A stretch of 64,000 bases of DNA. Source: Myxococcales bacterium. Lineage in GTDB: Bacteria; Myxococcota; B64-G9. The stretch spans positions 1 through 64,000 of the forward strand of contig JAAZNF010000072.1 in the NCBI GenBank assembly GCA_012798435.1, written 5' to 3'. The translations under genes and the position numbers were made by a program. Shown one piece after another: positions 1 through 64,000 of this stretch. Within the stretch, counting starts at the first letter, position 1. Each line of letters starts with the position of its first letter. Under the pieces are notes generated by a model, which was not told the DNA's origin, ran no database searches, and worked only from the letters and a program-made list of their open reading frames with translations.

Positions 1-693
1 AATACCGGCCACGCTGGATGGGTCTGATTGTTTTTGGGCGGCAGCGAGCAAAAAATCGCCGGCAAGTCGCTCTTTGATCTCGTAAAAATCTCCGCCTGGC
101 GTCAATTCGAGGATTTACAACCTTGTTCTCTGCAAAGGTGAACCGGGACAGACCGGGGGACAAACCGGGGTGGGTGGAACCTAGAACCGAACCAACCGAA
201 CCTAGAACCGGCCTAGAACCGGAACCTAGAACCGGGGCCCACCAGAAAGGACCTCGTCCAATCCCGGAACGCCCCAAGGGACTCTCTCCAAATCTCTGAT
301 CTTACCTTGACCTCGAATCATCGCCTTCTCCTGTGTAGAAGGAAGGTTTGCCTTGTCCCTCGCCTTCGACCTGCCTGTAACACCAATGTGCAGTTTACTA
401 CGGTATACTACGACTTTCTATAAAATCCTTCTGCAACTTTCGTTGGATGGGCTGGGAACACCTCGGTGAACCACCAGGCCACCTGCAAAAAACGCAGGTA
501 AAGCTCGCCACCCTTGCCGAGAAGGGAGCTATCGAAAACCGTTGCTTTTCTTAGGACCTCCGGCAAGATCGCTCTCCGTGGACGATGCATCGCCATGGCT
601 CGCGGGAGCACATGTGTGAATGCGCCAGGGAACCGCTCAGGGTATGGCCTTCTTCCATGACCCAGCGCCAGTCCCAAGGTCCAGGAGGCCAAC
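1..693. other. Gene-poor, repeat-rich segment
   Basis: I find no convincing gene here. Positions 150-240 are a run of short direct repeats: CCTAGAACCG-type units occur at least four times, preceded by CCGGGACAGACC and GGGGGACAAACC. The 20-mer at 162-181 recurs exactly at 42454-42473. This looks like the decayed edge of a small repeat or transposon-associated element. A minus-strand open frame (408-731) has protein-like composition only in its C-terminal half and has no supporting start. Confidence 0.5.
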
Positions 694-1008
694 ATGCCTA
701 TACGGGTTGTTGTCTTGGCTCTGATCGCCATTCACGCCATCATCCACCTGATGGGCTTCGCAAAGGCTTCCGAGCTGGTGCCTTGCGCTCAGCTGAAAAT
801 CTTCATCTCTCGCCCGATGGGCTTGGTCTGGCTGGCCGCCTGCGCGTTGCTTCTTGCGGCCGTCGTGCTGCTCTTCGCCGCGCCTCGCTGGTTCTGGTGG
901 GTCGGCCTGGTGGGCCTCGTAGTATCGCGGTCAATCCGGGGTGCCTGGCACCTGATCGGCCTCGGCCTGATCGGCACCCGATCGGTGACACCCTGGTTTG
1001 TGGTATAG
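694..1008 (+). CDS. Small integral membrane protein, probably C-terminally altered
   Basis: A 104-residue hydrophobic protein with three likely membrane segments (about residues 3-20, 43-62 and 66-82) and a conserved-looking N-terminus (HAIIHLMGF, then SRPMGLVWLAA). AGGAGG at 683-688 is correctly spaced from the ATG and fixes the start. The N-terminal part resembles a widespread family of small uncharacterised membrane proteins, recognised by eye only. After about residue 82 the sequence changes to an unlike tail (RGAWHLIGLGL...), where I would expect another hydrophobic helix. A frameshift or truncation is therefore possible. The function is unknown. It lies just upstream of the ClC gene on the same strand. 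Confidence 0.6.
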   Translation: MPIRVVVLALIAIHAIIHLMGFAKASELVPCAQLKIFISRPMGLVWLAACALLLAAVVLLFAAPRWFWWVGLVGLVVSRSIRGAWHLIGLGLIGTRSVTPWFVV

Positions 1009-1161
1009 GAATATCGCCTTAGGCGTCTTTTTGCCTGGATGGTCACCGGCAGCGCTCGTCGTTCCTCGTCAGCCGAACAAGCGTGTCGACCCTGGGCAGA
1101 CGCCGAGGCGGTCGGCGTGTAGCGCTTACGGGTAGTCGGCGCGCCGTCGAGGGTGAGAGAA

Positions 1162-3036
1162 ATGCGAAACAAACTGAATAAACTCACATGGTTCGCCGGC
1201 AGATTCGACTTCTCCATCGCTGGAAAATGGCTGTTCCTCGGTGTCCTCGTGGGCCTGGTCAGCGGCGTCGGTGCGATTGCGCTCCAGTTCGGTTTACAGG
1301 CCATCCGCGAGCTTACCCTCATCGCGCTGGTGGGGCTCGATCTCGGCGGTCCGGGTGGCGAGTCACCGGAGCTCGGCCTCCGTCTTCACTCCTTCGTTCC
1401 GTATCTCGTGGTCTTGGTCCCGGCGCTGGGGGGCCTGGCGGCCGGGGTGCTCGTGTTCTGGCTCGCTCCGGAGGCGGAAGGACACGGCACCGACGCGGCC
1501 ATCGACGCCTATCACCGCAAGCTCGGCCGCATCCGCGCTCGCGTGCCTCTCATCAAGATGGTCGCCTCGGCCATCACCATCGGCACGGGAGGATCCGGCG
1601 GGCGCGAGGGTCCCATTGCCCAGATCGGCGCCGGATTTGGCAGCTTCTTGGCGTCACGCCTCGGCCTGAGCGCCCGGGAGCGGCGGATGCTCCTGGCGGC
1701 CGGCATCGGCGGGGGCGTCGGCGCGATCTTCCGCGCGCCGCTCGCCGGGGCCATCTTCGCCGCGGAGGTGCTCTACTCATCGGCAGAGGTCGAGGCCGAG
1801 GTGCTGCTGCCGGCCATGGTGTCATCCATCGTCGGCTACGCCGTGTTCGCCAGCCGCTTCGGCTGGGGGCACATGTTCACGGGAGCCGGTACGCACGGAT
1901 TCTCGAATCCGCTCGAGCTCGGGCCCTATCTCGTGCTCGCCCTGGTTGTCGCCGGCGGCGCGCTGCTCTACATCAAGGCCTTTTACGGAGCACGCTCGCT
2001 ATTCGCACGCGTCCCACTGCCACGCCCCTTTCGCCCGATGTTGGGGGGCGCCATCACGGGCGCCATCGGGCTGGCGCTCATCCTGCTCTTCGGTCAGTCC
2101 CGCGACATCGGGGACGTGCTGTCGAGCGGCTACGGGATCATTCAGCACGTGGTCGACACGGACGGCGCGGGTCTTTCCGTGCTGCTGCTGCTGGCCGTGG
2201 CGTTCGGCAAGATCATCACGACCTCGACCTCCATCGGCTCCGGGGGCAGCGGCGGCGTCTTCGGTCCGTCGATGGTGATCGGCGCGACGCTCGGCGCCGC
2301 GGTGGGCAACACCTTCCACGCCATCATGCCGGGGGTCGTGCAGCACCCGATGACGTTCGCCGTGGTAGGAATGGCCGGGTTCTTCGCGGCTGCCGCCAAG
2401 ACCCCGATCTCGACGGTGATCATGGTCAGCGAGCTGACGGGCGACTACGCGCTGCTCGTGCCGAGCATGTGGGTGTGCGCCTTCGCTTTCCTCGTGAGCC
2501 GCGACTGGACCATCTACCGCAGCCAGCTCCCTTCACGTGGGCTGGTGTTGCCTCAGACAGGGGCCGCAACTCCCGCAGCGCTGGCGCATCTCCGGGTCGG
2601 TGACGTCTTCCATCGAGAGCGACGCTTCGTCCAGGTCCGACCGACAATGTCGTTGCAGGAGATCATGCGCGTCTCTGAATCCACGCGACAACGCGTGTTC
2701 CCAGTGACCAGCGAGGACGGGGTCCTCGAGGGCGCGTTTCGCATCGACCAGCTCATCCACGCCGTGCAGGAAGGCAAGGCGTCCGTGGCGCGGGAGCTTC
2801 TCGACGACCGCGTCTTCTTCGTACGTGAGACCGATACGATCGAGCGGGCGCAGCTCATGCTTCGCAACAACAGCCTGGAAGAGCTGCTGGTCGTCGTGGA
2901 CGGAGCCGATCAGCGAGTCGTGGGTATCTTGACCATGGGGGACATCCTGCTCGCGTACCAGCGAGTGATGGCGAACCCGCAGGATGCCGATGCGCCGATC
3001 CAGAGACGGCCGTCAGATGATGTCTCCAAGGATTGA
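1162..3036 (+). CDS. ClC-family chloride channel/transporter with C-terminal CBS pair
   Basis: A 624-residue ClC protein that moves chloride across the inner membrane. About ten membrane helices cover residues 20-450. The signature GSGGREGP holds the gating Glu, and GSGGSGGVFGPS supplies the later anion-site motif. Two CBS domains follow (about 480-600; VGDVF... and ...GILTMGDILLAYQ), which in this family sense nucleotides. At the proton-glutamate position it reads AAEVLYS, that is Glu-Val rather than the Glu-Glu of E. coli ClcA. That resembles channel-type members, so it may be a passive channel (inference). GAGGG at 1149-1153 lies 8 nt before the ATG; an in-frame GTG at 1153 would add three residues. 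No operon partner is evident. Confidence 0.92.
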   Translation: MRNKLNKLTWFAGRFDFSIAGKWLFLGVLVGLVSGVGAIALQFGLQAIRELTLIALVGLDLGGPGGESPELGLRLHSFVPYLVVLVPALGGLAAGVLVFWLAPEAEGHGTDAAIDAYHRKLGRIRARVPLIKMVASAITIGTGGSGGREGPIAQIGAGFGSFLASRLGLSARERRMLLAAGIGGGVGAIFRAPLAGAIFAAEVLYSSAEVEAEVLLPAMVSSIVGYAVFASRFGWGHMFTGAGTHGFSNPLELGPYLVLALVVAGGALLYIKAFYGARSLFARVPLPRPFRPMLGGAITGAIGLALILLFGQSRDIGDVLSSGYGIIQHVVDTDGAGLSVLLLLAVAFGKIITTSTSIGSGGSGGVFGPSMVIGATLGAAVGNTFHAIMPGVVQHPMTFAVVGMAGFFAAAAKTPISTVIMVSELTGDYALLVPSMWVCAFAFLVSRDWTIYRSQLPSRGLVLPQTGAATPAALAHLRVGDVFHRERRFVQVRPTMSLQEIMRVSESTRQRVFPVTSEDGVLEGAFRIDQLIHAVQEGKASVARELLDDRVFFVRETDTIERAQLMLRNNSLEELLVVVDGADQRVVGILTMGDILLAYQRVMANPQDADAPIQRRPSDDVSKD

Positions 3037-3218
3037 GCGACGGCCCGCTACTGCAGGAGAGTAGGCGTGCGGCGCCTTATCCTCCGGGTTGCCCCGGGTA
3101 GGTTTCCGCACGCCCCTCGCCGAACCCGGCGTACACCTTTCGCTGTGCACCGGGCTCTCTATAGATGACAGCGCGAAGTCGGGTGGGACGAGCCACGCAT
3201 GCCGAAAGCGCTCCACGC

Positions 3219-3668
3219 TCAGCGAGACCAGCTCGAAGGGTCGGACGTCGCCGTCCTGCCACCGCATGGTCCTGCCGCCTGGCTTGCACCAGCCGCGTAG
3301 TAGCCTTTGCCGACAACCACGGGAAGCTGTTTGAGAAGATCGAGCAAGCCCAAAGTCGCGTCGGGAGTGACGCTGGAGTCTTTGCCGGGCGGGGTCTGAT
3401 GAAACTCGTCCAGATTCTTGCGCCATTCGGCAAATTTTTCATCAACGGCACTCCTCACCTTACCCAGAGCCTGGCCAAGCTGATCCCTGGCCCATTGACG
3501 GGCCTGCTCTTCGGTGACCTCGAAAGGTTCCAGCCTTGTTTGCTCGACGCTCCGTATTTGCCCTGACAAATTGGAAATGCAAAACGACCCTCCCGGCAGC
3601 TCTTCCCCATCCGGAACAAGGTAGAATCGGCGGGGATTTTCAACGCTTGACCACTGTGATGCTGTCAT
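3219..3668 (-). CDS. Hypothetical protein downstream of FGE-like gene; C-terminus probably frameshifted
   Basis: 149 residues with no recognised domain. The N-terminal two thirds (NPRRFYLVPDGEELPGG..., then a charged region RQWARDQLGQALGKVRSAVDEKFAEWRKN, quoted here in part as DEKFAEWRKN) looks like a real helical protein. The last 30 residues are low quality, and a more protein-like reading (PFELVSLSVERFRHAWLV) continues in another frame to 3013. A 1-base indel near 3290 is therefore suspected. The start ATG at 3668 has AGGAG 7 nt upstream and overlaps the preceding gene by 29 nt, which suggests translational coupling in the 4993-to-3013 minus-strand cluster. Confidence 0.5.
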   Translation of the reverse strand: MTASQWSSVENPRRFYLVPDGEELPGGSFCISNLSGQIRSVEQTRLEPFEVTEEQARQWARDQLGQALGKVRSAVDEKFAEWRKNLDEFHQTPPGKDSSVTPDATLGLLDLLKQLPVVVGKGYYAAGASQAAGPCGGRTATSDPSSWSR

Positions 3669-4166
3669 CTGCAGGCTCCTGGTTATCTCTTTTCAGCAGT
3701 GGCTGGATGTATCTGATCGGAGGATCATTCAGCTCGGCGATTGCTGCCAGAAACTCGGGACGTACCGGATCGTCGATCTTTTCCAGCGCCTGGACGACCC
3801 ACCCCCTGGCTAGCGGCGCCGAAAGCGGGGCAGGGAGAAGGGCCAACCTTTTCATCATATCCGCGTTAAGCCCGCTTTGGTCAAAATATGTCCAAGGGTT
3901 GAAACACAATGGAACTGGTGATTTCGGCAGCGTCTCCCGCCCTGGCAATACGCCGCACTGAGACCACCGTCCGAGAAATGGGGACTCGGGGTCGCTCGCG
4001 GGGCGCTCCGGGACGCCTCCGGTGCAGACAACGGCGCTGACACTTACGGCCTTCGGAGCCGGTGGAAAGCCCTCTCCGCCGGCGGCGCTGTCCATCGCCC
4101 AGCTAGCGCGGCACAAACCGCCAGAACCGCAAGAGGCAGCCATCGCTCAGATCGAAGTGCGCTCAT
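3640..4166 (-). pseudogene. Secreted hypothetical protein split by an apparent frameshift
   Basis: Two overlapping readings appear to be parts of one gene. An ATG at 4166 overlaps the stop of the FGE-like gene as ATGA and encodes a good signal peptide (WLPLAVLAVCAALAG), but that frame stops at TAA 4044-4046. The other frame is open from a weak ATG at 4143 to 3640 and encodes a plausible mature part, including CFNPWTYFDQSGLNADMMKR and a helical C-terminus (ARGWVVQALEKIDDPVRPEF). A shift between about 4046 and 4140 would join them. No slippery heptamer is visible, so mutation or a sequence error is likelier than programmed frameshifting. The function is unknown. Confidence 0.5.
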
Positions 4167-4993
4167 GGGTCACTCGCGCACCGGAACCCGATCCCCGGGT
4201 TGCGCTCGCTCGGGCGGGCGCGGCCGCGGCGGGAGGTGCGTAGGTCGGAAAGGTCGCTGAGAAACGACCCGCCCCGGATCACCCGGTAGGCCTCTTTGGC
4301 AAAAGGTTGCCGCTCGGCTGGGTATGACTGATCCTGGTAGCCGTCCGCCGTCCACTCCCATACGTTGCCGGCCATGTCCAGCAGTCCCTCGGGAGCCTTC
4401 CCGTCCGGGAAGCTGCCCACCGGAGCCGTGCCGACATAGCCGTCATCGTAGCCGAACACCGCCATCACCGCGCTGGGGAAGACCTTGCGCCCCTTGTCGT
4501 CGGCCAGGTTGGCCCTCGGCTTGTCGAGCCCCGTGTTCCCCCACGGGAACTTGCGCCCGTCGGTCCCACGCGCCGCGCGCTCCCACTCCATCTCGGTCGG
4601 CAGACGCTTGCCCTTCCAGCGGCAGAAGGCCGCGGCCTGCTCGAAGGTGAGACAGTTGACCGGGTGTCGCGCGCGGTCGGCTTTGCCGAAATTGCATGCC
4701 CAGGCCCACTGCGCCTGCTCGGCCCCGGCGATGAACGGCGACTCCAGTCCCTCGGCCGAACACTGCCCGGCCTCCAGGCATCGGCTGTAATCCTCTACCG
4801 TGACCTCGGTGCGATCGATGGAGAACGCGTCGAGCCTCACCAGGTGCAGCTTGTCTTCGTCCGAGCGGCAAACCCTGTCCACCTTCCGGTTGCATCCCGC
4901 CAAAAATTCGCCCGCCGGAACACGAATCATTTCGCCGAGAACACCCGTCGACGCGAACAGCCCCGCGAGAACCCAGAAAAAAAACCAGGCCAT
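4163..4993 (-). CDS. Formylglycine-generating-enzyme-like (SUMF1 fold) secreted protein
   Basis: 276 residues: a hydrophobic N-terminal segment (about residues 1-20, signal peptide or anchor), then one FGE-sulfatase domain. Family hallmarks are IRVPAGEFLAGC, the DRTEVTVEDYSRC strand, RLPTEMEWERAARG, FPWGN, DMAGNVWEWT, RVIRGGSF and the C-terminal GIGFRCA. Genuine formylglycine-generating enzymes carry a catalytic cysteine pair between RGGSF and GFRCA. Here that stretch (LSDLSDLRTSRRGRARPSE) has no Cys. I infer a non-catalytic or binding-type member, which is common in bacteria with many FGE-like paralogues. No sulfatase gene is nearby. Its stop overlaps the ATG of the next secreted ORF (ATGA), marking the head of a small operon. 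Confidence 0.85.
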   Translation of the reverse strand: MAWFFFWVLAGLFASTGVLGEMIRVPAGEFLAGCNRKVDRVCRSDEDKLHLVRLDAFSIDRTEVTVEDYSRCLEAGQCSAEGLESPFIAGAEQAQWAWACNFGKADRARHPVNCLTFEQAAAFCRWKGKRLPTEMEWERAARGTDGRKFPWGNTGLDKPRANLADDKGRKVFPSAVMAVFGYDDGYVGTAPVGSFPDGKAPEGLLDMAGNVWEWTADGYQDQSYPAERQPFAKEAYRVIRGGSFLSDLSDLRTSRRGRARPSERNPGIGFRCASDP

Positions 4994-5179
4994 GTTCGTG
5001 CCCTTTCTACCCGCGCGGGCAGTCTATTCCATCCCGGCCGGGTGTAAAGGGTTCGCGCACCGAGAAACTGGAAGGCTCCTGTCCACACTGGCTCCGGCGG
5101 CCCCGGTCCGCGCCTGGGTCACGGCTAGCGCTGCCGGGCATGAGGTGGTTTTTTCCATGTCGGAACCAGAGAAAAATGC

Positions 5180-5207
5180 TTGCATCGGGCGGCGTTGTGA
5201 ATATCAT
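5180..5207 (+). promoter_or_regulatory. Candidate promoter for the parvulin gene
   Basis: TTGCAT at 5180-5185 and TATCAT at 5202-5207 are separated by 16 nt, about 38 nt upstream of the start codon at 5246. The -10 matches five of six consensus bases and the -35 only about half. This is a weak prediction. Confidence 0.3.
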
Positions 5208-5245
5208 GGCCGTCCGGCGATTCTCCCCTGTTCCAAGGAGCGGTC

Positions 5246-6880
5246 ATGCTCGAAGAAATCCGCAAGCAATCCCAGAGCACGTTGATCATCATCCTGTTCG
5301 GGTTCATCATCTTCGTGTTCGTGTTCTCCTTTGGTGCGGGCTCGCGCGGCTTCCGAGAGGGCGGCTGCGGCCGCACCGGGGTGGCGGCGCTGGTGAACGG
5401 CGAGCCGGTGTCCGAAACCAGCTTTTCCTTCTACTACAGCCAGCACCTCAACTCATTGCGACGCCGCCTGGAGTCCGGCAAGGCCCTGAAGCCCGAGGAG
5501 AAGCTCCAGCTCCGCCAGGAGGTGCTCCAGTCTCTGGTCGATCAGGCCATGCTGCGCCAGGCCGCCTATCGCTCCGGATTGTACGTCACCGACGAGGAGC
5601 GCAACGATGCCATCCGCAACATGCCCGCCTTCCAGGACGAGAAGAAGCGCTTCTCCTTCAAGCTGTACTCCCTGTTCGTGCAGCGCTACTTGCAGACCAC
5701 CACGGACGTCTTCGAGGAGTTGCAGCGCGAGGAGATGCTGGCGCGTCGCATGGCGGAGATCGTGCAGGACACGGCCCGGGTGATGGACGACGAGGTCGAA
5801 ACCGCCTACCGCCTGCGCGAGACCAAGATCGACCTGGAGTTCGTCAAGATCTCGGCGGCCAAGTTCGCCTCGGACGCCGCCATCCCCGACGAGCGGGTGG
5901 CGGAGTTCCTCAAGGAGCATCCGGAAGAGGTGAAGGCAGAATACGAGGCCCGGAGCGACACCTACCACAAGCCGAAGCAGGTGCAGGTGGCCCACGTCTT
6001 TTTCGAGAAGCGCCAGGGTTACGACGCCGACCAGATCCGCGAGAAGCGCGAGCAGGCCGAGATCTCGGCCGACGACCTCAAGAAGGGCGCCGACTTCGCC
6101 TCCCAGGCGCGCGAGTATTCCGAGGACGACGCCACCCGCGAGAAGGGCGGCGAGCTCCCCATGCTCACCCGGGAGCTGCTCTCCGCCCGCTTCGGCAACG
6201 CCTTCGCCGAGGCCGCCTTCGCGCTCGAAGAGGGAGCGATCAGCCCGGTGGTCGAGTCCGACAAGGGCTTCCACGTCATCAAGGCCCTCAAGATCATCCC
6301 GGCCGAGGATCACCCGCTCGAGGAGGTCCAGCACGACATCGCCCGCTCGCTCATCCGCCGGCGCGACGCCAACCAGAAAGCCCGCGCCGAGGCCGAGCGC
6401 ATCCTGGCCGCGGTGAAGGGCGGCAAGAAGCTCGCCGAGGTAGTGCCCCCCGTCCCAGAAGACCAGCAAGACAAGCCGGACGCCACCGAAGGCCTCGGCA
6501 GCCGGCGCAGCGGGTTGTTCTCACGCATGATGCCCTTCGTGCCGGGCGTGGGCATGAACGAAGACCTCGTCCGCGCCGCCTTCGAGCTGCCCCGTGACAA
6601 GCCCTTCTACGACGGGGTGTTCACCCTGGGGGCCGTCGACGGCCTCGAGGAATACCTGGTGTTCGGCGTGGCCGAGCGCAAGGACCCGGACATGGCCGCC
6701 TTCGCCGAGGCCAAGCCTGCGCTACGCAACCAGCTCCTCATGATGCGCCGCTACCAGCAGGTGGCCTCCTGGAGCGAGCACCAGCGGTCCCGCGCCCGCG
6801 TCGAGGTCAACCAGGCGCTGCTCACCGCTCCGGAACGCGCCAAGCGCGGCGTCGAACCGATTCCGGTGGACGATTTCTGA
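5246..6880 (+). CDS. Membrane-anchored parvulin-type peptidyl-prolyl isomerase (SurA/PpiD-like)
   Basis: 544 residues. One N-terminal membrane anchor (about 12-32, IIILFGFIIFVFVFSF) is followed by a periplasmic SurA_N/PpiD-like chaperone region (about 40-230). A PpiC/rotamase domain follows at about 245-355 (VAHVFFEKR, then KGGELPMLTRELLSARFGNAF, quoted in part as GGELPML, and SDKGFHVIKAL). A C-terminal extension contains a second, non-rotamase region. The architecture matches periplasmic folding factors that help outer-membrane proteins, consistent with the many envelope proteins in this window. The ATG at 5246 follows AAGGAG. It is transcribed divergently from the FGE-like gene and has no obvious operon partner. 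Confidence 0.88.
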   Translation: MLEEIRKQSQSTLIIILFGFIIFVFVFSFGAGSRGFREGGCGRTGVAALVNGEPVSETSFSFYYSQHLNSLRRRLESGKALKPEEKLQLRQEVLQSLVDQAMLRQAAYRSGLYVTDEERNDAIRNMPAFQDEKKRFSFKLYSLFVQRYLQTTTDVFEELQREEMLARRMAEIVQDTARVMDDEVETAYRLRETKIDLEFVKISAAKFASDAAIPDERVAEFLKEHPEEVKAEYEARSDTYHKPKQVQVAHVFFEKRQGYDADQIREKREQAEISADDLKKGADFASQAREYSEDDATREKGGELPMLTRELLSARFGNAFAEAAFALEEGAISPVVESDKGFHVIKALKIIPAEDHPLEEVQHDIARSLIRRRDANQKARAEAERILAAVKGGKKLAEVVPPVPEDQQDKPDATEGLGSRRSGLFSRMMPFVPGVGMNEDLVRAAFELPRDKPFYDGVFTLGAVDGLEEYLVFGVAERKDPDMAAFAEAKPALRNQLLMMRRYQQVASWSEHQRSRARVEVNQALLTAPERAKRGVEPIPVDDF

Positions 6881-7027
6881 TCCTCGGAAATCCCCTGCTA
6901 GCACCTGGCCTCTTCCACCCGCCGCTGTCCCGGATCGTCTCCTCGTCTGCTGGCTTTTTCCACTCCTGCTCTGCCCCGCCTGCACATATCGCGGCCTCCG
7001 GCGGCAACATGTGCGCTCCCCCTCCGT

Positions 7028-7057
7028 GCTGGCTTCGGGCTCCCGCGTTCGGTCGCG
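7028..7057. repeat. Degenerate copy (E) of the GCTGGCT/CGCGTTCG palindromic repeat
   Basis: GCTGGCTTCGGG followed by CGCGTTCGGTCGCG resembles the core and right arm of the better copies at 18339 and 35077. The left arm is lost. It lies between convergent genes, as three of the other copies do. A short dyad (GTTTTTC-A-GAAAAAC, 7084-7098) follows. Confidence 0.4.
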
Positions 7058-7169
7058 AAAGAATGCTTACGCACCCGAGGCAGGTTTTTCAGAAAAACAC
7101 ATTGCTCGCTGACATCGCCCGGTGGAACCCGCCGTCCGGGCACCGTTCTGCAAAGACAAACAGATACGC

Positions 7170-8360
7170 TCACTCGCCCACGAACAGCTTGACCTTCTTG
7201 CCCGACTCCTCGAAGAAGCCGATCACCGGCCGGCTGTCCACGGTGAGATCCGCGTCCAGAAAGTACCCGCTGCCCGGCGTGTCGTCGACCCGGTAGCGGG
7301 TCCAGACGCCCTTGTCGCCAATCAGCATGCACAGCGTCCCCTTGCGGGGATCGGCGCCGCGCATCTCCTGGTAGGCCAGCAGCACCTTGCCGGTGGCGTC
7401 GGTGGCGAGCGCCATGTTGTAGGCATCGGGCAGCAGCGGCTCCGCCATCCAGGCGCCGTCCTTCTCGCGGCCGAGCATCAGCCGATCCTTGAGGGCCTCG
7501 CGGAACACCACTCGCGGTGTCCCGTCCACGTCGAAGAACAGCGCGCTCGACTTGCCGGGGTTGTTGTCGCGGGCGGCCACCAACGTCTTCCAGGTGCCGT
7601 CGTCGTTTTGAAAGGCCAGCCGGAGTTCACTGCTCATGCCCGACCAGTGGAAGTAACTGGCCGCCATGCCCCCCTGGGGCTTGCGCACGAAGGAGATCTG
7701 CACCTGCTCGCTGCCGTTGGCCTTGTCCACCCGCTCGTTGCCCCAGATCCCCTCTGGCGGCTCGGGCGGCGGCGAACCCGCCTTCGGGGCAGCCCCGCCG
7801 CGCTTGGGCTTCGGGATCTCGAGCGGCGTCGGCTGCAGCTCGCCGGCCTCTTGCAGGACACGCCAGGCGTGCTTGAGGAACCCGTCTCCCGAGTAGTACA
7901 GGGCGTGCAGGGTGCCCTTCTCGTCGAACAGCAGGCGCACCCCCATGCCGGTGCCCGGGCCCCACTCGATGGACTCGCGTTTCCACTGGTTGTTCTTGCG
8001 GTAGGCGTACATCAGGGTCTGGGTGGCGTCGTTGGCGTAGGCGATGTGTGGCTCGCCCTCCGCGGTCACTCGGATGGTGGCGTACAGGCAACGGTTGCAG
8101 GTGTCGTCGACCGTGTCCACCGCAAACCCGCCGGCGGACTGCCGCACGTACTTCAGGCTCTTCGCTTGCCGGTCGTAGTAGACGAGCTGGGCCTGGTCCC
8201 GCTGGCCCATGGCCAGGTTGAGGTAGTAGCCGGTGTCGCCCGAGTTGTCCACGGTGAAGAGCTTTCCCTTGGCCTGTCCGCCGTCCTTGAGAGGTATGCC
8301 AGAGCGGCTGCACGAAAGTGAAAGCAGCGCCACCAACAACCAAGTCGTCTTGCGAATCAT
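7170..8360 (-). CDS. Beta-propeller lipoprotein
   Basis: 396 residues. The start at 8360 gives a lipoprotein signal (MIRKTTWLLVALLSLSC, lipobox LSLSC) with GGAG 8 nt upstream; the longer open frame upstream lacks a signal. The mature part is built of repeated blade-like units of the form AQLVYYDRQAKSLKYV, PHIAYANDATQTLMYAY and LHALYYSGDGFLKHAW, and later KGTLCMLIGDK. This is typical of six- or seven-bladed propellers in myxobacterial envelope proteins. A Pro/Gly insert (about residues 205-225) interrupts the repeats. The ligand is unknown. It converges with the parvulin gene. Confidence 0.75.
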   Translation of the reverse strand: MIRKTTWLLVALLSLSCSRSGIPLKDGGQAKGKLFTVDNSGDTGYYLNLAMGQRDQAQLVYYDRQAKSLKYVRQSAGGFAVDTVDDTCNRCLYATIRVTAEGEPHIAYANDATQTLMYAYRKNNQWKRESIEWGPGTGMGVRLLFDEKGTLHALYYSGDGFLKHAWRVLQEAGELQPTPLEIPKPKRGGAAPKAGSPPPEPPEGIWGNERVDKANGSEQVQISFVRKPQGGMAASYFHWSGMSSELRLAFQNDDGTWKTLVAARDNNPGKSSALFFDVDGTPRVVFREALKDRLMLGREKDGAWMAEPLLPDAYNMALATDATGKVLLAYQEMRGADPRKGTLCMLIGDKGVWTRYRVDDTPGSGYFLDADLTVDSRPVIGFFEESGKKVKLFVGE

Positions 8361-8635
8361 GTCCCGCACTCCTGTGACAATCTTCCACACGTTCCATAGC
8401 ACAACCCCATCCGGCTCGCAAAACGGTCTCACCTCCGCGGCCGACCGCTTCTGGATCTCGAGACCTTGTTGAATCAATCGCCGATTCCCAACCCCGAGAG
8501 CGACGCGGCATCAGAGTAAATCTCTCGGGAGGGCGCGGACGCATTATCGCCCAAAAGGTGGCTTGGGTTTTATCGCTTCTTTTGATACCATGGGCGACGC
8601 GAAGGCGAACGAACCCAAGCCGGAGAGAGGGATCC

Positions 8636-9790
8636 ATGGCCAAGAAAGTCGTCGTGCTCGGATGCGGTCTGGTCGGTGCCACCATGGCCCGCGACCTGGC
8701 CGCGGACCGCAAGCTCTCGGTCACCGTCGCGGACGTCAACCCCGCCAACCTGCAAACCGTCTCCAGCGTGCGCAACCTCTCGACCGCCATCACCGACCTC
8801 AGCCGACCCGACAAGGTGCGCGCCGTCATCCGCGCCGCGGACGTGGTGGTGGGGGCGCTGCCCAGCCGCTTCGGTTTCGCCACCCTGCGCACCGTGATCG
8901 AGGCCGGGAAGCCCTACTGCGACATCTCGTTCATGCCCGAGGAGGCCATGGACCTGGACAGCCTGGCGCGGCGCCGCGGGGTCACCGCCGTGGTGGACTG
9001 CGGCGTGGCGCCCGGTCTGGCCAACCTGGCCATCGGTCACGCCGCGGCCGCCCTGGACGAGGGCGAGGAGGCCTCCTACTACGTCGGCGGCCTGCCGTAC
9101 AGCCGCACCTGGCCATTCGAGTACAAGGCGCCTTTCGCCCCGGCCGACGTGATCGAGGAGTACACCCGCCCGGCGCGCATGAAGCTCGCCGGCCGCGTGA
9201 TCACCCGCCCGGCGCTCTCCGACCCCGAGCTCATCGACTTTCCACAAATCGGTACACTCGAGGGCTCTCTTACCGACGGCCTGCGCAGCCTACTCAAGAC
9301 CGTGAAGATCCCCAACATGTGGGAGAAGACCCTGCGCTATCCGGGTCACGCCGCCCTGATGCGCGTCTTCCGCGAGGTCGGATTGTTCTCCAAGAACCCC
9401 ATCGAGATCGGCGCCGCCCGGGTGCGGCCGCTGGACGTCACCTCGAACCTCTTGTTCCCCATGTGGAAACGCCTGCCCGATGAACGCGAGTTCACCATCC
9501 TCCGGGTGGTGGTACGCGGGCGCAAGGGCAAGCGGCGAGAGATCCACACCTTCGATCTCTTCGACGAGACCGATCCCGAAACCGGCACCAGCTCCATGGC
9601 GCGCACCACCGGCTTCCCCTGCACCATCACCGCGCGCCTGCTGGCCTCGGGCGAGCTGCGCCTCCCCGGCGTCCACCCGCCCGAGCTGCTGGCGCGCGAG
9701 AAGGGGTACTTCCCCCACATGGTGCGCGAGCTGGCCCGGCGCGGGGTCGAATTCACCCACTCCATCGAGCACCGGCCCCTGGGCGCCTGA
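8636..9790 (+). CDS. Saccharopine dehydrogenase-family oxidoreductase (Lys9/LysDH-like)
   Basis: 384 residues. An N-terminal Rossmann fold has the dinucleotide motif VVLGCGLVGATMA (residues 4-16) and a substrate-domain signature VVDCGVAPGLANL. A C-terminal saccharopine/lysine dehydrogenase-type domain includes FPQIGTLEGSLTDGL and the GYFPHMV ending. Family members oxidise saccharopine, lysine or carboxynorspermidine using NAD(P); I cannot tell which. No other lysine or polyamine gene is adjacent. The start at 8636 follows GAGAGAGGG. An 18-nt gap to the methyltransferase downstream suggests co-transcription. Confidence 0.85.
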   Translation: MAKKVVVLGCGLVGATMARDLAADRKLSVTVADVNPANLQTVSSVRNLSTAITDLSRPDKVRAVIRAADVVVGALPSRFGFATLRTVIEAGKPYCDISFMPEEAMDLDSLARRRGVTAVVDCGVAPGLANLAIGHAAAALDEGEEASYYVGGLPYSRTWPFEYKAPFAPADVIEEYTRPARMKLAGRVITRPALSDPELIDFPQIGTLEGSLTDGLRSLLKTVKIPNMWEKTLRYPGHAALMRVFREVGLFSKNPIEIGAARVRPLDVTSNLLFPMWKRLPDEREFTILRVVVRGRKGKRREIHTFDLFDETDPETGTSSMARTTGFPCTITARLLASGELRLPGVHPPELLAREKGYFPHMVRELARRGVEFTHSIEHRPLGA

Positions 9791-9808
9791 CGCCGCGACA
9801 CACTCCAC

Positions 9809-10564
9809 ATGGATGAAGGCTACTACGCTCACCCGGTGCGCTACGACGCCGAGTACGCCTCCTTCACCGCGGACGTGGGGTTCTACCTCTCGCGGGCGCG
9901 CGCCGCCGCGGGCCGGGTGCTGGAGCTCGGCTGCGGCACCGGCCGGGTGTTGCTGCCGCTGGCCCGCGCCGGACTCCCCATCGACGGCCTGGACAGTTCT
10001 GAGCCCATGCTCGAGGCACTGCGGCGCGTCGGCCCGCCCTCCTCCACCCGGCTGCACCTCGCCGACATGCGGGACTTTGAGCTTCCCGAGAGCTACCGGC
10101 TGGTGATCGCCCCGCTGAACGCCCTGATGCACCTCTTGTGCGATGACGATCTGCGCGCCTGCTTGCGTTGCGTGCGGCGTTGCCTCGCGCCCGGCGGCCG
10201 GCTGCTCTTCGACGTCCACAACCCCATCCCGGAGCTGCTGCGTCCTTCCCCGCCCGAGGGGACGGCGCTGCGCAACCTGGTCATCGCCGGAGAGTGGTTC
10301 GCCCAGCGCGAGTTCTTCAGCTACGACGACACACAGCGCATCGGCGACATCGTGTACCGTTTCGAACCGCTCCGCGGCGGCGAGAGTCTCTCGACCCGCC
10401 TGCGGTTGCGCTACTACCCGCCCGAGGCGCTGGACGCGCTGCTGGCGGAGGAAGGGTTTGCGCTTCGTTCGCGCCAGGGTGGTTTTTCGGGCGAGCCCTT
10501 CTTCGCCCAGAGCTTGACGCAGGTCGTCGAGGCCGAGCCGGGGAACCTCACGCCGCGCCAGTAG
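9809..10564 (+). CDS. Class I SAM-dependent methyltransferase
   Basis: 251 residues with the AdoMet-binding motif I VLELGCGTGRVLLPLA (about 32-47), the acidic motif II region (IDGLDSSEPML) and post-motif LAPGGRLLFDVHNP. The C-terminal part is the beta-rich end seen in small-molecule or ubiquinone/menaquinone-type methyltransferases. The substrate is unknown. It follows the saccharopine dehydrogenase-family gene by 18 nt, so the two are probably one transcript. Whether they share a pathway cannot be judged from sequence. Confidence 0.85.
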   Translation: MDEGYYAHPVRYDAEYASFTADVGFYLSRARAAAGRVLELGCGTGRVLLPLARAGLPIDGLDSSEPMLEALRRVGPPSSTRLHLADMRDFELPESYRLVIAPLNALMHLLCDDDLRACLRCVRRCLAPGGRLLFDVHNPIPELLRPSPPEGTALRNLVIAGEWFAQREFFSYDDTQRIGDIVYRFEPLRGGESLSTRLRLRYYPPEALDALLAEEGFALRSRQGGFSGEPFFAQSLTQVVEAEPGNLTPRQ

Positions 10565-10639
10565 TCTCATCTCCGGTTTCTGGCACGGTAGCTTTCCCTG
10601 TTTTTTCCGTCTCTTGGATGAGAACTGAAAGGATCGTCC

Positions 10640-13600
10640 ATGAAAAAATCGATGCCAGTCGCCACCGCGATCTTGCTCGTCCTTTCGCTTTGCCCCGCTT
10701 CGCACGCGGAATCACCGTTCCAGGAGGCCCTGCGGGCCATGGCCGCGGGCGATCTCGGACGCGCCCAGGGTGCGTTGTCCCGACTCATTCGCGGCAACGA
10801 CGCCATCTCGCTCGAGGCCAGCCTGCTCACGGGTCGTGCGCTGTTCTTGGCCGGCCGCGTCGACGAGGCCGCGCGCATTTTCCAGCGCGTGCAACAGGCC
10901 GACCCGGCGGGCCGCTTCGGTACCAAGGCGCGCTTCGCCCTGGCCGAGTGCCGCGCCCGGCAGAAGGACTTCGAGAGCGCCGAGCGCCTCTACGCCGAGG
11001 CCCTGCAGCTCCTCAGCGCACCCGCCCACCTGGAGGAGATCGCCAGGCGTTTCATCGAACTGGCCGAGGAGGCCCTGCGGCCCAGCGAGCGCAAGGAGCC
11101 GGACCCGGCCCGGGCGGAGCGCCTGCTGCGGCGCGCGCTGGAGTTGCTGCCCAAGGGCCCGCTGGCGGAGGATGTCGAGCTCCGCATCGCGCGGTGCCAA
11201 TCCCGCCAGAAAAAGTATGCCGAGGCGGCGACCTTCCTGGAGTCGATCCTCAAGCGCACGCCCCCACCGGCTCGCGCCGACGAGATCCGTTTCCGCCTGG
11301 CGCAGGCGCTGCAAAAGGCCGGCAACCCGTCCCGCGCGCGTCTTTTCATCCGTGAGATCCTGGACCAGGAGCCGCCCTCTGCCTACCGGGCCTCGGCGCG
11401 GTTCCTGCTCAGCCGGAGCTACGGCTTCCCCCAACCCAAGACGACGAAGGATCTGTACGAGGGGCAGGAAGCGCTGCGCCGCTTCGTCTCAGACCACCCA
11501 TCCGATCGCCGCGTGGAGCAGGCGCGCCGGGAGCTGTTCCTGGCGCCGCTCGCCCAGAACCGCTTCTGCGAGGCGGAAGAGGAGATCCGCGAGGCGATTC
11601 GCAAAGGCGGGTCGGCGGACTTCTTGGGCATCGCCCGCTTTCACCTCGGCGTGGCGCTCGCGTGTCAGGGGCGCCTGGAAGAAGCCGCGGCGGCCTACCA
11701 GGATTACCTCCAGGAGCACCCGGCGCACTTCCACTGGCTCCAGGCCCGCGCGGCCATCGAGGAGCTGGCCTGGGAGATGGGCGAGCGCGCCAGGTCCAAG
11801 AAAGACTGGCCTATGGCGGCCAAGAAATACGAGGAGTTCGCCGAGCGCTTTCCGGCCTCGCCGCGCGCCCCCCTGGCGCTGCGCCGCGCCGCCGACGCCT
11901 GCGTGGAACAGAAGCAGATCGACCGGGCCCTCGCGCTGCTCAATCTCTTGAGCGCCAAGTTTTCCGCTTCGCCCGAGGCGATCGCGGCGCAGCTCGAGAT
12001 GGCGCGCCTTTGGGAGGAAGAAAAACTCGACGCCACCCGAGCGCGCGAGATCCTGCGCAAACTGGAGGCGACCCACAAGAACGGAGAGGCCGCCGCGCGC
12101 CTGCTCATGCTGGACCAGCCTTCGCTGGTCATCGAAAAGCACCCGGTGTTCCGCTCCGGTGAAAAACCACGCCTGGTCTGGAGAACCCGGAACATCGAGG
12201 CAGTGGCGATCCGATCTTTCCGGCTGCGGGCGGAAGACTTCTTCCGCGAGCACCTTTCCTTCGAAAAGCTCGCCAACGTAGACATCGCCCTGTGCACCCC
12301 CGACGCCTCCTGGACGGTGCCGATCCGCGATTTCCGCCGCAGCGTCCGCCTTCGGCAGGAGGTTGAGCTGCCCTTCGCCCGCCCTGGCCTGTACCTGGTC
12401 CAGCTCTCCGCCGGCAAGCTCGAGGCCACCACCATCGTGCTGGTTTCCGACCTCGGCCTCATCCTCAAGCGAACGCCCGAGGAGCTGTTCGTCTTCGCCC
12501 AGGATCACAAGAGGCTTGTCCCCGCGACCGGGACACGGCTGATCGTCGCCAACGCGCAAGAGATCGTGGCCGAGGGCAACACCGACGCCGAGGGAGTGTT
12601 CCGCAAGAGCTGGCCGCCCGGCCGACCCAGCGAGCCGCTGTCGGTCCTGGCCTTCCAGGGCGAGCACGTCGTGTGGTCCGACGCCGAGGAGGCCGAGGGC
12701 GACCAGCAGGCGGAGCCCACGGCGCGGGCCTTCGTCTTCAGCGATCGGCCGGCCTACCGCCCCGGCGACGAGGTCCACCTGGCCGGTATCCTGCGGCCCA
12801 TCCCCGGCCCGGTGCCCACATTCCAGCCGGGTGGCAAGTGGACGGTGGCGGTGAGCTGCAACGGGCAGACCATCTGGGAAGCGCCGGTGACGCTCGACGA
12901 GTTCGGTGTCTTCTCGACGGCGCTGCGCTTGGAGCCGGACGCCCCGCAGGGAGGCTGCAACTTCACCGTCGGCGATGGGCTCAAGGCCTTCTCCGGCTCG
13001 TTTCTGGTCACCGAGTTCCGCCGGCTCCCCATGCAGGTCCAGGTGGCGCTCGACCGTCCGGTGATATTCCAGGGCGAAAAGATCGAGGGAGTCATCGAGG
13101 TGCGTCACGCCCACGGAGCGCCGGCCGCGGGAGAGAAGGTGCTCTATCGCCTGAGCGCGCCGGCGACCTGGAGCCGCCCCACCTATCAGTTCGACGGCCA
13201 GGTGCGGTTCTATGACACCTCCGGCGCACGAGAGAAGGACATTCCCTGGCAGGAAGGCCTGACCGACGAGACCGGCCGGGTGCGGTTTTCCTTTCACACT
13301 CGCGGATTCGAGGAGGAGACGCGCCGCGAGATCCAGGTCCGTCTGCCGGCCCACCACCAGGTGGCCGAGGCTACGGTCCTGGTCTCGGTGTCGCAGTTCA
13401 ACGCGAGTTTGAAACTCGGCCACCCGGCCGTGGTCGCCGGGGTCCCCTTCCCGGTCACGCTGAAGCTGCACGGACCGGACGGGGCCCCCGCATCCGGCAG
13501 TGCCGTGGTGGAAGCGTTCTACCTTCCTTCCGCTGGACGCGAGGAACGCGTCGAGAGGCGCGAGGTGTCGGTGAGCGATTCCGGCGAGGCCACGCTCATG

Positions 13601-16600
13601 TTCACCCTGGCCCGGCCCGGCGCCCATACCCTGCGCCTGCTGGCCTGGGATCGCGCCCGTCATCCGGTGGTGGCGGAGCTGAGTCTCTCGGTGACGGGAA
13701 CCGAGGAAGACGGCTTCAGCATCGAGCTGGATCGGGCCGAGTACGCGGCCGGTACCGCTGCCCGCGTCACCCTTCGCAACCAGGGCAAAGACAGCCTCAT
13801 CCTGCTCACCGAGGAGACCGAGCGCGTGCTGCGCCACCGGGCGGTGCGCGTCCACGCTGGCATCACCAGCGTCGAGTGGCCCATCCGGCCGGAACTGGCG
13901 CCGAACTTCCTGCTCGCGGCCGCGGCCATCAACGGCGACCGGCTGTGGCAGGCCGGGCGCGAGGTGATGGTCTCCCAGGCGCTCACCCTCACGCTGGTGA
14001 CCGACCGCAAGTCCTACCAGCCCGGCGACGAGGTCACGGTCACGCTGTCGGCCCGGGACGCCGCGGGAAGGCCGGCGGATGCGCGGATGATCCTCTCTGC
14101 GGTGGACGAGACGCTGCTGCGTACCTTTCCCGAGGAACTCCCCGATTTCTTGGGCAGCTTCTTCACGGAGCGGGTCCTGGGCCAGGTTGTGACCACCGGC
14201 TCGAATGAAATCCGCTTCGATGAGGTGGAGGCCGAGGAGAGCGAGGAGGCCGAGGTCCTCGAGACCGAGGGTTCGGCAGCCATGGCCGCGCTGCGGGAGC
14301 GGCGCAAGAGCGTGACCGACAAGGGTGCTGGTCTGCTCGGCAGCGTCATGGGAGACAGCGTGGGAGTCGGCGGCCTGGGCACCCGCGGTTACGGCTCGGG
14401 CGGCGGCGGCTCGGCGTACGGCCGGGTCGGCGGAAAGTCGTCCATCAAGATGGGCGCCGCCAACGTCATGGGCGCTGGCGATGGTTGGCTACGCCAGCAC
14501 TTCGCCGAAACGGCCGCTTTTCTCGCCGACCTTCGCACCGGCCCGGACGGAGTGGTCTCGGCCACTTTCCGTCTGCCCGATAGCCTCACCACCTGGCGCC
14601 TGCTGGCCCGCGCCGTCACCCAAGACACCAAGCTGGGCGAGATCCGGGTGAGCCGGCCGGCGGCGAAGACCTTCTTCGCCGAACTGATCGTCCCGCCGGA
14701 GGTCGAGGAGGGAGACGTACTGGAACCGCTGGTGCGCCTCTTCAACGACTCGCCCGTGCCCCGCAAGGTCCATGTCGAACTCGACGCAGCGCCGGCGCCG
14801 GAGGCGCGGGAGCTCGAGGTGCCCGCGTACCGCACCGCCGAGGCCCGTTTCGGCGCACGTCAAGCGACCGCGGCTGGTTCGAGCCTCGTCTTGTCGGTGA
14901 ATGCCAGCGCCGGGCCGCTCGCCGATCGCCTGAAGAGGGAGATCCCGGTGCGGCCCCGCGGCGCCCGCGTGGAGCGGACGTTGCTGGGCATGACTGACAA
15001 GGCTGCCACGATGCGCTTCGATCTCGGGCAGACCTGGAAGGACCCGGCGGTCCGGCTCACGGTGAGCCTCAACCCCACCCGGTTCCTGCTGGGCGCCGGT
15101 TTCGACCCCCTGCGGTTCTCCGATCGGCCGGAGGAGGCGCTGCTCTCGATCCGCTTGCTTCGGCTGCTGGGCGGAAAGTCACATCCCGCCATGCTCGAGC
15201 CGGTGCGAGCCCACTTGCGAGCCGTGCTCAACCGCCTCATGCGCACGCAATACGACAGCGGTGCCTTTGGACTCACCCGGGCCTTTGCATTCAACGACCT
15301 CTCGGTCACGTGCAGCGCCGTGCGCGCGCTGGCGGAGGCCCGGCCGTTGCTCGGAGAGCTGCGCCTGAACGTCTCCCAGCAGCCGCTCGACTGGGCGGTG
15401 ACCTACCTGCGCGAGCAGCTCGCCTCATTGCCGCCCGACGACTGGACATCCCGCGCCACCGCCATCTGGGCCCTGGCGACCGTGGGCGAGGCGCAGGTGC
15501 CGACGGTCCAGTTGCACCGTCTGCACCGCTTGCGCGGACAGATGCCGCCGGAGGCACTGGTCCGGCTCGGCCTGGCCTGGCTGGCGCTGGGCCGCACCGA
15601 GCAGGCGAGCGAGGTGCTGCGCACGCTGCGGCCGAGCCTCAAGTTCGGCGACGCGCCCCCCGCGGTTCGCCGCTTCGCGAACGTCAGTTGCGGCTCGAGC
15701 CGGCGCATCCTGTTCGAGGCGCTGCGCTTGCTGGCCGCGCTGGCGCCGGCCGATCCCTTGACGGCGGAGGGAGCCCGCTGGCTGTGGAACGAGAGCACCG
15801 CGGTCGGTTTCTTCGGCGTCGAGGAGGCCGAGGCCGCGTTACAGGCCATGCTGGACACCCAGCCGGCTGCGCTGAGGGGCGGTCGCGCCGACGTCCAGGT
15901 GTCATGCAACGGTGCGCCGGTGGCCACCCTGCGGCTAGGCCCAGAGCGCGACGTCGCCGAGGTCGACCTGCCCCGCGCTTTCTTGCGAAGCGGCAAGAAC
16001 GCGCTCGAGCTTCGCGTCGAGGGCAGCGGCGCGGTGCTGTACCAGGCGGCCGTCAGCGCCTGGGACCCGGGTCCGTTCGGCGTCGAGGAGCAAGCCGGCC
16101 CGGTCTTCATATCCCGCCACGTGGACCTGCTGCCGGCGCTGTACCGCGGCGAGGAGGTCCAACGCGGCTTTTCCGCGCTCCAGGCCGGAACCAAGCCCTG
16201 GAACGACGACATCGCCGATCTCCCGGCCGGCCGCCGGGCCCGGGTCACCATCGAGGTGTGGGCCGCAAAGGACGTCTCGCTGCCGCAGCTCGCGGTCGAG
16301 GAGCGGCTCCCCGCCGGCGTGGAGTTCGTCGAAGGCAGCACCGGTCGGGGAGACTTCGGCCTGCTGCGGCAGGGCCGCCGGCTCGCCTTCTTCCTCCCGC
16401 CCGGACAAGGCACGCGCCGCATCAGCTACGACATCGAGGGCGTGTTCGCCGGCCAGTGGCGCTTCGGTCCGCTCCGGGCCATCTCGCTGGTCCGGCCCGA
16501 GGACGAGCTTATCGTGCCGGAGTACGCGCTGGCGGTGGCGGCGCCCGGCGCGCCGGGGCCCAAGGTCCGCCCCACCCCCGACGAGCTGCTCGACCGGGGA

Positions 16601-18289
16601 AGGTTGGCGGCCCGGTTCGAAGAACACCCGATCGTGATCGAGACGCTGGAGCCACTGCTGGCCACGGCCGCGCTGCGCGAGGAGCACCTCGGCGCGGTCC
16701 TGGGGCACCTGCTCTTTTCGTCCATCGCGCTCTCCGATCACGAGCGCACCTTGAAATACTTCGAACTCACCAAGGAAAAGAACCCCGACTTCGTCATCCC
16801 CTTCGACAAGCTCGCCGCCATCCAGCACAGCTACCGCACCCAGAAGGTCTTCGAGGGCGGCGTGCACCTGGCCCGCGGCTCCGCGGACGCGCTGTTCATG
16901 CGCGAGATGCGCCAGGTGGGCATGCTGGTCAACGAGGAGGAGGTGGCCGAGGCCATCCGCCTGTTCGACCGGCTCGCCGGCGCTTACCCGGCCAGCGCCC
17001 AGAACGCCCTGGCACGCTACGCCTTCAGCCAGCGCCTGTTCTCCCGGGCCGACCGCCTGGCCGATGGAGAAACCTTGCCCGGCTTCGACCGGCCCGGCCT
17101 GCTCGGCGCCGTCTCGGAGCAGATGAGCCGCTACCTGGCGGAATTCCCCGAACATCCCCATGTCGCCGACGCCTTCCTATCCTTGGCCTCGGCTCACCTG
17201 GAGCGGGACGATTTCGACGAGAGCATCGCCTGGGGCCGGACGGGCCTGGCCCGGCACCCGGAATCGGACATGGCACCGGCCATCCGGTACTTTCTGGCCT
17301 TCGCGCACTTCCGCCGGGGCCACTTCGACGAGGCCATGCGCTTGTGCCAGGAAGTGACGAAGAACTCCGAAGAAGACGACAACGGCGCCATGGCGAACTA
17401 CATCATGGCGCAGATCCACCACGCCCGCGGCAACATCCAACGCGCCCGGGAGCTCTACGAGAAGGTCGAGAGCCGCTTCCGCGACGCGGCCGAGACGCTG
17501 GCCGACTTCGAGCGCGAACGCTTTGAGCTGCCGGAGCTCATCAACGTGCCGGCCGGCCGAGAGGTGGTGCTGCCGCTCCAGGTCCAGAACATCCGCCGCG
17601 TGGACCTGCGCGCCTACCCGGTGGATCTGCCGCGCCTGGTGCGGCTCAAGGGCTCGCTGGCGAAGTTCTCCGACATCAACCTGGCCGGCATCCAGCCGGT
17701 GTGGTCTCGCACCCTCGAAGTGCCGCAGTCGGACGGGCGGATCCAGTCGATCGACGTCCGCCCGGTGCTCGGCCAGCGCGGCGCCTTCCTGGTGCTGGCC
17801 CGTGCGGGCGCGCGGGTCACTCACGCGCTGGTGCTGCGGGACAGCCTGCAACTCGACGTGACCCAAAACCCGAGCGAGAGCCGCATCCGGGTCACGGTGC
17901 GTGACTCCCGCGGACGGCCCGTGCCGGGGGCCCGGGTGCTGCTGCGCGGCAGCGAGAGCAGCCGCTTCCTGGCCGGCAACACCGACCTGCGCGGCATCTT
18001 CGTGGCCAACGAGGTGGACGGCACCGTCACCGTGGTAGGGAGCCACCAGGGCGCCTTTGGGCTCTTCCGAGGTGGCACCGACGAGGGCTCCGGCAACGAA
18101 GACGAACCGCCGCCGCCCCGGGTGCCAAGACCCGCGCCGCCAAAGGCCAAGCGCGGGCAAAAGACGCAGATCGACTTCGAAGACGTCCCCGTCGATGGGA
18201 TGCTGCAAAAGCCAGACGCCAACGCCGGGCAGCAGTTCTTCGACGAGGCCGAGCAGACCCAGGGCATGACCGCCAAGCAAGCCATGTGA
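10640..18289 (+). CDS. Giant TPR / alpha-2-macroglobulin-like protein without thioester
   Basis: 2549 residues with a Sec signal peptide (about 1-23, ILLVLSLCPASHA). Order of regions: TPR array (about 25-480); MG1-like (490-610); MG2 (about 690-790; DRPAYRPGDEVHLAG); further MG repeats (800-1110); bait/MG7 entry (about 1113; DRKSYQPGDEVTVTLSA); Gly-rich hinge (1230-1280); A2M core (about 1281-1330; FRLPDSLTTWRLLA); an alpha-helical domain in the thioester-domain position (1470-1750); a second TPR array (1985-2300); and a C-terminal Ig-like region with a charged tail. The Cys-x-Glu-Gln thioester is absent: the position reads GFDPLRFSDRPEEAL. Bacterial A2Ms usually have 1500-1900 residues. Family role: periplasmic or surface proteinase trap. 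Without the thioester, binding must be non-covalent (inference). Confidence 0.85.
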   Translation: MKKSMPVATAILLVLSLCPASHAESPFQEALRAMAAGDLGRAQGALSRLIRGNDAISLEASLLTGRALFLAGRVDEAARIFQRVQQADPAGRFGTKARFALAECRARQKDFESAERLYAEALQLLSAPAHLEEIARRFIELAEEALRPSERKEPDPARAERLLRRALELLPKGPLAEDVELRIARCQSRQKKYAEAATFLESILKRTPPPARADEIRFRLAQALQKAGNPSRARLFIREILDQEPPSAYRASARFLLSRSYGFPQPKTTKDLYEGQEALRRFVSDHPSDRRVEQARRELFLAPLAQNRFCEAEEEIREAIRKGGSADFLGIARFHLGVALACQGRLEEAAAAYQDYLQEHPAHFHWLQARAAIEELAWEMGERARSKKDWPMAAKKYEEFAERFPASPRAPLALRRAADACVEQKQIDRALALLNLLSAKFSASPEAIAAQLEMARLWEEEKLDATRAREILRKLEATHKNGEAAARLLMLDQPSLVIEKHPVFRSGEKPRLVWRTRNIEAVAIRSFRLRAEDFFREHLSFEKLANVDIALCTPDASWTVPIRDFRRSVRLRQEVELPFARPGLYLVQLSAGKLEATTIVLVSDLGLILKRTPEELFVFAQDHKRLVPATGTRLIVANAQEIVAEGNTDAEGVFRKSWPPGRPSEPLSVLAFQGEHVVWSDAEEAEGDQQAEPTARAFVFSDRPAYRPGDEVHLAGILRPIPGPVPTFQPGGKWTVAVSCNGQTIWEAPVTLDEFGVFSTALRLEPDAPQGGCNFTVGDGLKAFSGSFLVTEFRRLPMQVQVALDRPVIFQGEKIEGVIEVRHAHGAPAAGEKVLYRLSAPATWSRPTYQFDGQVRFYDTSGAREKDIPWQEGLTDETGRVRFSFHTRGFEEETRREIQVRLPAHHQVAEATVLVSVSQFNASLKLGHPAVVAGVPFPVTLKLHGPDGAPASGSAVVEAFYLPSAGREERVERREVSVSDSGEATLMFTLARPGAHTLRLLAWDRARHPVVAELSLSVTGTEEDGFSIELDRAEYAAGTAARVTLRNQGKDSLILLTEETERVLRHRAVRVHAGITSVEWPIRPELAPNFLLAAAAINGDRLWQAGREVMVSQALTLTLVTDRKSYQPGDEVTVTLSARDAAGRPADARMILSAVDETLLRTFPEELPDFLGSFFTERVLGQVVTTGSNEIRFDEVEAEESEEAEVLETEGSAAMAALRERRKSVTDKGAGLLGSVMGDSVGVGGLGTRGYGSGGGGSAYGRVGGKSSIKMGAANVMGAGDGWLRQHFAETAAFLADLRTGPDGVVSATFRLPDSLTTWRLLARAVTQDTKLGEIRVSRPAAKTFFAELIVPPEVEEGDVLEPLVRLFNDSPVPRKVHVELDAAPAPEARELEVPAYRTAEARFGARQATAAGSSLVLSVNASAGPLADRLKREIPVRPRGARVERTLLGMTDKAATMRFDLGQTWKDPAVRLTVSLNPTRFLLGAGFDPLRFSDRPEEALLSIRLLRLLGGKSHPAMLEPVRAHLRAVLNRLMRTQYDSGAFGLTRAFAFNDLSVTCSAVRALAEARPLLGELRLNVSQQPLDWAVTYLREQLASLPPDDWTSRATAIWALATVGEAQVPTVQLHRLHRLRGQMPPEALVRLGLAWLALGRTEQASEVLRTLRPSLKFGDAPPAVRRFANVSCGSSRRILFEALRLLAALAPADPLTAEGARWLWNESTAVGFFGVEEAEAALQAMLDTQPAALRGGRADVQVSCNGAPVATLRLGPERDVAEVDLPRAFLRSGKNALELRVEGSGAVLYQAAVSAWDPGPFGVEEQAGPVFISRHVDLLPALYRGEEVQRGFSALQAGTKPWNDDIADLPAGRRARVTIEVWAAKDVSLPQLAVEERLPAGVEFVEGSTGRGDFGLLRQGRRLAFFLPPGQGTRRISYDIEGVFAGQWRFGPLRAISLVRPEDELIVPEYALAVAAPGAPGPKVRPTPDELLDRGRLAARFEEHPIVIETLEPLLATAALREEHLGAVLGHLLFSSIALSDHERTLKYFELTKEKNPDFVIPFDKLAAIQHSYRTQKVFEGGVHLARGSADALFMREMRQVGMLVNEEEVAEAIRLFDRLAGAYPASAQNALARYAFSQRLFSRADRLADGETLPGFDRPGLLGAVSEQMSRYLAEFPEHPHVADAFLSLASAHLERDDFDESIAWGRTGLARHPESDMAPAIRYFLAFAHFRRGHFDEAMRLCQEVTKNSEEDDNGAMANYIMAQIHHARGNIQRARELYEKVESRFRDAAETLADFERERFELPELINVPAGREVVLPLQVQNIRRVDLRAYPVDLPRLVRLKGSLAKFSDINLAGIQPVWSRTLEVPQSDGRIQSIDVRPVLGQRGAFLVLARAGARVTHALVLRDSLQLDVTQNPSESRIRVTVRDSRGRPVPGARVLLRGSESSRFLAGNTDLRGIFVANEVDGTVTVVGSHQGAFGLFRGGTDEGSGNEDEPPPPRVPRPAPPKAKRGQKTQIDFEDVPVDGMLQKPDANAGQQFFDEAEQTQGMTAKQAM

Positions 18290-18338
18290 GAAGACCGCTG
18301 ACCATCGAGCACGGCCGGCAACTGGATCCCCGTCTACC

Positions 18339-18376
18339 GCGCGAACGCGCTGGCTCTCTCGGCCCCGCGTTCGCGC
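18339..18376. repeat. Dispersed palindromic repeat, copy A
   Basis: Perfect 10-bp arms, GCGCGAACGC (18339-18348) and GCGTTCGCGC (18367-18376), surround the 18-nt core GCTGGCTCTCTCGGCCCC. The element lies between the convergent A2M and OmpA genes and could act as a transcript-end hairpin in both directions. Related copies are at 35077, 44655, 61411 and 7028. Confidence 0.75.
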
Positions 18377-18463
18377 AGCACGAAGCCCCTCGATTTCCGG
18401 GTCGAGCGGAGGCTACCCTGGGGTGCGGCTCGATGGTTGTGCTTTATGCACCGTAAGATCTGG

Positions 18464-20494
18464 TCACTGCTCGAGGATGACGAACTCGACGCGCCGGTTG
18501 AGCTCCCGGCCGCGGATGGTGTTGTTGGGAGCGATGGGACGATCGGGGCCGAAGCCCTGGGACTCGAGGCGCTCGGGAACCACGCCCTGCTGGACGAGGT
18601 AGTCGCGCACCGCCTGCGCCCGCTCCCCCGAGAGCCGCCGGTTGAGGGCCAGCGAGCCCTGGCTGTCGGTGTGGCCCTCGATGCGCACCTTGCGGATCTC
18701 GGGGTGGTTGGCCAGCACGTCGACCACCGCGTCCAGGATGGCGAAGCTGTCGCGGGCGATGGAGGCCTTGGCGGTCTCGAAGTGGATCTTCTTTTGCAGC
18801 ACGATGCGGTTCTTCTCGATCACCACCACCTTCTGCTTGGGCGCCGGGGTGAGGCGAAATTCCGCGTGGAAGGTCTGGCCTTCCTTCAGCTCCACGGTGC
18901 GGGCCTTGGCCAGGTACTTGTCGGCGCTCACCTTGACGATGTAGGTCCCCGGGGGAAGCTCGGCGGAGAAGCTCCCGCTGTCCGGGGCGCTCTCGAGAGT
19001 CGCCTGGCTCGGGCCGGAGATCTCGACCTGGGCCTGCATGGGCTTCTCGGCCTCGTTCTGCACCGTGCCCGAGAGCGTGCCTCGCTTGAGTTCCGGTTCG
19101 AGCGTGAAGTCGAGCAGCGTCATCTCGCCGGCCTTGACCTCGGCTTCCTGGGTCTGCGGCTTGAAACCCTGTTTGCTAGCGGTGAGCTTCACCATCCCGG
19201 CGGTGAGGTCGTAGGTGGCGTAGCGGCCCTCCGCCGTGTCGGTGGCCACCGGCGTGATCACCCCGCCCTCGAAGGACACGATGGCCTCGGGGATGATGGA
19301 CTGGTCGGCCGCGGAAAGCACCCGGCCGGCGACTCGCCCGGTGGTGACGGGGGCCGGGACGAGCTTCTCGACCACCTTCTCCACGGGCTTCTCGATCACG
19401 CGGGTCTCGGCCTTGACAAAGGGATCGAAGGCATAGGCCAGACCGATCCACACCACGTACGGCGGCACCGCCGGTACTCCGTTGAGGTAGGCCTTCTCCC
19501 CGCCGATGCCGATGTCGACAGCGAGGTCGAGGGTGATGTCGTCGAGGTAGGTGATCCGCACTCCCGGCGTCAGGCGCATGCCGATCACGTTGGCCAGCGT
19601 GGTCCGGGTGCCTAAGGAGGCGCCGTCGAGATCGTCGCGGCCCACGCCCACCGGGATCTGCAGGGAGTACTCCAGGAAGGGCTGGATGGCCACCGGGTCG
19701 GCGTACGGCAGCGGCGCGTCCAGGGCGAATCCCAGGGCCACGCGGTGGAAGCGGTTCACCCGCAGCGCGAAGGCCTCGATGTGAGACAACACCCGCTCCC
19801 CGGCCAGGTTGTCGCCGTTCTCGAAGACCATGCCGGCGTTGAGGTGAAGACGCAGCGGGACCTTGGGTTCGAGCTTGCGCACGTCGAAGCTGGCCAGAAA
19901 GGCTGTGCGCACCCCGGTCCCCGAGAACTCCGGGCTGGAGTCACCGATGCCGTTCATGAAGTTCACCGCCAGGTCGGCGCCGAGCGAGAGCGAGGGGATC
20001 ACGGCGTAGTAGCCCTTCACGCCCAACTCGAAGTCGCCCTGGGTCTGGAGCAGGTTGGGGCGGGAAGCGGTGTTCTGATTGGAAGAGTTGCGCAGGTTGG
20101 CGAAGACCTCCAGAAACGGCAGCACCGTCATGGCCAGACCGGCGCGAAACACCTGTTGGGACTCGCTGTAATCCTTCCAGTTGGGATCGGTCTTGAGGAA
20201 AGATTCGCTCTGGAACAATCCGCCGTGGAGCGACAGCCGGAAGGTCAGCGGCTTTCCCGAGCCCGCCTCCATGACGTTGAGCAGGCCGGTTTCGCCCCCC
20301 GGGGCAGCAGAGAAGAACCGCAGGCGTTCGAGCGCCGGCGCCTCACCCTCCGCCGTGGCCTCGACCTTCACCGCGGGAGCGGGCGACATCGAGTCCCGGA
20401 TGGCCCGGTCGGTGGCGTCGAGATTATCCGACGCCAGGCCCCGCGCGCTGCACAGCAATGAAACGGCCGCGACTGCAATTAGGGCGTACCGCAT
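18464..20494 (-). CDS. OmpA-family outer-membrane protein with carboxypeptidase-regulatory-like domains
   Basis: 676 residues. A signal peptide (MRYALIAVAAVSLLCSARG) is followed by a probable beta-barrel (about 50-340, alternating strands). A Pro/Glu/Lys/Val hinge (EKPVEKVVEKLVPAPV) leads to a carboxypeptidase-regulatory-like domain (about 360-440), a PEGA-like second domain (GTLSGTVQNEAEKPMQAQVE, about 455-530) and a C-terminal OmpA/MotB domain. The OmpA domain has IEGHTDSQGSLALNRRLS, SQGFGPDRPIAPN and RELNRRVEF, the peptidoglycan-binding signature. The start at 20494 has GGGAGG about 8 nt upstream; the earlier ATG at 20533 lacks a signal. It is probably driven by the promoter at 20541-20570 and ends facing the A2M gene. 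Confidence 0.9.
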   Translation of the reverse strand: MRYALIAVAAVSLLCSARGLASDNLDATDRAIRDSMSPAPAVKVEATAEGEAPALERLRFFSAAPGGETGLLNVMEAGSGKPLTFRLSLHGGLFQSESFLKTDPNWKDYSESQQVFRAGLAMTVLPFLEVFANLRNSSNQNTASRPNLLQTQGDFELGVKGYYAVIPSLSLGADLAVNFMNGIGDSSPEFSGTGVRTAFLASFDVRKLEPKVPLRLHLNAGMVFENGDNLAGERVLSHIEAFALRVNRFHRVALGFALDAPLPYADPVAIQPFLEYSLQIPVGVGRDDLDGASLGTRTTLANVIGMRLTPGVRITYLDDITLDLAVDIGIGGEKAYLNGVPAVPPYVVWIGLAYAFDPFVKAETRVIEKPVEKVVEKLVPAPVTTGRVAGRVLSAADQSIIPEAIVSFEGGVITPVATDTAEGRYATYDLTAGMVKLTASKQGFKPQTQEAEVKAGEMTLLDFTLEPELKRGTLSGTVQNEAEKPMQAQVEISGPSQATLESAPDSGSFSAELPPGTYIVKVSADKYLAKARTVELKEGQTFHAEFRLTPAPKQKVVVIEKNRIVLQKKIHFETAKASIARDSFAILDAVVDVLANHPEIRKVRIEGHTDSQGSLALNRRLSGERAQAVRDYLVQQGVVPERLESQGFGPDRPIAPNNTIRGRELNRRVEFVILEQ

Positions 20495-20540
20495 GGGATA
20501 CCTCCCGTCCTCGGGGAGCGGCGCTCTCGTCAACGGGGTC

Positions 20541-20570
20541 TATATAGCCGCGCCGCTCGGGCAAAGTCAA
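20541..20570 (-). promoter_or_regulatory. Sigma-70-type promoter for the OmpA gene
   Basis: On the minus strand TTGACT (20570-20565) and TATATA (20546-20541) are separated by 18 nt, 47 nt upstream of the start codon at 20494. It is back to back with the forward promoter whose -35 begins at 20581. Confidence 0.6.
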
Positions 20571-20580
20571 ACTTCGCTTC

Positions 20581-20610
20581 TTGACAGAAAGGGCGGGCGT
20601 GAGCTACAAA
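20581..20610 (+). promoter_or_regulatory. Candidate promoter toward panD
   Basis: TTGACA (20581-20586) and TACAAA (20605-20610) are separated by 18 nt. The two -35 boxes of the divergent promoters are only 10 bp apart, so one regulator could cover both. The leader to panD would be about 155 nt. Confidence 0.5.
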
Positions 20611-20771
20611 AAAGAAAGCGCCGGGCCGACTCGTTGGCGGCCACGGCCGATGCGGCTCGCTGCTTTGAAATGTCCGCGCCTGGATCCACGAGCGACCGGG
20701 ACCGGCTGTCTTCCCTCCCCTTCTCTCACCGGATCTGAGCGTGTCACCACTGGCGCCGCAGGGAGGTTGAC

Positions 20772-21179
20772 ATGCTGCGCACCATGTTCCTATCCAAGAT
20801 CCACCGGGCCCGGGTCACCGAGGCCGACGTGGAGTACGAGGGCTCGCTCACCCTGGACCAGGACCTGATGGACGCCGCGGGCATGCTTCCGTACGAGCAG
20901 GTCCACGTATGGGACGTCGACAACGGCGCCCGCCTGGCCACCTACTTGCTCCCCGGCCCGCGGGGCACGGGCACGGTGTGCGTGAACGGCGCCGCCGCCC
21001 GGCAGGTCCAGGTGGGGCACCGGGTGATCATCTCCACCTTCGCCACCATGGAGGAGGAGAAGGCCCGCGGCCATCGCCCCACCGTGGTGCTGGTGGACGA
21101 GCGCAACCGCGTGCTCGCGGACCGCCACGTCGAGACCCCCTTCACCCGCTCCCATCGCCAGGCCGCCGCCCGGCGGTAA
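20772..21179 (+). CDS. panD: Aspartate 1-decarboxylase
   Basis: 135 residues. It makes beta-alanine from L-aspartate for pantothenate/CoA synthesis in the cytoplasm. The family opening MLRTMFLSKIHRARVTEAD is present. The self-cleavage site is Gly24-Ser25 (EYEGSLTLD), where Ser25 becomes the pyruvoyl cofactor, and Lys9 and Tyr58-region residues are in place. The length is normal for the family plus a short basic tail. GGGAGG lies 5 nt before the ATG. It is followed after 62 nt by an efflux gene set on the same strand, with no functional link obvious; coaX, another CoA-pathway gene, is at 61686-62453. Confidence 0.95.
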   Translation: MLRTMFLSKIHRARVTEADVEYEGSLTLDQDLMDAAGMLPYEQVHVWDVDNGARLATYLLPGPRGTGTVCVNGAAARQVQVGHRVIISTFATMEEEKARGHRPTVVLVDERNRVLADRHVETPFTRSHRQAAARR

Positions 21180-21241
21180 AATATTTCCCAGCCGATCGAT
21201 TCTGCGCTACCATTCGAGCGTCTCTACGCGAGGGCGAACGG

Positions 21242-22411
21242 ATGCCGCGCGAGCTCAGCACCGGTCAAAAATGGTTTCGCCGGGCCGTCCAGGCTCTGCT
21301 TGTCGCCGCCGTCCTGGTCGCCTTGAAGATGACCTGGCCGGAGCCGGTGATCGAGGTGCGCACGGCCATCGCCGGGCGCGCCACCGTCGAGGAGATCGTC
21401 CCCTCGCTCCAGGCCGGCACGGTCAAGAGCCAGCGCCAGGTCACCCTGCGCGCCGCCACGCTGGGCCAGGTGGTGGCGCTGCCGGTGAAGAAAGGCGACC
21501 GGGTGCGCGAGAACCAGCTCCTGGTCGAGCTCTCCAACGCCGTGCTCCAGGCCCGCCTGCGGTTGGCCCGGGCCAACCTGGCCTCCGGCGAGAGCGCCGC
21601 GCGCAGCGCCCAGCTCCGGCTCGATCTGGCCAAGAAGAACCTGGAGCGCACACAGCGGCTCATGGAAAAGGGCGCCTCCACCTCCCAGGCGCTGGAGCGG
21701 GCCCAGGCCGAGCACGACATGGCCGCGGAGGCGGTCGTCACCGCCCAGGCGGCGCTGGGCGAGCTGCGGGCCGGTGTCGAGCTGGCGCAGGCCTCGCTGG
21801 AGGACACCCGGGTGCGTGCGCCCTTCGACGGCCTGGTGGTGAGCTGCTCGATCGAGAAGGGCGAGTCGGTCATGGCTGGCGCACCGCTGCTGGACCTGGT
21901 GGACGACGCCGGCGTGAGCGTGGAGGCCTCGGTGGACGAGGCCGACGCCGGCCGCATCAAGCCGGGAATGCCGGTGCGGCTGACCACCGACGCCTTCCCG
22001 GGACGGGCCTTCTCGGGACGGCTCTCCTGGATCTCCCCGGTGGTGGCGCGTGACCTGCGCCAGAACCGCCACCTGGACATCGAGATATCTCTCGACGGGG
22101 ACTCGCCCGATCTCAAGGTCGGACTGTCCACCGACGTCGAGATCATCGTCCAGCGCCGCGAGAACGTGCTGGCCGTGCCCACCCCCGCGGTGATGCGCCG
22201 CGGGGACCGGTTGCAGCTCTTCGTTGTCACTGGAGACCGGGCGCGGCTGCGCGACGTGCGCGGCGGGCTGTCCAACTGGGAGAAGACCGAGATCCTGGAG
22301 GGGCTGCGCGAGGGCGAGCACGTCATCCTGTCTCTCAACGAAAAGGGCCTGGCCGATGGCGTGCGGGTGAGGCTCCCCGGCGCCGACGGCAGCGCCAAGG
22401 TGGCCTACTGA
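21242..22411 (+). CDS. Periplasmic adaptor (membrane fusion protein) of MacAB-type exporter
   Basis: 389 residues. An N-terminal membrane segment (about 14-30) is followed by a biotinyl-lipoyl half ([20 protein letters not shown]), a long alpha-hairpin coiled coil (about 100-185, Ala/Arg/Leu/Glu heptads), the returning lipoyl half ([12 protein letters not shown]), a beta-barrel ([20 protein letters not shown]) and a membrane-proximal domain. It bridges the inner-membrane ABC transporter to an outer-membrane channel; no TolC gene is in the window. The ATG at 21242 follows GAGGGCG. The stop overlaps the next start as TGATG, so translation is coupled to the ATPase. Confidence 0.9.
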
Positions 22412-23091
22412 TGCTCATCGAAATCGAAAAGCTGTCCAAGGTGTACCGCATGGGAGAGAACGAGGTCCACGCGCTGCGCGAGGTGAGCCTGGCCATCGAT
22501 CGCGGCGCCTCGGTGGCCATCGTGGGCCCGTCGGGCTCGGGCAAGTCCACCCTGATGAACATCATCGGCTGCCTGGACACCCCCAGCGGCGGCAGCTACC
22601 GCCTGGACGGCAAGCTGGTCTCCAGCATGAACGACGACGCGCTGGCCACGGTGCGCAACCGGCAGATCGGGTTCGTGTTCCAGACCTTCAACCTGCTGCC
22701 GCGCCAGAGCGCGCTGGAGAACGTGGCCCTACCCCTCCTCTACGCCGGGGTGAGCCGCCGCGAGCGGCGCGAGATGGCCCTGGAGGCGCTGCGTAAGGTG
22801 GACCTGGTGGAACGCGCCGGCCACAAGCCGGCCGAGCTGTCGGGCGGCCAGCGCCAGCGGGTGGCCATCGCGCGGGCCCTGGTGAACCGACCTTCCATCC
22901 TGCTCGCCGACGAGCCCACCGGCAACCTGGACCAGAAGGTCGGCCGCGAGATCATCGCCCTGTTCCGCCGCCTGAACGAGCAGGAGAACGTCACCCTGAT
23001 CCTGGTTACCCACGACCGGGAGATCGCCCAGAGCGCGCGGCGCCAGATCGAGATCATCGACGGCGCCATCGTCTCCGACCGGGGGAACTGA
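22411..23091 (+). CDS. ABC transporter ATPase (MacB/LolD type)
   Basis: 226 residues, the normal length of a stand-alone LolD/MacB-class ATPase. It has Walker [11 protein letters not shown]-loop [11 protein letters not shown], signature [15 protein letters not shown], Walker [13 protein letters not shown] and the H-loop VTHD. It powers the permease encoded 12 nt downstream together with the upstream adaptor. The start overlaps the preceding stop by one base. The substrate (macrolide, lipoprotein, peptide or other) cannot be inferred. Confidence 0.93.
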
Positions 23092-23103
23092 GAGGAAAGG
23101 CGC

Positions 23104-24312
23104 GTGGAGCTGCTGGAACAGGTGCGCGTCGCGGGCGAGTCCATCCGCGCCAACAAGCTGCGCTCCTTCCTCACCACCCTGGGCGTGGTGATCGGGGTAG
23201 CCTCGGTGATCCTGCTGGTGTCCATCGGCGAGGGCATGCGCACGTACCTGGCCAACGTCTTCGCCGGCATGGGCAGCAACCTGTTGTTCGTGTTCCCCGG
23301 CAAGCGCGACACGCGGGGCGGCGGACACCCGCCCATGTCGACCACGGTCCACAAGCTCACCCTGCAGGACGCGAACGCCCTGCGCCAGCGCAGCCTGAAC
23401 ATCGTGGGCGTCGCCCCGCTGGTGGTGGGCGGCGGGCGGGTCGAGCGCGCCGCTCGCTCGCGCGACACGGTGGTGCTGGGGACGGACCACGAGTTCATCG
23501 AGGTGCACAACCTGTCGGTCGGCGCCGGGGAGTTCTTGCGCGAGGAGGACGTGGAGGCCAAGCACCGGGTGGCGATCATCGGCCAGACCATCGCCAAGGA
23601 GCTCTTTGGCGACGAGTCGCCGTTGGGTCAGCCCATCAAGGTGGCCGAGTCGCGCTTCCTGGTGGCCGGGGTGATGGCGCCCAAGGGCCAGTCGCTGGGG
23701 CTCGACTTCGACGACATGGTGTACATCCCGGTGAATGCCGCCCTGGATCTCTTCAACGAGGAGGGGCTCACCCGCATCTCCATCAAAGCTGCCAACCCCT
23801 CCAACCTCCAGCCGGCCATCGAGGACATCGTGCGCATCCTCAAACACCGGCACAACAACCGCGAGGACTTCACCGTGGTGAGCCAGGCCGACATGCTGGA
23901 GACCTTCAACCAGATCGCCTCCACCATGACCTATGTGCTGCTGGGCATCGCCTCCATCTCGCTGCTGGTCGGCGGCATCGGCATCATGAACATCATGCTG
24001 GTGTCGGTGCGCGAGCGCACCCGCGAGATCGGGGTGCGCAAGGCGCTGGGGGCGCGCCGGCGCGACATCCTGATCCAGTTTCTGATCGAGTCGGTGATGG
24101 TCAGCTCGCTGGGTGGGGCGCTGGGGCTGGGCCTGGGGGCGCTAATCGCCACCTCCATCACCGCCGCCGTGCCCGAGATCCCCACCCGCATCACCCTGTG
24201 GATCCTGATGCTGGCGGTGGGCTTTTCGGTGGGCGTGGGCATCTTCTTCGGGGTGGCCCCGGCCCGCACTGCGGCCAACCTCGATCCCATCGAGGCGCTG
24301 CGCTACGAGTGA
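23104..24312 (+). CDS. ABC transporter permease (MacB/FtsX family)
   Basis: 402 residues. The N-terminal membrane helix (about 20-42, RSFLTTLGVVIGVASVILL) is followed by a large periplasmic MacB_PCD domain (about 45-270) and three C-terminal FtsX helices (about 280-390). The family motif NIMLVSVRERTREIGVRKAL is present. The start is GTG at 23104 with AGAGGAAAGG upstream. It is the last gene of the adaptor/ATPase/permease set, and its ATPase is a separate protein, unlike E. coli MacB. It converges with a small lipoprotein gene. Confidence 0.9.
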   Translation: MELLEQVRVAGESIRANKLRSFLTTLGVVIGVASVILLVSIGEGMRTYLANVFAGMGSNLLFVFPGKRDTRGGGHPPMSTTVHKLTLQDANALRQRSLNIVGVAPLVVGGGRVERAARSRDTVVLGTDHEFIEVHNLSVGAGEFLREEDVEAKHRVAIIGQTIAKELFGDESPLGQPIKVAESRFLVAGVMAPKGQSLGLDFDDMVYIPVNAALDLFNEEGLTRISIKAANPSNLQPAIEDIVRILKHRHNNREDFTVVSQADMLETFNQIASTMTYVLLGIASISLLVGGIGIMNIMLVSVRERTREIGVRKALGARRRDILIQFLIESVMVSSLGGALGLGLGALIATSITAAVPEIPTRITLWILMLAVGFSVGVGIFFGVAPARTAANLDPIEALRYE

Positions 24313-24410
24313 GCCCGAAGGTTCGACGATCTCGCGGACAGGCTCGATTCCATCATGCAAAAGGGAGACGAGATCTGGACCTACAGTCGGCGGGCGCGGG
24401 CGGGGCGGCT

Positions 24411-24692
24411 CTACTCTTTTTCCTTGTCACCCTCGGGCTTCTTTTCGGGCTCGCTCTTGGGCTGGTCTTCTTTCTTGCCGCTATCGTCCTCCGGGTACCC
24501 GGTAGCGGTCTTCATGTACTTCGAGTCGTTCTCAGGGGTGCCGGGGGCGGTCTCGCCGGGCAGACCTACGGGAGTGTACACCCCGGCCTGAACCTTCTCG
24601 GTGTAGTCCAGCTTGGGGGGTTTCTGCTTGTTGCAGGCGAGAAGTCCGGCCCACGCGGCCACTGCTAGGGTCAACCAGAGCCAGCGGTACAT
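24411..24692 (-). CDS. Small acidic/charged lipoprotein
   Basis: 93 residues. The lipoprotein signal (MYRWLWLTLAVAAWAGLLAC, lipobox LLAC) is followed by a Pro-rich segment and a Lys/Glu/Asp-rich C-terminus (KPEGDKEKE) likely to be disordered. The start at 24692 is chosen for the signal and for GGGAGG just upstream. No domain is recognised. It is divergent from the thioredoxin-fold lipoprotein across a 252-nt intergenic region. Confidence 0.65.
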   Translation of the reverse strand: MYRWLWLTLAVAAWAGLLACNKQKPPKLDYTEKVQAGVYTPVGLPGETAPGTPENDSKYMKTATGYPEDDSGKKEDQPKSEPEKKPEGDKEKE

Positions 24693-24944
24693 TGGTTCCT
24701 CCCGGGAAAAGCCCTGCACCGGAGCAATCTCCGGTGCCTGGGATGGCGCGAAGATAGTCCGGCCGGGGTCGGCCTGTCAAACGAAAGTTGCTCGCCACCC
24801 TGTGCCGGTCCTGCTCCAGGACGGTCGACCCACGACCACCACAAGGTTTTTTTTCTTGCGCCGGGAATGTTTCTTTGCTAGCAAGCGTTCGACTCGGTGT
24901 CGGATCGACTCAATACTCAAACCGTACGAAAAGGAGTGAGCCCC

Positions 24945-26555
24945 ATGTCAAGGAATCCGGTTCGCACCACGGGTATCTTCCTCGCGCTGGCGCTGGCCGT
25001 GGCCGGCTGCCCGCAGAAGCGCGAGGGTGGCGGTGCCGTCGGCGAGGCCCCCAAGAAGACGGTCTCCGAGGCGGTGAAGGTGGAGTTCTTCGTGATGTCC
25101 CAGTGTCCCTTCGGCACCCAGGTGGAGGACGCCATCGCCCCGGTGCTCAAGAAGTTCGGCGGCGACGTGGAGTTCACCATCGACTTCATCGGCGACAACA
25201 AGGACGGCAAGCTCTCCTCCATGCACGGCGAGAACGAGGTCAACGGTGACAAGGTCCAGCTGTGCGCGGTGAAGTACGCCCCCTACAAGTACATGGACAT
25301 GCTGACCTGCATGAACAAAAACGCGCGCGGCATCCCCGACAACTGGCAGGGCTGCGCCCAGGAGACCGGCATGCCGGTCGGGCAGATCAAGACCTGCTAC
25401 GAGGGCCAGGAGGGCACCCAGCTTCTTTCGGCCTCGTTCGACAAGGCGCGCTCTCGCAACGCCCGCGGCAGCCCCACCATCTACATCGCCGGCAAGATGT
25501 ACAACGGCGCCCGCTCCGAGCTCGCCTTCTCGCGGGCCATCTGCGACGGGTACACCAAGGAAAAACCCGCCCTGTGCGCCTCGCTGCCCCCGCCGGTGAA
25601 GGTTCCCATCACCATCATCAGCGACGCCCGCTGCAAGGACTGCCGGGCCGACTTCTGGCAGAAGCGTCTGGAGGGCATGTTCCCCGGCGCGGTGGTGAAG
25701 ATCCTCGACTGGTCCAACGAGGAGGGCAAGAAGCTGTGGGAAGGCCTGAATAAACCCATGCTGCCCGCCATCCTGATGGGCCAGGAGGTCAAACAGGCCG
25801 ACGACTACGCGCGGGTGCAGCGCTTCCTGGCACCCGCGGGCGACTTCTTGATCTTCCAGGTGGGCTCGCGCTTCGACACCACCAAGGAGATCTGCGACAA
25901 CAAGACCGACGACAACGGCAACGGCAAGGTGGACTGCGACGACGCGGACTGCGCAAACGCCCTCGAATGCCGCAAGGACATCCCCAAGAAGCTCGAGGTG
26001 TTCGTGATGTCGCAGTGCCCGTTCGGGGTGAAGGCGCTCGACGCCATGAAGGAAGTGCTGGACGCCTTCGAACGCAAGATCCAGTTCGAGATCCACTACA
26101 TCGCCGACCTGCGGCCGGACGGGAGCTTCAACGCGCTGCACGGCCAGCCCGAGGTGGACGAGAACATCCGCGAGCTGTGCGCCATCAAGTACTACCCCAA
26201 GAACTACAAGTACATGGACTACATCTGGTGCCGCAACAAGAACATCCGCGATGCCAACTGGCAGGCTTGCGCCACCAAGGAGACGGGCATCGACGCCGCC
26301 GTCATCGAGAAGTGCTTCTCGGGGGACGAGGGCAAGAAGCTGCTGGCCGAGGACATCAAGATCGCCCAGGGCCTGGGCATCGGTGGCAGCCCCACCTGGT
26401 TCGCCAACAACAAGAACAAGTTCTCCGGCATCGACGCTCAAGGCATCAAGACCCAGTTCTGCAACTTCAACCAGGGGCTAAAGGGCTGCGAGAAGACGCT
26501 CTCCGGGCCCGAGAAGCCGCAACCCGGCCGCCCGGCCCCCGCCTGCGGGCAGTAA
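24945..26555 (+). CDS. Lipoprotein with three thioredoxin-fold domains (two GILT-like)
   Basis: 536 residues. The lipoprotein signal ends at Cys22 (ALAVAGC). Domain 1 (about 45-215) and domain 3 (about 349-525) are homologous to each other. Each has FVMSQCPFG (Cys54 and Cys358), the LCA(V/I)KY segment, a C-x2-N-K element, W-Q-x-C-A and a later K/E-x-C, matching the GILT/thiol-reductase family. The active site reads CPFG, one thiol, not CxxC. Domain 2 (about 220-320) has a CKDC motif (Cys230/Cys233). A linker carries an Asp/Asn-rich Ca-binding-like motif (DDNGNGKVDCDDADC). It is likely a periplasmic thiol oxidoreductase; the direction of its chemistry is unknown. AGGAG precedes the ATG, and a strong terminator follows. 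Confidence 0.8.
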   Translation: MSRNPVRTTGIFLALALAVAGCPQKREGGGAVGEAPKKTVSEAVKVEFFVMSQCPFGTQVEDAIAPVLKKFGGDVEFTIDFIGDNKDGKLSSMHGENEVNGDKVQLCAVKYAPYKYMDMLTCMNKNARGIPDNWQGCAQETGMPVGQIKTCYEGQEGTQLLSASFDKARSRNARGSPTIYIAGKMYNGARSELAFSRAICDGYTKEKPALCASLPPPVKVPITIISDARCKDCRADFWQKRLEGMFPGAVVKILDWSNEEGKKLWEGLNKPMLPAILMGQEVKQADDYARVQRFLAPAGDFLIFQVGSRFDTTKEICDNKTDDNGNGKVDCDDADCANALECRKDIPKKLEVFVMSQCPFGVKALDAMKEVLDAFERKIQFEIHYIADLRPDGSFNALHGQPEVDENIRELCAIKYYPKNYKYMDYIWCRNKNIRDANWQACATKETGIDAAVIEKCFSGDEGKKLLAEDIKIAQGLGIGGSPTWFANNKNKFSGIDAQGIKTQFCNFNQGLKGCEKTLSGPEKPQPGRPAPACGQ

Positions 26556-26572
26556 GAAAGCATGCTTCGTTC

Positions 26573-26608
26573 AGCCCGGCCAGAGCCATCTGGCCGGGCT
26601 TTTTTTTT
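26573..26608 (+). terminator. Rho-independent terminator
   Basis: An 11-bp perfect GC-rich stem (AGCCCGGCCAG / CTGGCCGGGCT) with a 6-nt loop is followed by nine T residues, 18 nt after the stop of the thioredoxin-fold lipoprotein. Confidence 0.95.
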
Positions 26609-26616
26609 CAAGATCC

Positions 26617-26642
26617 AGCCCGGGCAGATATCTGCCCGGGCT
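26617..26642. repeat. 26-bp perfect palindrome
   Basis: The half-site AGCCCGGGCAGAT is followed immediately by its exact complement, with no spacer. It starts 8 nt after the terminator T-run. There is no T tract of its own, so it is not an ordinary terminator. It may be a degenerate duplicate of the terminator (the arms share AGCCCGG) or a protein-binding dyad upstream of the next gene. Confidence 0.6.
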
Positions 26643-26666
26643 AAATGCTCGAGAGCTTGAAACCTG

Positions 26667-26682
26667 TGGCACTGATGTTGTA
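26667..26682 (+). promoter_or_regulatory. Possible sigma-54-type promoter
   Basis: TGGCAC-N5-TTGTA resembles the -24/-12 pattern with the correct GG-to-G(C) spacing, but the -12 C is T. It lies 30 nt upstream of the start at 26712. Weak. Confidence 0.25.
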
Positions 26683-26711
26683 GGTGTATTTCAAACCCCA
26701 AGGAGGCAAAC

Positions 26712-27251
26712 ATGAAAAAGAGGTTTCTCGCGATATGTTCCATTCTCTTTTCGACTTCGCTGGCCTGGGCGGGATGGCCCGGTAACGTCACCGAAGTGAA
26801 AGCCGAGAAAGGAAAATCGGTGACCGTCGAGGGCAAGCTCGAGACGGGAAGTCCAATGACGGACCTGTCCTGGGCCTCCAGCAGCCAGGTGGCATGCTTC
26901 CCGGCGACGCAAAACGAGAAATTCCAGGGCAACCACGTGTTGTACTCTACGTCCCTGCCACCGAAGTCTGTCATGGTGATCACGCTCGTCCCCAAGGACA
27001 CAAACGCCAACATGAGTCTCTACGCTTATCAAATCGGCACCACCAACTTCGACCTTCCACCGCAACTGGGTCGTTGCACGAGTTGCGAGGCCGACCACAA
27101 GTGGGATCGTCCGAAAAAGGGAAAGACCCAGGACCACACGAGATCCGTGACGCTCAACGCCACGACCAATCCATACAACGTAGTCATCGGAGTCGCGGGT
27201 CCCAAGAATGTGACCGCCGGCGAGTTCACTCTGAAAGTCGAGATCAAATAG
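26712..27251 (+). CDS. Secreted hypothetical protein
   Basis: 179 residues. The signal peptide (MKKRFLAICSILFSTSLAWA, cleavage after AWA) is followed by a predicted beta-sandwich of about 155 residues with an internal FDLPPQLGRCTSCEAD stretch (three Cys in all) and a strand-like C-terminus (GEFTLKVEIK). The layout recalls small secreted PPC-like or Ig-like domains, but I do not recognise a family. AGGAGG lies 7 nt before the ATG. Base composition is lower in GC than its neighbours, and the gene is isolated by a terminator upstream, so it may be independently regulated or acquired. Confidence 0.7.
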   Translation: MKKRFLAICSILFSTSLAWAGWPGNVTEVKAEKGKSVTVEGKLETGSPMTDLSWASSSQVACFPATQNEKFQGNHVLYSTSLPPKSVMVITLVPKDTNANMSLYAYQIGTTNFDLPPQLGRCTSCEADHKWDRPKKGKTQDHTRSVTLNATTNPYNVVIGVAGPKNVTAGEFTLKVEIK

Positions 27252-27283
27252 GCGGCTGAGGGCCTTCGGTTCTGTGCATCGGG

Positions 27284-27312
27284 TTGACCCCGGGGGATGG
27301 CTCTGCTAGGAA
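27284..27312 (+). promoter_or_regulatory. Weak candidate promoter for gltX
   Basis: TTGACC (27284-27289) and TAGGAA (27307-27312) are separated by 17 nt, 33 nt upstream of the gltX start. The -35 is good and the -10 poor. Confidence 0.3.
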
Positions 27313-27344
27313 GAGCCTCGCCTGACATCCCACGGAGGCTCCCG

Positions 27345-28781
27345 ATGACCGTCCGCGTCCGCTTCGCCCCCTCGCCCACCGGCTACCTCCACGTCGGCGG
27401 GCTGAGGACCGCCATCTTCAACTTCCTCTTCGCGCGCCACCACGGCGGAGTGTTCATCCTGCGCATCGAGGACACCGACACCGAGCGCTCGACGCAGGCG
27501 GCGGTGGACCAGATCCTGGATTCCTTGCGCTGGATGAACATCGCCTGGGACGAGGGGCCATACTTCCAGTCCCAGCGCATGCCGCTCTACCGCGCCCACC
27601 TCGACCGATTGCTGGAGTCCGGCCACGCCTACCGCTGCTACTGCCCGGCCGAGGAACTGGAGAAGAAGCGCAAGGCCGCCGAGTCCGAGAAGCGCCAGTA
27701 CAAGTACGACGGCACCTGCCGCCACCTCGACCCAAAGGCCGACCCGGCGGGGCGGCCGTTCGTGATCCGCTTTCGCATGCCCGAGAAGTACCCCGACCAC
27801 TTCGACGACCTGGTGCTCGGCCGCATCCCCATCGACGAGGAGCGCCTGGACGACTGGATCCTGGCCCGCTCCGATGGCATGCCGGTGTACAACTTCTGCG
27901 TGGTGGTGGACGACGCCGACATGCGCATCAGCCACGTCATCCGCGGCAACGACCACGTGGCCAACACCCCCCGGCAGATCCTGCTCTACCAGGCCTTTGG
28001 TTACAGCGCGCCGCAATTCGCCCACATCCCGCTCATCCACGGCCCGGACGGCTCCAAGCTCTCCAAGCGCCGCGAGGCCGAGTACCGCAAGCTCGGCATG
28101 AGCGTCTCGGTCCAGGAGTACGCCCGCATGGGGTACCTGCCGCACGCGCTGTTCAACTACATGACCCGGGTCGGGTGGAGCGCGGGCGACCAGGAACTGT
28201 TTTCGCTTGCGGAGTTCATCCAGAAGTTCGACCTCGACGGCGTTGGCAAGGCCTCGGGCATCATGAACCCTGAAAAGCTCAAGTGGGTCAACGCCCAGTA
28301 CCTCAAGGCCGAGGACGACCATGCGCTCGCTCAAAAGCTCGTACCGCTTCTAGCCGAGAAAGGCATCGGGACGACCGCCGACGACAGGCTCGCCAAGATC
28401 GCGGAATGCCTGAAGCCACGCTCCAACACCCTGGTGGAGCTAGCTGAAAAGGCAACGATATTCTTCATAGCGCCCACGGCGTACGACGAGAAGGCGGTGC
28501 GAAAGTTCTGGAACCGCGAGGCGCGCGCGTGGCTCGAACACCTCGTCGAGGTCTTGCCCGAGCTTCCGCTAGCCGACGAGGCAGCCATGGAGGAGCGTTT
28601 CAAGGGGTTTGCTGAAAAATTTTCCGCCGGCAACATGGGCAAGATCGCCCAGCCGCTGCGCCTCGCGCTCACCGGGTCCACCGCCAGCCCGTCGATCTTC
28701 ACGGTCATGAACATCCTCGGAAAGGACGAGTGCCGCGCCCGCATCCGCCGGGCCATCGAGGAGCTTGGAAAGCTTGGATAA
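27345..28781 (+). CDS. gltX: Glutamyl-tRNA synthetase
   Basis: 478 residues, the usual length. A class I synthetase charging tRNA-Glu in the cytoplasm. It has the HIGH-type motif PSPTGYLHVGG at the N-terminus, the zinc-region equivalent around RCYCPAEELEKKR, the KMSKS-type motif DGSKLSKRR, and a C-terminal anticodon-binding domain. The start at 27345 has GGAGG about 7 nt upstream; the upstream in-frame extension is not conserved-looking. The next gene overlaps its end. tRNA-Gln and glnS lie 2 kb downstream. Because glnS is present, this enzyme is likely discriminating for tRNA-Glu (inference). Confidence 0.96.
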   Translation: MTVRVRFAPSPTGYLHVGGLRTAIFNFLFARHHGGVFILRIEDTDTERSTQAAVDQILDSLRWMNIAWDEGPYFQSQRMPLYRAHLDRLLESGHAYRCYCPAEELEKKRKAAESEKRQYKYDGTCRHLDPKADPAGRPFVIRFRMPEKYPDHFDDLVLGRIPIDEERLDDWILARSDGMPVYNFCVVVDDADMRISHVIRGNDHVANTPRQILLYQAFGYSAPQFAHIPLIHGPDGSKLSKRREAEYRKLGMSVSVQEYARMGYLPHALFNYMTRVGWSAGDQELFSLAEFIQKFDLDGVGKASGIMNPEKLKWVNAQYLKAEDDHALAQKLVPLLAEKGIGTTADDRLAKIAECLKPRSNTLVELAEKATIFFIAPTAYDEKAVRKFWNREARAWLEHLVEVLPELPLADEAAMEERFKGFAEKFSAGNMGKIAQPLRLALTGSTASPSIFTVMNILGKDECRARIRRAIEELGKLG

Positions 28782-29649
28782 TCAAAAAGATAGCTCGTCA
28801 CCAGCCGGGGGACAGGCCCCGGCCGAAGCTGGGGGACAGGCCCCGACCGGAGAACAGGCGCCTGGCGGCGAGCCGACCGCGCAAGCCCCTGACGCACGAG
28901 TTGAAAATCATCCTCAACGGAAAGGTCTTTTCGATGAGTGGCGGGTCATCCGGAGCCTGGGTTCCGACCTCGGCCTCGCCCCGGCGTTGCTCGCCGTCGT
29001 CGCGACCTTTCTCATCATCGTATTTCATGAAAACGGCTCGTCGAGCTTCTTTTCCATCTATTTTGCCAAGTTCTTCAAAAAGACCTCTTTTTCAGGGCTT
29101 TACCCGGCATTCTACTGGTATGGCATGTGCTTTCTGCTACTGGGCGTCATACCTTTCGTCCTGATGAAGACAGCTTTTCGACGCTCTTCGCCCGAGAGCG
29201 GCGCGGGGCTCGGAGACTGGAAGTTCGGCCTGCCGGCTTCGCTCACCGCGTATTTCGCATTCCTTCCGATATTGGTCCTGGTGAGCTACCTGCCCGAATT
29301 CCGATCGAAGTATCCCCTCTTTTCCGACGCCGGGCAGAGCGGATTTCACCTTCTCGCCTACGAGGCATCGTACGCCGTCTACTTCATCGGTTGGGAGTAC
29401 GTCTTTCGGGGTTTTCTGCTGTTCGGCCTGTTGCGGCGTCTCGGCTCGTTCGCGGTGCTGCTCCAGATGATCCCGTTCGCCATCCTCCACTTCGGAAAAC
29501 CCGAGCTGGAGACCATCTCGGCGATCGTGGCCGGCATCCTGCTCGGTTTCCTGGCCTTGCGCGCGCGCTCGTTCTGGTATGGCTGGCTGCTGCACTCGCT
29601 GGTGGCCATCACCAACGATCTCCTCATCCTCTGGCACCGGGGCGGCTGA
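28774..29649 (+). CDS. CPBP-family intramembrane protease-like protein
   Basis: 291 residues from a TTG at 28774 (GAGGAG 10 nt upstream; TTG 28765 is possible but too close to it). The start overlaps the gltX end. The N-terminal 45 residues are a low-complexity linker made of GGQAP repeats encoded by a repeated 14-mer. Then follow about eight membrane helices (80-285). CPBP motifs are W-E-Y-V-F-R-G (EExxxR with the first Glu replaced by Trp) and F-A-I-L-H (FxxxH). Members are Rce1-like membrane proteases or bacteriocin-immunity and sorting factors. The Glu substitution could make it inactive. The role here is unknown. Confidence 0.75.
   Translation: MDNQKDSSSPAGGQAPAEAGGQAPTGEQAPGGEPTAQAPDARVENHPQRKGLFDEWRVIRSLGSDLGLAPALLAVVATFLIIVFHENGSSSFFSIYFAKFFKKTSFSGLYPAFYWYGMCFLLLGVIPFVLMKTAFRRSSPESGAGLGDWKFGLPASLTAYFAFLPILVLVSYLPEFRSKYPLFSDAGQSGFHLLAYEASYAVYFIGWEYVFRGFLLFGLLRRLGSFAVLLQMIPFAILHFGKPELETISAIVAGILLGFLALRARSFWYGWLLHSLVAITNDLLILWHRGG
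28807..28844 (+). repeat. Two in-frame copies of a GGGGACAGGCCCC motif
   Basis: The 14-mer GGGGGACAGGCCCC occurs at 28807-28820 and again at 28831-28844, with a 24-bp period (8 codons). Its 13-base core occurs in reverse complement at 42371-42383 in an intergenic region. In the reading frame it encodes the GGQAP repeats of the CPBP protein. Confidence 0.75.
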
Positions 29650-29698
29650 GCGTGGAATACCGTCCTGCCCGAGCGAGTTCATTTCCGGAGGTGAGCCC

Positions 29699-30388
29699 AT
29701 GACGGAACAGACCCCTCAGGAGAAACGACGCCTGACCCTCCCCCGCGAGCAGGTGTTCACCGCCGCCATGGCGGGCAGCGACATCCAACGCGCTTTCCTC
29801 CTCAAGAGCCGCCTGGTCTTTGCGATCGGGATCGCCATCGGCCTCCTCGCCATGTGGCTTGGCGCCGCGCTCGTGGAAGAGCGGCTCATGCACCTTTTGC
29901 GCTGGCCGCTGCTCGGCGTCGGCTTGCTGCTGTGGGCGTCGGGGCCGGCCCTCGGGCGCGGCAGGATGTGGGCCGATGCGGCGTTGTTCTTCGCCGCCTG
30001 GGCGCTCATCGGTGGTGGCGTGGGGTGCATGGTGGGGGAATCCGTCGAGCGCGACCTGCTGCTGAATCCCACCTTGCTCCTCGGTGTTCTGCTGCTGGGT
30101 CTCCTGGTCAACACGCGACTTCGCAAGCGGCCCGCCGCACCGGCCGTGGAGTTCTTGGGGCTACTGCCCTGGCTGATCGCCGCGGTGGCCGCAACCTGGT
30201 TCTTCCCGGCCGGCGAATGGCCCCTCGCCCTCTCGGGCGCCGCCGGGTTGCTGCTTGCGGCCACGCTGGCCGCGTCGGGAGAGCGGGCCCTGGGCGCGTT
30301 CACCCCCGGCGAGAGCGTGCGGGCCGGCACCGCGGCGCTGTCGCTATGCCTCCAGTCGGGATGGGAGCGGCTGCGGGGGAGCGTGTAG
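29699..30388 (+). CDS. Polytopic membrane protein of unknown function
   Basis: 229 residues. A cytoplasmic N-terminus (MTEQTPQEKRRLTLPREQ) is followed by about six hydrophobic segments between residues 40 and 205 (for example FAIGIAIGLLAMWLGAALV and LLLGVLLLGLLVN). No family is recognised and there are no charged catalytic-looking motifs. GGAGG about 7 nt before the ATG decides the start. It follows the CPBP gene by 49 nt and is probably in the same transcript. Confidence 0.7.
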   Translation: MTEQTPQEKRRLTLPREQVFTAAMAGSDIQRAFLLKSRLVFAIGIAIGLLAMWLGAALVEERLMHLLRWPLLGVGLLLWASGPALGRGRMWADAALFFAAWALIGGGVGCMVGESVERDLLLNPTLLLGVLLLGLLVNTRLRKRPAAPAVEFLGLLPWLIAAVAATWFFPAGEWPLALSGAAGLLLAATLAASGERALGAFTPGESVRAGTAALSLCLQSGWERLRGSV

Positions 30389-30400
30389 CGCTTGTTTTGC

Positions 30401-30429
30401 TTGACAGCATGGCGGCTCATCCGTACACT
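30401..30429 (+). promoter_or_regulatory. Strong sigma-70-type promoter with very short leader
   Basis: TTGACA (30401-30406), exactly 17 nt, then TACACT (30424-30429). The ATG of the next gene is at 30439, only 9 nt after the -10, so the predicted transcript start is within about 3 nt of the start codon. The transcript would also read into tRNA-Gln. Confidence 0.65.
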
Positions 30430-30438
30430 CCCGCGGCG

Positions 30439-30891
30439 ATGAGCGGCTATTTGAAAACCGGCCTTATGACGGGAGCCACGGCGGCCCTCTTCCTGGGGGC
30501 CGGGATCTTCTGGCTTCGCACCGCAAGCGCCGCCGAGATGCCTCCCGAGCTGTACCGTTCCGCCCCGGTGATCCCGTACGCCAAGAAGGCCGGGGAGCAC
30601 CGCTTCCGCTCGCCGCGCACCTACGAGGACACCCTGACCTACTACCGCAAGGTGTTCGCCGGCGACGAAAACATCTCCTTCGAGAAGATTATCAACACCT
30701 CGGCGGTCCGCGGCATGCACATGCGCAACAAGGCCCCCGGCCGCCGCTGGGAGGGCCTCAACATCTACGAGAACCGCGGTATCACCTACATCTTCGTGGT
30801 CTTCTCCGACGCCGAACTTGCGGCCATCGCCGCCGAGGCGGAAAAGAAGAACCCGAAGCCCGCCGCGCCCAAGAAGCCCGGCGGAAGTTGA
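30439..30891 (+). CDS. Exported hypothetical protein immediately upstream of tRNA-Gln
   Basis: 150 residues. An N-terminal hydrophobic segment (about 10-30, [18 protein letters not shown]) looks like a signal peptide with cleavage after ASA. A roughly 100-residue alpha/beta region follows ([20 protein letters not shown], then [20 protein letters not shown]), then a Lys/Pro/Ala tail. I do not recognise the family. No Shine-Dalgarno is evident, which fits a nearly leaderless transcript from the promoter at 30401-30429. The stop codon TGA ends one base before the tRNA gene. Confidence 0.65.
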
Positions 30892-30962
30892 TGGGGGATC
30901 GTCTAACGGCAGGACATCAGACTCTGGATCTGACTATCAAGGTTCGAATCCTTGTCCCCCAG
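30892..30962 (+). tRNA. tRNA-Gln(CUG)
   Basis: 71-nt cloverleaf. The acceptor stem TGGGGGA pairs with TCCCCCA, with discriminator G. The anticodon stem TCAGA/TCTGA has loop CTCTGGA, giving anticodon CTG. The T-arm contains GGTTCGAATCC. The 3' CCA is not encoded. It begins one base after the preceding stop codon and is followed by a terminator and then by glnS, whose product charges this tRNA. Confidence 0.95.
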
Positions 30963-30966
30963 TGAA

Positions 30967-30996
30967 AACCCCGCGCCCAGGCGCGGGGTTTTTTTT
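30967..30996 (+). terminator. Rho-independent terminator after tRNA-Gln
   Basis: The 11-bp stem AACCCCGCGCC / GGCGCGGGGTT (effective loop a few nt at CA) is followed by T residues to 30996, five nt after the tRNA. Confidence 0.92.
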
Positions 30997-31066
30997 CGTT
31001 TCGCGGTTGATTTTCGGGCCGCCGCGTGGCAACCTTCGCGCCGCCGAGCGAACCCAGGAGCGCGCC

Positions 31067-32764
<1,698 letters not shown>

Positions 32765-32790
32765 CCTCACCTGGCGCTCGGGAGGCCATC

Positions 32791-33264
32791 ATGGCTCGTG
32801 TTCAAGTCGACACGCCGGCACCGGATTTCGAGCTCTGCGACGCCCAGGGCCGGGTGGTGCGCCTGAGCGACTTCCGGGGAAAGCGCCACATCCTGCTGAT
32901 CTTCAACCGGGGCTTTGGCTGACCCTTCTGCCGCCGGCATATGTCGCAGTTGCGACATGACTACCAGCGTTTTGTAGAGCTCGATACCGAGGTCGTCGTG
33001 GTCGGCCCGGAGAGCGCCGACCGGTTCAGGAGCTACTGGGAGAAGCACAAACTTCCCTTTGTGGGCCTTCCCGATCCCACTCACACGGTGCTCAAGCGCT
33101 TTGGACAAGAGGTCAAGATCTTCAAGCTCGGCCGGATGCCCGCCCAGGTGATGGTCGACAAGAGCGGAAAGGCCCGGTACGTTCATTACGGTCATTCCAT
33201 GGCGGACATTCCAGACAACCAAGAACTCCTGTCGCTTCTGTTGCAGATGAATCAGAAGGGCTGA
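32791..33264 (+). CDS. Selenocysteine-containing peroxiredoxin-like protein (UGA = Sec44)
   Basis: 157 residues when the in-frame TGA at 32920-32922 is read as selenocysteine. A thioredoxin-fold AhpC/TSA-like domain starts VDTPAPDFELCDAQGR and LSDFRGKRHILLIFNRGFG. The active site is then Sec-Pro-Phe-Cys (Sec44, Cys47), continuing CRRHMSQLRHDYQRF and EVVVVGPESADRF, LPFVGLPDPTH and KLGRMPAQVMVDKSGK. Homologues carry CPFC at this position. A hairpin at 32941-32958, with its loop 25 nt after the UGA, fits a bacterial SECIS. GGGAGG precedes the ATG at 32791. Predicted role: thiol-dependent peroxide reduction. Standard gene callers would split it into 43- and 107-residue pieces. SelA/B/C/D are not in the window. 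Confidence 0.88.
32941..32958 (+). promoter_or_regulatory. Bacterial SECIS-like hairpin
   Basis: The 7-bp stem ATGTCGC / GCGACAT with apical loop AGTT (G at loop position 2) begins 18 nt after the UGA at 32920-32922. Bacterial SECIS elements lie inside the coding region just 3' of the Sec codon, with the loop about 16-37 nt away; here the distance is 25 nt. Confidence 0.75.
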
Positions 33265-33303
33265 GCGCGGCGCGCACCACCGCAAAATGGACTCGACTCA
33301 GAA

Positions 33304-33332
33304 TTGACACCCGGCCAGCGCGGGGGAATAAT
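33304..33332 (+). promoter_or_regulatory. Consensus sigma-70-type promoter for the Hsp70-like gene
   Basis: TTGACA (33304-33309), 17 nt, AATAAT (33327-33332), 26 nt upstream of the ATG at 33359. The match is 6/6 and 5/6. No CIRCE or sigma-32-like pattern is seen. Confidence 0.75.
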
Positions 33333-33358
33333 CCGGCTCGATCGGCCGGGAGGAAGAA

Positions 33359-35068
33359 ATGAGCGCGGAGAGCGGGATGGACTTCGACAGGCTGCCGGAA
33401 GGGGTGGAGCTCCCCCCGTCGAACCTGCCCAAGAGCAAGCACATCATGGGCATCGACCTGGGGACGACGTACTCCTGCGTCTCGGTGGTGCTGGACGACT
33501 TTCCCAAGGTCATCCCTTCGCGCAAGGGCCTGCGCACCACCCCCTCCATCGTGGCCCTGGACGAGAAGGGGCGGCTCCTGGTGGGCGAGGACGCGCGCAA
33601 GCAGCTCCTCATCAACCCCACCAACACCATCTACGGCGCCAAGCGCTTCATCGGGCGGCACTTCTACTCCGAGGAAGTCTCGGTCCTGGCCAAGTACTTC
33701 AGCTACCAGGTGGTGCCCATCGGCGACATGGCGGTGGGGGCCAAGATCGGCGATCGCGTCTTTTCGCTGCCCCAGGTCTCTGCGCTCATCCTCAACGAGC
33801 TTCGGCGCAACGTGTGCGAGTACCTCAAGGAGAACGTCACCCAGGCGGTGGTCAGCGTCCCGGCCTACTACACCGAGAACCAGCGCGAGGCGGTGCGCCA
33901 GGCGGGGGCCATCGCCGGCATCGACGTGGTGCGCATCATCAACGAGCCCACCGCGGCCGCGCTGGCCTATGGCCTCAACAAGGACTACGACAAGAAGATC
34001 CTGGTGTACGATCTGGGCGGCGGCACCTTCGACGCCTCGGTGTTGGAGCTGTTCGAAAACGTCTTTCGCGTCATCGCCACCGGCGGCGACACCTTCCTGG
34101 GCGGCGTGGACTTCGATGACCGGGTGGTGCAGTTCATCCTCAGCGAGTACGAGCGCACCACCGGCGAGATCCTGCAGTGCGACAACGTCATCACCCAGCG
34201 GCTCAAGGACGCGGCCGAACGGGCCAAGATCGAGCTGTCGGCCAAGACCCACACCACCATCGACCTGCCGTACATCACCATCTCCCATGGCAAGTTCAAG
34301 GACTTCCGCACCGATCTCACCCGCGAGCAGTTCGAGTCGCTGATCGAGGACCTGGTGGATCGCGCCTCCGAGGTGTGCATGGAGGTGCTGGACGCGGCCA
34401 ACCTCAGTCCCGACAAGCTCGATTCCATCATCCTGGTGGGCGGCCAGACGCGCAGCCCGCTGGTGGTGGAGCGGGTGACGCAGGTCTTCGGCAAGGCTCC
34501 CACCAAGGGCGTCCACCCCGACGAGGCGGTGGCTTGTGGCGCGGCGCTCATGGCCCACTCGCTGCTCTCCAACAAGAGCGTGCGACTCATCGACGTGCTG
34601 CCCATGAGCATCGGCGGGCGCCAGCCGGACGGGGCCTTCAAGGTGTTGTTCGAGGCCAACAGCCCCCTGCCCGCCGAGCGCGAGGTGGGGGTGACCACCA
34701 CCCACGACGAACAACAGGCCATCGAGGTGTTCCTATACCAGGGCGAGGCGGCGCGCTGCGTGGAGAACGAGTTTCTCGGCGCCTTCGTGATCACCGGCTT
34801 CGCCAAGGCCCCGCGCGGCAAGATCCGCCTCAAGGTGAAACTCTCGCTCGACAGCGAGTCCATCCTGGAGGTCTCGGCCCAAGCGGTGGACACCGGCGAG
34901 CCCATGCACGTGCAGATGGTGGCCCGTTCACCAGTGGCCGCGGAGGACATCGGCCTCGAACCCACCGGCCCCGCCCCGGCCGGGCCGCCTCAGCTGGCCC
35001 CCACCGCTACGGGAAAGCAAAGAAGATTCTCCGGCCTGCGTCATTTTTTACGAAGGATCTCGGGCTGA
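33359..35068 (+). CDS. Hsp70/DnaK-family protein lacking the full C-terminal lid
   Basis: 569 residues against about 610-640 for DnaK. A 28-residue N-terminal extension precedes a complete ATPase domain: phosphate 1 GIDLGTTYSCVSVV, connect 1 INEPTAAALAYG, phosphate 2 VYDLGGGTFDAS and adenosine motif LVGGQTRSP. The substrate-binding beta domain follows (about 415-530; VLPMSIGGRQPDG, NSPLPAERE). The helical lid is replaced by a Pro/Ala linker and a basic tail (GKQRRFSGLRHFLRRIS). It is a paralogue rather than the housekeeping DnaK: no grpE or dnaJ is adjacent. GGGAGG lies upstream of the start. It faces the 1370-residue outer-membrane gene. Confidence 0.9.
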   Translation: MSAESGMDFDRLPEGVELPPSNLPKSKHIMGIDLGTTYSCVSVVLDDFPKVIPSRKGLRTTPSIVALDEKGRLLVGEDARKQLLINPTNTIYGAKRFIGRHFYSEEVSVLAKYFSYQVVPIGDMAVGAKIGDRVFSLPQVSALILNELRRNVCEYLKENVTQAVVSVPAYYTENQREAVRQAGAIAGIDVVRIINEPTAAALAYGLNKDYDKKILVYDLGGGTFDASVLELFENVFRVIATGGDTFLGGVDFDDRVVQFILSEYERTTGEILQCDNVITQRLKDAAERAKIELSAKTHTTIDLPYITISHGKFKDFRTDLTREQFESLIEDLVDRASEVCMEVLDAANLSPDKLDSIILVGGQTRSPLVVERVTQVFGKAPTKGVHPDEAVACGAALMAHSLLSNKSVRLIDVLPMSIGGRQPDGAFKVLFEANSPLPAEREVGVTTTHDEQQAIEVFLYQGEAARCVENEFLGAFVITGFAKAPRGKIRLKVKLSLDSESILEVSAQAVDTGEPMHVQMVARSPVAAEDIGLEPTGPAPAGPPQLAPTATGKQRRFSGLRHFLRRISG

Positions 35069-35076
35069 TTCGAACG

Positions 35077-35113
35077 GCGCGAACGCGGGGCCGAAGCAGC
35101 CAGGCGTTCGCGC
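35077..35113. repeat. Dispersed palindromic repeat, copy B (inverted relative to A)
   Basis: The arms GCGCGAACGC and GCGTTCGCGC are identical to copy A, around the core GGGGCCGAAGCAGCCAG, the reverse complement of A's core with three mismatches. It starts 9 nt after the Hsp70-like stop, between convergent genes. Confidence 0.75.
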
Positions 35114-35149
35114 ATACGCAATACCACGAGTAGTCTCCGCGGGCCTTTC

Positions 35150-35219
35150 CTTGTCAGCAGCTTTTTTCCCGATTCTAGCTGGGGGTTCAAGGGGGCTCGT
35201 CCCCTTGCCAAGATCTTCC
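35150..35219. repeat. AT-tract/hairpin repeat, family 2, copy 1
   Basis: CTTGTCAGCAGCTTTTTTCC is followed by GGGGGTTCAAGG and the hairpin CAAGGGG/CCCCTTG, ending AAGATCTTCC. Related sequences occur at 44839-44879, 53700-53738 and, inverted and longer, at 63859-64000. The 39-nt end segment matches the last copy at 31 of 39 positions. Confidence 0.65.
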
Positions 35220-35221
35220 CA

Positions 35222-38200
35222 TCAGAAGCGCGCGATGGCGGTGAGCGAGGGCTGGACGGCGTGGGTGGAGCGGCAGCTCCCGTCCCGCAGCGCCAGGCAC
35301 TTGTGGTAGGTGTGCTGCGCCCCGAGCCGCAGGATGAACACTCCGGTGCGCTCCCAGTCCAGCCATAGCGAATTGAAAAGCTCCACCGCCTTCTCGGTAT
35401 CGATGCCATTGCCGCGCAGGAACTGTTGGTAGAGCCGTACGGTGAGGCGCAAGGTCTGTCCCTGCCCGGACCCGGTGAAGCGCCACCGCACCTCCTGCCA
35501 CGGTACCAGCGACCAATCGGTGCCGTTCAGGTGGTTGCCCGAGACGGGCTCGATGACCTCCTCGAGCGCGCGCACCGGCACGGAAAGGCGCAGGCGCGTC
35601 ACCAGGTCGGGCGACCAGCGCCGCTCCCACTCCAGGGCGGGGGTCAGGGTGCGGGTGCGGCCCCACAGGCTGTCCTGGAGCTTCGAGAGCTCGGCCACGT
35701 CGAAACGCAGCACGATCGGCGAGGTGTAGATGGGCCGGAAGGCGATCCGGTTCTGCGACTCGAAGTAGCGCTCGGTCTCCGGAAGACCCTCGCCCGACTG
35801 CACCCGCCAGAAGCGGTTGCGGCTCTCCAGCCGCAGCAGGTCGTCGTACTTGCCGTAGCTCGCCTGCCCCTCGATCTGGTGGCGGTGGAGGTCGCCGGCC
35901 TTGGCCCATTCGTCCTCCCCCACCCCGGCGCTCTGCTCGCCCTCGGTAAAACCATAGCTCACCGCCAGGCGGGTGGAGCCCAGCGGATCCCACCAGCTCC
36001 CCGGGTACAGCTCGAGCTGCCCCGAGAGCAAGGAGCTGGTCTGCCAGGTCCGCGCCCCCTGGCTGTCCTGGCCCTGGAAGGAGCTCAGCTTGGCGTTGAA
36101 GGTCGGCACCACCCCGGGCACGACGCGGCTCACCGCCCCGCCGATGAGCTCCCAGCCCTCCTGGTATCCCGGCCCGCCCGGAAGGCCAGGCGCCGGCGCC
36201 GTCATCTCGCCCGGTGTGAAGGTCTTGCGCTCGAAGCGTACGTAGCCGTCCTCGGTGCGCGTCGGGGCGGCCTTGAGCTCCAGGCGCAGGTTGTCGGCGG
36301 TGCCAGGCACGCTGCCGAGCGTGAGCCAGCGTTCGCGCCCGAAGCGCCCCTGCCGCTCGATCACCGAATCCGAGCGGTCGTAGTAGGCGAGCAGCAGGAG
36401 CTTCTTCATGTTCCAGGATTGCAACAGGCCGCGGGCCAGGTCGTAGGAGAAACTCCCGGCCAGGCGCAGCTTGCGATCGCGGTGGCCGTTCGCTTCCAGC
36501 AGGCTGCGGCTCCCCAGCAGCCACACCGTGGGCCAGCGGTCCTGCTGAAAGCCGATGCGCGCCGAGAGGTTCTCGTTGACGCCGCTGCCCGGCCCCTCTG
36601 GAGAAAACGCCGGATCGAGCGCCGACTGCTCGCGCTCGTAGAGCAGGCGCAAGGGCAGAAAACGCCAGGGGGAGAAGGTGGCGTCGGCGCGCAGGTCGTT
36701 CTCGAGCGTACCGAGCACGGTGTTGCGCTCGGCCGGCACGGCGAAGTCGCGGCTATGCACCTCGCCATCCAGGCGCAGGTTGAGCGCGGGCGCGCTGTAG
36801 ATGACGTCCCCGCCGAGGGCCTGGCCCGAGCGCGTTCCCGCAAGGCGGCTGCGCGAGAGGCTGCGGCCGGCCTGGAGGAAGGTCTTGAGCTCGCCGCCGA
36901 AGTCCCCCTCCCCCAACGTGTGCCGCGTCCAGGCGTCGAGCAGCCCGACCTGCCGCGCGCCGGGTTCGAGCATGCGGTTCTGGAGCAGATCCCGGTCCTC
37001 CAGATCCTGCTCGCCGATCCAGCCGAACCCCACCCCGGCGTGCTCGCTCGGCCGCAACCCGATCCGCATCCTCCCCACAAAGGGTCGCAGCACATCCCGC
37101 AGCGTGCCGGAGAGGCTGCCCTTGGTGCGGATGTTCTCGGCAAAGAGCTCGATCAAGATCTCGGAGGACTTGCTCTTCTCGTCCACCGTGAGCTCCACGA
37201 AGTACTGATCGAGGCGCATCTTGACCGCGTAGGCCGTGGGCAACCCCTGGTCCAGCAGCGCCTCGGACTCCGGCTCCTGCCACAACACCTCGTGGCTCAC
37301 CGGCCGCTCGTACTCGTACATCTCGCGCGCCTGCTCCGGCGAGCCCATGTCGTGGATGACGACCGACACCGAGGTCGAACCCTGGGTGTAATCGGCGAAC
37401 ACCGCCTCCTGCCAGCCCCGATCGACGTACTTGGGCGCGGCGCCGTCGATCTGTTTCTCCAGGCCGGCCTCGTCGGTGACGTACACCGGCGTGCCGGCGC
37501 GCTTGAAGCTCCCCAGCTCGTTGTCGAGCGGTAGCATCTGGAGCAGACTGCGCCCCACCAGCCCTTCCCGCGGGGTCTGCTCGTAGGTGTAAGTGATCTC
37601 GATGAGGCTCAGGGCGTTGACCAGATCGGGGTTGAGGAAGCTCAGTTGGCCGGTGGTGTGGGTGATGATGTAGTCCACGTCGCGTTCCAGGAGCATGCCA
37701 TCCACCTTGACCGCCTCCGAGCCGGCGATGACGTACGGGTGCGACAGGGTGTAGGAGGTTTCGATGGAGCCACGGAAGAACTCCCGCGTGCGCTCTCCGC
37801 GCGATAGACCCAACTGGGCCTCCAGCTCGACGGGAGCGGCATCGCGGCCGCCGCCCAGCGCGCCGCGCACCCCCGCTCCCTCCAGCCACAGATCGTCGGC
37901 CAACTCATGCTGGTCCTCGGGCCGGCGCAGCGGCAGTCGCGCCGAGAGCAGGATCTCCCGCAGGGCGTCGTCGGCGTTGCCGCGCACGCGAAGCTCCCCG
38001 TCGTATTCCCGCACCCCGAGGTCCAGGCTCTTCTTCTCGGCCCACACCCAGGAGGTGTTGAGGCTGAGCGAGGCGTCCACGCTGCGGCCCTCGGGGAGCG
38101 CCGTCCCCATCCCCAGCCGCAGGTCCGGGAAGATCTGGCCGGTGCGAGTCAGGCTCCCACCCGCGGGCCCGCGGAACATCCCCTCCCCGTCCAGGGTGAG

Positions 38201-39334
38201 CTCGAGGTTCAGGCGAACCCCGGAGGCGGCCCTGGCCTCGCCGGCCCGCCCGGCCCAGATGTCGTCGGTGCGGTAGGTGCGCCACTCGTCGCGCTGCGTG
38301 TCGTATCCCTGGAACCCCGCCTCCTGCAGCAAGACCAGCGAGGAGCCCGCCAGGGCCAGGCCCTGAATGTCGGGATCGGCCAGGCCATCCTCCTGGCGTC
38401 GTCCCTCCCAGGTGCGGGTCAAGGTGTTGAACACCCCGAGCCCTTGCGAGGTGGAGACCCAAACGTAGGGCAGGGCCGGCTCGATGCCGGTAACCGTCCC
38501 TGGAGGCATCCCCTCTTGGTACAAGAACGGCGAGATGGCGTCGCTCGAGGGCGAGTACGTCACCAGTCCCGCCTCGGTGGCGATCCAGATCTCGCCCTGA
38601 ACCTGGGCGAAGGCGTTCACCGCCGGGCTCGGCAGGCCCTCGTGCGAGCCGAAGGAGTTGATCTCGCGAGTGCGCAGATCGAGCCGGGCGATGCCTTCCC
38701 GGCCCAGGAACCACAGGTTGTCGCCCAATTTCAGGATCTCGTCGATGGCGCCGACGCGCAGGCCCTCCGGCCGGCCGAAACGCGAGTAGCGTCCCGTCTG
38801 CCGGTCGAGCAGCAGCGCCTCGTCCTCGAGGCCGAACACCACCGTCCGCCCCAGCGACAGGATGTCGTATACCGCCTGGAGGCCAGGGCCGCGGGCATCA
38901 TCCAGGCGCGCCCAGGTGCGGGATTGCTTGTCGAAGCGTGCCGCACCGGCGTCGGTCCCCACCCACACGAAGAGCTCGTCCACCGCCACGCACAGCACGT
39001 TGTCGGAGGGAAGCGGATCGGGGGCAAAGAGCGTCTCCCAGCGACGCGAGTTTCGATCCATGCGGGAGAGGCCCCGGGCGGTGGCGGCCCACACTTCGCG
39101 TTCGTCCGGGGCGACCCGGCGCACTCGATCGGCGCCGAGCCCGTCTCGCGTGGTGAAAAAGGTAAAGAAATCTCCCGTGACCAGGACCAGCATCGAGTCG
39201 GTCGGCACCCAGGTCCCCTGAGCATCTCGCGCCACGCGGGGGTAGCGTGCCAGAGCTGTCGGTGACCCCGCGAGCACAAGCGAAAGGAAGGCCAGGACGA
39301 CGCCTCGCCCTCCCCGCCCCGCGCGTTCGATCAT
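35222..39334 (-). CDS. 1370-residue propeller / outer-membrane beta-barrel protein
   Basis: The start at 39334 gives a signal peptide (VVLAFLSLVLAGSPTALA). Residues about 40-400 are two-component-regulator-type propeller repeats (EREVWAATARGLSRMD, ELFVWVGTDAGAARFD, GEIWIATEAGLVTYS, PYVWVSTSQGLGVFN). Then come strand-rich regions (about 420-700) including LLERDVDYIITHTTGQLSF and ITYTYEQTP, a feature of large envelope proteins. A C-terminal half of amphipathic strands ending in Phe (LTAIARF) resembles an outer-membrane barrel with a C-terminal aromatic. The ATG shares one base with the stop of the DUF362 gene, so it is translationally coupled. The longer upstream open frame is a shadow. Substrate or cargo unknown. 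Confidence 0.8.
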   Translation of the reverse strand: MIERAGRGGRGVVLAFLSLVLAGSPTALARYPRVARDAQGTWVPTDSMLVLVTGDFFTFFTTRDGLGADRVRRVAPDEREVWAATARGLSRMDRNSRRWETLFAPDPLPSDNVLCVAVDELFVWVGTDAGAARFDKQSRTWARLDDARGPGLQAVYDILSLGRTVVFGLEDEALLLDRQTGRYSRFGRPEGLRVGAIDEILKLGDNLWFLGREGIARLDLRTREINSFGSHEGLPSPAVNAFAQVQGEIWIATEAGLVTYSPSSDAISPFLYQEGMPPGTVTGIEPALPYVWVSTSQGLGVFNTLTRTWEGRRQEDGLADPDIQGLALAGSSLVLLQEAGFQGYDTQRDEWRTYRTDDIWAGRAGEARAASGVRLNLELTLDGEGMFRGPAGGSLTRTGQIFPDLRLGMGTALPEGRSVDASLSLNTSWVWAEKKSLDLGVREYDGELRVRGNADDALREILLSARLPLRRPEDQHELADDLWLEGAGVRGALGGGRDAAPVELEAQLGLSRGERTREFFRGSIETSYTLSHPYVIAGSEAVKVDGMLLERDVDYIITHTTGQLSFLNPDLVNALSLIEITYTYEQTPREGLVGRSLLQMLPLDNELGSFKRAGTPVYVTDEAGLEKQIDGAAPKYVDRGWQEAVFADYTQGSTSVSVVIHDMGSPEQAREMYEYERPVSHEVLWQEPESEALLDQGLPTAYAVKMRLDQYFVELTVDEKSKSSEILIELFAENIRTKGSLSGTLRDVLRPFVGRMRIGLRPSEHAGVGFGWIGEQDLEDRDLLQNRMLEPGARQVGLLDAWTRHTLGEGDFGGELKTFLQAGRSLSRSRLAGTRSGQALGGDVIYSAPALNLRLDGEVHSRDFAVPAERNTVLGTLENDLRADATFSPWRFLPLRLLYEREQSALDPAFSPEGPGSGVNENLSARIGFQQDRWPTVWLLGSRSLLEANGHRDRKLRLAGSFSYDLARGLLQSWNMKKLLLLAYYDRSDSVIERQGRFGRERWLTLGSVPGTADNLRLELKAAPTRTEDGYVRFERKTFTPGEMTAPAPGLPGGPGYQEGWELIGGAVSRVVPGVVPTFNAKLSSFQGQDSQGARTWQTSSLLSGQLELYPGSWWDPLGSTRLAVSYGFTEGEQSAGVGEDEWAKAGDLHRHQIEGQASYGKYDDLLRLESRNRFWRVQSGEGLPETERYFESQNRIAFRPIYTSPIVLRFDVAELSKLQDSLWGRTRTLTPALEWERRWSPDLVTRLRLSVPVRALEEVIEPVSGNHLNGTDWSLVPWQEVRWRFTGSGQGQTLRLTVRLYQQFLRGNGIDTEKAVELFNSLWLDWERTGVFILRLGAQHTYHKCLALRDGSCRSTHAVQPSLTAIARF

Positions 39335-40263
39335 CAGGCGCTCTCCTTGAGGATGCGGCACTTGCCCAGGTCGATCTCCCCCAGGCCGGCTTCGTGACAG
39401 AGTTGGAGGTAGCGGAGCTGCCGCGGGGCCAGCTTGCGCCCGTTGAAGCGCGCCTGGGTGACCGCGCAGGCGTCGACCGCGACGGGATCGACGCCGATGA
39501 GGAGCGTCTCGGGCGTAACCACCTCGCCCGGGCCCTTGGGGCCGTTCGTCACCATGATGCGGGTCATGTCGATCAGGGTGAGCGCCGGCCGGACGGCGCG
39601 CGCCAGGTCCGCCAGCGCTGCATGGATCTCGACCTGCGAGTGGAACACCGAGCGGTCCCAGATGAGGCCCATCAGGTTCTTCACCCCCAGGCTCGCCGCC
39701 ACCGCGTCGTGGGCCTTGGCCACCGGCAGATTGATCAACAGGTCGGCGTCCAGCGCCTCGCGCGCGACGGCCATCTCCGAAAGCGCCAGGGCCTTCGCTA
39801 CGCGCACCGGGCGAAACTCGTGCTCGGCTCCCAGCACCCGCAGGCTGACCCCGCGCAGGTCGCGCACCGCCTGCTCGGCCCCGTTCATACGCAGGGCCTC
39901 GGCCCCCCGTGCCAGCGGGTAGTCGAGCACCAGCACCTTGCGCGCACCGGCCTCGCGGCACACCTTGCACACCGCGGCCAGTACCGCGGGGCTGGTGTTG
40001 TTGCCCCAGTCGGGGGCGTTGGCGAAGGAGACGTTTGGTTTCACCGCGACGACCGAGCCGGTCCGCACGAAGCGCATCGGCCCGCCCAGGAGATCGAAAG
40101 CTTTGCGGACCATTTTCTCGGCATCGGTGCCGCGCACCACGCCCACGGTGCGACGGAGATCGACCTCGTCCCCCCCGGCCGGTGTCTGCCCGAAACCCCT
40201 CCCCCCTCCTCGCAGCAGCACGGGCAGCGCCGCGGCCGCCTGGAGGAAGGCGCGGCGGTTCAT
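39334..40263 (-). CDS. DUF362-domain protein with Tat-type signal
   Basis: 309 residues. The N-terminus MNRRAFLQAAAALPVLLRGG has a twin-arginine-like start and hydrophobic core. The DUF362 domain (about 35-300) shows VAVKPNVSFANAPDWGNN, INLPVAKAHDAVAASLGVKN (both family hallmarks) and DPVAVDACAVTQ. DUF362 proteins often accompany iron-sulfur or redox systems; this copy has no ferredoxin-type cysteine cluster. Start and stop overlap both neighbours (ATGA with the upstream gene, TGATG with the downstream one), giving a tight three-gene operon. The substrate is unknown. Confidence 0.88.
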   Translation of the reverse strand: MNRRAFLQAAAALPVLLRGGGRGFGQTPAGGDEVDLRRTVGVVRGTDAEKMVRKAFDLLGGPMRFVRTGSVVAVKPNVSFANAPDWGNNTSPAVLAAVCKVCREAGARKVLVLDYPLARGAEALRMNGAEQAVRDLRGVSLRVLGAEHEFRPVRVAKALALSEMAVAREALDADLLINLPVAKAHDAVAASLGVKNLMGLIWDRSVFHSQVEIHAALADLARAVRPALTLIDMTRIMVTNGPKGPGEVVTPETLLIGVDPVAVDACAVTQARFNGRKLAPRQLRYLQLCHEAGLGEIDLGKCRILKESA

Positions 40264-40793
40264 GCATTCCTCCGGCGGCGGTAAAATGCAAGGCCGAGCA
40301 CGGCCCAGAGCGCCCCGCCGCCCCCCGCGCCGCAACCACAACCCCCGGAGACGCCCCCGCCGCCGTCGCCCCCCGAACCACCGTCCGGGCCACCGTCCTC
40401 TCCGCCGTCCGGGCCTCCGTCAAAGGGCCCCGAGTCGATGTCCGGCAAGGTGACACTCACCTCGGCAGAGTAGTCGGAGATGTTGCCGTCCCGGTCGACC
40501 GCCGCCACCGCGAAGAAATACGTCCGGCCGCCCAGCAACCCCTGGCGTTGCACGCTGGTGACGTTGCCCACGTTGGCCTGGGAATCGTAAGAAAAGCGCC
40601 CATCCCCGGGGCTCACCACGTCCCCCGGGCGGGCGGTCAGGCCCCAGTACAAGACGTAGTGGCTGATGTTCTCGGGCCCGCCCTGGACGTCCAGGGTCAC
40701 CGGGTCCCAGGTGGCCTGGATGTTGACCGCGGCGGCACCAATCGAAAACAGCAACAGGGAAAGACAGCTCGACAGGAACAATTGGACTTTCAT
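40260..40793 (-). CDS. Fibronectin type III protein with MYXO-CTERM-like anchor
   Basis: 177 residues. A signal peptide (FLSSCLSLLLFSIGAAA) is followed by one FnIII-like domain (about 25-115; ISHYVLYWG, TYFFAVAAVDRDGNISDYS), then a Gly/Asp/Pro linker. The C-terminal sorting tail has Gly/Cys (SGGCGCGAGG), a hydrophobic segment (ALWAVLGLAF) and YRRRR. This tail pattern is the MYXO-CTERM type, processed in myxobacteria by a rhombosortase-like system and exported to the surface. First gene of the coupled operon 40793-35222, so the three products may form one surface complex (inference). Confidence 0.82.
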   Translation of the reverse strand: MKVQLFLSSCLSLLLFSIGAAAVNIQATWDPVTLDVQGGPENISHYVLYWGLTARPGDVVSPGDGRFSYDSQANVGNVTSVQRQGLLGGRTYFFAVAAVDRDGNISDYSAEVSVTLPDIDSGPFDGGPDGGEDGGPDGGSGGDGGGGVSGGCGCGAGGGGALWAVLGLAFYRRRRNA

Positions 40794-40898
40794 GGGCCTA
40801 TTATGTAGAGCGGCCTGCGAAAAATCAATCGGGGTGTAAAAAGCGGGCTTTCGAGTGGATAGGCGGTAGGGCCGCGTCGGGTGATCCGGGGATATGGT

Positions 40899-42122
40899 TC
40901 AACTGGCGGAGGGGTCGACGAGCTTACCCAGGAAGAGCAGCGCCCCCGAGGCCCGCTCGTGGAGCAGGTACAGGAAGGGCCGGTCGGCGCGGAACACGAA
41001 GGACGCCGGCACCGAGGTGATGCCCACCTCCACCGAGGTCACCGCCGCGGCCTCGGTCCCCTCCTCGTCCACCCGCACGTAGCTCTTGTGGCGCACCTCG
41101 CTGATGAACAGCCCGCCTTCCGCCAGGATTCGGGAGAAGTCCGCGCGTCCAGCGTCGAAGGCGATCTCCATGCCCAGGGCCGAGAGCACCGATTTTAGGG
41201 TGGTCTCGAAGGTGAGCTCGAAGCGCGGTAAAAAAACATCCCCCTCCTGCGGGATCAACCGAGCCATCCAGCCGGCCCAGCGCTCGGGCGTGAGCGAGGC
41301 CGCAAGCTGGTCTACCGTCTGTTCCGGCGCCGGCAGCAGGAAGGCCATGGCGAACTTCCCGTCGCCGTACGGAAGATCGAGGATCTGGACGTCGCCGTCG
41401 TCGAGGTAGGCGAGCTCGTCGTCATGAAGGTTCATCATTGGCACTTCCACCTCACCGCGCGTCCCGTGGAAGGCCGCCGGGGTGGTGGCCGACTTGTCGA
41501 ACCGGTAGGTCCAGTCGCCCTTGAAGTACACCGCGTTGATGAGGAACATCACCAGCGCCGGGTCGATGGGTTTGGCCACGATCTTGTCGATGCGGCCGTG
41601 GGTGGCGGCGCTGACCCAGGCGTTGATGGTGTCGGCGGCAGAAGGATCGTCGAAGTCGAGCGCGGCCACCAGCGCATCGAAAAAGGCCCGGTTGATCTCG
41701 ATGAAAGACGGCAGCACCGCCAAGCCCTGCCGGTACCAGATGGAGTTGGCGATCTCCATCTTCACGTGCGGGTCCAGGCGGGTGAGGTAATCGATCAGCG
41801 TGCGGTAGCCCCGGTTGATCTCCTCGTCGGTGAGCCCGGCGTGGCCCAGGGTGGCCTTCATGGCGGTCAGCGTCTCTCCGGCCGCGCCGTTCTCGGTCAT
41901 GCCGAGCGCCATGGACACCGAGAGCGGGGAGATGAACACGTTGCCGCCGTCGGAATGTTCGATGACCTTGGCAAAGAGCGAGAAGCCGAACTGGTTGGAG
42001 GCCTCGAGCAGGGAGAGCTCTCGCTGGCCGAGACCGGGAACCGGCAGGCGCCCGTCACCCCCGGAGCAGCCACAAAGCGCGACCACCACCGAAAACAGAA
42101 TCAGGCATCGCATCGGTCTCAT
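40899..42122 (-). CDS. Serpin lipoprotein (predicted P1 Thr)
   Basis: 407 residues. The lipoprotein signal (LILFSVVVALCGC) is followed by a complete serpin fold: NVFISPLSVSMALGM, INAVYFKGDWTYRFD, FLLPAPEQTVDQL and C-terminal DRPFLYLLHERASGALLFLG. The reactive-centre hinge DEEGTEAAAVTS has the small residues of inhibitory serpins. Counting 17 residues from the hinge Glu puts P1 at Thr in GITSVP. Serpins trap serine or cysteine proteases irreversibly; here the protein would sit on the membrane surface. GGAG lies 9 nt before the ATG at 42122; ATG 42113 is an alternative. A second serpin is at 49152. Confidence 0.93.
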   Translation of the reverse strand: MRPMRCLILFSVVVALCGCSGGDGRLPVPGLGQRELSLLEASNQFGFSLFAKVIEHSDGGNVFISPLSVSMALGMTENGAAGETLTAMKATLGHAGLTDEEINRGYRTLIDYLTRLDPHVKMEIANSIWYRQGLAVLPSFIEINRAFFDALVAALDFDDPSAADTINAWVSAATHGRIDKIVAKPIDPALVMFLINAVYFKGDWTYRFDKSATTPAAFHGTRGEVEVPMMNLHDDELAYLDDGDVQILDLPYGDGKFAMAFLLPAPEQTVDQLAASLTPERWAGWMARLIPQEGDVFLPRFELTFETTLKSVLSALGMEIAFDAGRADFSRILAEGGLFISEVRHKSYVRVDEEGTEAAAVTSVEVGITSVPASFVFRADRPFLYLLHERASGALLFLGKLVDPSAS

Positions 42123-42501
42123 GTGCTATCTCTCCTTTCAGAAAGAAAAGTGCTCGAAAAGTTAGCAAATGTCGTGCCCCGGCACGATGCGCCGGTTCAC
42201 CTCTAATGGCTTGATATACAAGAGTAATATCTCCGTCCCGGCCTCGCCTCCCCTTCATTGGCCCCGGACGACGTCAGTTTTTCGAAGATGTTAGGGGGTT
42301 TCTGAGGGAGCAAAGACTTGATCCCATGGCCGGGATAATTTCCGGATCCGCGGGAATCAGCGGAATCACCGGGGCCTGTCCCCACATTTTCTCCTGCAAA
42401 TCCAGTTTGTTGGAGCACGTTGCAACGTGCCCCCAAGTAAAAACCGACGGGGAAAACCGGGGTGGGTGGAACCGGATCTCGGATACTAAAGAAGCGCTCT
42501 C
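42123..42501. other. Intergenic region with repeat/transposon-like remnants
   Basis: No gene is seen. It contains GGGGCCTGTCCCC (42371-42383, the reverse complement of the motif repeated at 28807), a perfect 16-bp palindrome GCACGTTGCAACGTGC (42415-42430), and an exact 20-bp copy (42454-42473) of 162-181. GGGGACAG-type motifs of this kind are often found beside REP/RAYT elements, but no transposase frame remains. Confidence 0.55.
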
Positions 42502-43038
42502 TCAGTTTCGCTCCGGGAGCGGGTCGCGCACGTCGATGATGAAGTGCTCGTCGCGAGACTCGGTTATCAGGAGGTTGTTGCCGTGCTCGACCGAGGACCG
42601 CAGATCCGAGATCATCCGGGCGTAGTCGGGATGGCTCCGCAGTAAAAAGTGGTACGCCGCCGAGTACACCAGCAGCACCTCCGCCCGGTCCGCCTGCTCG
42701 TTCACCGAGAGCACCGGCGAATCGTACGGCGCCAGCACCTCGTCGATCACCCGGGTGGCGGGATCGATCTCCAGGTACACCGCCGTCTTGTAGTCGCGGC
42801 TGGTTTGCAGAAAGGACAGGTGCGCGGTGGTGAGGATCCGCGCCTCGTCGAGGCGCACCGGCTCGTGATCGCGCAGGGAGACCTCTATGAACCCCCCTTG
42901 GGGCGGCGCCACCGCCGTCACGATGTCGACGATGACCGCCTCGTCTTCTGGCCCGGGAGATCTCGTCCCGCAGCAACCGGCATTCATCACGAGCGCCTGA
43001 ACCACTATCCAACTCAACAGTGAAACTGTCGTTCGCAT
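42502..43038 (-). CDS. Lipoprotein of unknown function
   Basis: 178 residues. The start at 43038 gives a lipoprotein signal (LLSWIVVQALVMNAGC, lipobox MNAGC). The mature domain (about 25-175) has mixed strands and helices: EAVIVDIVTAVAPPQGGFIE, ILTTAHLSFLQTSRDYKTAV and YHFLLRSHPDYARMISDLRS. No family is recognised. The longer open frame to 43095 lacks a signal. It lies upstream of the serpin on the same strand but is separated from it by the 380-nt repeat region. Confidence 0.65.
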   Translation of the reverse strand: MRTTVSLLSWIVVQALVMNAGCCGTRSPGPEDEAVIVDIVTAVAPPQGGFIEVSLRDHEPVRLDEARILTTAHLSFLQTSRDYKTAVYLEIDPATRVIDEVLAPYDSPVLSVNEQADRAEVLLVYSAAYHFLLRSHPDYARMISDLRSSVEHGNNLLITESRDEHFIIDVRDPLPERN

Positions 43039-43172
43039 GCAACGATTTCCCTTCCTTTTCGAGCAATACTCATCCGGCCGTGGCGGCCCTGTCAACTGGC
43101 GTACCGGAACACCGTCCCCCGTTGACTTCGCGCCTCTCCACCGCCTAGCATCGGCTCATCGAGGAGGCGAAC

Positions 43173-44627
43173 ATGCGCCGGACCTGGCCTGGGCTCGTTC
43201 TCATTGCGCTCGTTTCATTTTGCTCCATCGGCTGCGACTGCGGCGGCTCGCGGGTCCGGCAGGACTGGGCGGACCTGGCGGCCTCGCCCAACCCGGTGGA
43301 CTTCGGCGACGTGCCGGCCAGCACCTCGAAGACGCTCGACGTCACCCTCTCCAACCGGGGCACCGCCGCGGTGTTCTTGCAGGCCATGGCGGTGAGTGAG
43401 AACCCCGAGGAATTTTCGCTTCTGCTCCCGCCCCAGCTCACCACGCCGTACTCCATCCCTCCCGGCGGCCAGGTGGTGTTCCAGCTCCGCTACAGCCCCC
43501 AACCCCTGTCCGATCCCTCGCAGTATCCGCAGGACGACGAGGGCACGCTGCACATCCAGAGCACCGATCGCGACGCGCCGGAGTACGACCTGCCGCTCAT
43601 CGGGCGCGAGGTGCGCCCCATCCTCGAACTCGACCCCGTGCCGGTGGCCTTCGCCGCCACCCGCGTCAAGCAGACTTCACCGGCGACGCTGACCATCACC
43701 CACACCGGCTCTGTCCCGGACGCGGTGAACATCACCACCATCGCGGTCACCGACACCGGCGACGGCGACTTCTCCATCCAGGATCACGAGGGACTTCCCA
43801 TCGTGATGACCCCGGGAAAGTCCACCTCGGTACACCTGCTCTACACGCCCCAGGACCGCCACCCCTCCGACAGCGGCGTGCTCACTGTGGAGAGCACCGC
43901 CGCCAGCCAGGAACACATGGAGGTCCCGCTCAGCGGCAGCTCACACGCCCCGCGCATCGAGATCTCCACCGAGGCCATCAACTTTGGCACCGTGACCCAG
44001 GGGTCCAACCCCACCCTGAGCTTCTTCATCCGCTCGACCGGCGACGATCCGCTGATCATCCGTTCCATGACCCAGTCCTCGTCGGAGAGCCCCAAGTTCA
44101 CCCTCATGCCTGCGACCATCCCCGACCCCATCCCGGCCGGCTCCCAGGTCGAGGTGCGCGTGACCTACAACGCCGACGACAAGGGCGACGACCTCAACCG
44201 CATCACCATCCTGCACGACGACCCGCTCGAGCGGGTGAAGACCGTCGAGCTCTCGGGCCGCACCCCGTGCCCGGACATCGACGTGGAGCCGGACTTCGTC
44301 TCCTTCCAGCTCGCCAAGGAGTCGCACACCCAGACGGTGGACATCCGCTTCTACAACCTGGGCGATGAGGAGCTGCGCCTCACCTCCATGCAGTTCGACA
44401 ACCCCCGCGGCTCGTTCTCGCTGGAAAACCAGCCCGGCCTCCCGGCCATCGTGCCCGCCTCCCCCAACTTCCCCTGCCAGAAGCCGGACTGCCCGTTCGC
44501 CTTTGTGACCTTGCGCTTTTCCAAGGACACGCCCACGGTGGACGACACCTGCTCCCTGATCGTCGGCAGCGACGATCCCGACGAGGCCTCGGTCACCATC
44601 ACCGCAGTGGGCAGCTACACGCCGTAG
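43173..44627 (+). CDS. Choice-of-anchor D / ASH-domain lipoprotein
   Basis: 484 residues. The lipoprotein signal ends FCSIGC. The mature protein is four tandem Ig-like ASH (ASPM/SPD-2/hydin) or choice-of-anchor-D repeats of roughly 110 residues. Each begins with a strand such as PNPVDFGDVPASTSKTLDV, ELDPVPVAFAATRVKQTSP, TEAINFGTVTQGSNPTLSF or EPDFVSFQLAKESHTQTVDI. Such repeats are common in myxobacterial envelope proteins and suit adhesion or scaffolding. It converges with clpX across a repeat-containing gap. Confidence 0.85.
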   Translation: MRRTWPGLVLIALVSFCSIGCDCGGSRVRQDWADLAASPNPVDFGDVPASTSKTLDVTLSNRGTAAVFLQAMAVSENPEEFSLLLPPQLTTPYSIPPGGQVVFQLRYSPQPLSDPSQYPQDDEGTLHIQSTDRDAPEYDLPLIGREVRPILELDPVPVAFAATRVKQTSPATLTITHTGSVPDAVNITTIAVTDTGDGDFSIQDHEGLPIVMTPGKSTSVHLLYTPQDRHPSDSGVLTVESTAASQEHMEVPLSGSSHAPRIEISTEAINFGTVTQGSNPTLSFFIRSTGDDPLIIRSMTQSSSESPKFTLMPATIPDPIPAGSQVEVRVTYNADDKGDDLNRITILHDDPLERVKTVELSGRTPCPDIDVEPDFVSFQLAKESHTQTVDIRFYNLGDEELRLTSMQFDNPRGSFSLENQPGLPAIVPASPNFPCQKPDCPFAFVTLRFSKDTPTVDDTCSLIVGSDDPDEASVTITAVGSYTP

Positions 44628-45014
44628 GCCACACCTCCCTGCCTTCACCTTGCCGCGCGAACGCGGGGCCCGCGCAGCCTCGTGTCCGCGCCAAATCTCT
44701 CGTAGCCTCCGCCCGACCTTTGCCGTCAAGGGTCTACCATCCTTCCGGGACTCGCTGCGCTCGCCCTTGACGGCGGTCGGGCTTCGGCGGGGTCCGCGAC
44801 TATGAAGAGCATGCAAGCATGCTCCTCTTCCTTTCTCGGAAGATCTATTCCTGCTTTTCCTTATCAGCAGGTTTTACCCTCACCTTGCTCCGCTGGTTCG
44901 TGTCCGCCTCCGCTCGCGCGCCCCGCTCCGACGACAGTTTTGCCGCAGCGTGGCAATATTCTCGCCAGTAGCAGATCAGGTTGGGGATGGGGAAAACGTG
45001 CTGGATGGCCAGGT
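44628..45014. other. Convergent intergenic region with two repeat types
   Basis: No gene is seen. It contains palindromic repeat copy C (44655-44690), a small dyad GAGCATGC-AA-GCATGCTC (44806-44823) and family 2 repeat (44839-44879; GAAGATCTATTCCTGC, then CTTATCAGCAGGTTTTACCC). It separates the ASH-domain lipoprotein gene from clpX. Confidence 0.6.
44655..44690. repeat. Degenerate palindromic repeat, copy C
   Basis: The left arm GCGCGAACGC is intact, followed by GGGGCCCGCGCAGCCTCG and a damaged right arm GTGTCCGCG. It has the same orientation as copy B and again lies between convergent genes. Confidence 0.5.
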
Positions 45015-46268
<1,254 letters not shown>

Positions 46269-46325
46269 CTCGACTCCGTGGCTCCTATTCTAACCATCCG
46301 CCGCCGGATGGCAAGTCGTCGTCGC

Positions 46326-46946
46326 TCACCCCGCCAGGGTGCGCAGGTCGTCCACCAGGGCCAGCGCACGCTCGACGATGACCCGCGGCACTCCGGCCAC
46401 CGAGGCCAGGGTGTCCGCCAGGCGCTGGGCCTGGGCCACCAGCTTGCGGAACATCTGCTTACTCGTGCGCGGCTCCGACGGCGACACCACCGAGAGGAAG
46501 GGCTTCATCTCCCGCCGCAGCTCGCTGGGCGGCGCCTCGTCGTCGAAGGCCATCTCGCGAAAGCGCCGGTACTGCTCGTCCGGCAGCTTGGCCTTCTCCC
46601 GCGCGCGACGCAGCAGGTCCACCGTCTCCGGTGCCGGCAGCGGCTCCACCACCCCGTCGCGTTTGAGCAACTGCGGCTCCTCGCTCTTGAGGAATCCGTA
46701 GGACATGGTGAGCTTCTGGGCAGTGGCGGGCTTGATGCGGATCTCGTCGCGGCAGTAGAGATCGAAGCTGTCGAACCCCCAGTCCCGGTACATCTCCTTC
46801 TTCCGGACCTCCCACAGCTTGCCCCCCAGCTCGACCCAGGAGGTCTTGAACTTGCGCGCCGCGCTCAACACCTCGTGGCGCGGGGTGCCGGGCTCGACGG
46901 CCCGCAGGCGCTCGGCGATGGCCCGGGTGGCCTTGGTCTCGGTCAT
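46326..46946 (-). CDS. Conserved-looking hypothetical protein upstream of clpX
   Basis: 206 residues starting MTETKATRAIAERLRAVEP at 46946, chosen because GGGAGG precedes it; an ATG at 46994 would add 16 residues. Soluble and mostly helical, with a central segment WGFDSFDLYCRDEIRIKPAT followed by AQKLTMSYGFLK. That looks like a helix-turn-helix-like or replication/partition-type region, as in small myxobacterial DNA-binding proteins, but I cannot assign a family. It could be co-transcribed with clpX (57-nt gap). Its 5' end lies 110 nt from the divergent GH15 gene. Confidence 0.65.
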   Translation of the reverse strand: MTETKATRAIAERLRAVEPGTPRHEVLSAARKFKTSWVELGGKLWEVRKKEMYRDWGFDSFDLYCRDEIRIKPATAQKLTMSYGFLKSEEPQLLKRDGVVEPLPAPETVDLLRRAREKAKLPDEQYRRFREMAFDDEAPPSELRREMKPFLSVVSPSEPRTSKQMFRKLVAQAQRLADTLASVAGVPRVIVERALALVDDLRTLAG

Positions 46947-47055
46947 GGCATCCTCCCACTCGACAGGGACCCGGACGAATACCACATCGGCCAAAGAGCG
47001 CGCAACTTTATCCGCGTCGCTTGATCGAGCGGGTCAGCTGGCGCAAAATCCGCGC

Positions 47056-49062
47056 ATGCCACCGGCGGACAAACGCGTGCGCTTTCTGGGAATGATCGGA
47101 AACGGCGAGACCTGCGCGCTGGTCGACCCGCGCGGGAGCGTGGACTGGCTGTGCCTGCCGCGCTTCAACAGCCCCTCGGTCCTGGGCCGGCTGCTGGATC
47201 CGCTGGGGGGCTCGTTCCGGGTGGAGCCGGACGGAGCCGCGCCGGGCTTCGCCTCGCGTCAGGCCTACCGTGAGGACACCGCCATCCTGGAGACCACCCT
47301 CTCGGATCGGGCCGGCGATATCCTGTCTCTCGCCGACTGGATGCCCTGGGGCGGGCGCGGCCTCCTGCGCCTCATCCGCGGGCTTCGAACCGGCGCGCGC
47401 GCCACGGCGATCCTCGAACCCGCCTTCGACTACCGGCGCGGCCAGCACCTCGTGAGCCTGTGCCAGGAACGGGTGCGCGGCCTCCCGTTCGCTCGCGTCA
47501 TGATGAGCTTCGGCGATCTGAGCCTGCACCTGTGGATCCCGCAATCGGCAGGCAAGGTCCGCATCGTCCCCGGCGTCCGGGGTTTCGGCGAGGCGCGACT
47601 CGACCTCGATCTCTCGCGCCCCGCGCCGCTGTGGCTCGGCTACTCCTCGCGCGGCGAGCCGCCCGCCCCACCGCCGGAGGCGTTCGGCGCGCTCGAAGCC
47701 GAGGAACGCGCCTGGCGCGCCTGGCTCTCCCGCTCGAACTACGCCGGCCGCCACCGGGAGCTCTTTCGCCGCTCGCTCATCACCATGCGCCTGCTCAGCT
47801 ACCGGCCCAGCGGAGCCATCCTGGCCGCGGCCACCTGCTCGCTCTCGCAACACCCGGGCGCCGGCGCGGCCTACGACTACCGTTTCTGCTGGACCCGCGA
47901 CGCATCCTACGCCGCCTCGGCCCTGGCTCAGGCGGGATTCGTGGAGGAGGCGAAGGCCTTTATCGACTTCGCATTCGCCGTCATGGACAGGCGCGCCGGG
48001 AAAAAACCCTGGCAGCCGCTCTATGGCATCGGAGGAGAGCGGGACTGCGCCGAGGCGGAGCTGTGGCACCTTGCGGGTTTTCTCGGTGACGCCCCGGTGC
48101 GGATCGGCAACCTGGCCTTCGTCCAGACGCAGAACGATCTCCAGGGCGAGGTGCTGGAGGCGCTGTGGGACCTGTACCTCGCGACCCGTGACGCGCGCCT
48201 GCTCGCCGAGCGCTTCGATGACGTGTGCCGGGTGATCGAATACGTGTCGCGGCGTTGGCGCGAGCCCGACTCGGGCCTGTGGGAGCTGCGCGGTCTCATC
48301 GGCCACTACACCCACTCCAAGGCCATGTGCTTCGCCGCCGCCGACCGGGCGGCGCGCATGGCCGAGGTTCTCGGACGCCCTGCGGAGGCCACGTCCTTCC
48401 GCGGGCTGGCCGAGGACATCCGGCGGGCGGTCGCCGAGGAGGGTTATAGCCAGGGCCTCGGCGCCTTCGGCATGGCCTTCGGCGTGCCGCTGCTCGACAG
48501 CTCCGTGCTGGCCATCCCGCTCTCCGGCCTCCTGCCCGCCACCGACGAGCGGGTGGAGCGTACGGTCCGGCGCATCGAGAGCGAGCTCGTCGCGGCCGAC
48601 ATGGTGCAGCGCAACCTGTTCGAGCGCAGCTTGTTCCAGCTCGTCACCTTCTGGCTGGCGCGGGTTCACCTGTTGCGCGGCGACCGCGAACGCGCCACGC
48701 GGATCATCGACGCCTGCGCAGAGCAGGCGACCGATCTCGGGCTGTTCTTCGAGCACCTGCTCTCGGACCCCGAGACCCCCCGCACGAGCTTTTCGGCCCT
48801 GGCCCGGGCGGGGCGCGATCTGCTGCTCGGGCACCAGTCCCTGTCGTCGTTTGCCGGATTCGCCGGGATGCTGTTTCGCTACTTCCGCCACCGCCACCCC
48901 ACCGCCCGGCGCGCCCGCCGTCCCCGCCTCGCGCCGGAGCAGGCGCGGCTGTTCCGCGGCAACTTCCCCCAGCTCTTCTCCCACGAGGGGCTGGTGCGCA
49001 GCCTGCTGGATTTAGAAAGGTTCCAAACCCAAAAGCAAAGAACACCCAACACGGCCCATTAG
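47056..49062 (+). CDS. Glycoside hydrolase family 15 (glucoamylase/trehalase-like)
   Basis: 668 residues. An N-terminal beta-sandwich (about 1-230; IGNGETCALVDPRGSVDWLC is the hallmark opening) precedes an (alpha/alpha)6 barrel. The barrel carries YDYRFCWTRDASYAASAL, GLWELRG (catalytic-acid region), HYTHSKAMCFAA and the late HLLSDPETPRTSFSALA. No signal peptide, so it is cytoplasmic. Bacterial members of this subgroup hydrolyse trehalose or short alpha-glucans. No partner carbohydrate genes are adjacent. The ATG at 47056 has only a weak upstream purine stretch. Hairpins follow the stop. Confidence 0.9.
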   Translation: MPPADKRVRFLGMIGNGETCALVDPRGSVDWLCLPRFNSPSVLGRLLDPLGGSFRVEPDGAAPGFASRQAYREDTAILETTLSDRAGDILSLADWMPWGGRGLLRLIRGLRTGARATAILEPAFDYRRGQHLVSLCQERVRGLPFARVMMSFGDLSLHLWIPQSAGKVRIVPGVRGFGEARLDLDLSRPAPLWLGYSSRGEPPAPPPEAFGALEAEERAWRAWLSRSNYAGRHRELFRRSLITMRLLSYRPSGAILAAATCSLSQHPGAGAAYDYRFCWTRDASYAASALAQAGFVEEAKAFIDFAFAVMDRRAGKKPWQPLYGIGGERDCAEAELWHLAGFLGDAPVRIGNLAFVQTQNDLQGEVLEALWDLYLATRDARLLAERFDDVCRVIEYVSRRWREPDSGLWELRGLIGHYTHSKAMCFAAADRAARMAEVLGRPAEATSFRGLAEDIRRAVAEEGYSQGLGAFGMAFGVPLLDSSVLAIPLSGLLPATDERVERTVRRIESELVAADMVQRNLFERSLFQLVTFWLARVHLLRGDRERATRIIDACAEQATDLGLFFEHLLSDPETPRTSFSALARAGRDLLLGHQSLSSFAGFAGMLFRYFRHRHPTARRARRPRLAPEQARLFRGNFPQLFSHEGLVRSLLDLERFQTQKQRTPNTAH

Positions 49063-49066
49063 GAAT

Positions 49067-49127
49067 TGCGGCACAAGGTTGTGCCGCACCGCAGCGATTT
49101 GAAAAACGCCAGGATGGCGTTTTTCAA
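49067..49127. terminator. Two successive perfect hairpins
   Basis: TGCGGCACAA-GG-TTGTGCCGCA (49067-49088) and TTGAAAAACGCC-AGGAT-GGCGTTTTTCAA (49099-49127, 12-bp stem). The second has T- and A-runs in its arms and could terminate transcription in either direction. They separate the GH15 gene from the serpin, whose ATG is at 49152. Confidence 0.7.
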
Positions 49128-49151
49128 TACCTCATTGAAAGGACAGAGGAC

Positions 49152-50357
49152 ATGCTCATGATCATCGCCGTCCCGCTCTTCCTCTCCGCCGGCCCGGCCG
49201 GCGCCTCTCCGGCGGGCTTCGACCCCGTCGCCGCCGCTAGCAACCAGTTCGCCTTCGACGTCTGGAAGAAGCTCACCGCGCTCGACAACCAGGCCTTCTC
49301 CCCGGCCAGCCTGTGGCTGGCCCTGTGCATGACCGGAGCCGGCGCCCGCGGCGAGACCGAGCTCGAGATACGAAAGGCCTTGCACTTTGGCGAGCCGCTG
49401 GCAATGTGCCTGCCGCTTTCGGGCCGTCTGTCCGCAGCGCTCGCCGACCCAGCGCGCAAGGTGACCTTCCGTATCGCCAACCGGCTCTTCGGTGACAATG
49501 CCCTCCAGATCGAGAAAGCCTACCAGGCCGCGGTGTCGCAGGCGTTGAAGGCGTCGGTCGAGCGGGTGAACTTCAAGCAGGAGTTCGAAAAGGCCCGCGC
49601 GCGCATCAACGCCTGGGTGGAGGAGCAAACCGAAAAACGCATCCAGGACCTCGTGCCGAGCGGGGGCGTGAACGCGCTCACCCGGCTTGTGCTGGTGAAC
49701 GCCATATACTTTCTCGGCGACTGGGAAAGCCCCTTCGACCCGGAGATCACCCGCCCGCAGCCGTTTCGCACCAAGGAGAATGAGAGCCGAGACGCGCCCA
49801 CCATGCACAAGACCGAGCACCTGCGGTTCTACGCGCGAGACGGGCTCAAGGCGGTGGAACTCCCCTACCAGGGCAACGCCTACTCCATGCTCTTCTTGCT
49901 CCCCGATGCCGTGGACGGGCTCGCCGACCTGGAGAAGAAGCTCGACGCCGGTCGCATCGCCGCCATCACCCGAGACATGAAGGCGAAGCGGGTCCACGTG
50001 GCGCTGCCGCGCTTTACCATAAACCCCGGCGAACCGCTGCGAGCCGGAGAGATCCTCCAGGCGCTCGGCATGCGGCTGGCCTTCGACATGGCAAACGCCG
50101 ACTTTGGCGCCATCGCCAGGTGGAGCCGGCCCGAGGATCGCCTCTTCATCGGCGAAGTGTTCCACAAGGCTTTCGTGAAGGTGGACGAGAAGGGTACCGA
50201 GGCGGCCGCGGCCACCGCGGTCTCCACGCTGGCCTTTGGCGCTCCCGCCCGGCCCGCCGAGTTCATCGCCGACCACCCCTTCCTGTTCTTCCTGCGCGAC
50301 ACAGCAACCGGCCTGATTGTCTTCATGGGCCGCGTGACCGATCCGAGCAGGAGCTGA
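49152..50357 (+). CDS. Secreted serpin (predicted P1 Phe)
   Basis: 401 residues. A signal peptide (LMIIAVPLFLSAGPAGA) and full serpin fold: FSPASLWLALCMTGAGARGE, LVLVNAIYFLGDWESPFD, SMLFLLPDAVDGLADLEK and C-terminal DHPFLFFLRDTATGLIVFMG. The hinge DEKGTEAAAATAVS is of the inhibitory type. Counting 17 residues from the hinge Glu puts P1 at Phe (TLAFGAP), suggesting a chymotrypsin/subtilisin-like target. It differs from the serpin at 40899, which is a lipoprotein with predicted P1 Thr. AGAGG lies upstream of the ATG at 49152; another ATG two codons later is possible. Confidence 0.93.
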   Translation: MLMIIAVPLFLSAGPAGASPAGFDPVAAASNQFAFDVWKKLTALDNQAFSPASLWLALCMTGAGARGETELEIRKALHFGEPLAMCLPLSGRLSAALADPARKVTFRIANRLFGDNALQIEKAYQAAVSQALKASVERVNFKQEFEKARARINAWVEEQTEKRIQDLVPSGGVNALTRLVLVNAIYFLGDWESPFDPEITRPQPFRTKENESRDAPTMHKTEHLRFYARDGLKAVELPYQGNAYSMLFLLPDAVDGLADLEKKLDAGRIAAITRDMKAKRVHVALPRFTINPGEPLRAGEILQALGMRLAFDMANADFGAIARWSRPEDRLFIGEVFHKAFVKVDEKGTEAAAATAVSTLAFGAPARPAEFIADHPFLFFLRDTATGLIVFMGRVTDPSRS

Positions 50358-50381
50358 GCGCCGCCAAATTCCACCGAATCC

Positions 50382-50411
50382 TTGACTTGCCCGCGCCGGG
50401 CACACTACCAT
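50382..50411 (+). promoter_or_regulatory. Candidate promoter for the OPT transporter
   Basis: TTGACT (50382-50387) and TACCAT (50406-50411) are separated by 18 nt, 37 nt upstream of the start codon. Confidence 0.4.
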
Positions 50412-50447
50412 CCCCGCGCCTCGAAAAAACAAAGAGGAGACCGATCC

Positions 50448-52526
50448 ATGGCCGACGACCCCAAGACCCCCCCGGAGAATGCCTTCGTGCCCTACGTGGG
50501 CGAGAAGACCGATCTGCGCGAGTTCACGCTGCGCGCCGTGCTGCTGGGCCTCGTTTTGACGGTGGTGCTGGGCGCGGCCAACGCCTACCTGGGCCTCAAG
50601 GCCGGCATGACCATCGCCGCCACCTACCCGGCGGCGGTGCTGGGCATGGCCATCCTGCGCATGTTCAAGGGCAGCATCCTCGAGGAGAACATCGCCCGCA
50701 CCGTGGGCTCCATCGGCGAGTCGGTGGCCGCCGGGGCCATCTTCACCATCCCGGCCTTCATCATCGCCAAGCTCGCCGGCTGGACCGAGATGGCCAGCTT
50801 GCGCAACTACCTGTTCTCCGCGGCCATCATGTTCTTGGGCGGCCTGCTGGGCATCCTGTTCGTCACCATCCTGCGCCGGGTGATGGTGAACGACCGCGAG
50901 CTCCCCTTCCCCGAGTCCACCGCCGCGGCCGAGATCCACAAGGCCGGCCAGAAGGGCGGCAAGGGCGCCGGGCTGCTGGTGTCCTTCATGGGCGTGGGCG
51001 CGCTGGTGCAACTCCTCTCCAGCGACGGCCTGTCGATCTTCCGCAAGTCGATGGACTTCGTGGTGTCGCTGGGCAGCACCACGGTGGACCTGTTCACCAA
51101 GAAGTGGGCGCTCATCAAGCGCATGGCGGTGGGCGGCGAGACCATGTTCAGCTCCCCCGACGTGGCGCCGGCCTACATGGGCGTGGGCTTCATTATCGGG
51201 CCCAAGCTGGCCTCGCTCAACTTCGCCGGCGGCGTGCTGGCCTGGGGCCTGTTCGTCCCGCTAATCATCTACCTGGGCGGCCCGCACCTGCTCGACGTCA
51301 TCGGCAGCCATCCGGACGGCGCCGATGGCGCGGCCGTCACCTGGGGCTCGCTGGCCGGCCGGGTGTGGCAGTTCTACGTGCGACCCATCGCCGTGGGCGG
51401 CATGCTGGTGGGCGCCTGTTACACGCTGTTCCGCATGCGCAACAGCCTGGGCTCTGGGCTAAAGCGAGCGATCGGCGACGTGGCCAAGGCGGCCTCGGCC
51501 AAGGCCACTGAGAGCCGGCTGGACAAGGATCTCAACGCCAAGTGGGTGTTCTCGGGCGTCCTGGTGGTGGCCGTGCTGATGGGCTTTCTGTACTACCTCT
51601 TCTGCGGCAGCGCCGGGGCGGCCACCATCTCGGCCCTGGTCATGACGGTGGCCGGGTTCTTCTTCGCCGCCGTGTCGGGCTTCCTGGTCGGCACCATCGG
51701 CTCCTCCAACAACCCCATCTCCGGGCTCACCCTGTCCACCCTGATCGTGGCCGCGCTGCTCATCGTGGCGGTGGGCATCGGCGGCGAGGCGGGGGTGGCG
51801 GCGGTGCTGGGCGTGGCCGCGGTGGTGTGCGTCTCCTCGGCGGTGGCCGGCGAGATGCTGCAAGACCTCAAGGTGGGCCACCTCCTGGGCGGCACCCCCT
51901 GGAAGATGCAGATGGGCGACATCATCGGCGTGCTGATCGCCGCGGCGGTCATGTTCTTCCCCATCCTCATCCTGCACCAGGCCGACCTCAACCACGGCGG
52001 CATCGGCCTGGGTGGCGACAAGCTGCCCGCCCCACAGGCCGGCCTCATGGCCATGCTGGCCGGCGGCATCGTCAACCAGACCATGGCCTGGCCGTTGGTG
52101 ATCGTGGGCATGCTGATGGGCATCGGCCTCATCATGGTGCAGGTGAAGAGCCCCATGCTGGTGGCGGTGGGCATGTACCTGCCGGTGGGCACCACCTTCG
52201 CCATCTTCCTCGGTGGCGTCATCAAGTGGATCTGCGAGCGGCTGGCGGTGCGGCGCGGCTACAACGCGAACCAGCGCGGCCGCATCGAGAACGCCGGTAT
52301 CCTGGTGGCTGCGGGGCTCATCGCCGGCGAGGCTCTGATGGGTCTCATCATCGGGGCCTTGAGCTTCGCCAACGTGCAGCTCCCCGAGGTCTTCGCCGAC
52401 GGGAGCTGGCTGGGCTGGGGCCTGGGCCTGGGCGTGCTGTTCATCGTGGCCTTCCTGATGATCCGAGTGCCGCTGTCCCGCGCCGGCAATCCTGATGAGG
52501 CCGCGCCACCCCCGGTGGCCATTTAG
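50448..52526 (+). CDS. OPT-family oligopeptide transporter
   Basis: 692 residues with about 15-16 membrane helices. The N-terminus ENAFVPYVGEKTDLREFTLR precedes the OPT signature NAYLGLKAGMTIAATYPAAV. Later conserved segments are GTIGSSNNPISGLT and MLVAVGMYLPVGTTFAIFLG. OPT proteins import oligopeptides or metal chelates with protons across the inner membrane. The start at 50448 follows AGAGGAGA. It is followed 8 nt later by a PqqD-like gene, a pairing that looks like an operon. Substrate unknown. Confidence 0.93.
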   Translation: MADDPKTPPENAFVPYVGEKTDLREFTLRAVLLGLVLTVVLGAANAYLGLKAGMTIAATYPAAVLGMAILRMFKGSILEENIARTVGSIGESVAAGAIFTIPAFIIAKLAGWTEMASLRNYLFSAAIMFLGGLLGILFVTILRRVMVNDRELPFPESTAAAEIHKAGQKGGKGAGLLVSFMGVGALVQLLSSDGLSIFRKSMDFVVSLGSTTVDLFTKKWALIKRMAVGGETMFSSPDVAPAYMGVGFIIGPKLASLNFAGGVLAWGLFVPLIIYLGGPHLLDVIGSHPDGADGAAVTWGSLAGRVWQFYVRPIAVGGMLVGACYTLFRMRNSLGSGLKRAIGDVAKAASAKATESRLDKDLNAKWVFSGVLVVAVLMGFLYYLFCGSAGAATISALVMTVAGFFFAAVSGFLVGTIGSSNNPISGLTLSTLIVAALLIVAVGIGGEAGVAAVLGVAAVVCVSSAVAGEMLQDLKVGHLLGGTPWKMQMGDIIGVLIAAAVMFFPILILHQADLNHGGIGLGGDKLPAPQAGLMAMLAGGIVNQTMAWPLVIVGMLMGIGLIMVQVKSPMLVAVGMYLPVGTTFAIFLGGVIKWICERLAVRRGYNANQRGRIENAGILVAAGLIAGEALMGLIIGALSFANVQLPEVFADGSWLGWGLGLGVLFIVAFLMIRVPLSRAGNPDEAAPPPVAI

Positions 52527-52533
52527 CGGCCCG

Positions 52534-52890
52534 ATGGCCCGGCCTCCCGCCAACCTGCTGGAACGGGTCCCCCGCCCGCGCGTCGAGCACTTCATCCAGC
52601 CCGAGACGGGCCGGGTGACACTCAAGGTGCCGCGCTTCGAAAACCGCCTGCTGCGGCGCCTCTTCGGCTGGCTCAACCGCTCGCCCACGGTCGATTTCCG
52701 CCTCGACGAGATCGGCTCCTTCGTATGGCTGCGCATGGACGGAGCCCGCACCGTGGGCCGCATCAGCGAGGAGACGAGAGCGCACTTCGGGCAGCGGGTC
52801 GAGCCGGCCTACGAGCGGGTGGGGCTCTTCTGCCGCAACCTGCTGCGCGACGGGCTCATCCGGCTCGACGGGTCAGAGCCTGCCAGATAA
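52534..52890 (+). CDS. PqqD-family peptide-chaperone-like protein
   Basis: 118 residues. The PqqD-like (RRE) winged-helix fold shows LDEIGSFVWLRMDGARTVGR followed by a helical C-terminus ending FCRNLLRDGLIRL. PqqD domains bind leader peptides for radical-SAM modification, but no radical-SAM enzyme or precursor peptide is in the window, and stand-alone members of unknown role are frequent. The ATG at 52534 is 8 nt after the OPT stop, so it is probably co-translated; the in-frame ATG at 52495 lies inside the OPT gene. Confidence 0.75.
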   Translation: MARPPANLLERVPRPRVEHFIQPETGRVTLKVPRFENRLLRRLFGWLNRSPTVDFRLDEIGSFVWLRMDGARTVGRISEETRAHFGQRVEPAYERVGLFCRNLLRDGLIRLDGSEPAR

Positions 52891-52997
52891 TTTGACTTGG
52901 GGCTCGAATACCGAGAAAGTGGTAGCCGTTCGTGCACCATTTTCAACCCGGGTCGTGGAGACCATTACCCATGGCCCAAGGAGGAGGAGGAGAATCC

Positions 52998-53591
52998 ATG
53001 AGAAAAACGTCCCTGATCCTGGTCTCGGTGATCGTGGCTTTCAACCTCGCCGCCTGCGGCAGTGATGGCGGCGGTGGCGGGCCCAAGGCCTGTGTCGGCA
53101 AGTGCACGCAAGACAGTGATTGCGACGCGAATCTGAAATGCCTGACCAGCACCGGCCAGTGCGTCGCTTGCCTTCAAGACAGCGACTGCGCCAAAGGCTG
53201 CGATGCCACTACCCACACCTGTAAACAGTGCACCAACGACTCCGAGTGCGTCGTGGCAACGGTAAAGATCATGACCGGCCAGTGTGATAGCTTTGGTCGT
53301 TGTTTGAAGTGTGCCACCTCAAACGATTGCGACTTTGCGGGCTCGACGCTGAAGATCTGCGGTCCCGCGGGCTACTGCGTGAAGTGCGCCCAGGATTCCG
53401 ATTGCACCGGCATCGGCCACCAGTGTATCGACAACGTGTGCGTCTGGAAGGGCGATAGCTGCACCACGGACGCACAGTGCAGCTACGACTTCGTATGCAA
53501 AGGTGGATATTGTAGCTGCACCGGCGACGCCATGTGCGAAGCCGCCTTCGGCTCCTCCAACGATCTGCACTGGACGTGCGTGTCGATGTAG
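52998..53591 (+). CDS. Cysteine-rich lipoprotein
   Basis: 197 residues. The lipoprotein signal (LILVSVIVAFNLAAC) is followed by a Gly-rich spacer and about six tandem cysteine-rich units of the form C-x(2-5)-D-S-D-C. Examples are CTQDSDCDANLKC, CLQDSDCAKGC, CTNDSECVV, CATSNDCDF and CAQDSDCTGIGHQC. The units resemble EGF- or Dickkopf-like disulfide modules common in myxobacterial surface proteins. AAGGAGGAGG provides a strong ribosome-binding site. Function unknown, plausibly a surface or matrix protein. Confidence 0.8.
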   Translation: MRKTSLILVSVIVAFNLAACGSDGGGGGPKACVGKCTQDSDCDANLKCLTSTGQCVACLQDSDCAKGCDATTHTCKQCTNDSECVVATVKIMTGQCDSFGRCLKCATSNDCDFAGSTLKICGPAGYCVKCAQDSDCTGIGHQCIDNVCVWKGDSCTTDAQCSYDFVCKGGYCSCTGDAMCEAAFGSSNDLHWTCVSM

Positions 53592-53699
53592 CCTCCCTCA
53601 CCTCCCCCCTCCCGAAGACAAATCCCGCCCAATATCCCGGAACAAGACCTGCCAATACCATTGCCCTGCCTGTTCTTCTACCGGTTAGCGATTTTTCAT

Positions 53700-53738
53700 G
53701 GGGGTTGAAGCGGTAGAGCCCCCTTGCTGAATCTGACG
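53700..53738. repeat. Family 2 hairpin repeat, copy 3 (weak)
   Basis: GGGGGTTGAAGC and CCCCCTTGC occur with the same spacing as in the copy at 35181; 21 of the first 28 positions agree. It lies in the 220-nt gap between the Cys-rich lipoprotein and the next gene, which otherwise shows nothing clear. Confidence 0.4.
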
Positions 53739-53816
53739 CCGTTTCATGCAGTTGGATCGTGCAATGCACAGTCAGTGAGGCTGGCCAGCCGGCTGGTGAT
53801 ATGCTAGACAGTGTCC

Positions 53817-55079
53817 ATGAGGATCTGGAAGCCGGCCCGGGCGATCTTCGCCGTCGCGTTTCTGGGAGGCGCTCTCGCCCAGGGGGCCAACCTGCAAGGC
53901 AAGGTGACCCGCTCCGATACCAACGCTCCAGTGGAAAACGCCCAGGTGCAGGTGCGCGGCACTCCCTTTCAGGCGGCCTCGGGCGCGGACGGCAGCTATC
54001 TCATCCTGAACATCCCCGACGGCGCCTTCGGGCTCACCTGCTCGGCGCCGGGGCTGCGCGGAACCTCGACCGGGGCGGTGGACCTCACCGGGAATGTCAC
54101 GCGGGACTTCGCCCTTTCCCCACCGCCGGCCGACACCGCCGCCATCAGCGGTACCACCACCTGCGCCGGAACGCCCTGCGGCAAGGTGCTGGTCCAGGCG
54201 CAGCGCAACAACGAGGTGCGCGGCCGGGCGCTGTCGGCGCCGGACGGCAGCTACAGCATCGAGGGACTTTCGGCGGGGAGCTACGCCGTCCAGGCTGTCG
54301 CCTACGGCCACCTGCCGGCGCGCGCGAGCGCGGAGATCACCACCGTCCCCGATGCCGGTCCGGCGGGCGCCACCCTCGACCTGGAGCTCACCCCCGCGCC
54401 CGGCGGGTTCACCTTGAGTGGCGCGGTCGGGCTCTCCGACAATCCCCTGGACCGCTCAGGCTCCCAGGTCCGCTGCAACGGCCAGACCCCCGCGCTCCAG
54501 GCCGTCACCGCCGCCAGCGGCGCATACTCTCTTGCCAACGTCCCAGCCGGGTTCGTGTCGTTGACCGCTTCGCGAAGCGGATACAATCCGCAGACCCAGA
54601 TCGACGTGCTGGTGGAGGCGAACCTCACCCAGAACTTCGTGCTCTCGAAGGGTGGCGGCGGTCCCGGGCCGACCACTTATGTACTCTCCGGCACGGTGCG
54701 GGAGAGCTACCCCGACGGCGGCGCACCCGACGGCGGCGTCGTTACGGGACCGACCCGGGTCGGGGTGTGGTCCGCGGACGGCACCTTCCGGATCACGGTC
54801 ACGGCCAACGCGGACCTGACGTACCGGGTGTCCGGCATCCCCGCGGGCACCTACCAGGCCGGCGCCAGCCGCGAAGGCTTCATCACCCAGGTTAGCGATC
54901 CCTTCGACATGAACGCCAACCGCACCCTCGATCTCACCCTCGAGTACGATCCCGAATACGTCACCGAACCGCCGACCGAACTGCCGGGTTGCTCTTGCCG
55001 GACCGCGGCGGGGAGCGTGGGGTTGCTTTCGCTCGCGCTGGCGCTCATGTTGTGTGGCTTGCACAGGAAGGGCCGATGA
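53817..55079 (+). CDS. Carboxypeptidase-regulatory-like protein with MYXO-CTERM-like tail
   Basis: 420 residues from ATG 53817 (GTG 53811 also possible). A signal peptide (IFAVAFLGGALAQG) precedes four carboxypeptidase-regulatory-like (CarbopepD_reg/SpaA-like) beta domains of about 85-95 residues. Each has a G-x-Y-x(2-4)-P/L-G/A-x-Y motif, such as GADGSYLILNIPDGAF, PDGSYSIEGLSAGSYAV and ASGAYSLANVPAGFVSL. The C-terminus (PGCSCRTAAG, hydrophobic segment, HRKGR) fits the MYXO-CTERM sorting pattern. Predicted surface-anchored; no enzyme domain is present. Confidence 0.8.
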   Translation: MRIWKPARAIFAVAFLGGALAQGANLQGKVTRSDTNAPVENAQVQVRGTPFQAASGADGSYLILNIPDGAFGLTCSAPGLRGTSTGAVDLTGNVTRDFALSPPPADTAAISGTTTCAGTPCGKVLVQAQRNNEVRGRALSAPDGSYSIEGLSAGSYAVQAVAYGHLPARASAEITTVPDAGPAGATLDLELTPAPGGFTLSGAVGLSDNPLDRSGSQVRCNGQTPALQAVTAASGAYSLANVPAGFVSLTASRSGYNPQTQIDVLVEANLTQNFVLSKGGGGPGPTTYVLSGTVRESYPDGGAPDGGVVTGPTRVGVWSADGTFRITVTANADLTYRVSGIPAGTYQAGASREGFITQVSDPFDMNANRTLDLTLEYDPEYVTEPPTELPGCSCRTAAGSVGLLSLALALMLCGLHRKGR

Positions 55080-55228
55080 CCGATCGCCTTCACCCGACCA
55101 CTGCCGATCGCGGAACATCTTTTCTTCATTGCTTTTTCGCGTCTTGCGGACAATGAGGCGCAGCGATTGAAAACCCTGGGCAGCGAAGGCGGGGCCATGA
55201 CGACCAGGAAGGAAAAGCGAGGGACGAG

Positions 55229-57085
55229 ATGAAAGGACTCACCGGAACCGTACTGGAGGTCGATCTCGCAACCGGACGCATTCAACGGATCGAGATACCC
55301 GAGGCGATGTGGCGGACCTGGCTCGGCGGAGCGGGGCTGGCGGCGCGCCTGTTCTTCGAGAAGGAGCGGCCCGACGTCGACTCCCTCGCTCCCGAGAGTC
55401 CGCTGTACCTGTTCACCGGCCCGGCCGCCGGCTCGGGCGTGCCCGGCACATCTCGCTTCGCGGTGTGCGCCAAGTCACCGCTCACCGGCATCTGGGGCGA
55501 GGCCACCTGCGGCGGCAACTTCGCGCCCGAACTCAAGGCGGCGGGGTACGACGGCATCGTCATTCGCGGTAAGAGCCCACATCCTGTCTACCTGGATATC
55601 GCTGACGGAGAGGTGACGCTGCGCGATGCGCGAGACCTGTGGGGCCTCGACACCTACCAGACCTGCGACAAGCTCAAGGCCGGTGCCGGCAAGCAGCCCA
55701 AGGTGGTGTGCATCGGCCCGGCCGGCGAACGGCTGGTGAAGTTCGCCGCGGTGTGCAACGACAAACACGACTTCGCCGGCCGCTGCGGCATGGGCGCGGT
55801 GATGGGCAGCAAGAACCTCAAGGCCATCGCCTGCCGCGGCACTGGCCACATCGCCATCGCCGACGAGGCGCGACTCAAGGAGATCAAGAAGCGCCTGCTC
55901 TCCCAGATCGCCGAGTCCGTCCCGGCCAAGTCGCTGCGCGAGATGGGCACCAACGCCACCATGGATCTCGGCATGATGACCGGCGACGTGCCCATCAAGA
56001 ACTACCGCCGCGGCGAGGCGCTGGAGATCGCGGCGGAGATCGGCGGCCCAGCCATGACCGAGAAGTTCCTGGTGAAACCCGGCGCCTGCACCTCCTGCCC
56101 CATCGCGAGCAAGAGGGTCATGAAGTGCGACAGCGAGCCCTACCGCATGGAGGTCGGCCCCGGCCCGGAGTACGAGACCGCCGCCGCCTTCGGCAGCCTG
56201 TGCGAGAACGCCGACGCGCCCGCGGTGCTGCGCGCGAACGAGCTGTGCAACCGCTTCGGCATGGACACAATCAGCTGCGGCGCCACCGTGGCCTTCGCCA
56301 TCGACTGCGTGGAGGAAGGCATCCTGGGGCCGTCCGACCTCGGCGGCATCGACCTCGGCTGGGGCAAAGCCGAGGGCATCCTGGCCTTGGTCGAGAAGAT
56401 CGCTCGCCGCGAGGGATTGGGCGAGGTGCTGGCCGAGGGGAGCCGTGCGGCGGCGAGGCGCATCGGACGCGGGGCCGAACGGCTCACCGCCGAGGTGAAG
56501 GGCCTGGAGCTCCCCATGCACGATCCACGCGGCTGGCACGGGCTGGGCCTGGCCTACATGATGTCCAACCGCGGCGCCTGCCACAACGCCCACCTGATGC
56601 ATCCCATCGAGCAGGGCATCGCCACCTGGACCGAGCTGGGCTTCCTCGAGAACTACGACGGCCAGAGCGACGTGGGCAAGGGCGAGGTGGTGCGAAGGGC
56701 CGAGGACTTCGGCGTGCCGTGCAACTCCATCCCGCTGTGCGTCTTCGATATGTGGACCATGAAGGCCGGCGACCCGGTCGATTTCCTCAACGCCGTCACC
56801 GGCTGGGATCTCACCCTGGAGGAATACCTCAGGATCGGCGAGCGCACCTGGCTGCAAAAGCGCGCGCTCAACAACCTGATGGGCGTCGGCGCCGCCGATG
56901 ACCGCCTGCCTGAAAAGGTGAAACTTCCCGCCCCCGACGGCGGCGCGGCCGGTTCGGTGCCCGATGACGAACGCCTGCGTCGGGACTACTACGCCGCTCG
57001 CGGCCTGGACGAACGCGGCTGGCCCCGGCGCGAGACCCTGCTCGCCGCCGGCTTGGCCGATGTCGCTGCGCGCCTGTACCCCTAG
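55229..57085 (+). CDS. Aldehyde:ferredoxin oxidoreductase family protein (tungsten/molybdopterin)
   Basis: 618 residues, the family size. The N-terminal AFOR domain has GGAGLAARLFF, FTGPAAGSGVPGTSRFAV and GGNFAPELKAAGYDGIVIRG (pterin binding). The central and C-terminal alpha-helical domains have DFAGRCGMGAVMGSKNLKAI and GWHGLGLAYMMSNRGACHNA. For the 4Fe-4S cluster, Cys287 and Cys290 and a late Cys (about 504, SIPLCVF) are present, but the third Cys of CxxCxxxC is Ser294; Cys300 might substitute. Family reaction: aldehyde to carboxylate with ferredoxin, oxygen-sensitive. The ATG has a GAGGGAC-type upstream purine stretch. No dedicated ferredoxin partner is adjacent. Confidence 0.93.
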   Translation: MKGLTGTVLEVDLATGRIQRIEIPEAMWRTWLGGAGLAARLFFEKERPDVDSLAPESPLYLFTGPAAGSGVPGTSRFAVCAKSPLTGIWGEATCGGNFAPELKAAGYDGIVIRGKSPHPVYLDIADGEVTLRDARDLWGLDTYQTCDKLKAGAGKQPKVVCIGPAGERLVKFAAVCNDKHDFAGRCGMGAVMGSKNLKAIACRGTGHIAIADEARLKEIKKRLLSQIAESVPAKSLREMGTNATMDLGMMTGDVPIKNYRRGEALEIAAEIGGPAMTEKFLVKPGACTSCPIASKRVMKCDSEPYRMEVGPGPEYETAAAFGSLCENADAPAVLRANELCNRFGMDTISCGATVAFAIDCVEEGILGPSDLGGIDLGWGKAEGILALVEKIARREGLGEVLAEGSRAAARRIGRGAERLTAEVKGLELPMHDPRGWHGLGLAYMMSNRGACHNAHLMHPIEQGIATWTELGFLENYDGQSDVGKGEVVRRAEDFGVPCNSIPLCVFDMWTMKAGDPVDFLNAVTGWDLTLEEYLRIGERTWLQKRALNNLMGVGAADDRLPEKVKLPAPDGGAAGSVPDDERLRRDYYAARGLDERGWPRRETLLAAGLADVAARLYP

Positions 57086-57127
57086 CGGATTTGTGTTTCC
57101 CCGCCCGCCCGTCTAATATCGCGTCCC

Positions 57128-58486
57128 ATGAACATCGTGGTCGTCGGCGCCGGCATGGTCGGACAGTCGCTCGCCGAACAACTCTCCCAGGAAGGCCACA
57201 GCGTGTCGGTGGTGGACAGCGACCGCTACAAGGTCTCTGAGCTTCGCGAGCGGCTCGACGTGCTGGTGATCCAGGGCCACGCCGGCAACCCCAAGACCCT
57301 GGAGAAGGCCGGCATCCGCCAGAGCCAGATGATGATCGCGGTCACCAACGTTGACGAGATCAACCTGGTTTCGGGCATGCTGGCCAGCCGCATGGGCGTC
57401 GAACACTGCATCGTTCGCCTGCGCAACCCGGAGTATCTCAGGAAGCCCGGCCTGCTGGACCTTTCTGCCCTGGGCATCCGACAGGTGATCAACCCCGACC
57501 CGGCCATGGTCGAGGCGCTCTTTTCCATGATGCTCATCCCGGGCTGCACCGACTACGCCCGACTGGCGGGAGGCCAGGTGCTGCTGCTCGGCTTCGACAT
57601 CGCCGCGGACAGCCCGCTGGCGGGAAAGGCCTTGAAGGAGCTCACCGACATCGAGCAGCTCGACGCCTTCCTGGTGCTGTACCTCACCCGCGCGGGGCAG
57701 GTGCTGGTGCCGCGCGGTGACGACCGTATCCAGGCCGGTGACACAGTACACCTGATGGTGGCGGCGGACACGGCGCACTTCATCCCCTCCATCGTCCAGA
57801 AGGAGCACCACCCGGTGCGCTCGGTGATCATCGTCGGGGCCAGCCGGGTGGGCGTGGAGTTGGCCCGACGTGCCAGCGAGAAGGCCGAGAAGGTCACGCT
57901 GATCGAGTCACGCCGCGAGCCCGCCGAGGAAGCCGCCGCTCAACTCTCCCAGGTGAACGTGCTGCGCGGGGACCCGACCCGGCTCGACCTGCTGGAGGAG
58001 GCCAACCTAGAGGGCTGCGACCTGGTGTGCGCCGTCTCCGACAATGACGAGACGAACACCCTGTCGGTGCTGCTGGCCAAGAGGCATTCCCGGGCCGCCA
58101 CCGCCGCCATGATCCACAACCCCGACTACGTGCCGGTGCTGGACAGCCTGGGCGTGCAGATCGTGGTCAACCCCCGCCTGGTGACCATCGGTGAAATCCT
58201 GATGCACGTGCGGCGCGGCCACGTGCACTCGGTCACCCGCCTGGCCGAGTCCCGGGCCGAGATCTTGGAGATGGAGGCCCAGAAGGGCTCGCCGGCGGTG
58301 ATGCGGCCCATCCGCGAGATCGACTTCCCCAAGCAGGCCCTGGTGGGAGCGGTGGTGAAGAACGGCGTCATGCACATCCCGCGCGGCGACACCCAGATCG
58401 CCCCGGGGGACGTGGTGCTGGTGTTCGCCCTGCCCGAGGCGATCGCGCGCATCGAGAAGATCTTCACCCGCCGGCGCTTCTTGTGA
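57128..58486 (+). CDS. trkA: Trk potassium uptake regulatory subunit
   Basis: 452 residues in duplicated form. RCK/TrkA-N 1 (MNIVVVGAGMVGQSLAEQL; acidic VVDSD) is followed by TrkA-C 1 (about 140-225), RCK 2 (SVIIVGASRVGVELARR) and TrkA-C 2 (about 370-452). Peripheral cytoplasmic subunit that binds NAD(H) or nucleotides and gates TrkH. The stop is 3 nt before the trkH start, so the two form an operon. It follows the AOR gene by 42 nt. Confidence 0.95.
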   Translation: MNIVVVGAGMVGQSLAEQLSQEGHSVSVVDSDRYKVSELRERLDVLVIQGHAGNPKTLEKAGIRQSQMMIAVTNVDEINLVSGMLASRMGVEHCIVRLRNPEYLRKPGLLDLSALGIRQVINPDPAMVEALFSMMLIPGCTDYARLAGGQVLLLGFDIAADSPLAGKALKELTDIEQLDAFLVLYLTRAGQVLVPRGDDRIQAGDTVHLMVAADTAHFIPSIVQKEHHPVRSVIIVGASRVGVELARRASEKAEKVTLIESRREPAEEAAAQLSQVNVLRGDPTRLDLLEEANLEGCDLVCAVSDNDETNTLSVLLAKRHSRAATAAMIHNPDYVPVLDSLGVQIVVNPRLVTIGEILMHVRRGHVHSVTRLAESRAEILEMEAQKGSPAVMRPIREIDFPKQALVGAVVKNGVMHIPRGDTQIAPGDVVLVFALPEAIARIEKIFTRRRFL

Positions 58487-58489
58487 CCC

Positions 58490-59959
58490 ATGAACCACCG
58501 CCCCGTCCTCGGCATCTTCGGCTATCTCTTGCTCATCCTGGCGCTGTGCCTGGTCCTGCCACTCGCGGTGGCTATCTTCACCGAGTCGGGGAGCCCCCAC
58601 GAGACCTCCGAGATCGTGGCGCTGGCCATCACTCCCGTGCTGGCGTCGACCGGCGGCATCTGGCTGCTCCGGCGCTTCGGGCGCTTCGCCAAGGACCTGG
58701 GCCGGCGCGAGGGGTACGCGGTGGTCACCGGCGGCTGGCTACTCGCCACCCTGGTGGGCATGCTCCCGTACCTCATCAGCGGCGTCCTGCCTGACCTCAG
58801 CGATGCCTTCTTCGAAACCATGAGCGGTTTCACCACCACCGGCGCCAGCGTGTTCGGAGACCCGGGTCGTGAGATCGAACTCATCCCCCACGGCATCCAG
58901 TTCTGGCGCCACATGACCCAGTGGCTGGGCGGCATGGGCATCGTGGTGATGGGCGTGGCCCTGCTGCCCTTCCTGGGCGTCGGCGGCTACCACCTGGTGC
59001 GGGCGGAAACCCCCGGCGGGGCGGTGTTCGAGCGCGACAAACCCCGCATCGTCGAGGTGGCCCGGGAGATGTGGCGCCTGTACCTGCTGATCACGGTGGT
59101 GCTGGTCGGCCTGCTATGGCTCGCCGGCATGACGTTCTTCGACGCCGTGTGCCACGCCTTCACCACCATGTCCACCGGCGGGTTCTCCACCCACGGCGAG
59201 TCCATGGGCTACTTCGGCGCTGGGGCGCAGTGGATCGTCATCGTCTTCATGTTTTTGGCGGGGATGAATTTCAGCCTGCACGGGCAGCTCATCCGTGGCC
59301 GGCTCCACGCCGTCACCGGCAACGCGGAGTTTCGCGTCTATGCCGTGGCCATTGGCTGCGTCATCCTGGTGGGATTGTTCGCCGCGCCTTTCGGCGACTC
59401 GGTGGAGCACCACCTGCGGCAGGTCGCCTTCCAGACGGTTTCGGTGGCCACCACTACCGGCTTCGCCACCGCGGACTTCGACCAGTGGCCGGCGATCATG
59501 AAACTCTTGCTGCTCGGGCTCATGTTCATGGGCGGCTGCATGGGCTCCACCGGCGGCGCCATGAAGCCCGCGCGCCTGCTCGTGTACGCCAAATTGGTTT
59601 TTCGAGAACTCTACCGGCTGGTCTACCCGCACGGCGTACGCCCGGTGAAGATCGACGAGCGGGTGCTCGAACCCCAGACCGTCTCCAACATCCTGGCCTT
59701 CGGGTCCGCCTACATTCTGCTATTTCTAGTAGGAGCACTGGCCATGGCCTTGAGCAGCTACGATCCGCTCGCCTCGATCTCGGCCTCCGCCTCGGCGGTG
59801 GGCAACGTCGGCCCCGGCTTCGGCGCCATCGGTCCCATGGCCAACTGGGCGCACTTGCCCGCCATCACCAAGTGGATCATGAGCCTGATCATGCTCTTCG
59901 GGCGCCTCGAGGTGCTATCGGCGCTGGTGCTGTTCTCGCCCTGGGCCTGGAAGAAGTGA
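58490..59959 (+). CDS. trkH: Trk potassium uptake membrane subunit
   Basis: 489 residues, normal for TrkH/TrkG. Four pseudo-repeats of M1-P-M2 carry selectivity-filter glycines: MSGFTTTGASVF, FTTMSTGGFSTH, TTTGFATADF and SASAVGNVGPGFG. Inner-membrane potassium channel/symporter partnered by TrkA encoded immediately upstream (3-nt gap). It converges with the minus-strand gene at 59967 with only 7 bp between the stops and no hairpin there. Confidence 0.95.
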   Translation: MNHRPVLGIFGYLLLILALCLVLPLAVAIFTESGSPHETSEIVALAITPVLASTGGIWLLRRFGRFAKDLGRREGYAVVTGGWLLATLVGMLPYLISGVLPDLSDAFFETMSGFTTTGASVFGDPGREIELIPHGIQFWRHMTQWLGGMGIVVMGVALLPFLGVGGYHLVRAETPGGAVFERDKPRIVEVAREMWRLYLLITVVLVGLLWLAGMTFFDAVCHAFTTMSTGGFSTHGESMGYFGAGAQWIVIVFMFLAGMNFSLHGQLIRGRLHAVTGNAEFRVYAVAIGCVILVGLFAAPFGDSVEHHLRQVAFQTVSVATTTGFATADFDQWPAIMKLLLLGLMFMGGCMGSTGGAMKPARLLVYAKLVFRELYRLVYPHGVRPVKIDERVLEPQTVSNILAFGSAYILLFLVGALAMALSSYDPLASISASASAVGNVGPGFGAIGPMANWAHLPAITKWIMSLIMLFGRLEVLSALVLFSPWAWKK

Positions 59960-59966
59960 CCCGCAT

Positions 59967-61364
59967 CTAGCGGGCCAGAGACCGGCGCAACCGCCACAGG
60001 ACCGCGGGCAAGAGGGCCAGGCCGAACCATCCCGTGCCGGTGCCGCAGCCGCAGCCGCTCCCATCCGACGGTTGGCCCCCGGAGTCGCCCGCGCCCGAGT
60101 CCGTGCCGGTGCTGGCGTCTGTCCCCGCGTCCGTCACCGCGTCGGTCCCGGCGTCCGGACCCGCGTCCTTACCGGCGTCCGCCCCGGCATCGACGCCACC
60201 GTCCGGGCCCGCGTCGCTCCCGCCGTCCTGCTGGGCCGCCTGGAACAGCTCGCTCCACTCGAGCTCCACCCGCGGCGTCACGCCCGAGTCCGAGCGGCCC
60301 TCGAACCAGATGGTCATGTCGCCGCGCCCGCGGTAGGCGAGCGACAGCAGGTGCAACCCGTTGTGGCCCATGAGCTGGTAGTGGCTGGCCAGATCCTTCG
60401 GAATGACGCCATCGTTGTAGTAGTCATGCATGAAGGTGCCGCCCCCGGCCACCGAGTGCCCGTCGGTCTGGCTGTTGGTGGTCATGATGGCCTCGCCGAA
60501 CAGGTAGTCCGGCTGGGGCCGCCGCGCCGTCCCGCACGGCGCTCCCGGCGGGCAGGTGAACACGCCGGCGTACCCCTCGGGTGCGTAATAGTTGATGAAG
60601 GTGCCGGTGGCCACGTCGATGCTGGAAAGCTGCCCCTCGGCCCAAGCGAGTTGGTCGGGCAGCGCGATGTTGGAAAACCCGGTCAGTGCCAGGCGGGTGG
60701 CGATGCTGCGCGGCACCACGCCGTTCTGTAGAGCGACATCGGAGTTGAAGTCGTGCAGCGAGACCAGCGTGCCGTACTCGTTAACCCCGGTGATGACCGC
60801 CACGTACCCCGGCCAGGCCAGGTTTGCGAAACGCGGGGAGCCGTCCGAGGGATCCCAGGCGCACAGGACGTGGTGCAGCACCGCCGGGAAGGGCGTGCCG
60901 AAGTCCAGCCGCCGGGTGGATAGCGTCTTCACCGGCGCCTGCACGTAGCGCCCCCAGCACGAGTGGGAGCGGCAGGCATACCCCCAGTCGCTGAAGGTGT
61001 TGAGGATCTTGAGATCGGTCGCGTCCAGCGTGGCGGCCGGCCGGATGGACTTCACGCCCTCGACCATGCCCGAGAGCTCGTCGGCGATGCCGCTCACCGG
61101 CCAGGAGGAAAGGCCCATGCCCTGCCGGAGCTGGGAGTAGTTGGCCCCGGCCAGGCCCTGGACCTGGCGCAGGCCCTCCAGGATGTCGTCGGCGAAGGCC
61201 GCGCCCATAGCGTATCCCATGTCGTGGTGCGAGCCCCACACCCGGATCACCGTCACCCCGTGCCGGTTGGCGTCGAGGTCCTGCGACAGGATCTGGTAGT
61301 TCTGCGCCAACGCCGCAGGCACGCCCCAGAAGCAAAGGAACGTCAACCCCAAGAGCTTCTTCAT
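59967..61364 (-). CDS. Secreted Ntn-hydrolase-like (C45/acid-ceramidase-like) protein with MYXO-CTERM-like tail
   Basis: 465 residues. A signal peptide (LLGLTFLCFWGVPAALAQ) precedes a domain resembling C45-type or choloylglycine-like N-terminal-nucleophile hydrolases: HHDMGYAMGAAFADDILEGL, then the candidate nucleophile Cys in HSCWGRY with RRLDFGTPFP, and VNEYGTLVSLHDFNS. A long Asp/Ala/Gly/Pro/Thr linker (DAG repeats, about 375-430) leads to a C-terminal sorting tail (GSGCGCGTG, hydrophobic segment, RLRRS). The nucleophile in such enzymes is exposed by self-cleavage; whether that happens here is unknown. The start at 61364 has GGGAGG. Substrate unknown (amide or acyl ester). Confidence 0.75.
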   Translation of the reverse strand: MKKLLGLTFLCFWGVPAALAQNYQILSQDLDANRHGVTVIRVWGSHHDMGYAMGAAFADDILEGLRQVQGLAGANYSQLRQGMGLSSWPVSGIADELSGMVEGVKSIRPAATLDATDLKILNTFSDWGYACRSHSCWGRYVQAPVKTLSTRRLDFGTPFPAVLHHVLCAWDPSDGSPRFANLAWPGYVAVITGVNEYGTLVSLHDFNSDVALQNGVVPRSIATRLALTGFSNIALPDQLAWAEGQLSSIDVATGTFINYYAPEGYAGVFTCPPGAPCGTARRPQPDYLFGEAIMTTNSQTDGHSVAGGGTFMHDYYNDGVIPKDLASHYQLMGHNGLHLLSLAYRGRGDMTIWFEGRSDSGVTPRVELEWSELFQAAQQDGGSDAGPDGGVDAGADAGKDAGPDAGTDAVTDAGTDASTGTDSGAGDSGGQPSDGSGCGCGTGTGWFGLALLPAVLWRLRRSLAR

Positions 61365-61685
61365 TGGCTTCCTCCCAGCGTAGCGCTTTTCGCACACGAC
61401 ATGCGCATCTGCGCGCCCGCCCGCGCTGGCTCTTTCGGCCCCGCGGTCGGCCGCGTCATTGTTCTTGTTCGAACTCATAGCAGGTATGCCGGAAACAGAC
61501 AATCCCTGATCCTCAAGTCACGCGAACGGGTCCTGCCCCCTCTTCCCCCGGCTCTCTCCCGAAAGATCGTTCTCCGGGGACATGTCGGCGTCACCCGTTC
61601 GCATTCACAATCGTTCACGATCAGTGGGATCGGGTCTTATCCATAAACTTGGGACAACAGCAGCCGCTTGATGCCAGGATGTTGC
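61365..61685. other. Intergenic region with degenerate palindromic repeat
   Basis: No gene is seen. Palindromic repeat copy D occupies 61411-61456: core GCTGGCTCTTTCGGCCCC (17 of 18 identical to copy A) with mutated arms. A separate 10-bp inverted pair GCGAACGGGT (61522-61531) and ACCCGTTCGC (61593-61602) brackets a 61-nt loop. It lies between two minus-strand genes. Confidence 0.55.
61411..61456. repeat. Dispersed palindromic repeat, copy D (mutated arms)
   Basis: The core at 61425-61442 is nearly identical to copy A. The flanking arms have diverged to CGCCCGCCCGC and GCGGTCGGCCGCG. This is the only copy that is not between convergent genes. Confidence 0.5.
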
Positions 61686-62453
61686 TCAGGCGTTCCGCTC
61701 GTGCAGGATGCGCAATCCGTCCAAGGTGAGGAACTCTTCCACGTTCTGGATGTAACGCGAAGCCTCGGCGATGAAGCGGGCCAGCCCGCCGGTGGCGATC
61801 ACCCCGACCGGACCGCGGCCCAGCTCCTGGCTCATGCGCTCCACGATGCCATCCACCAGACCGGCGTACCCATGATAGAGCCCCGACTGGATGGCGTGGA
61901 CGGTATTGCGGCCGATGACCGCGGGCGGCTTGGCGAAGGGCACTCGCGGCAACTTCGAAGTATTGACGAACAGCGCCTCCAACGAGATGTTGATGCCGGG
62001 AACGATGGAGCCACCGAGATAGGCGCCATCGGCGGAGATGGCGTCGAAGGTGGTGGCCGTGCCGAAGTCCACCACGATCATCGGCCCAGGGCGCCGCTCC
62101 AGCGCCGCCACCGCGTTCACGATGCGGTCGGCGCCCACTTCTCGCGGATTCTCGTAGAGGATCTTCATGCCGGTCTTGATGCCCGGCCCCACCACCAGCG
62201 GCTGGACCTTGAAGTACTTCTCCAGCATGCGCACGATGACCCACTCCACCGGCGGCACCACGCAGGAGACCGCCGCGGCGGTGACGTCGGCGGGCGTGAG
62301 GTTCTCCATCGACAGGAACGAGCGCAGCACGCTGGCGTACTCGTCCACGCTGCGCTCGGGGGCGGTACCGAGGCGCCAGTGGTGCTTCAGCGCCTTCCCC
62401 TCGAACACCCCCAGCACGATGTTGGTGTTGCCGATGTCGATGACGAGCAGCAT
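61686..62453 (-). CDS. coaX: Type III pantothenate kinase
   Basis: 255 residues, the family length. It phosphorylates pantothenate, the first CoA-specific step, without feedback by CoA. The opening MLLVIDIGNTNIVLGVF contains the phosphate motif DxGNT. Also present are the pantothenate-binding GADRIVNAVAA and the second phosphate motif VVDFGTATTFDAIS, plus GSIVPGINISLEALF. The start at 62453 is 10 nt after the OmpA stop, so it is probably the third gene of the operon beginning at 63761. No biotin ligase (birA), a frequent coaX neighbour, is adjacent. Confidence 0.95.
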   Translation of the reverse strand: MLLVIDIGNTNIVLGVFEGKALKHHWRLGTAPERSVDEYASVLRSFLSMENLTPADVTAAAVSCVVPPVEWVIVRMLEKYFKVQPLVVGPGIKTGMKILYENPREVGADRIVNAVAALERRPGPMIVVDFGTATTFDAISADGAYLGGSIVPGINISLEALFVNTSKLPRVPFAKPPAVIGRNTVHAIQSGLYHGYAGLVDGIVERMSQELGRGPVGVIATGGLARFIAEASRYIQNVEEFLTLDGLRILHERNA

Positions 62454-62463
62454 CCTGGAAACC

Positions 62464-63525
62464 TCAGCGCGTCCGCCGCAGCTCCGCGGCGGGTTCGAGT
62501 TTCTTCCAGCCGGCGTCGGCCCCGGGGACGTCCATGGGGGGCGGATCCGCCCCCAGGACATACTCGGCGCGGCGGTTGCGGGGCTCCGGGGTCTCGTCGG
62601 GGGTAGGCACGCGCAGCGCCCGCTCGCCGAACCCCTGATAGAAGATGGGATGGTGAAAACCCTTCTGCCGGAAGTAGCGCGCGATGGAGAGCGCACGCCG
62701 CTCCGAGAGGCCCTGGTTGTAGTCGGCCGCGGCCACCGTGTCGGTGTAGCCGGCGACGTAGAGTTTCACCGGCAGCAGCTTGCCGTACTTGGCCAGGCCC
62801 TCCTGCAAGAGCTCGTAGCTCTGATCCAGCTTGGGCGCCTGCTCGGGCCGGATCTCGGCCGAGCCGGTTTCGAACTCCACCTCCTCGTGCGGGATGGACC
62901 AGCGCCAGGGGATGAGCTCGAGCTTCTCGAAGATCTGGTTGAGGTCGTGGGCCACCAGTTCGATCTTGAGAACCTTGCCGTCCTTCTGCGTCCAGTCGAC
63001 GGTGTAGGGCGGCTTGCCGCGCGGGATGTTCACGCTCCCCTGCCCCAGGCGCGAGCCGTCCTCGCCGGTGATGACGTAGTCGACCTTCGCTAGTGGCCGG
63101 CTGGACTGCAAGAGGAGGGTGTGGGCGTCGAGCTTGAGGTCCCCTTGTCGGACGGCGAGGCCCAACCCGCACACTACCTCGGTGCCGAAGTCGAGCGTCA
63201 TGCTGCCGCTCTCGCCCGAGGGCAGCGCCACGTGGATCGTGCCGCGGTAGTGGTACACGCCGGAGGTATCCGGCAGCTCGTAGGTGCGCTTGGAGCCGCG
63301 CGGGACGTTGCCCTCCTCGCGCAAGAACTTCTCCCCGTCGTCGCGCAGCAGGTCCACCACCAGGCTCTCCAGGTCCTGGTTCACCTGGAGGACCAGGGTG
63401 GGCTTCTTGCCGGCCGGGACCTTGTCGTTCACGCTCACGGTGATGACCTGTTCGGCCGCCCGGCTCGTCGCCGCGTCGACGGCCACCAGCAAGAAGAACG
63501 TCGAAAGAGCCGCCGCCGTCCTCAT
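62464..63525 (-). CDS. OmpA-family periplasmic/outer-membrane protein
   Basis: 353 residues. A signal peptide (MRTAAALSTFFLLVAVDAATSRA) is followed by an Ig-like or beta-rich N-terminal region (about 25-200; RGSKRTYELPDTSGVYHYRG and PRGKPPYTVDWTQKDGKV) and a C-terminal OmpA-like domain (about 210-330). The latter includes EVEFETGSAEIRPEQAPKL, VAGYTDTVAAADYNQGLSER, GFGERAL and EPRNRRAEYVL. It likely tethers the envelope to peptidoglycan. The ATG at 63525 overlaps the stop of the DksA-like gene as ATGA. The longer upstream open frame enters the repeat at the window end and is rejected. Confidence 0.88.
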   Translation of the reverse strand: MRTAAALSTFFLLVAVDAATSRAAEQVITVSVNDKVPAGKKPTLVLQVNQDLESLVVDLLRDDGEKFLREEGNVPRGSKRTYELPDTSGVYHYRGTIHVALPSGESGSMTLDFGTEVVCGLGLAVRQGDLKLDAHTLLLQSSRPLAKVDYVITGEDGSRLGQGSVNIPRGKPPYTVDWTQKDGKVLKIELVAHDLNQIFEKLELIPWRWSIPHEEVEFETGSAEIRPEQAPKLDQSYELLQEGLAKYGKLLPVKLYVAGYTDTVAAADYNQGLSERRALSIARYFRQKGFHHPIFYQGFGERALRVPTPDETPEPRNRRAEYVLGADPPPMDVPGADAGWKKLEPAAELRRTR

Positions 63526-63761
63526 TCGCTCTCCTTTTCCGACTCTTCGCGCTGCTTGCGATCCATCTCGGCGTCCTCCTCGCGCAGGTACTGCGAGTGC
63601 AAGCCGCCCGTGTGCTGGACGAGATGGTCGCCGCGAAGATCCTTCTGTGAGCGCCGGGGCACGGTGGCGCAGCGCACGCAGGTGGTCGTCCCCGGCACCG
63701 CCTTGAGGCGCGCCGGGGGGATCGCTTCGCCGCAGCTCACGCAGTACACCGGCTCGCTCAC
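63522..63761 (-). CDS. DksA/TraR-type zinc-finger protein
   Basis: 79 residues. An N-terminal C4 zinc finger (YCVSCGEAIPPARL, then TTTCVRCA) is of the kind found at the end of DksA/TraR proteins. A charged C-terminal tail (EDAEMDRKQREESEKESE) follows. The order is reversed relative to DksA, where the coiled coil comes first, so it may be a DksA-like stress regulator or simply a zinc-ribbon protein. Translation is coupled to the OmpA gene (ATGA). First gene of the run zinc finger - OmpA - coaX. Confidence 0.75.
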   Translation of the reverse strand: MSEPVYCVSCGEAIPPARLKAVPGTTTCVRCATVPRRSQKDLRGDHLVQHTGGLHSQYLREEDAEMDRKQREESEKESE

Positions 63762-64000
63762 GCCGCCTCCCGCGCCGACGGGAGATTTTTACCACGAGCG
63801 CCGCCCGGCGACAACCGGTGAGCGGGAGATCGCATCGGAGAGCCCGGATACAAGATCTCCAAGATCTCTGCAAGGGGGCACGCCTCCTTGAACCCCCGGG
63901 AAACAACCCGGAAAAACCTGCGAACAAGGAAAAAGCCCTGAGAAAACCCCGGAAAAAACCTTCTACCAAGGAAAATCCAGGAAAGATCTTCTGACAAGAT
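63762..64000. repeat. Tandem-repeat element at the window edge (family 2, long copy)
   Basis: 63859-63897 is the inverted copy of the hairpin segment at 35181-35219. It is followed by imperfect tandem units of about 40 bp: CCCGGAAAAACCTGCGAACA... at about 63908 and CCCGGAAAAAACCTTCTACC... at about 63950, then CCAGGAAAGATCTTCTGACA at the end. Minus-strand open frames across it (RRFFPGF, RRFFRVV) are low-complexity artefacts. The element continues beyond the window. Confidence 0.6.

Follow-up and report, generated by a model that had tools for sequence, protein, structure and literature searches.

The window (the whole stretch of DNA analyzed, 64,000 nucleotides from a Myxococcales bacterium) carries a single open frame, from an ATG at 10640 to a stop at 18289 (+), that encodes an A2M-like protein of 2549 aa; codon-position GC across the 2549 codons is like that of real genes. 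A SAM methyltransferase gene (9809..10564, +) lies directly upstream, as it does in L058 and L063. Downstream, a convergent gene (18464..20533, −) encodes an OmpA-type protein with a β-rich N terminus (a probable outer-membrane barrel), CarboxypepD_reg (Ig-like) repeats, and an OmpA domain at the C terminus. Homologues of this neighbor adjoin the A2M gene or lie within a few kilobases of it in G001, G002, G005, G006, and G007, giving six genomes with the window's own. Neither pbpC (PBP1C) nor the mag/yfa-operon genes DUF1175, DUF2138, YfaP, and YfaQ, which the Escherichia coli YfaS locus has, occurred among the neighbors scanned. Farther along the window, 23–31 kb downstream of the A2M gene, are two serpin genes (40899–42122, −; 49152–50357, +; Pfam E = 1.6e-110 and 4.9e-104) with intact inhibitory hinges, EEGTEAAAVTSVEVG and EKGTEAAAATAVSTLA; one product has a lipoprotein-like start and the other a signal sequence. 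A further gene (43173–44627, +) encodes a lipoprotein-like protein with HYDIN/ASH-type Ig domains.

Pfam matches above the family cut-offs place MG2 (residues 696–790), A2M_BRD (1027–1160), A2M (1292–1381), and bMG10 (1839–1954) in the 2549-aa protein, with TPR families at both ends. The preliminary description had proposed an A2M core between TPR arrays, and the order MG2, A2M_BRD, A2M, together with fold matches, bears this out. All segments lie on the + strand. The protein begins with a Sec-type signal sequence, MKKSMPVATAILLVLSLCPASHA (residues 1–24; 10640..10711), read from the sequence and matched by hydrophobic N termini in the orthologues; on the same reading, a canonical lipobox is absent from it. 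An N-terminal TPR array of about 12 repeats and 25 helices follows (residues 25–492; 10712..12115; Pfam, AlphaFold2), and then MG-a (about 495–600) and MG-b/bMG3 (601–690), the first of two duplicated pairs (12122..12709; Pfam, AlphaFold2, hhalign). The A2M core comprises MG2, further MG domains, and A2M_BRD (12725..14119; Pfam and a fold match to ECAM). Next comes a bait-side segment (residues 1161–1284; 14120..14491; orthologue comparison, AlphaFold2), in which lie a stretch conserved as EGSAAMAAL and the glycine-rich MGDSVGVGGLGTRGYGSGGGGSAYGRVG (about residues 1237–1266; 14348..14437).

Beyond the bait side lie the A2M domain (PF00207; residues 1285–1385; 14492..14794; Pfam), a thioester-domain toroid without a thioester (about 1480–1770; 15077..15949) that contains the former CxEQ site GFDPLRFSDRPEEAL (residues 1487–1501; 15098..15142), and the bMG10 domain (1839–1960; 16154..16519; Pfam). 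The C-terminal part repeats the pattern of the N-terminal one: a second TPR array (1971–2291; 16550..17512; Pfam, AlphaFold2) leads into a second MG-a (2291–2400) and MG-b/Ig-like (2401–2475) pair (17510..18064; AlphaFold2, hhalign). The tail carries a GltF/CglF-like motif, KTQIDFEDVPVDGMLQKPD (18140..18223), and ends in QGMTAKQAM (18260..18286), for which orthologue comparison gives the consensus VKGMSVxQA[KM].

The two flanks of the A2M core are related to each other. Profiles of residues 470–690 and 2280–2478 align with an hhalign probability of 99.0 (E = 3.2e-18), and BLASTP of the protein against itself pairs residues 356–654 with 2165–2454 (E = 4.6e-8), a span beginning in the TPR array and reaching into both MG-like domains. 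The same duplication is seen in the distant L013 and in five further full-length orthologues (BLASTP E = 3e-9 to 9e-12). The TPRs of both sides are therefore part of a duplicated TPR-MG-MG block, one copy of which flanks the A2M core on each side.

The thioester is missing, as had been claimed. GFDPLRFSDRPEEAL aligns with YPYGCxEQTxSR/YPYGCTEQTMSR of thioester-bearing relatives, and CxEQ is absent from this site in the window protein and in nine orthologue sequences; the window protein's sole CxEQ string falls within a TPR, at residue 421. CxEQ is present in the genome's other two A2Ms (frames of 1952 and 2142 aa) and in four TPR-less Myxococcota relatives (1555-aa-type A2Ms). Action as a covalent trap is ruled out, because no copy has CxEQ.

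Structure prediction with AlphaFold2, using orthologue alignments as input, was carried out on two segments, 1284–2478 (mean pLDDT 82.6) and 24–1205 (78.2); with pTM values of 0.56 and 0.48, the models do not establish the relative arrangement of the domains. The α/α toroid (TED) is predicted to be intact, with helices spanning 1498–1747 and a profile match to E. coli YfhM. A low-confidence stretch at 1483–1493 coincides with the former thioester position, so that GFDPLRFSDRPEEAL is modeled as a low-confidence loop running into the first toroid helix; the bait-side segment is likewise of low confidence where it is covered (to residue 1205). Foldseek matched the models to complement C5, complement C3, ECAM, and SaA2M. 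The best match of the C-terminal half was C5 (7ad6; E = 1.7e-22), and the A2M core matched ECAM (5a42; E = 3.9e-26). The A2M/complement fold is kept, and the thioester has been lost from every copy covering its site. Complement C5 is itself a member of the A2M superfamily that naturally has no thioester; it resembles the window protein in the fold of the C-terminal half but is an animal protein without TPRs.

Orthologues were sought in the genomes of 58 relatives and in one scan of genome contigs. Full-length or contig-cut copies occur in eight of the nine genomes of the bacterium's own Myxococcota family (itself counted) and, among the 58 relatives, in a single genome from each of two other families. 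Those with names are MAGs labeled Deltaproteobacteria, Myxococcales, or Myxococcota, and a scan of viral contigs returned no relative of the protein. Identity to the window protein is 39–42% for full-length copies of the same family and 28% for L013. Comparison of orthologues had been suggested as a check on the architecture, and every complete copy has the order TPR - MG - A2M - TPR - MG. An architecture common to the orthologues is neither a chance product nor an assembly artifact; their equal length and order rule out an assembly or frame artifact.

In a tree of the A2M core, a quick tree with long branches, the TPR-bearing A2Ms form a clade of one origin with full support. The remaining entries are thioester-bearing except for a cyanobacterial clade placed elsewhere, so its loss of the thioester and that of the TPR-A2Ms look independent. 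That cyanobacterial family (about 1900–1970 aa; Nostoc, Fischerella, Oscillatoria, and others; within L080–L137) lacks CxEQ and forms a clade of its own. YfaS falls apart from the window protein in the best tree, on a long branch; a grouping of the two gave p-AU = 0.057 and is not rejected, the grouped set also including a thioester-bearing Deinococcus protein.

The protein resembles Type I A2Ms (E. coli ECAM/YfhM and Salmonella SaA2M; 4ziu, 5a42, 4u48) in the order of its MG domains and in having a bait-region domain, an A2M domain, a TED toroid, and MG10, with fold matches to Type I structures at E = 5.6e-22 and 3.9e-26, but differs in having no CxEQ, no lipobox, no pbpC among the scanned neighbors, TPR-MG-MG blocks at both ends, and a GltF-like tail. 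With Type II A2Ms (Pseudomonas aeruginosa MagD and E. coli YfaS), it shares export and an A2M fold without a thioester, whereas its TPR blocks and tail, and the lack of a DUF1175/DUF2138/YfaP/YfaQ operon, set it apart. The preliminary description had contrasted the protein with typical bacterial A2Ms by its signal, its thioester, and its TPRs. The last two differences hold, although loss of the thioester is already known in bacteria as the Type II condition (MagD/YfaS; PMC5764988); the first does not, since a Sec-type signal is present and is thus no difference from ordinary bacterial A2Ms. We found no published description of a TPR–A2M fusion in a limited body of open-access literature. The A2M fold and the loss of the thioester are known, but neither the duplication of the TPR-MG-MG block nor the GltF-type tail is described in that literature.

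The tails of eight copies, the window's included, were searched against 18,950 NCBIfam families. CglF (NF033764) was the only family matched by seven of the eight (E = 1e-12 to 0.07); the match of the window's own tail is weak (E = 0.0002–0.014), and the matches reach 13–48 bits against a family cut-off of 90, covering the core and not the full 88 positions. Under an HMM of 24 true GltF proteins, tails scored 44.9, 44.9, 35.6, 30.7, 19.9, and 17.6 bits (the last being the window's), compared with 13.9 bits for the best of 10,000 shuffled tails of the same composition; the L009 and L014 tails scored within the shuffle range, and those of L008 and L013 gave no match. In a scan of 323 proteins, some 79 of them other A2M frames, nothing except orthologues of the 2549-aa protein rose above background. 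Besides the tail, CglF matches just three proteins in the genome, all small and GltF-like, and two of these adjoin GltG-like genes. The tail core reads YKKxTxxDFxDDxIxGxLxKPD, extending in L052 to xYLxxRK, and corresponds to about profile positions 20–60 of 88 of GltF/CglF (89 aa in Myxococcus xanthus). Unlike GltF, it is the tail of a very large protein and has no counterpart of GltF's C-terminal LIxxRxxF part. The tail carries the GltF/CglF core motif, with a weak match in the window's own copy.

A second, fainter resemblance lies on the bait side, where MGDSVGVGGLGTRGYGSGGGG resembles the glycine-rich linker of GltG/AgmX-type FHA–TonB proteins (GDSxGxGGLGxRGxGxGGGG); the window protein, in contrast, has no FHA domain, transmembrane helix, or TonB-like C-terminal domain. 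The window's match scores 18.3 bits, a weak margin over the 14.2 bits of the best local shuffle that preserved composition; only the window protein, L010, and L008 exceed their best such shuffle, and the match is absent in the distant L013. With so few copies beating the shuffles, we no longer treat this likeness as strong evidence. A GltG-like glycine-rich stretch, GVGGLGLRGAGVGGGG, also occurs on the bait side of an A2M (L056 in G012; frame 1893–6665) that comes from a different Myxococcota family and has the thioester.

Gliding of M. xanthus requires GltF, an envelope protein that belongs to the gliding complex, and GltG of this species binds the motor subunit AglR (PMC3169522; PMC4488436). 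The genome of the window contains two Glt-type clusters: C59, with GltC, TPR proteins, GltE, GltF, GltG, CglE, and a second GltG-like gene; and C92, with GltC-like, TPR, GltE-like, GltF, and GltG genes. The two (L147 and L149 in G000) are paralogous, and the second GltG-like gene of C59 is shorter, lacking the FHA part at its N terminus. The family (G000–G008) also shows a strong expansion of the AgmX/PglI C-terminal domain (NF033768), with 11 to 38 matches per genome. No linkage of the A2M gene to a glt cluster was seen. GltF is present in 51 of the 58 relatives, and its co-occurrence with the 2549-aa protein is uninformative because nearly all Myxococcota have it.

We tentatively favor an exported, periplasmic, noncovalent macroglobulin scaffold that docks to envelope machinery of the Glt type. 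Once exported by Sec, the protein would reside in the periplasm; its GltF-like tail, possibly together with the glycine-rich bait segment that resembles GltG, would attach it to a trans-envelope machine of this type at the place where GltF docks; the TPR arrays would hold further partners; and the conserved OmpA-type neighbor would tie the assembly to peptidoglycan and the outer membrane. It would then act as an adaptor, a load-bearing connector, or a noncovalent trap held at that site, rather than trapping proteases covalently as a soluble protein. The earlier proposal of a scaffold or noncovalent role is a reasonable one on this evidence; its suggestion that partners are bound through the TPRs gives way to the more specific partner to which the GltF and GltG motifs point. 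The association with Glt is suggested by motif similarity.

A wider version of the docking proposal is speculative and rather unlikely. GltF cores also occur inside VIT-VWA proteins (L184, L185, L190), DUF4139/DUF4140 proteins (L186, L187, L188, L191), and a DUF4349 protein (L189) of relatives, and the core could be a portable docking tag on unrelated large Myxococcota envelope proteins—thioester-less macroglobulin, VIT-VWA, DUF4139, and DUF4349—that recruits them to Glt/Agl-type proton-driven trans-envelope machines, the macroglobulin now being a mechanical or adaptor part. If the tail does dock to Glt machinery, a complement/macroglobulin fold would have changed from protease trap to trans-envelope machine component, and other clients of such machines in Myxococcota with multiple Glt-like clusters could be found by a short, readable tag, the GltF core.

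The most serious competitor of the docked scaffold, although somewhat unlikely in our judgment, is a Type II-like noncovalent trap, in which the macroglobulin, once its exposed bait has been cut by a protease, would change shape and close around that protease, with the TPRs and tail serving only to hold the protein in the envelope. P. aeruginosa MagD sets the precedent by trapping protease despite having no thioester (PMC5764988). A bait-region domain is recognized in the window protein, and the bait segment is modeled with low confidence. The two secreted or lipoprotein-like serpins downstream, with their intact hinges, and the two thioester A2Ms make protease control look like a theme of this genome; the serpins, being of inhibitory type, fit such a setting and count against the Glt-scaffold reading. 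Against a trap, the scanned neighbors include no mag/yfa-operon partners, unlike those of E. coli YfaS, and the best tree keeps the protein and YfaS separate, although their grouping is not rejected. The bait segment is also among the more conserved parts of the protein (about 47–51% vs. 41% overall), but this is weak evidence, because a thioester-bearing pair is also conserved there (76% vs. 57%); for the same reason, we dropped bait conservation as proof of a nonbait role.

An envelope structural or biogenesis factor unrelated to Glt, whose TPRs chaperone or hold the OmpA-barrel neighbor and whose tail is a common Myxococcota linker, is unlikely. The recurrence of the OmpA-type gene next to or near the A2M gene in six genomes fits it, as does the closest resemblance of the TPR segments, which is to YbgF/CpoB- and BamD-type envelope TPRs, and GltF-like segments do lie in linkers of several unrelated protein families. 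Against a generic linker, the tail match is residue specific and beyond the reach of same-composition shuffles, and the GltF-like family was found neither in 14 control genomes at the cut used nor in other A2Ms. Finally, a decaying or neofunctionalized A2M without distinct function, its thioester simply lost as in the cyanobacterial clade and YfaS, is highly improbable, as it is contradicted by the intact frame and by a length and architecture conserved at 28–42% identity across several genera and three families, which need long purifying selection.

The division of bacterial A2M operons into Type I and Type II is blurred by a Deinococcus plasmid (L228, 1444–7227), on which DUF1175, a gene that elsewhere marks the mag/yfa operon without a thioester, adjoins an A2M that has one (YPYGCTEQ).

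Follow-up and report, generated by a model that had tools for sequence, protein, structure and literature searches.

At positions 32791–33264 of the window (the whole 64,000-nucleotide stretch of DNA analysed), a reading frame is interrupted by TGA at 32920–32922. This raises the question of whether the gene is broken, or whether it is intact and the UGA is read as selenocysteine (Sec). The features involved are the following.

32780–32785, + strand: Shine-Dalgarno sequence GGGAGG, 5 nt upstream of ATG 32791
32791–33264, + strand: predicted selenoprotein gene of 157 codons plus stop, with UGA codon 44 as Sec; Prx-like (AhpC/TSA fold)
32920–32922, + strand: in-frame UGA, Sec44 of Sec-Pro-Phe-Cys47 (orthologue column U 34/36, C 2/36)
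32929–32931, + strand: codon of Cys47, the presumed resolving Cys (Thr in the orthologue of genome G007)
32941–32958, + strand: bacterial SECIS hairpin by published criteria, with a 7-bp stem and the loop AGUU (G second in the loop)
33262–33264, + strand: genuine UGA stop of the selenoprotein gene, read from the sequence

The frame contains no internal stop besides this TGA. Read through, it gives an AhpC/TSA-type protein of 157 residues. The Pfam model PF00578 (AhpC-TSA) matched the read-through protein at residues 6–130 (E 2.3e-22) and therefore spans the UGA. The Redoxin model also matched across the UGA (7.2e-21), and no NCBIfam model scored above its own cut-off. An initial annotation had joined the two same-frame pieces at the TGA into one protein, and both the single frame and the domain across the UGA agree with it. 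Standard annotation would instead cut the gene into a stub of 43 residues and a 107-residue ORF that lacks its head. Elsewhere UGA is an ordinary stop, which ends 19 of the 26 long ORFs in the window as well as the selenoprotein gene, so the recoding at codon 44 is local. The apparently broken gene is very probably intact, and UGA 32920 is almost certainly read as selenocysteine.

The assembly that holds the window is a draft (5.05 Mb in 129 contigs, 97% complete, 1.5% contamination; the window lies on contig C124). The genome search found SelA (3.7e-128), SelD (1.6e-106) and SelB (1.3e-80), the last a protein of about 650 aa with an EF-Tu GTPase and two C-terminal SelB winged-helix domains. 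A tRNA-Sec of 98 nt with the anticodon UCA was also detected (75.6 bits). The four genes sit on four different contigs. The same genome encodes a second selenoprotein, FdhA, whose in-frame UGA lies in HCARLUHSSTVAGL (G000 contig C75:26384–28390, L112), at the place expected from established knowledge of FdhA. A strong hairpin with the loop GGUCU follows this UGA. The initial annotation had proposed that the organism decodes UGA as Sec, and had named the absence of selB or selC as evidence against it; both are present, and the rest of the system was found with them.

Conservation of the UGA was examined in 36 aligned orthologues from at least three phyla. Column 44, read residue by residue, holds U in 34 and C in two. 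L077, L092 and L097 had been missed by a regular-expression motif scan, and direct reading of their translations gave U too. The earlier statement that the UGA aligns with the Cys of homologues was borne out, with the UGA-versus-Cys contrast drawn from two Cys sequences only. R40, P45, P73, D95, G114, P117 and I140 are invariant in all 36 sequences, and column 47 holds C in 35, the remaining sequence having T. In G007, a genome of the same family as the window genome, the motif (L023/L056) is UPFT instead of UPFC, i.e. Sec without a resolving Cys.

A scan of public genomes found a UGA form with 66% identity in Anaerolineales (L052), and the two Cys forms, both with a TGC codon, in Chthonomonas (L053) and Leptolinea (L054). 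Among 195 genomes of the window's own phylum, clear orthologues (E ≤7e-42) occur in four, including the window genome, and each has exactly one TGA. Matches at E ~1e-21 and above in this phylum were other AhpC/TSA paralogues and were left out of the orthologue set. In the Anaerolineales phylum (400 genomes), TGA is present in 49 of the best 50 places (E ≤7e-43); annotation is likely to miss about 50 UGA-bearing places in this phylum. An extra TAG or TAA was seen inside the matched stretch in L091 (G397) and in places in G460 and G387. In L091 it coincides with the final residue of the match and is probably the true stop.

The presence of tRNA-Sec was also compared. In the Anaerolineales phylum, a tRNA-Sec above the cut-off was found in 41/41 tested genomes with the UGA form, versus 12/20 without the gene (hypergeometric p ~4e-5, kinship ignored). 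The UGA-form genomes G195, G007 and G122 have it as well. No tRNA-Sec scored above the cut-off in the UGA-form genome G188, which is represented by an 86%-complete assembly of about 1,290 contigs; the hairpin letters are conserved at its locus (L055). One of the two Cys-form genomes has a tRNA-Sec and the other does not.

Downstream of the UGA, AUGUCGC (32941–32947) and GCGACAU (32952–32958) form a stem that closes the AGUU loop (32948–32951). The stem starts 18 nt and the loop 25 nt from the UGA. The bSECIS model asks for a loop of 3–9 nt, a stem of 4–16 bp, a G at loop position 1 or 2, a UGA-to-loop distance of 16–37 nt and an MFE of at most −7.5 kcal/mol (PMC13188914). The hairpin lies within all of these limits, with a 4-nt loop whose G at position 2 is followed by U, a 7-bp stem and an MFE of −14.0 kcal/mol (42 nt). 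Its z-score was −2.70, and 2 of 200 shuffled sequences folded as stably.

Covariation was scored in the 21 orthologues that share the hairpin register of the window. In this alignment 90.5% of the cells pair, the outermost pair being formed in only 7/21. Two-sided changes were found at three stem pairs, including G-C/C-G, G-C/U-A/A-U and C-G/A-U. The covariation score was 0.190. Shuffles gave 0.092 and 0/500 reached 0.190, a count not to be read as a probability because the 21 sequences are related; slid registers gave no more than 0.066. The Leu codon in the loop is UUG in 21/21 orthologues, and UUG makes up 7.5% of the Leu codons in the window. The hairpin is absent from both Cys homologues. 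The initial annotation had described a 7-bp hairpin with a loop G 25 nt downstream; this distance is that from UGA to loop, and the published limits and the covariation both uphold the description.

Other arrangements of the hairpin were observed among the homologues. In a sister subgroup (L089, L090, L093–L095, L098–L100 and L103) it lies a few nt further upstream as GCGCGC-AGUUG-GCGCGC, a natural register shift that retains AGUU. In L023/L056 (G007) it is nearer the UGA and has the loop GUU. L029 (G011), a more distant homologue, carries RGTWUPNC and a possible hairpin CUCGCGC-AGUU-GCGCGAG with the same loop motif, and is another candidate Prx-like selenoprotein. The covarying and register-shifted hairpins make a natural series useful for testing what SelB reads.

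Other explanations of the TGA were weighed against these results. A pseudogene with a nonsense mutation, or a Cys codon miscalled in sequencing or assembly, would be compatible with a draft assembly and with TGC at the same place in two homologues. However, the UGA stands in the same column in 34/36 orthologues from independent genomes. In addition, the part after the UGA is conserved like the part before it (75/113 versus 27/43 residues identical to L052), with third codon positions the most variable. The conserved UGA thus refutes an error or pseudogene in practice, and this origin of the TGA is extremely improbable; TGC or TGT as the true codon at 32920 is very unlikely because the same UGA is present in over 30 independent genomes. 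There is likewise hardly any chance that translation truly ends at the UGA and that the part beyond it forms a gene of its own. An internal ATG at 32941, 18 nt past the UGA, does open the 107-residue ORF, but no ribosome-binding site was found in the sequence upstream of it, and CTG replaces it in the orthologues L055 and L057. The product would have neither the strands at the N-terminus nor the redox motif, and the Pfam domain runs across the UGA. Genome-wide reassignment of UGA to Cys or Trp, or read-through by a near-cognate tRNA, would fit the Cys at the codon-44 position in the Cys homologues. UGA nevertheless terminates most long ORFs of the window and the selenoprotein gene itself, and the genome has a complete Sec system with tRNA-Sec(UCA), which makes this explanation scarcely credible.

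In conclusion, the frame, the UGA/Cys conservation, the SECIS covariation and the machinery together make us nearly certain that Sec would be inserted at UGA 32920. The whole explanation, i.e. a selenoprotein gene with UGA-to-Sec decoding via SECIS and a Prx-like redox product, is very likely correct. Translation would initiate at 32791, SelB on the downstream AGUU-loop hairpin would bring Sec-tRNA(UCA) to UGA 32920, and elongation would proceed to UGA 33262 to give a thioredoxin-fold, Prx-like product.

The genes and signals around the locus are the following.

30962–32764, + strand: glnS, class I Glu/Gln-tRNA synthetase (Pfam tRNA-synt_1c), ending 26 nt before the selenoprotein start
33304–33332, + strand: promoter-like TTGACA-17-AATAAT, a sigma-70-type consensus match only (11/12), 26 nt upstream of an Hsp70-like gene

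Translation of glnS probably begins within this ORF, at about 31070. The 26-nt same-strand gap between glnS and the selenoprotein gene holds neither a terminator nor a promoter match. The initial annotation had proposed co-transcription of the two, which is plausible from this gap. The promoter-like match suggests that the Hsp70-like gene downstream (33359–35068) may be a separate transcription unit. No conserved operon partner was found at L052, L075 or the family glnS loci; no Prx was seen beside glnS in related genomes, and no glnS beside Prx in the relatives examined. In the gene tree, the window sequence falls within an 11-row clade of Anaerolineales-phylum sequences (99/94), apart from the same-family genome G007. 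This tree, which has some long branches, suggests lateral exchange with Chloroflexota. Misplacement of the contig would be a formal alternative to lateral transfer; the glnS on the contig matches same-family glnS at 61–65%.

To place the product among known redox proteins, its structure was predicted with AlphaFold from four sequences (the window protein and related loci, with Cys written for Sec). The model (pLDDT 86.2, pTM 0.84) has a peroxiredoxin (thioredoxin-like) fold. Residue 44 directly precedes its first long helix, 45–63. The best structural matches were BCP/PrxQ and AhpE peroxiredoxins (TM ~0.85), with ResA slightly lower. The roles of the residues in the Prx motif PxxxTxxC are established. 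When aligned with SsBcp1, Sec44 falls on the Thr of this motif and Cys47 on the peroxidatic position. The full signature, PxxxTxxC plus Arg, was not found in the 36 orthologues, which have the invariant Arg40 at the Pro, Sec44 at the Thr and the variable residue 119 at the Arg. The protein combines UxxC, not TxxU, with a PF00578 match, and UxxC forms are treated as Prx-like thiol:disulfide oxidoreductases (PMC1088965, PMC1794560). Residue 44 rather than 47 appears to be the invariant nucleophile, since one orthologue is without Cys47.

A true peroxidase, i.e. a peroxiredoxin rather than a thiol:disulfide oxidoreductase, is a possible but doubtful reading of this protein. It is favoured by the top structural matches and by the alignment of Cys47 and U44 with TxxC, and Sec is intrinsically good at reducing peroxide. 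The loss of the Prx motif and its Arg, the orthologue with Thr for Cys47, the match to ResA-type oxidoreductases and the published classing of UxxC forms argue against it. We consider a thioredoxin-like thiol:disulfide (or broadly thiol-dependent) redox role rather more probable than a classical peroxiredoxin role. The selenolate of Sec44, located where the first long helix begins, would most likely attack a disulfide or a peroxide; the selenenylsulfide may next be resolved by Cys47, and the Sec44/Cys47 site would be regenerated by a thiol reductant of the cell. The term peroxiredoxin in the initial annotation thus stands as far as the fold, PF00578 and the known Prx-like selenoprotein class are concerned, but not for the Prx motif; judged by these residues, it appears a loose label, and "Prx-like thiol:disulfide oxidoreductase" seems to fit better.

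The find adds a firmly supported selenoprotein and is convincing but ordinary; its main interest is the clean SECIS series and an apparently laterally spread, Sec-dominant subgroup. Our literature search returned nothing specific to the Chloroflexota RGFxUP[FY]C subgroup. We propose, as a speculation, that the sequences with RGFxUP[FY]C, LGRMPA and HYGxSMxDIP might form a distinct, Sec-dominant redox family that has its centre in Chloroflexota and has spread laterally; its substrate would differ from the substrates of known Prx-like proteins, and two SECIS registers, a few nt apart, would both be kept around a fixed apical AGUU.

Judged by motif and PF00578, the gene is a further member of a known selenoprotein class. 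The UxxC class with PF00578 is called 'Prx-like' in PMC1088965 and 'Prx-like 1' in PMC2398784, and is listed with WP_010940744.1 in PMC13188914. The class and the window protein share PF00578, a single UxxC at the thioredoxin-like position, a SECIS just downstream and Cys homologues. The window protein differs in belonging to a well-bounded subgroup, marked by the three motifs above, that is mostly Sec and not mostly Cys. The TxxU Sec-peroxiredoxins have the same fold and Pfam family, but in the window protein Sec is at the Thr position, three residues before the peroxidatic one, and none of the Prx residues Pro, Thr and Arg is present. The best NCBIfam match of the window protein is the SelL-related redox protein (NF040769; 5e-23, residues 9–105), but its 81.6 bits are below the curated cut-off of 120, and the residues past 105 are unmatched. 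BCP/PrxQ, AhpE and ResA resemble the window protein in predicted fold (TM 0.70–0.86), but they have another active-site motif, no Sec and about 20–27% identity.
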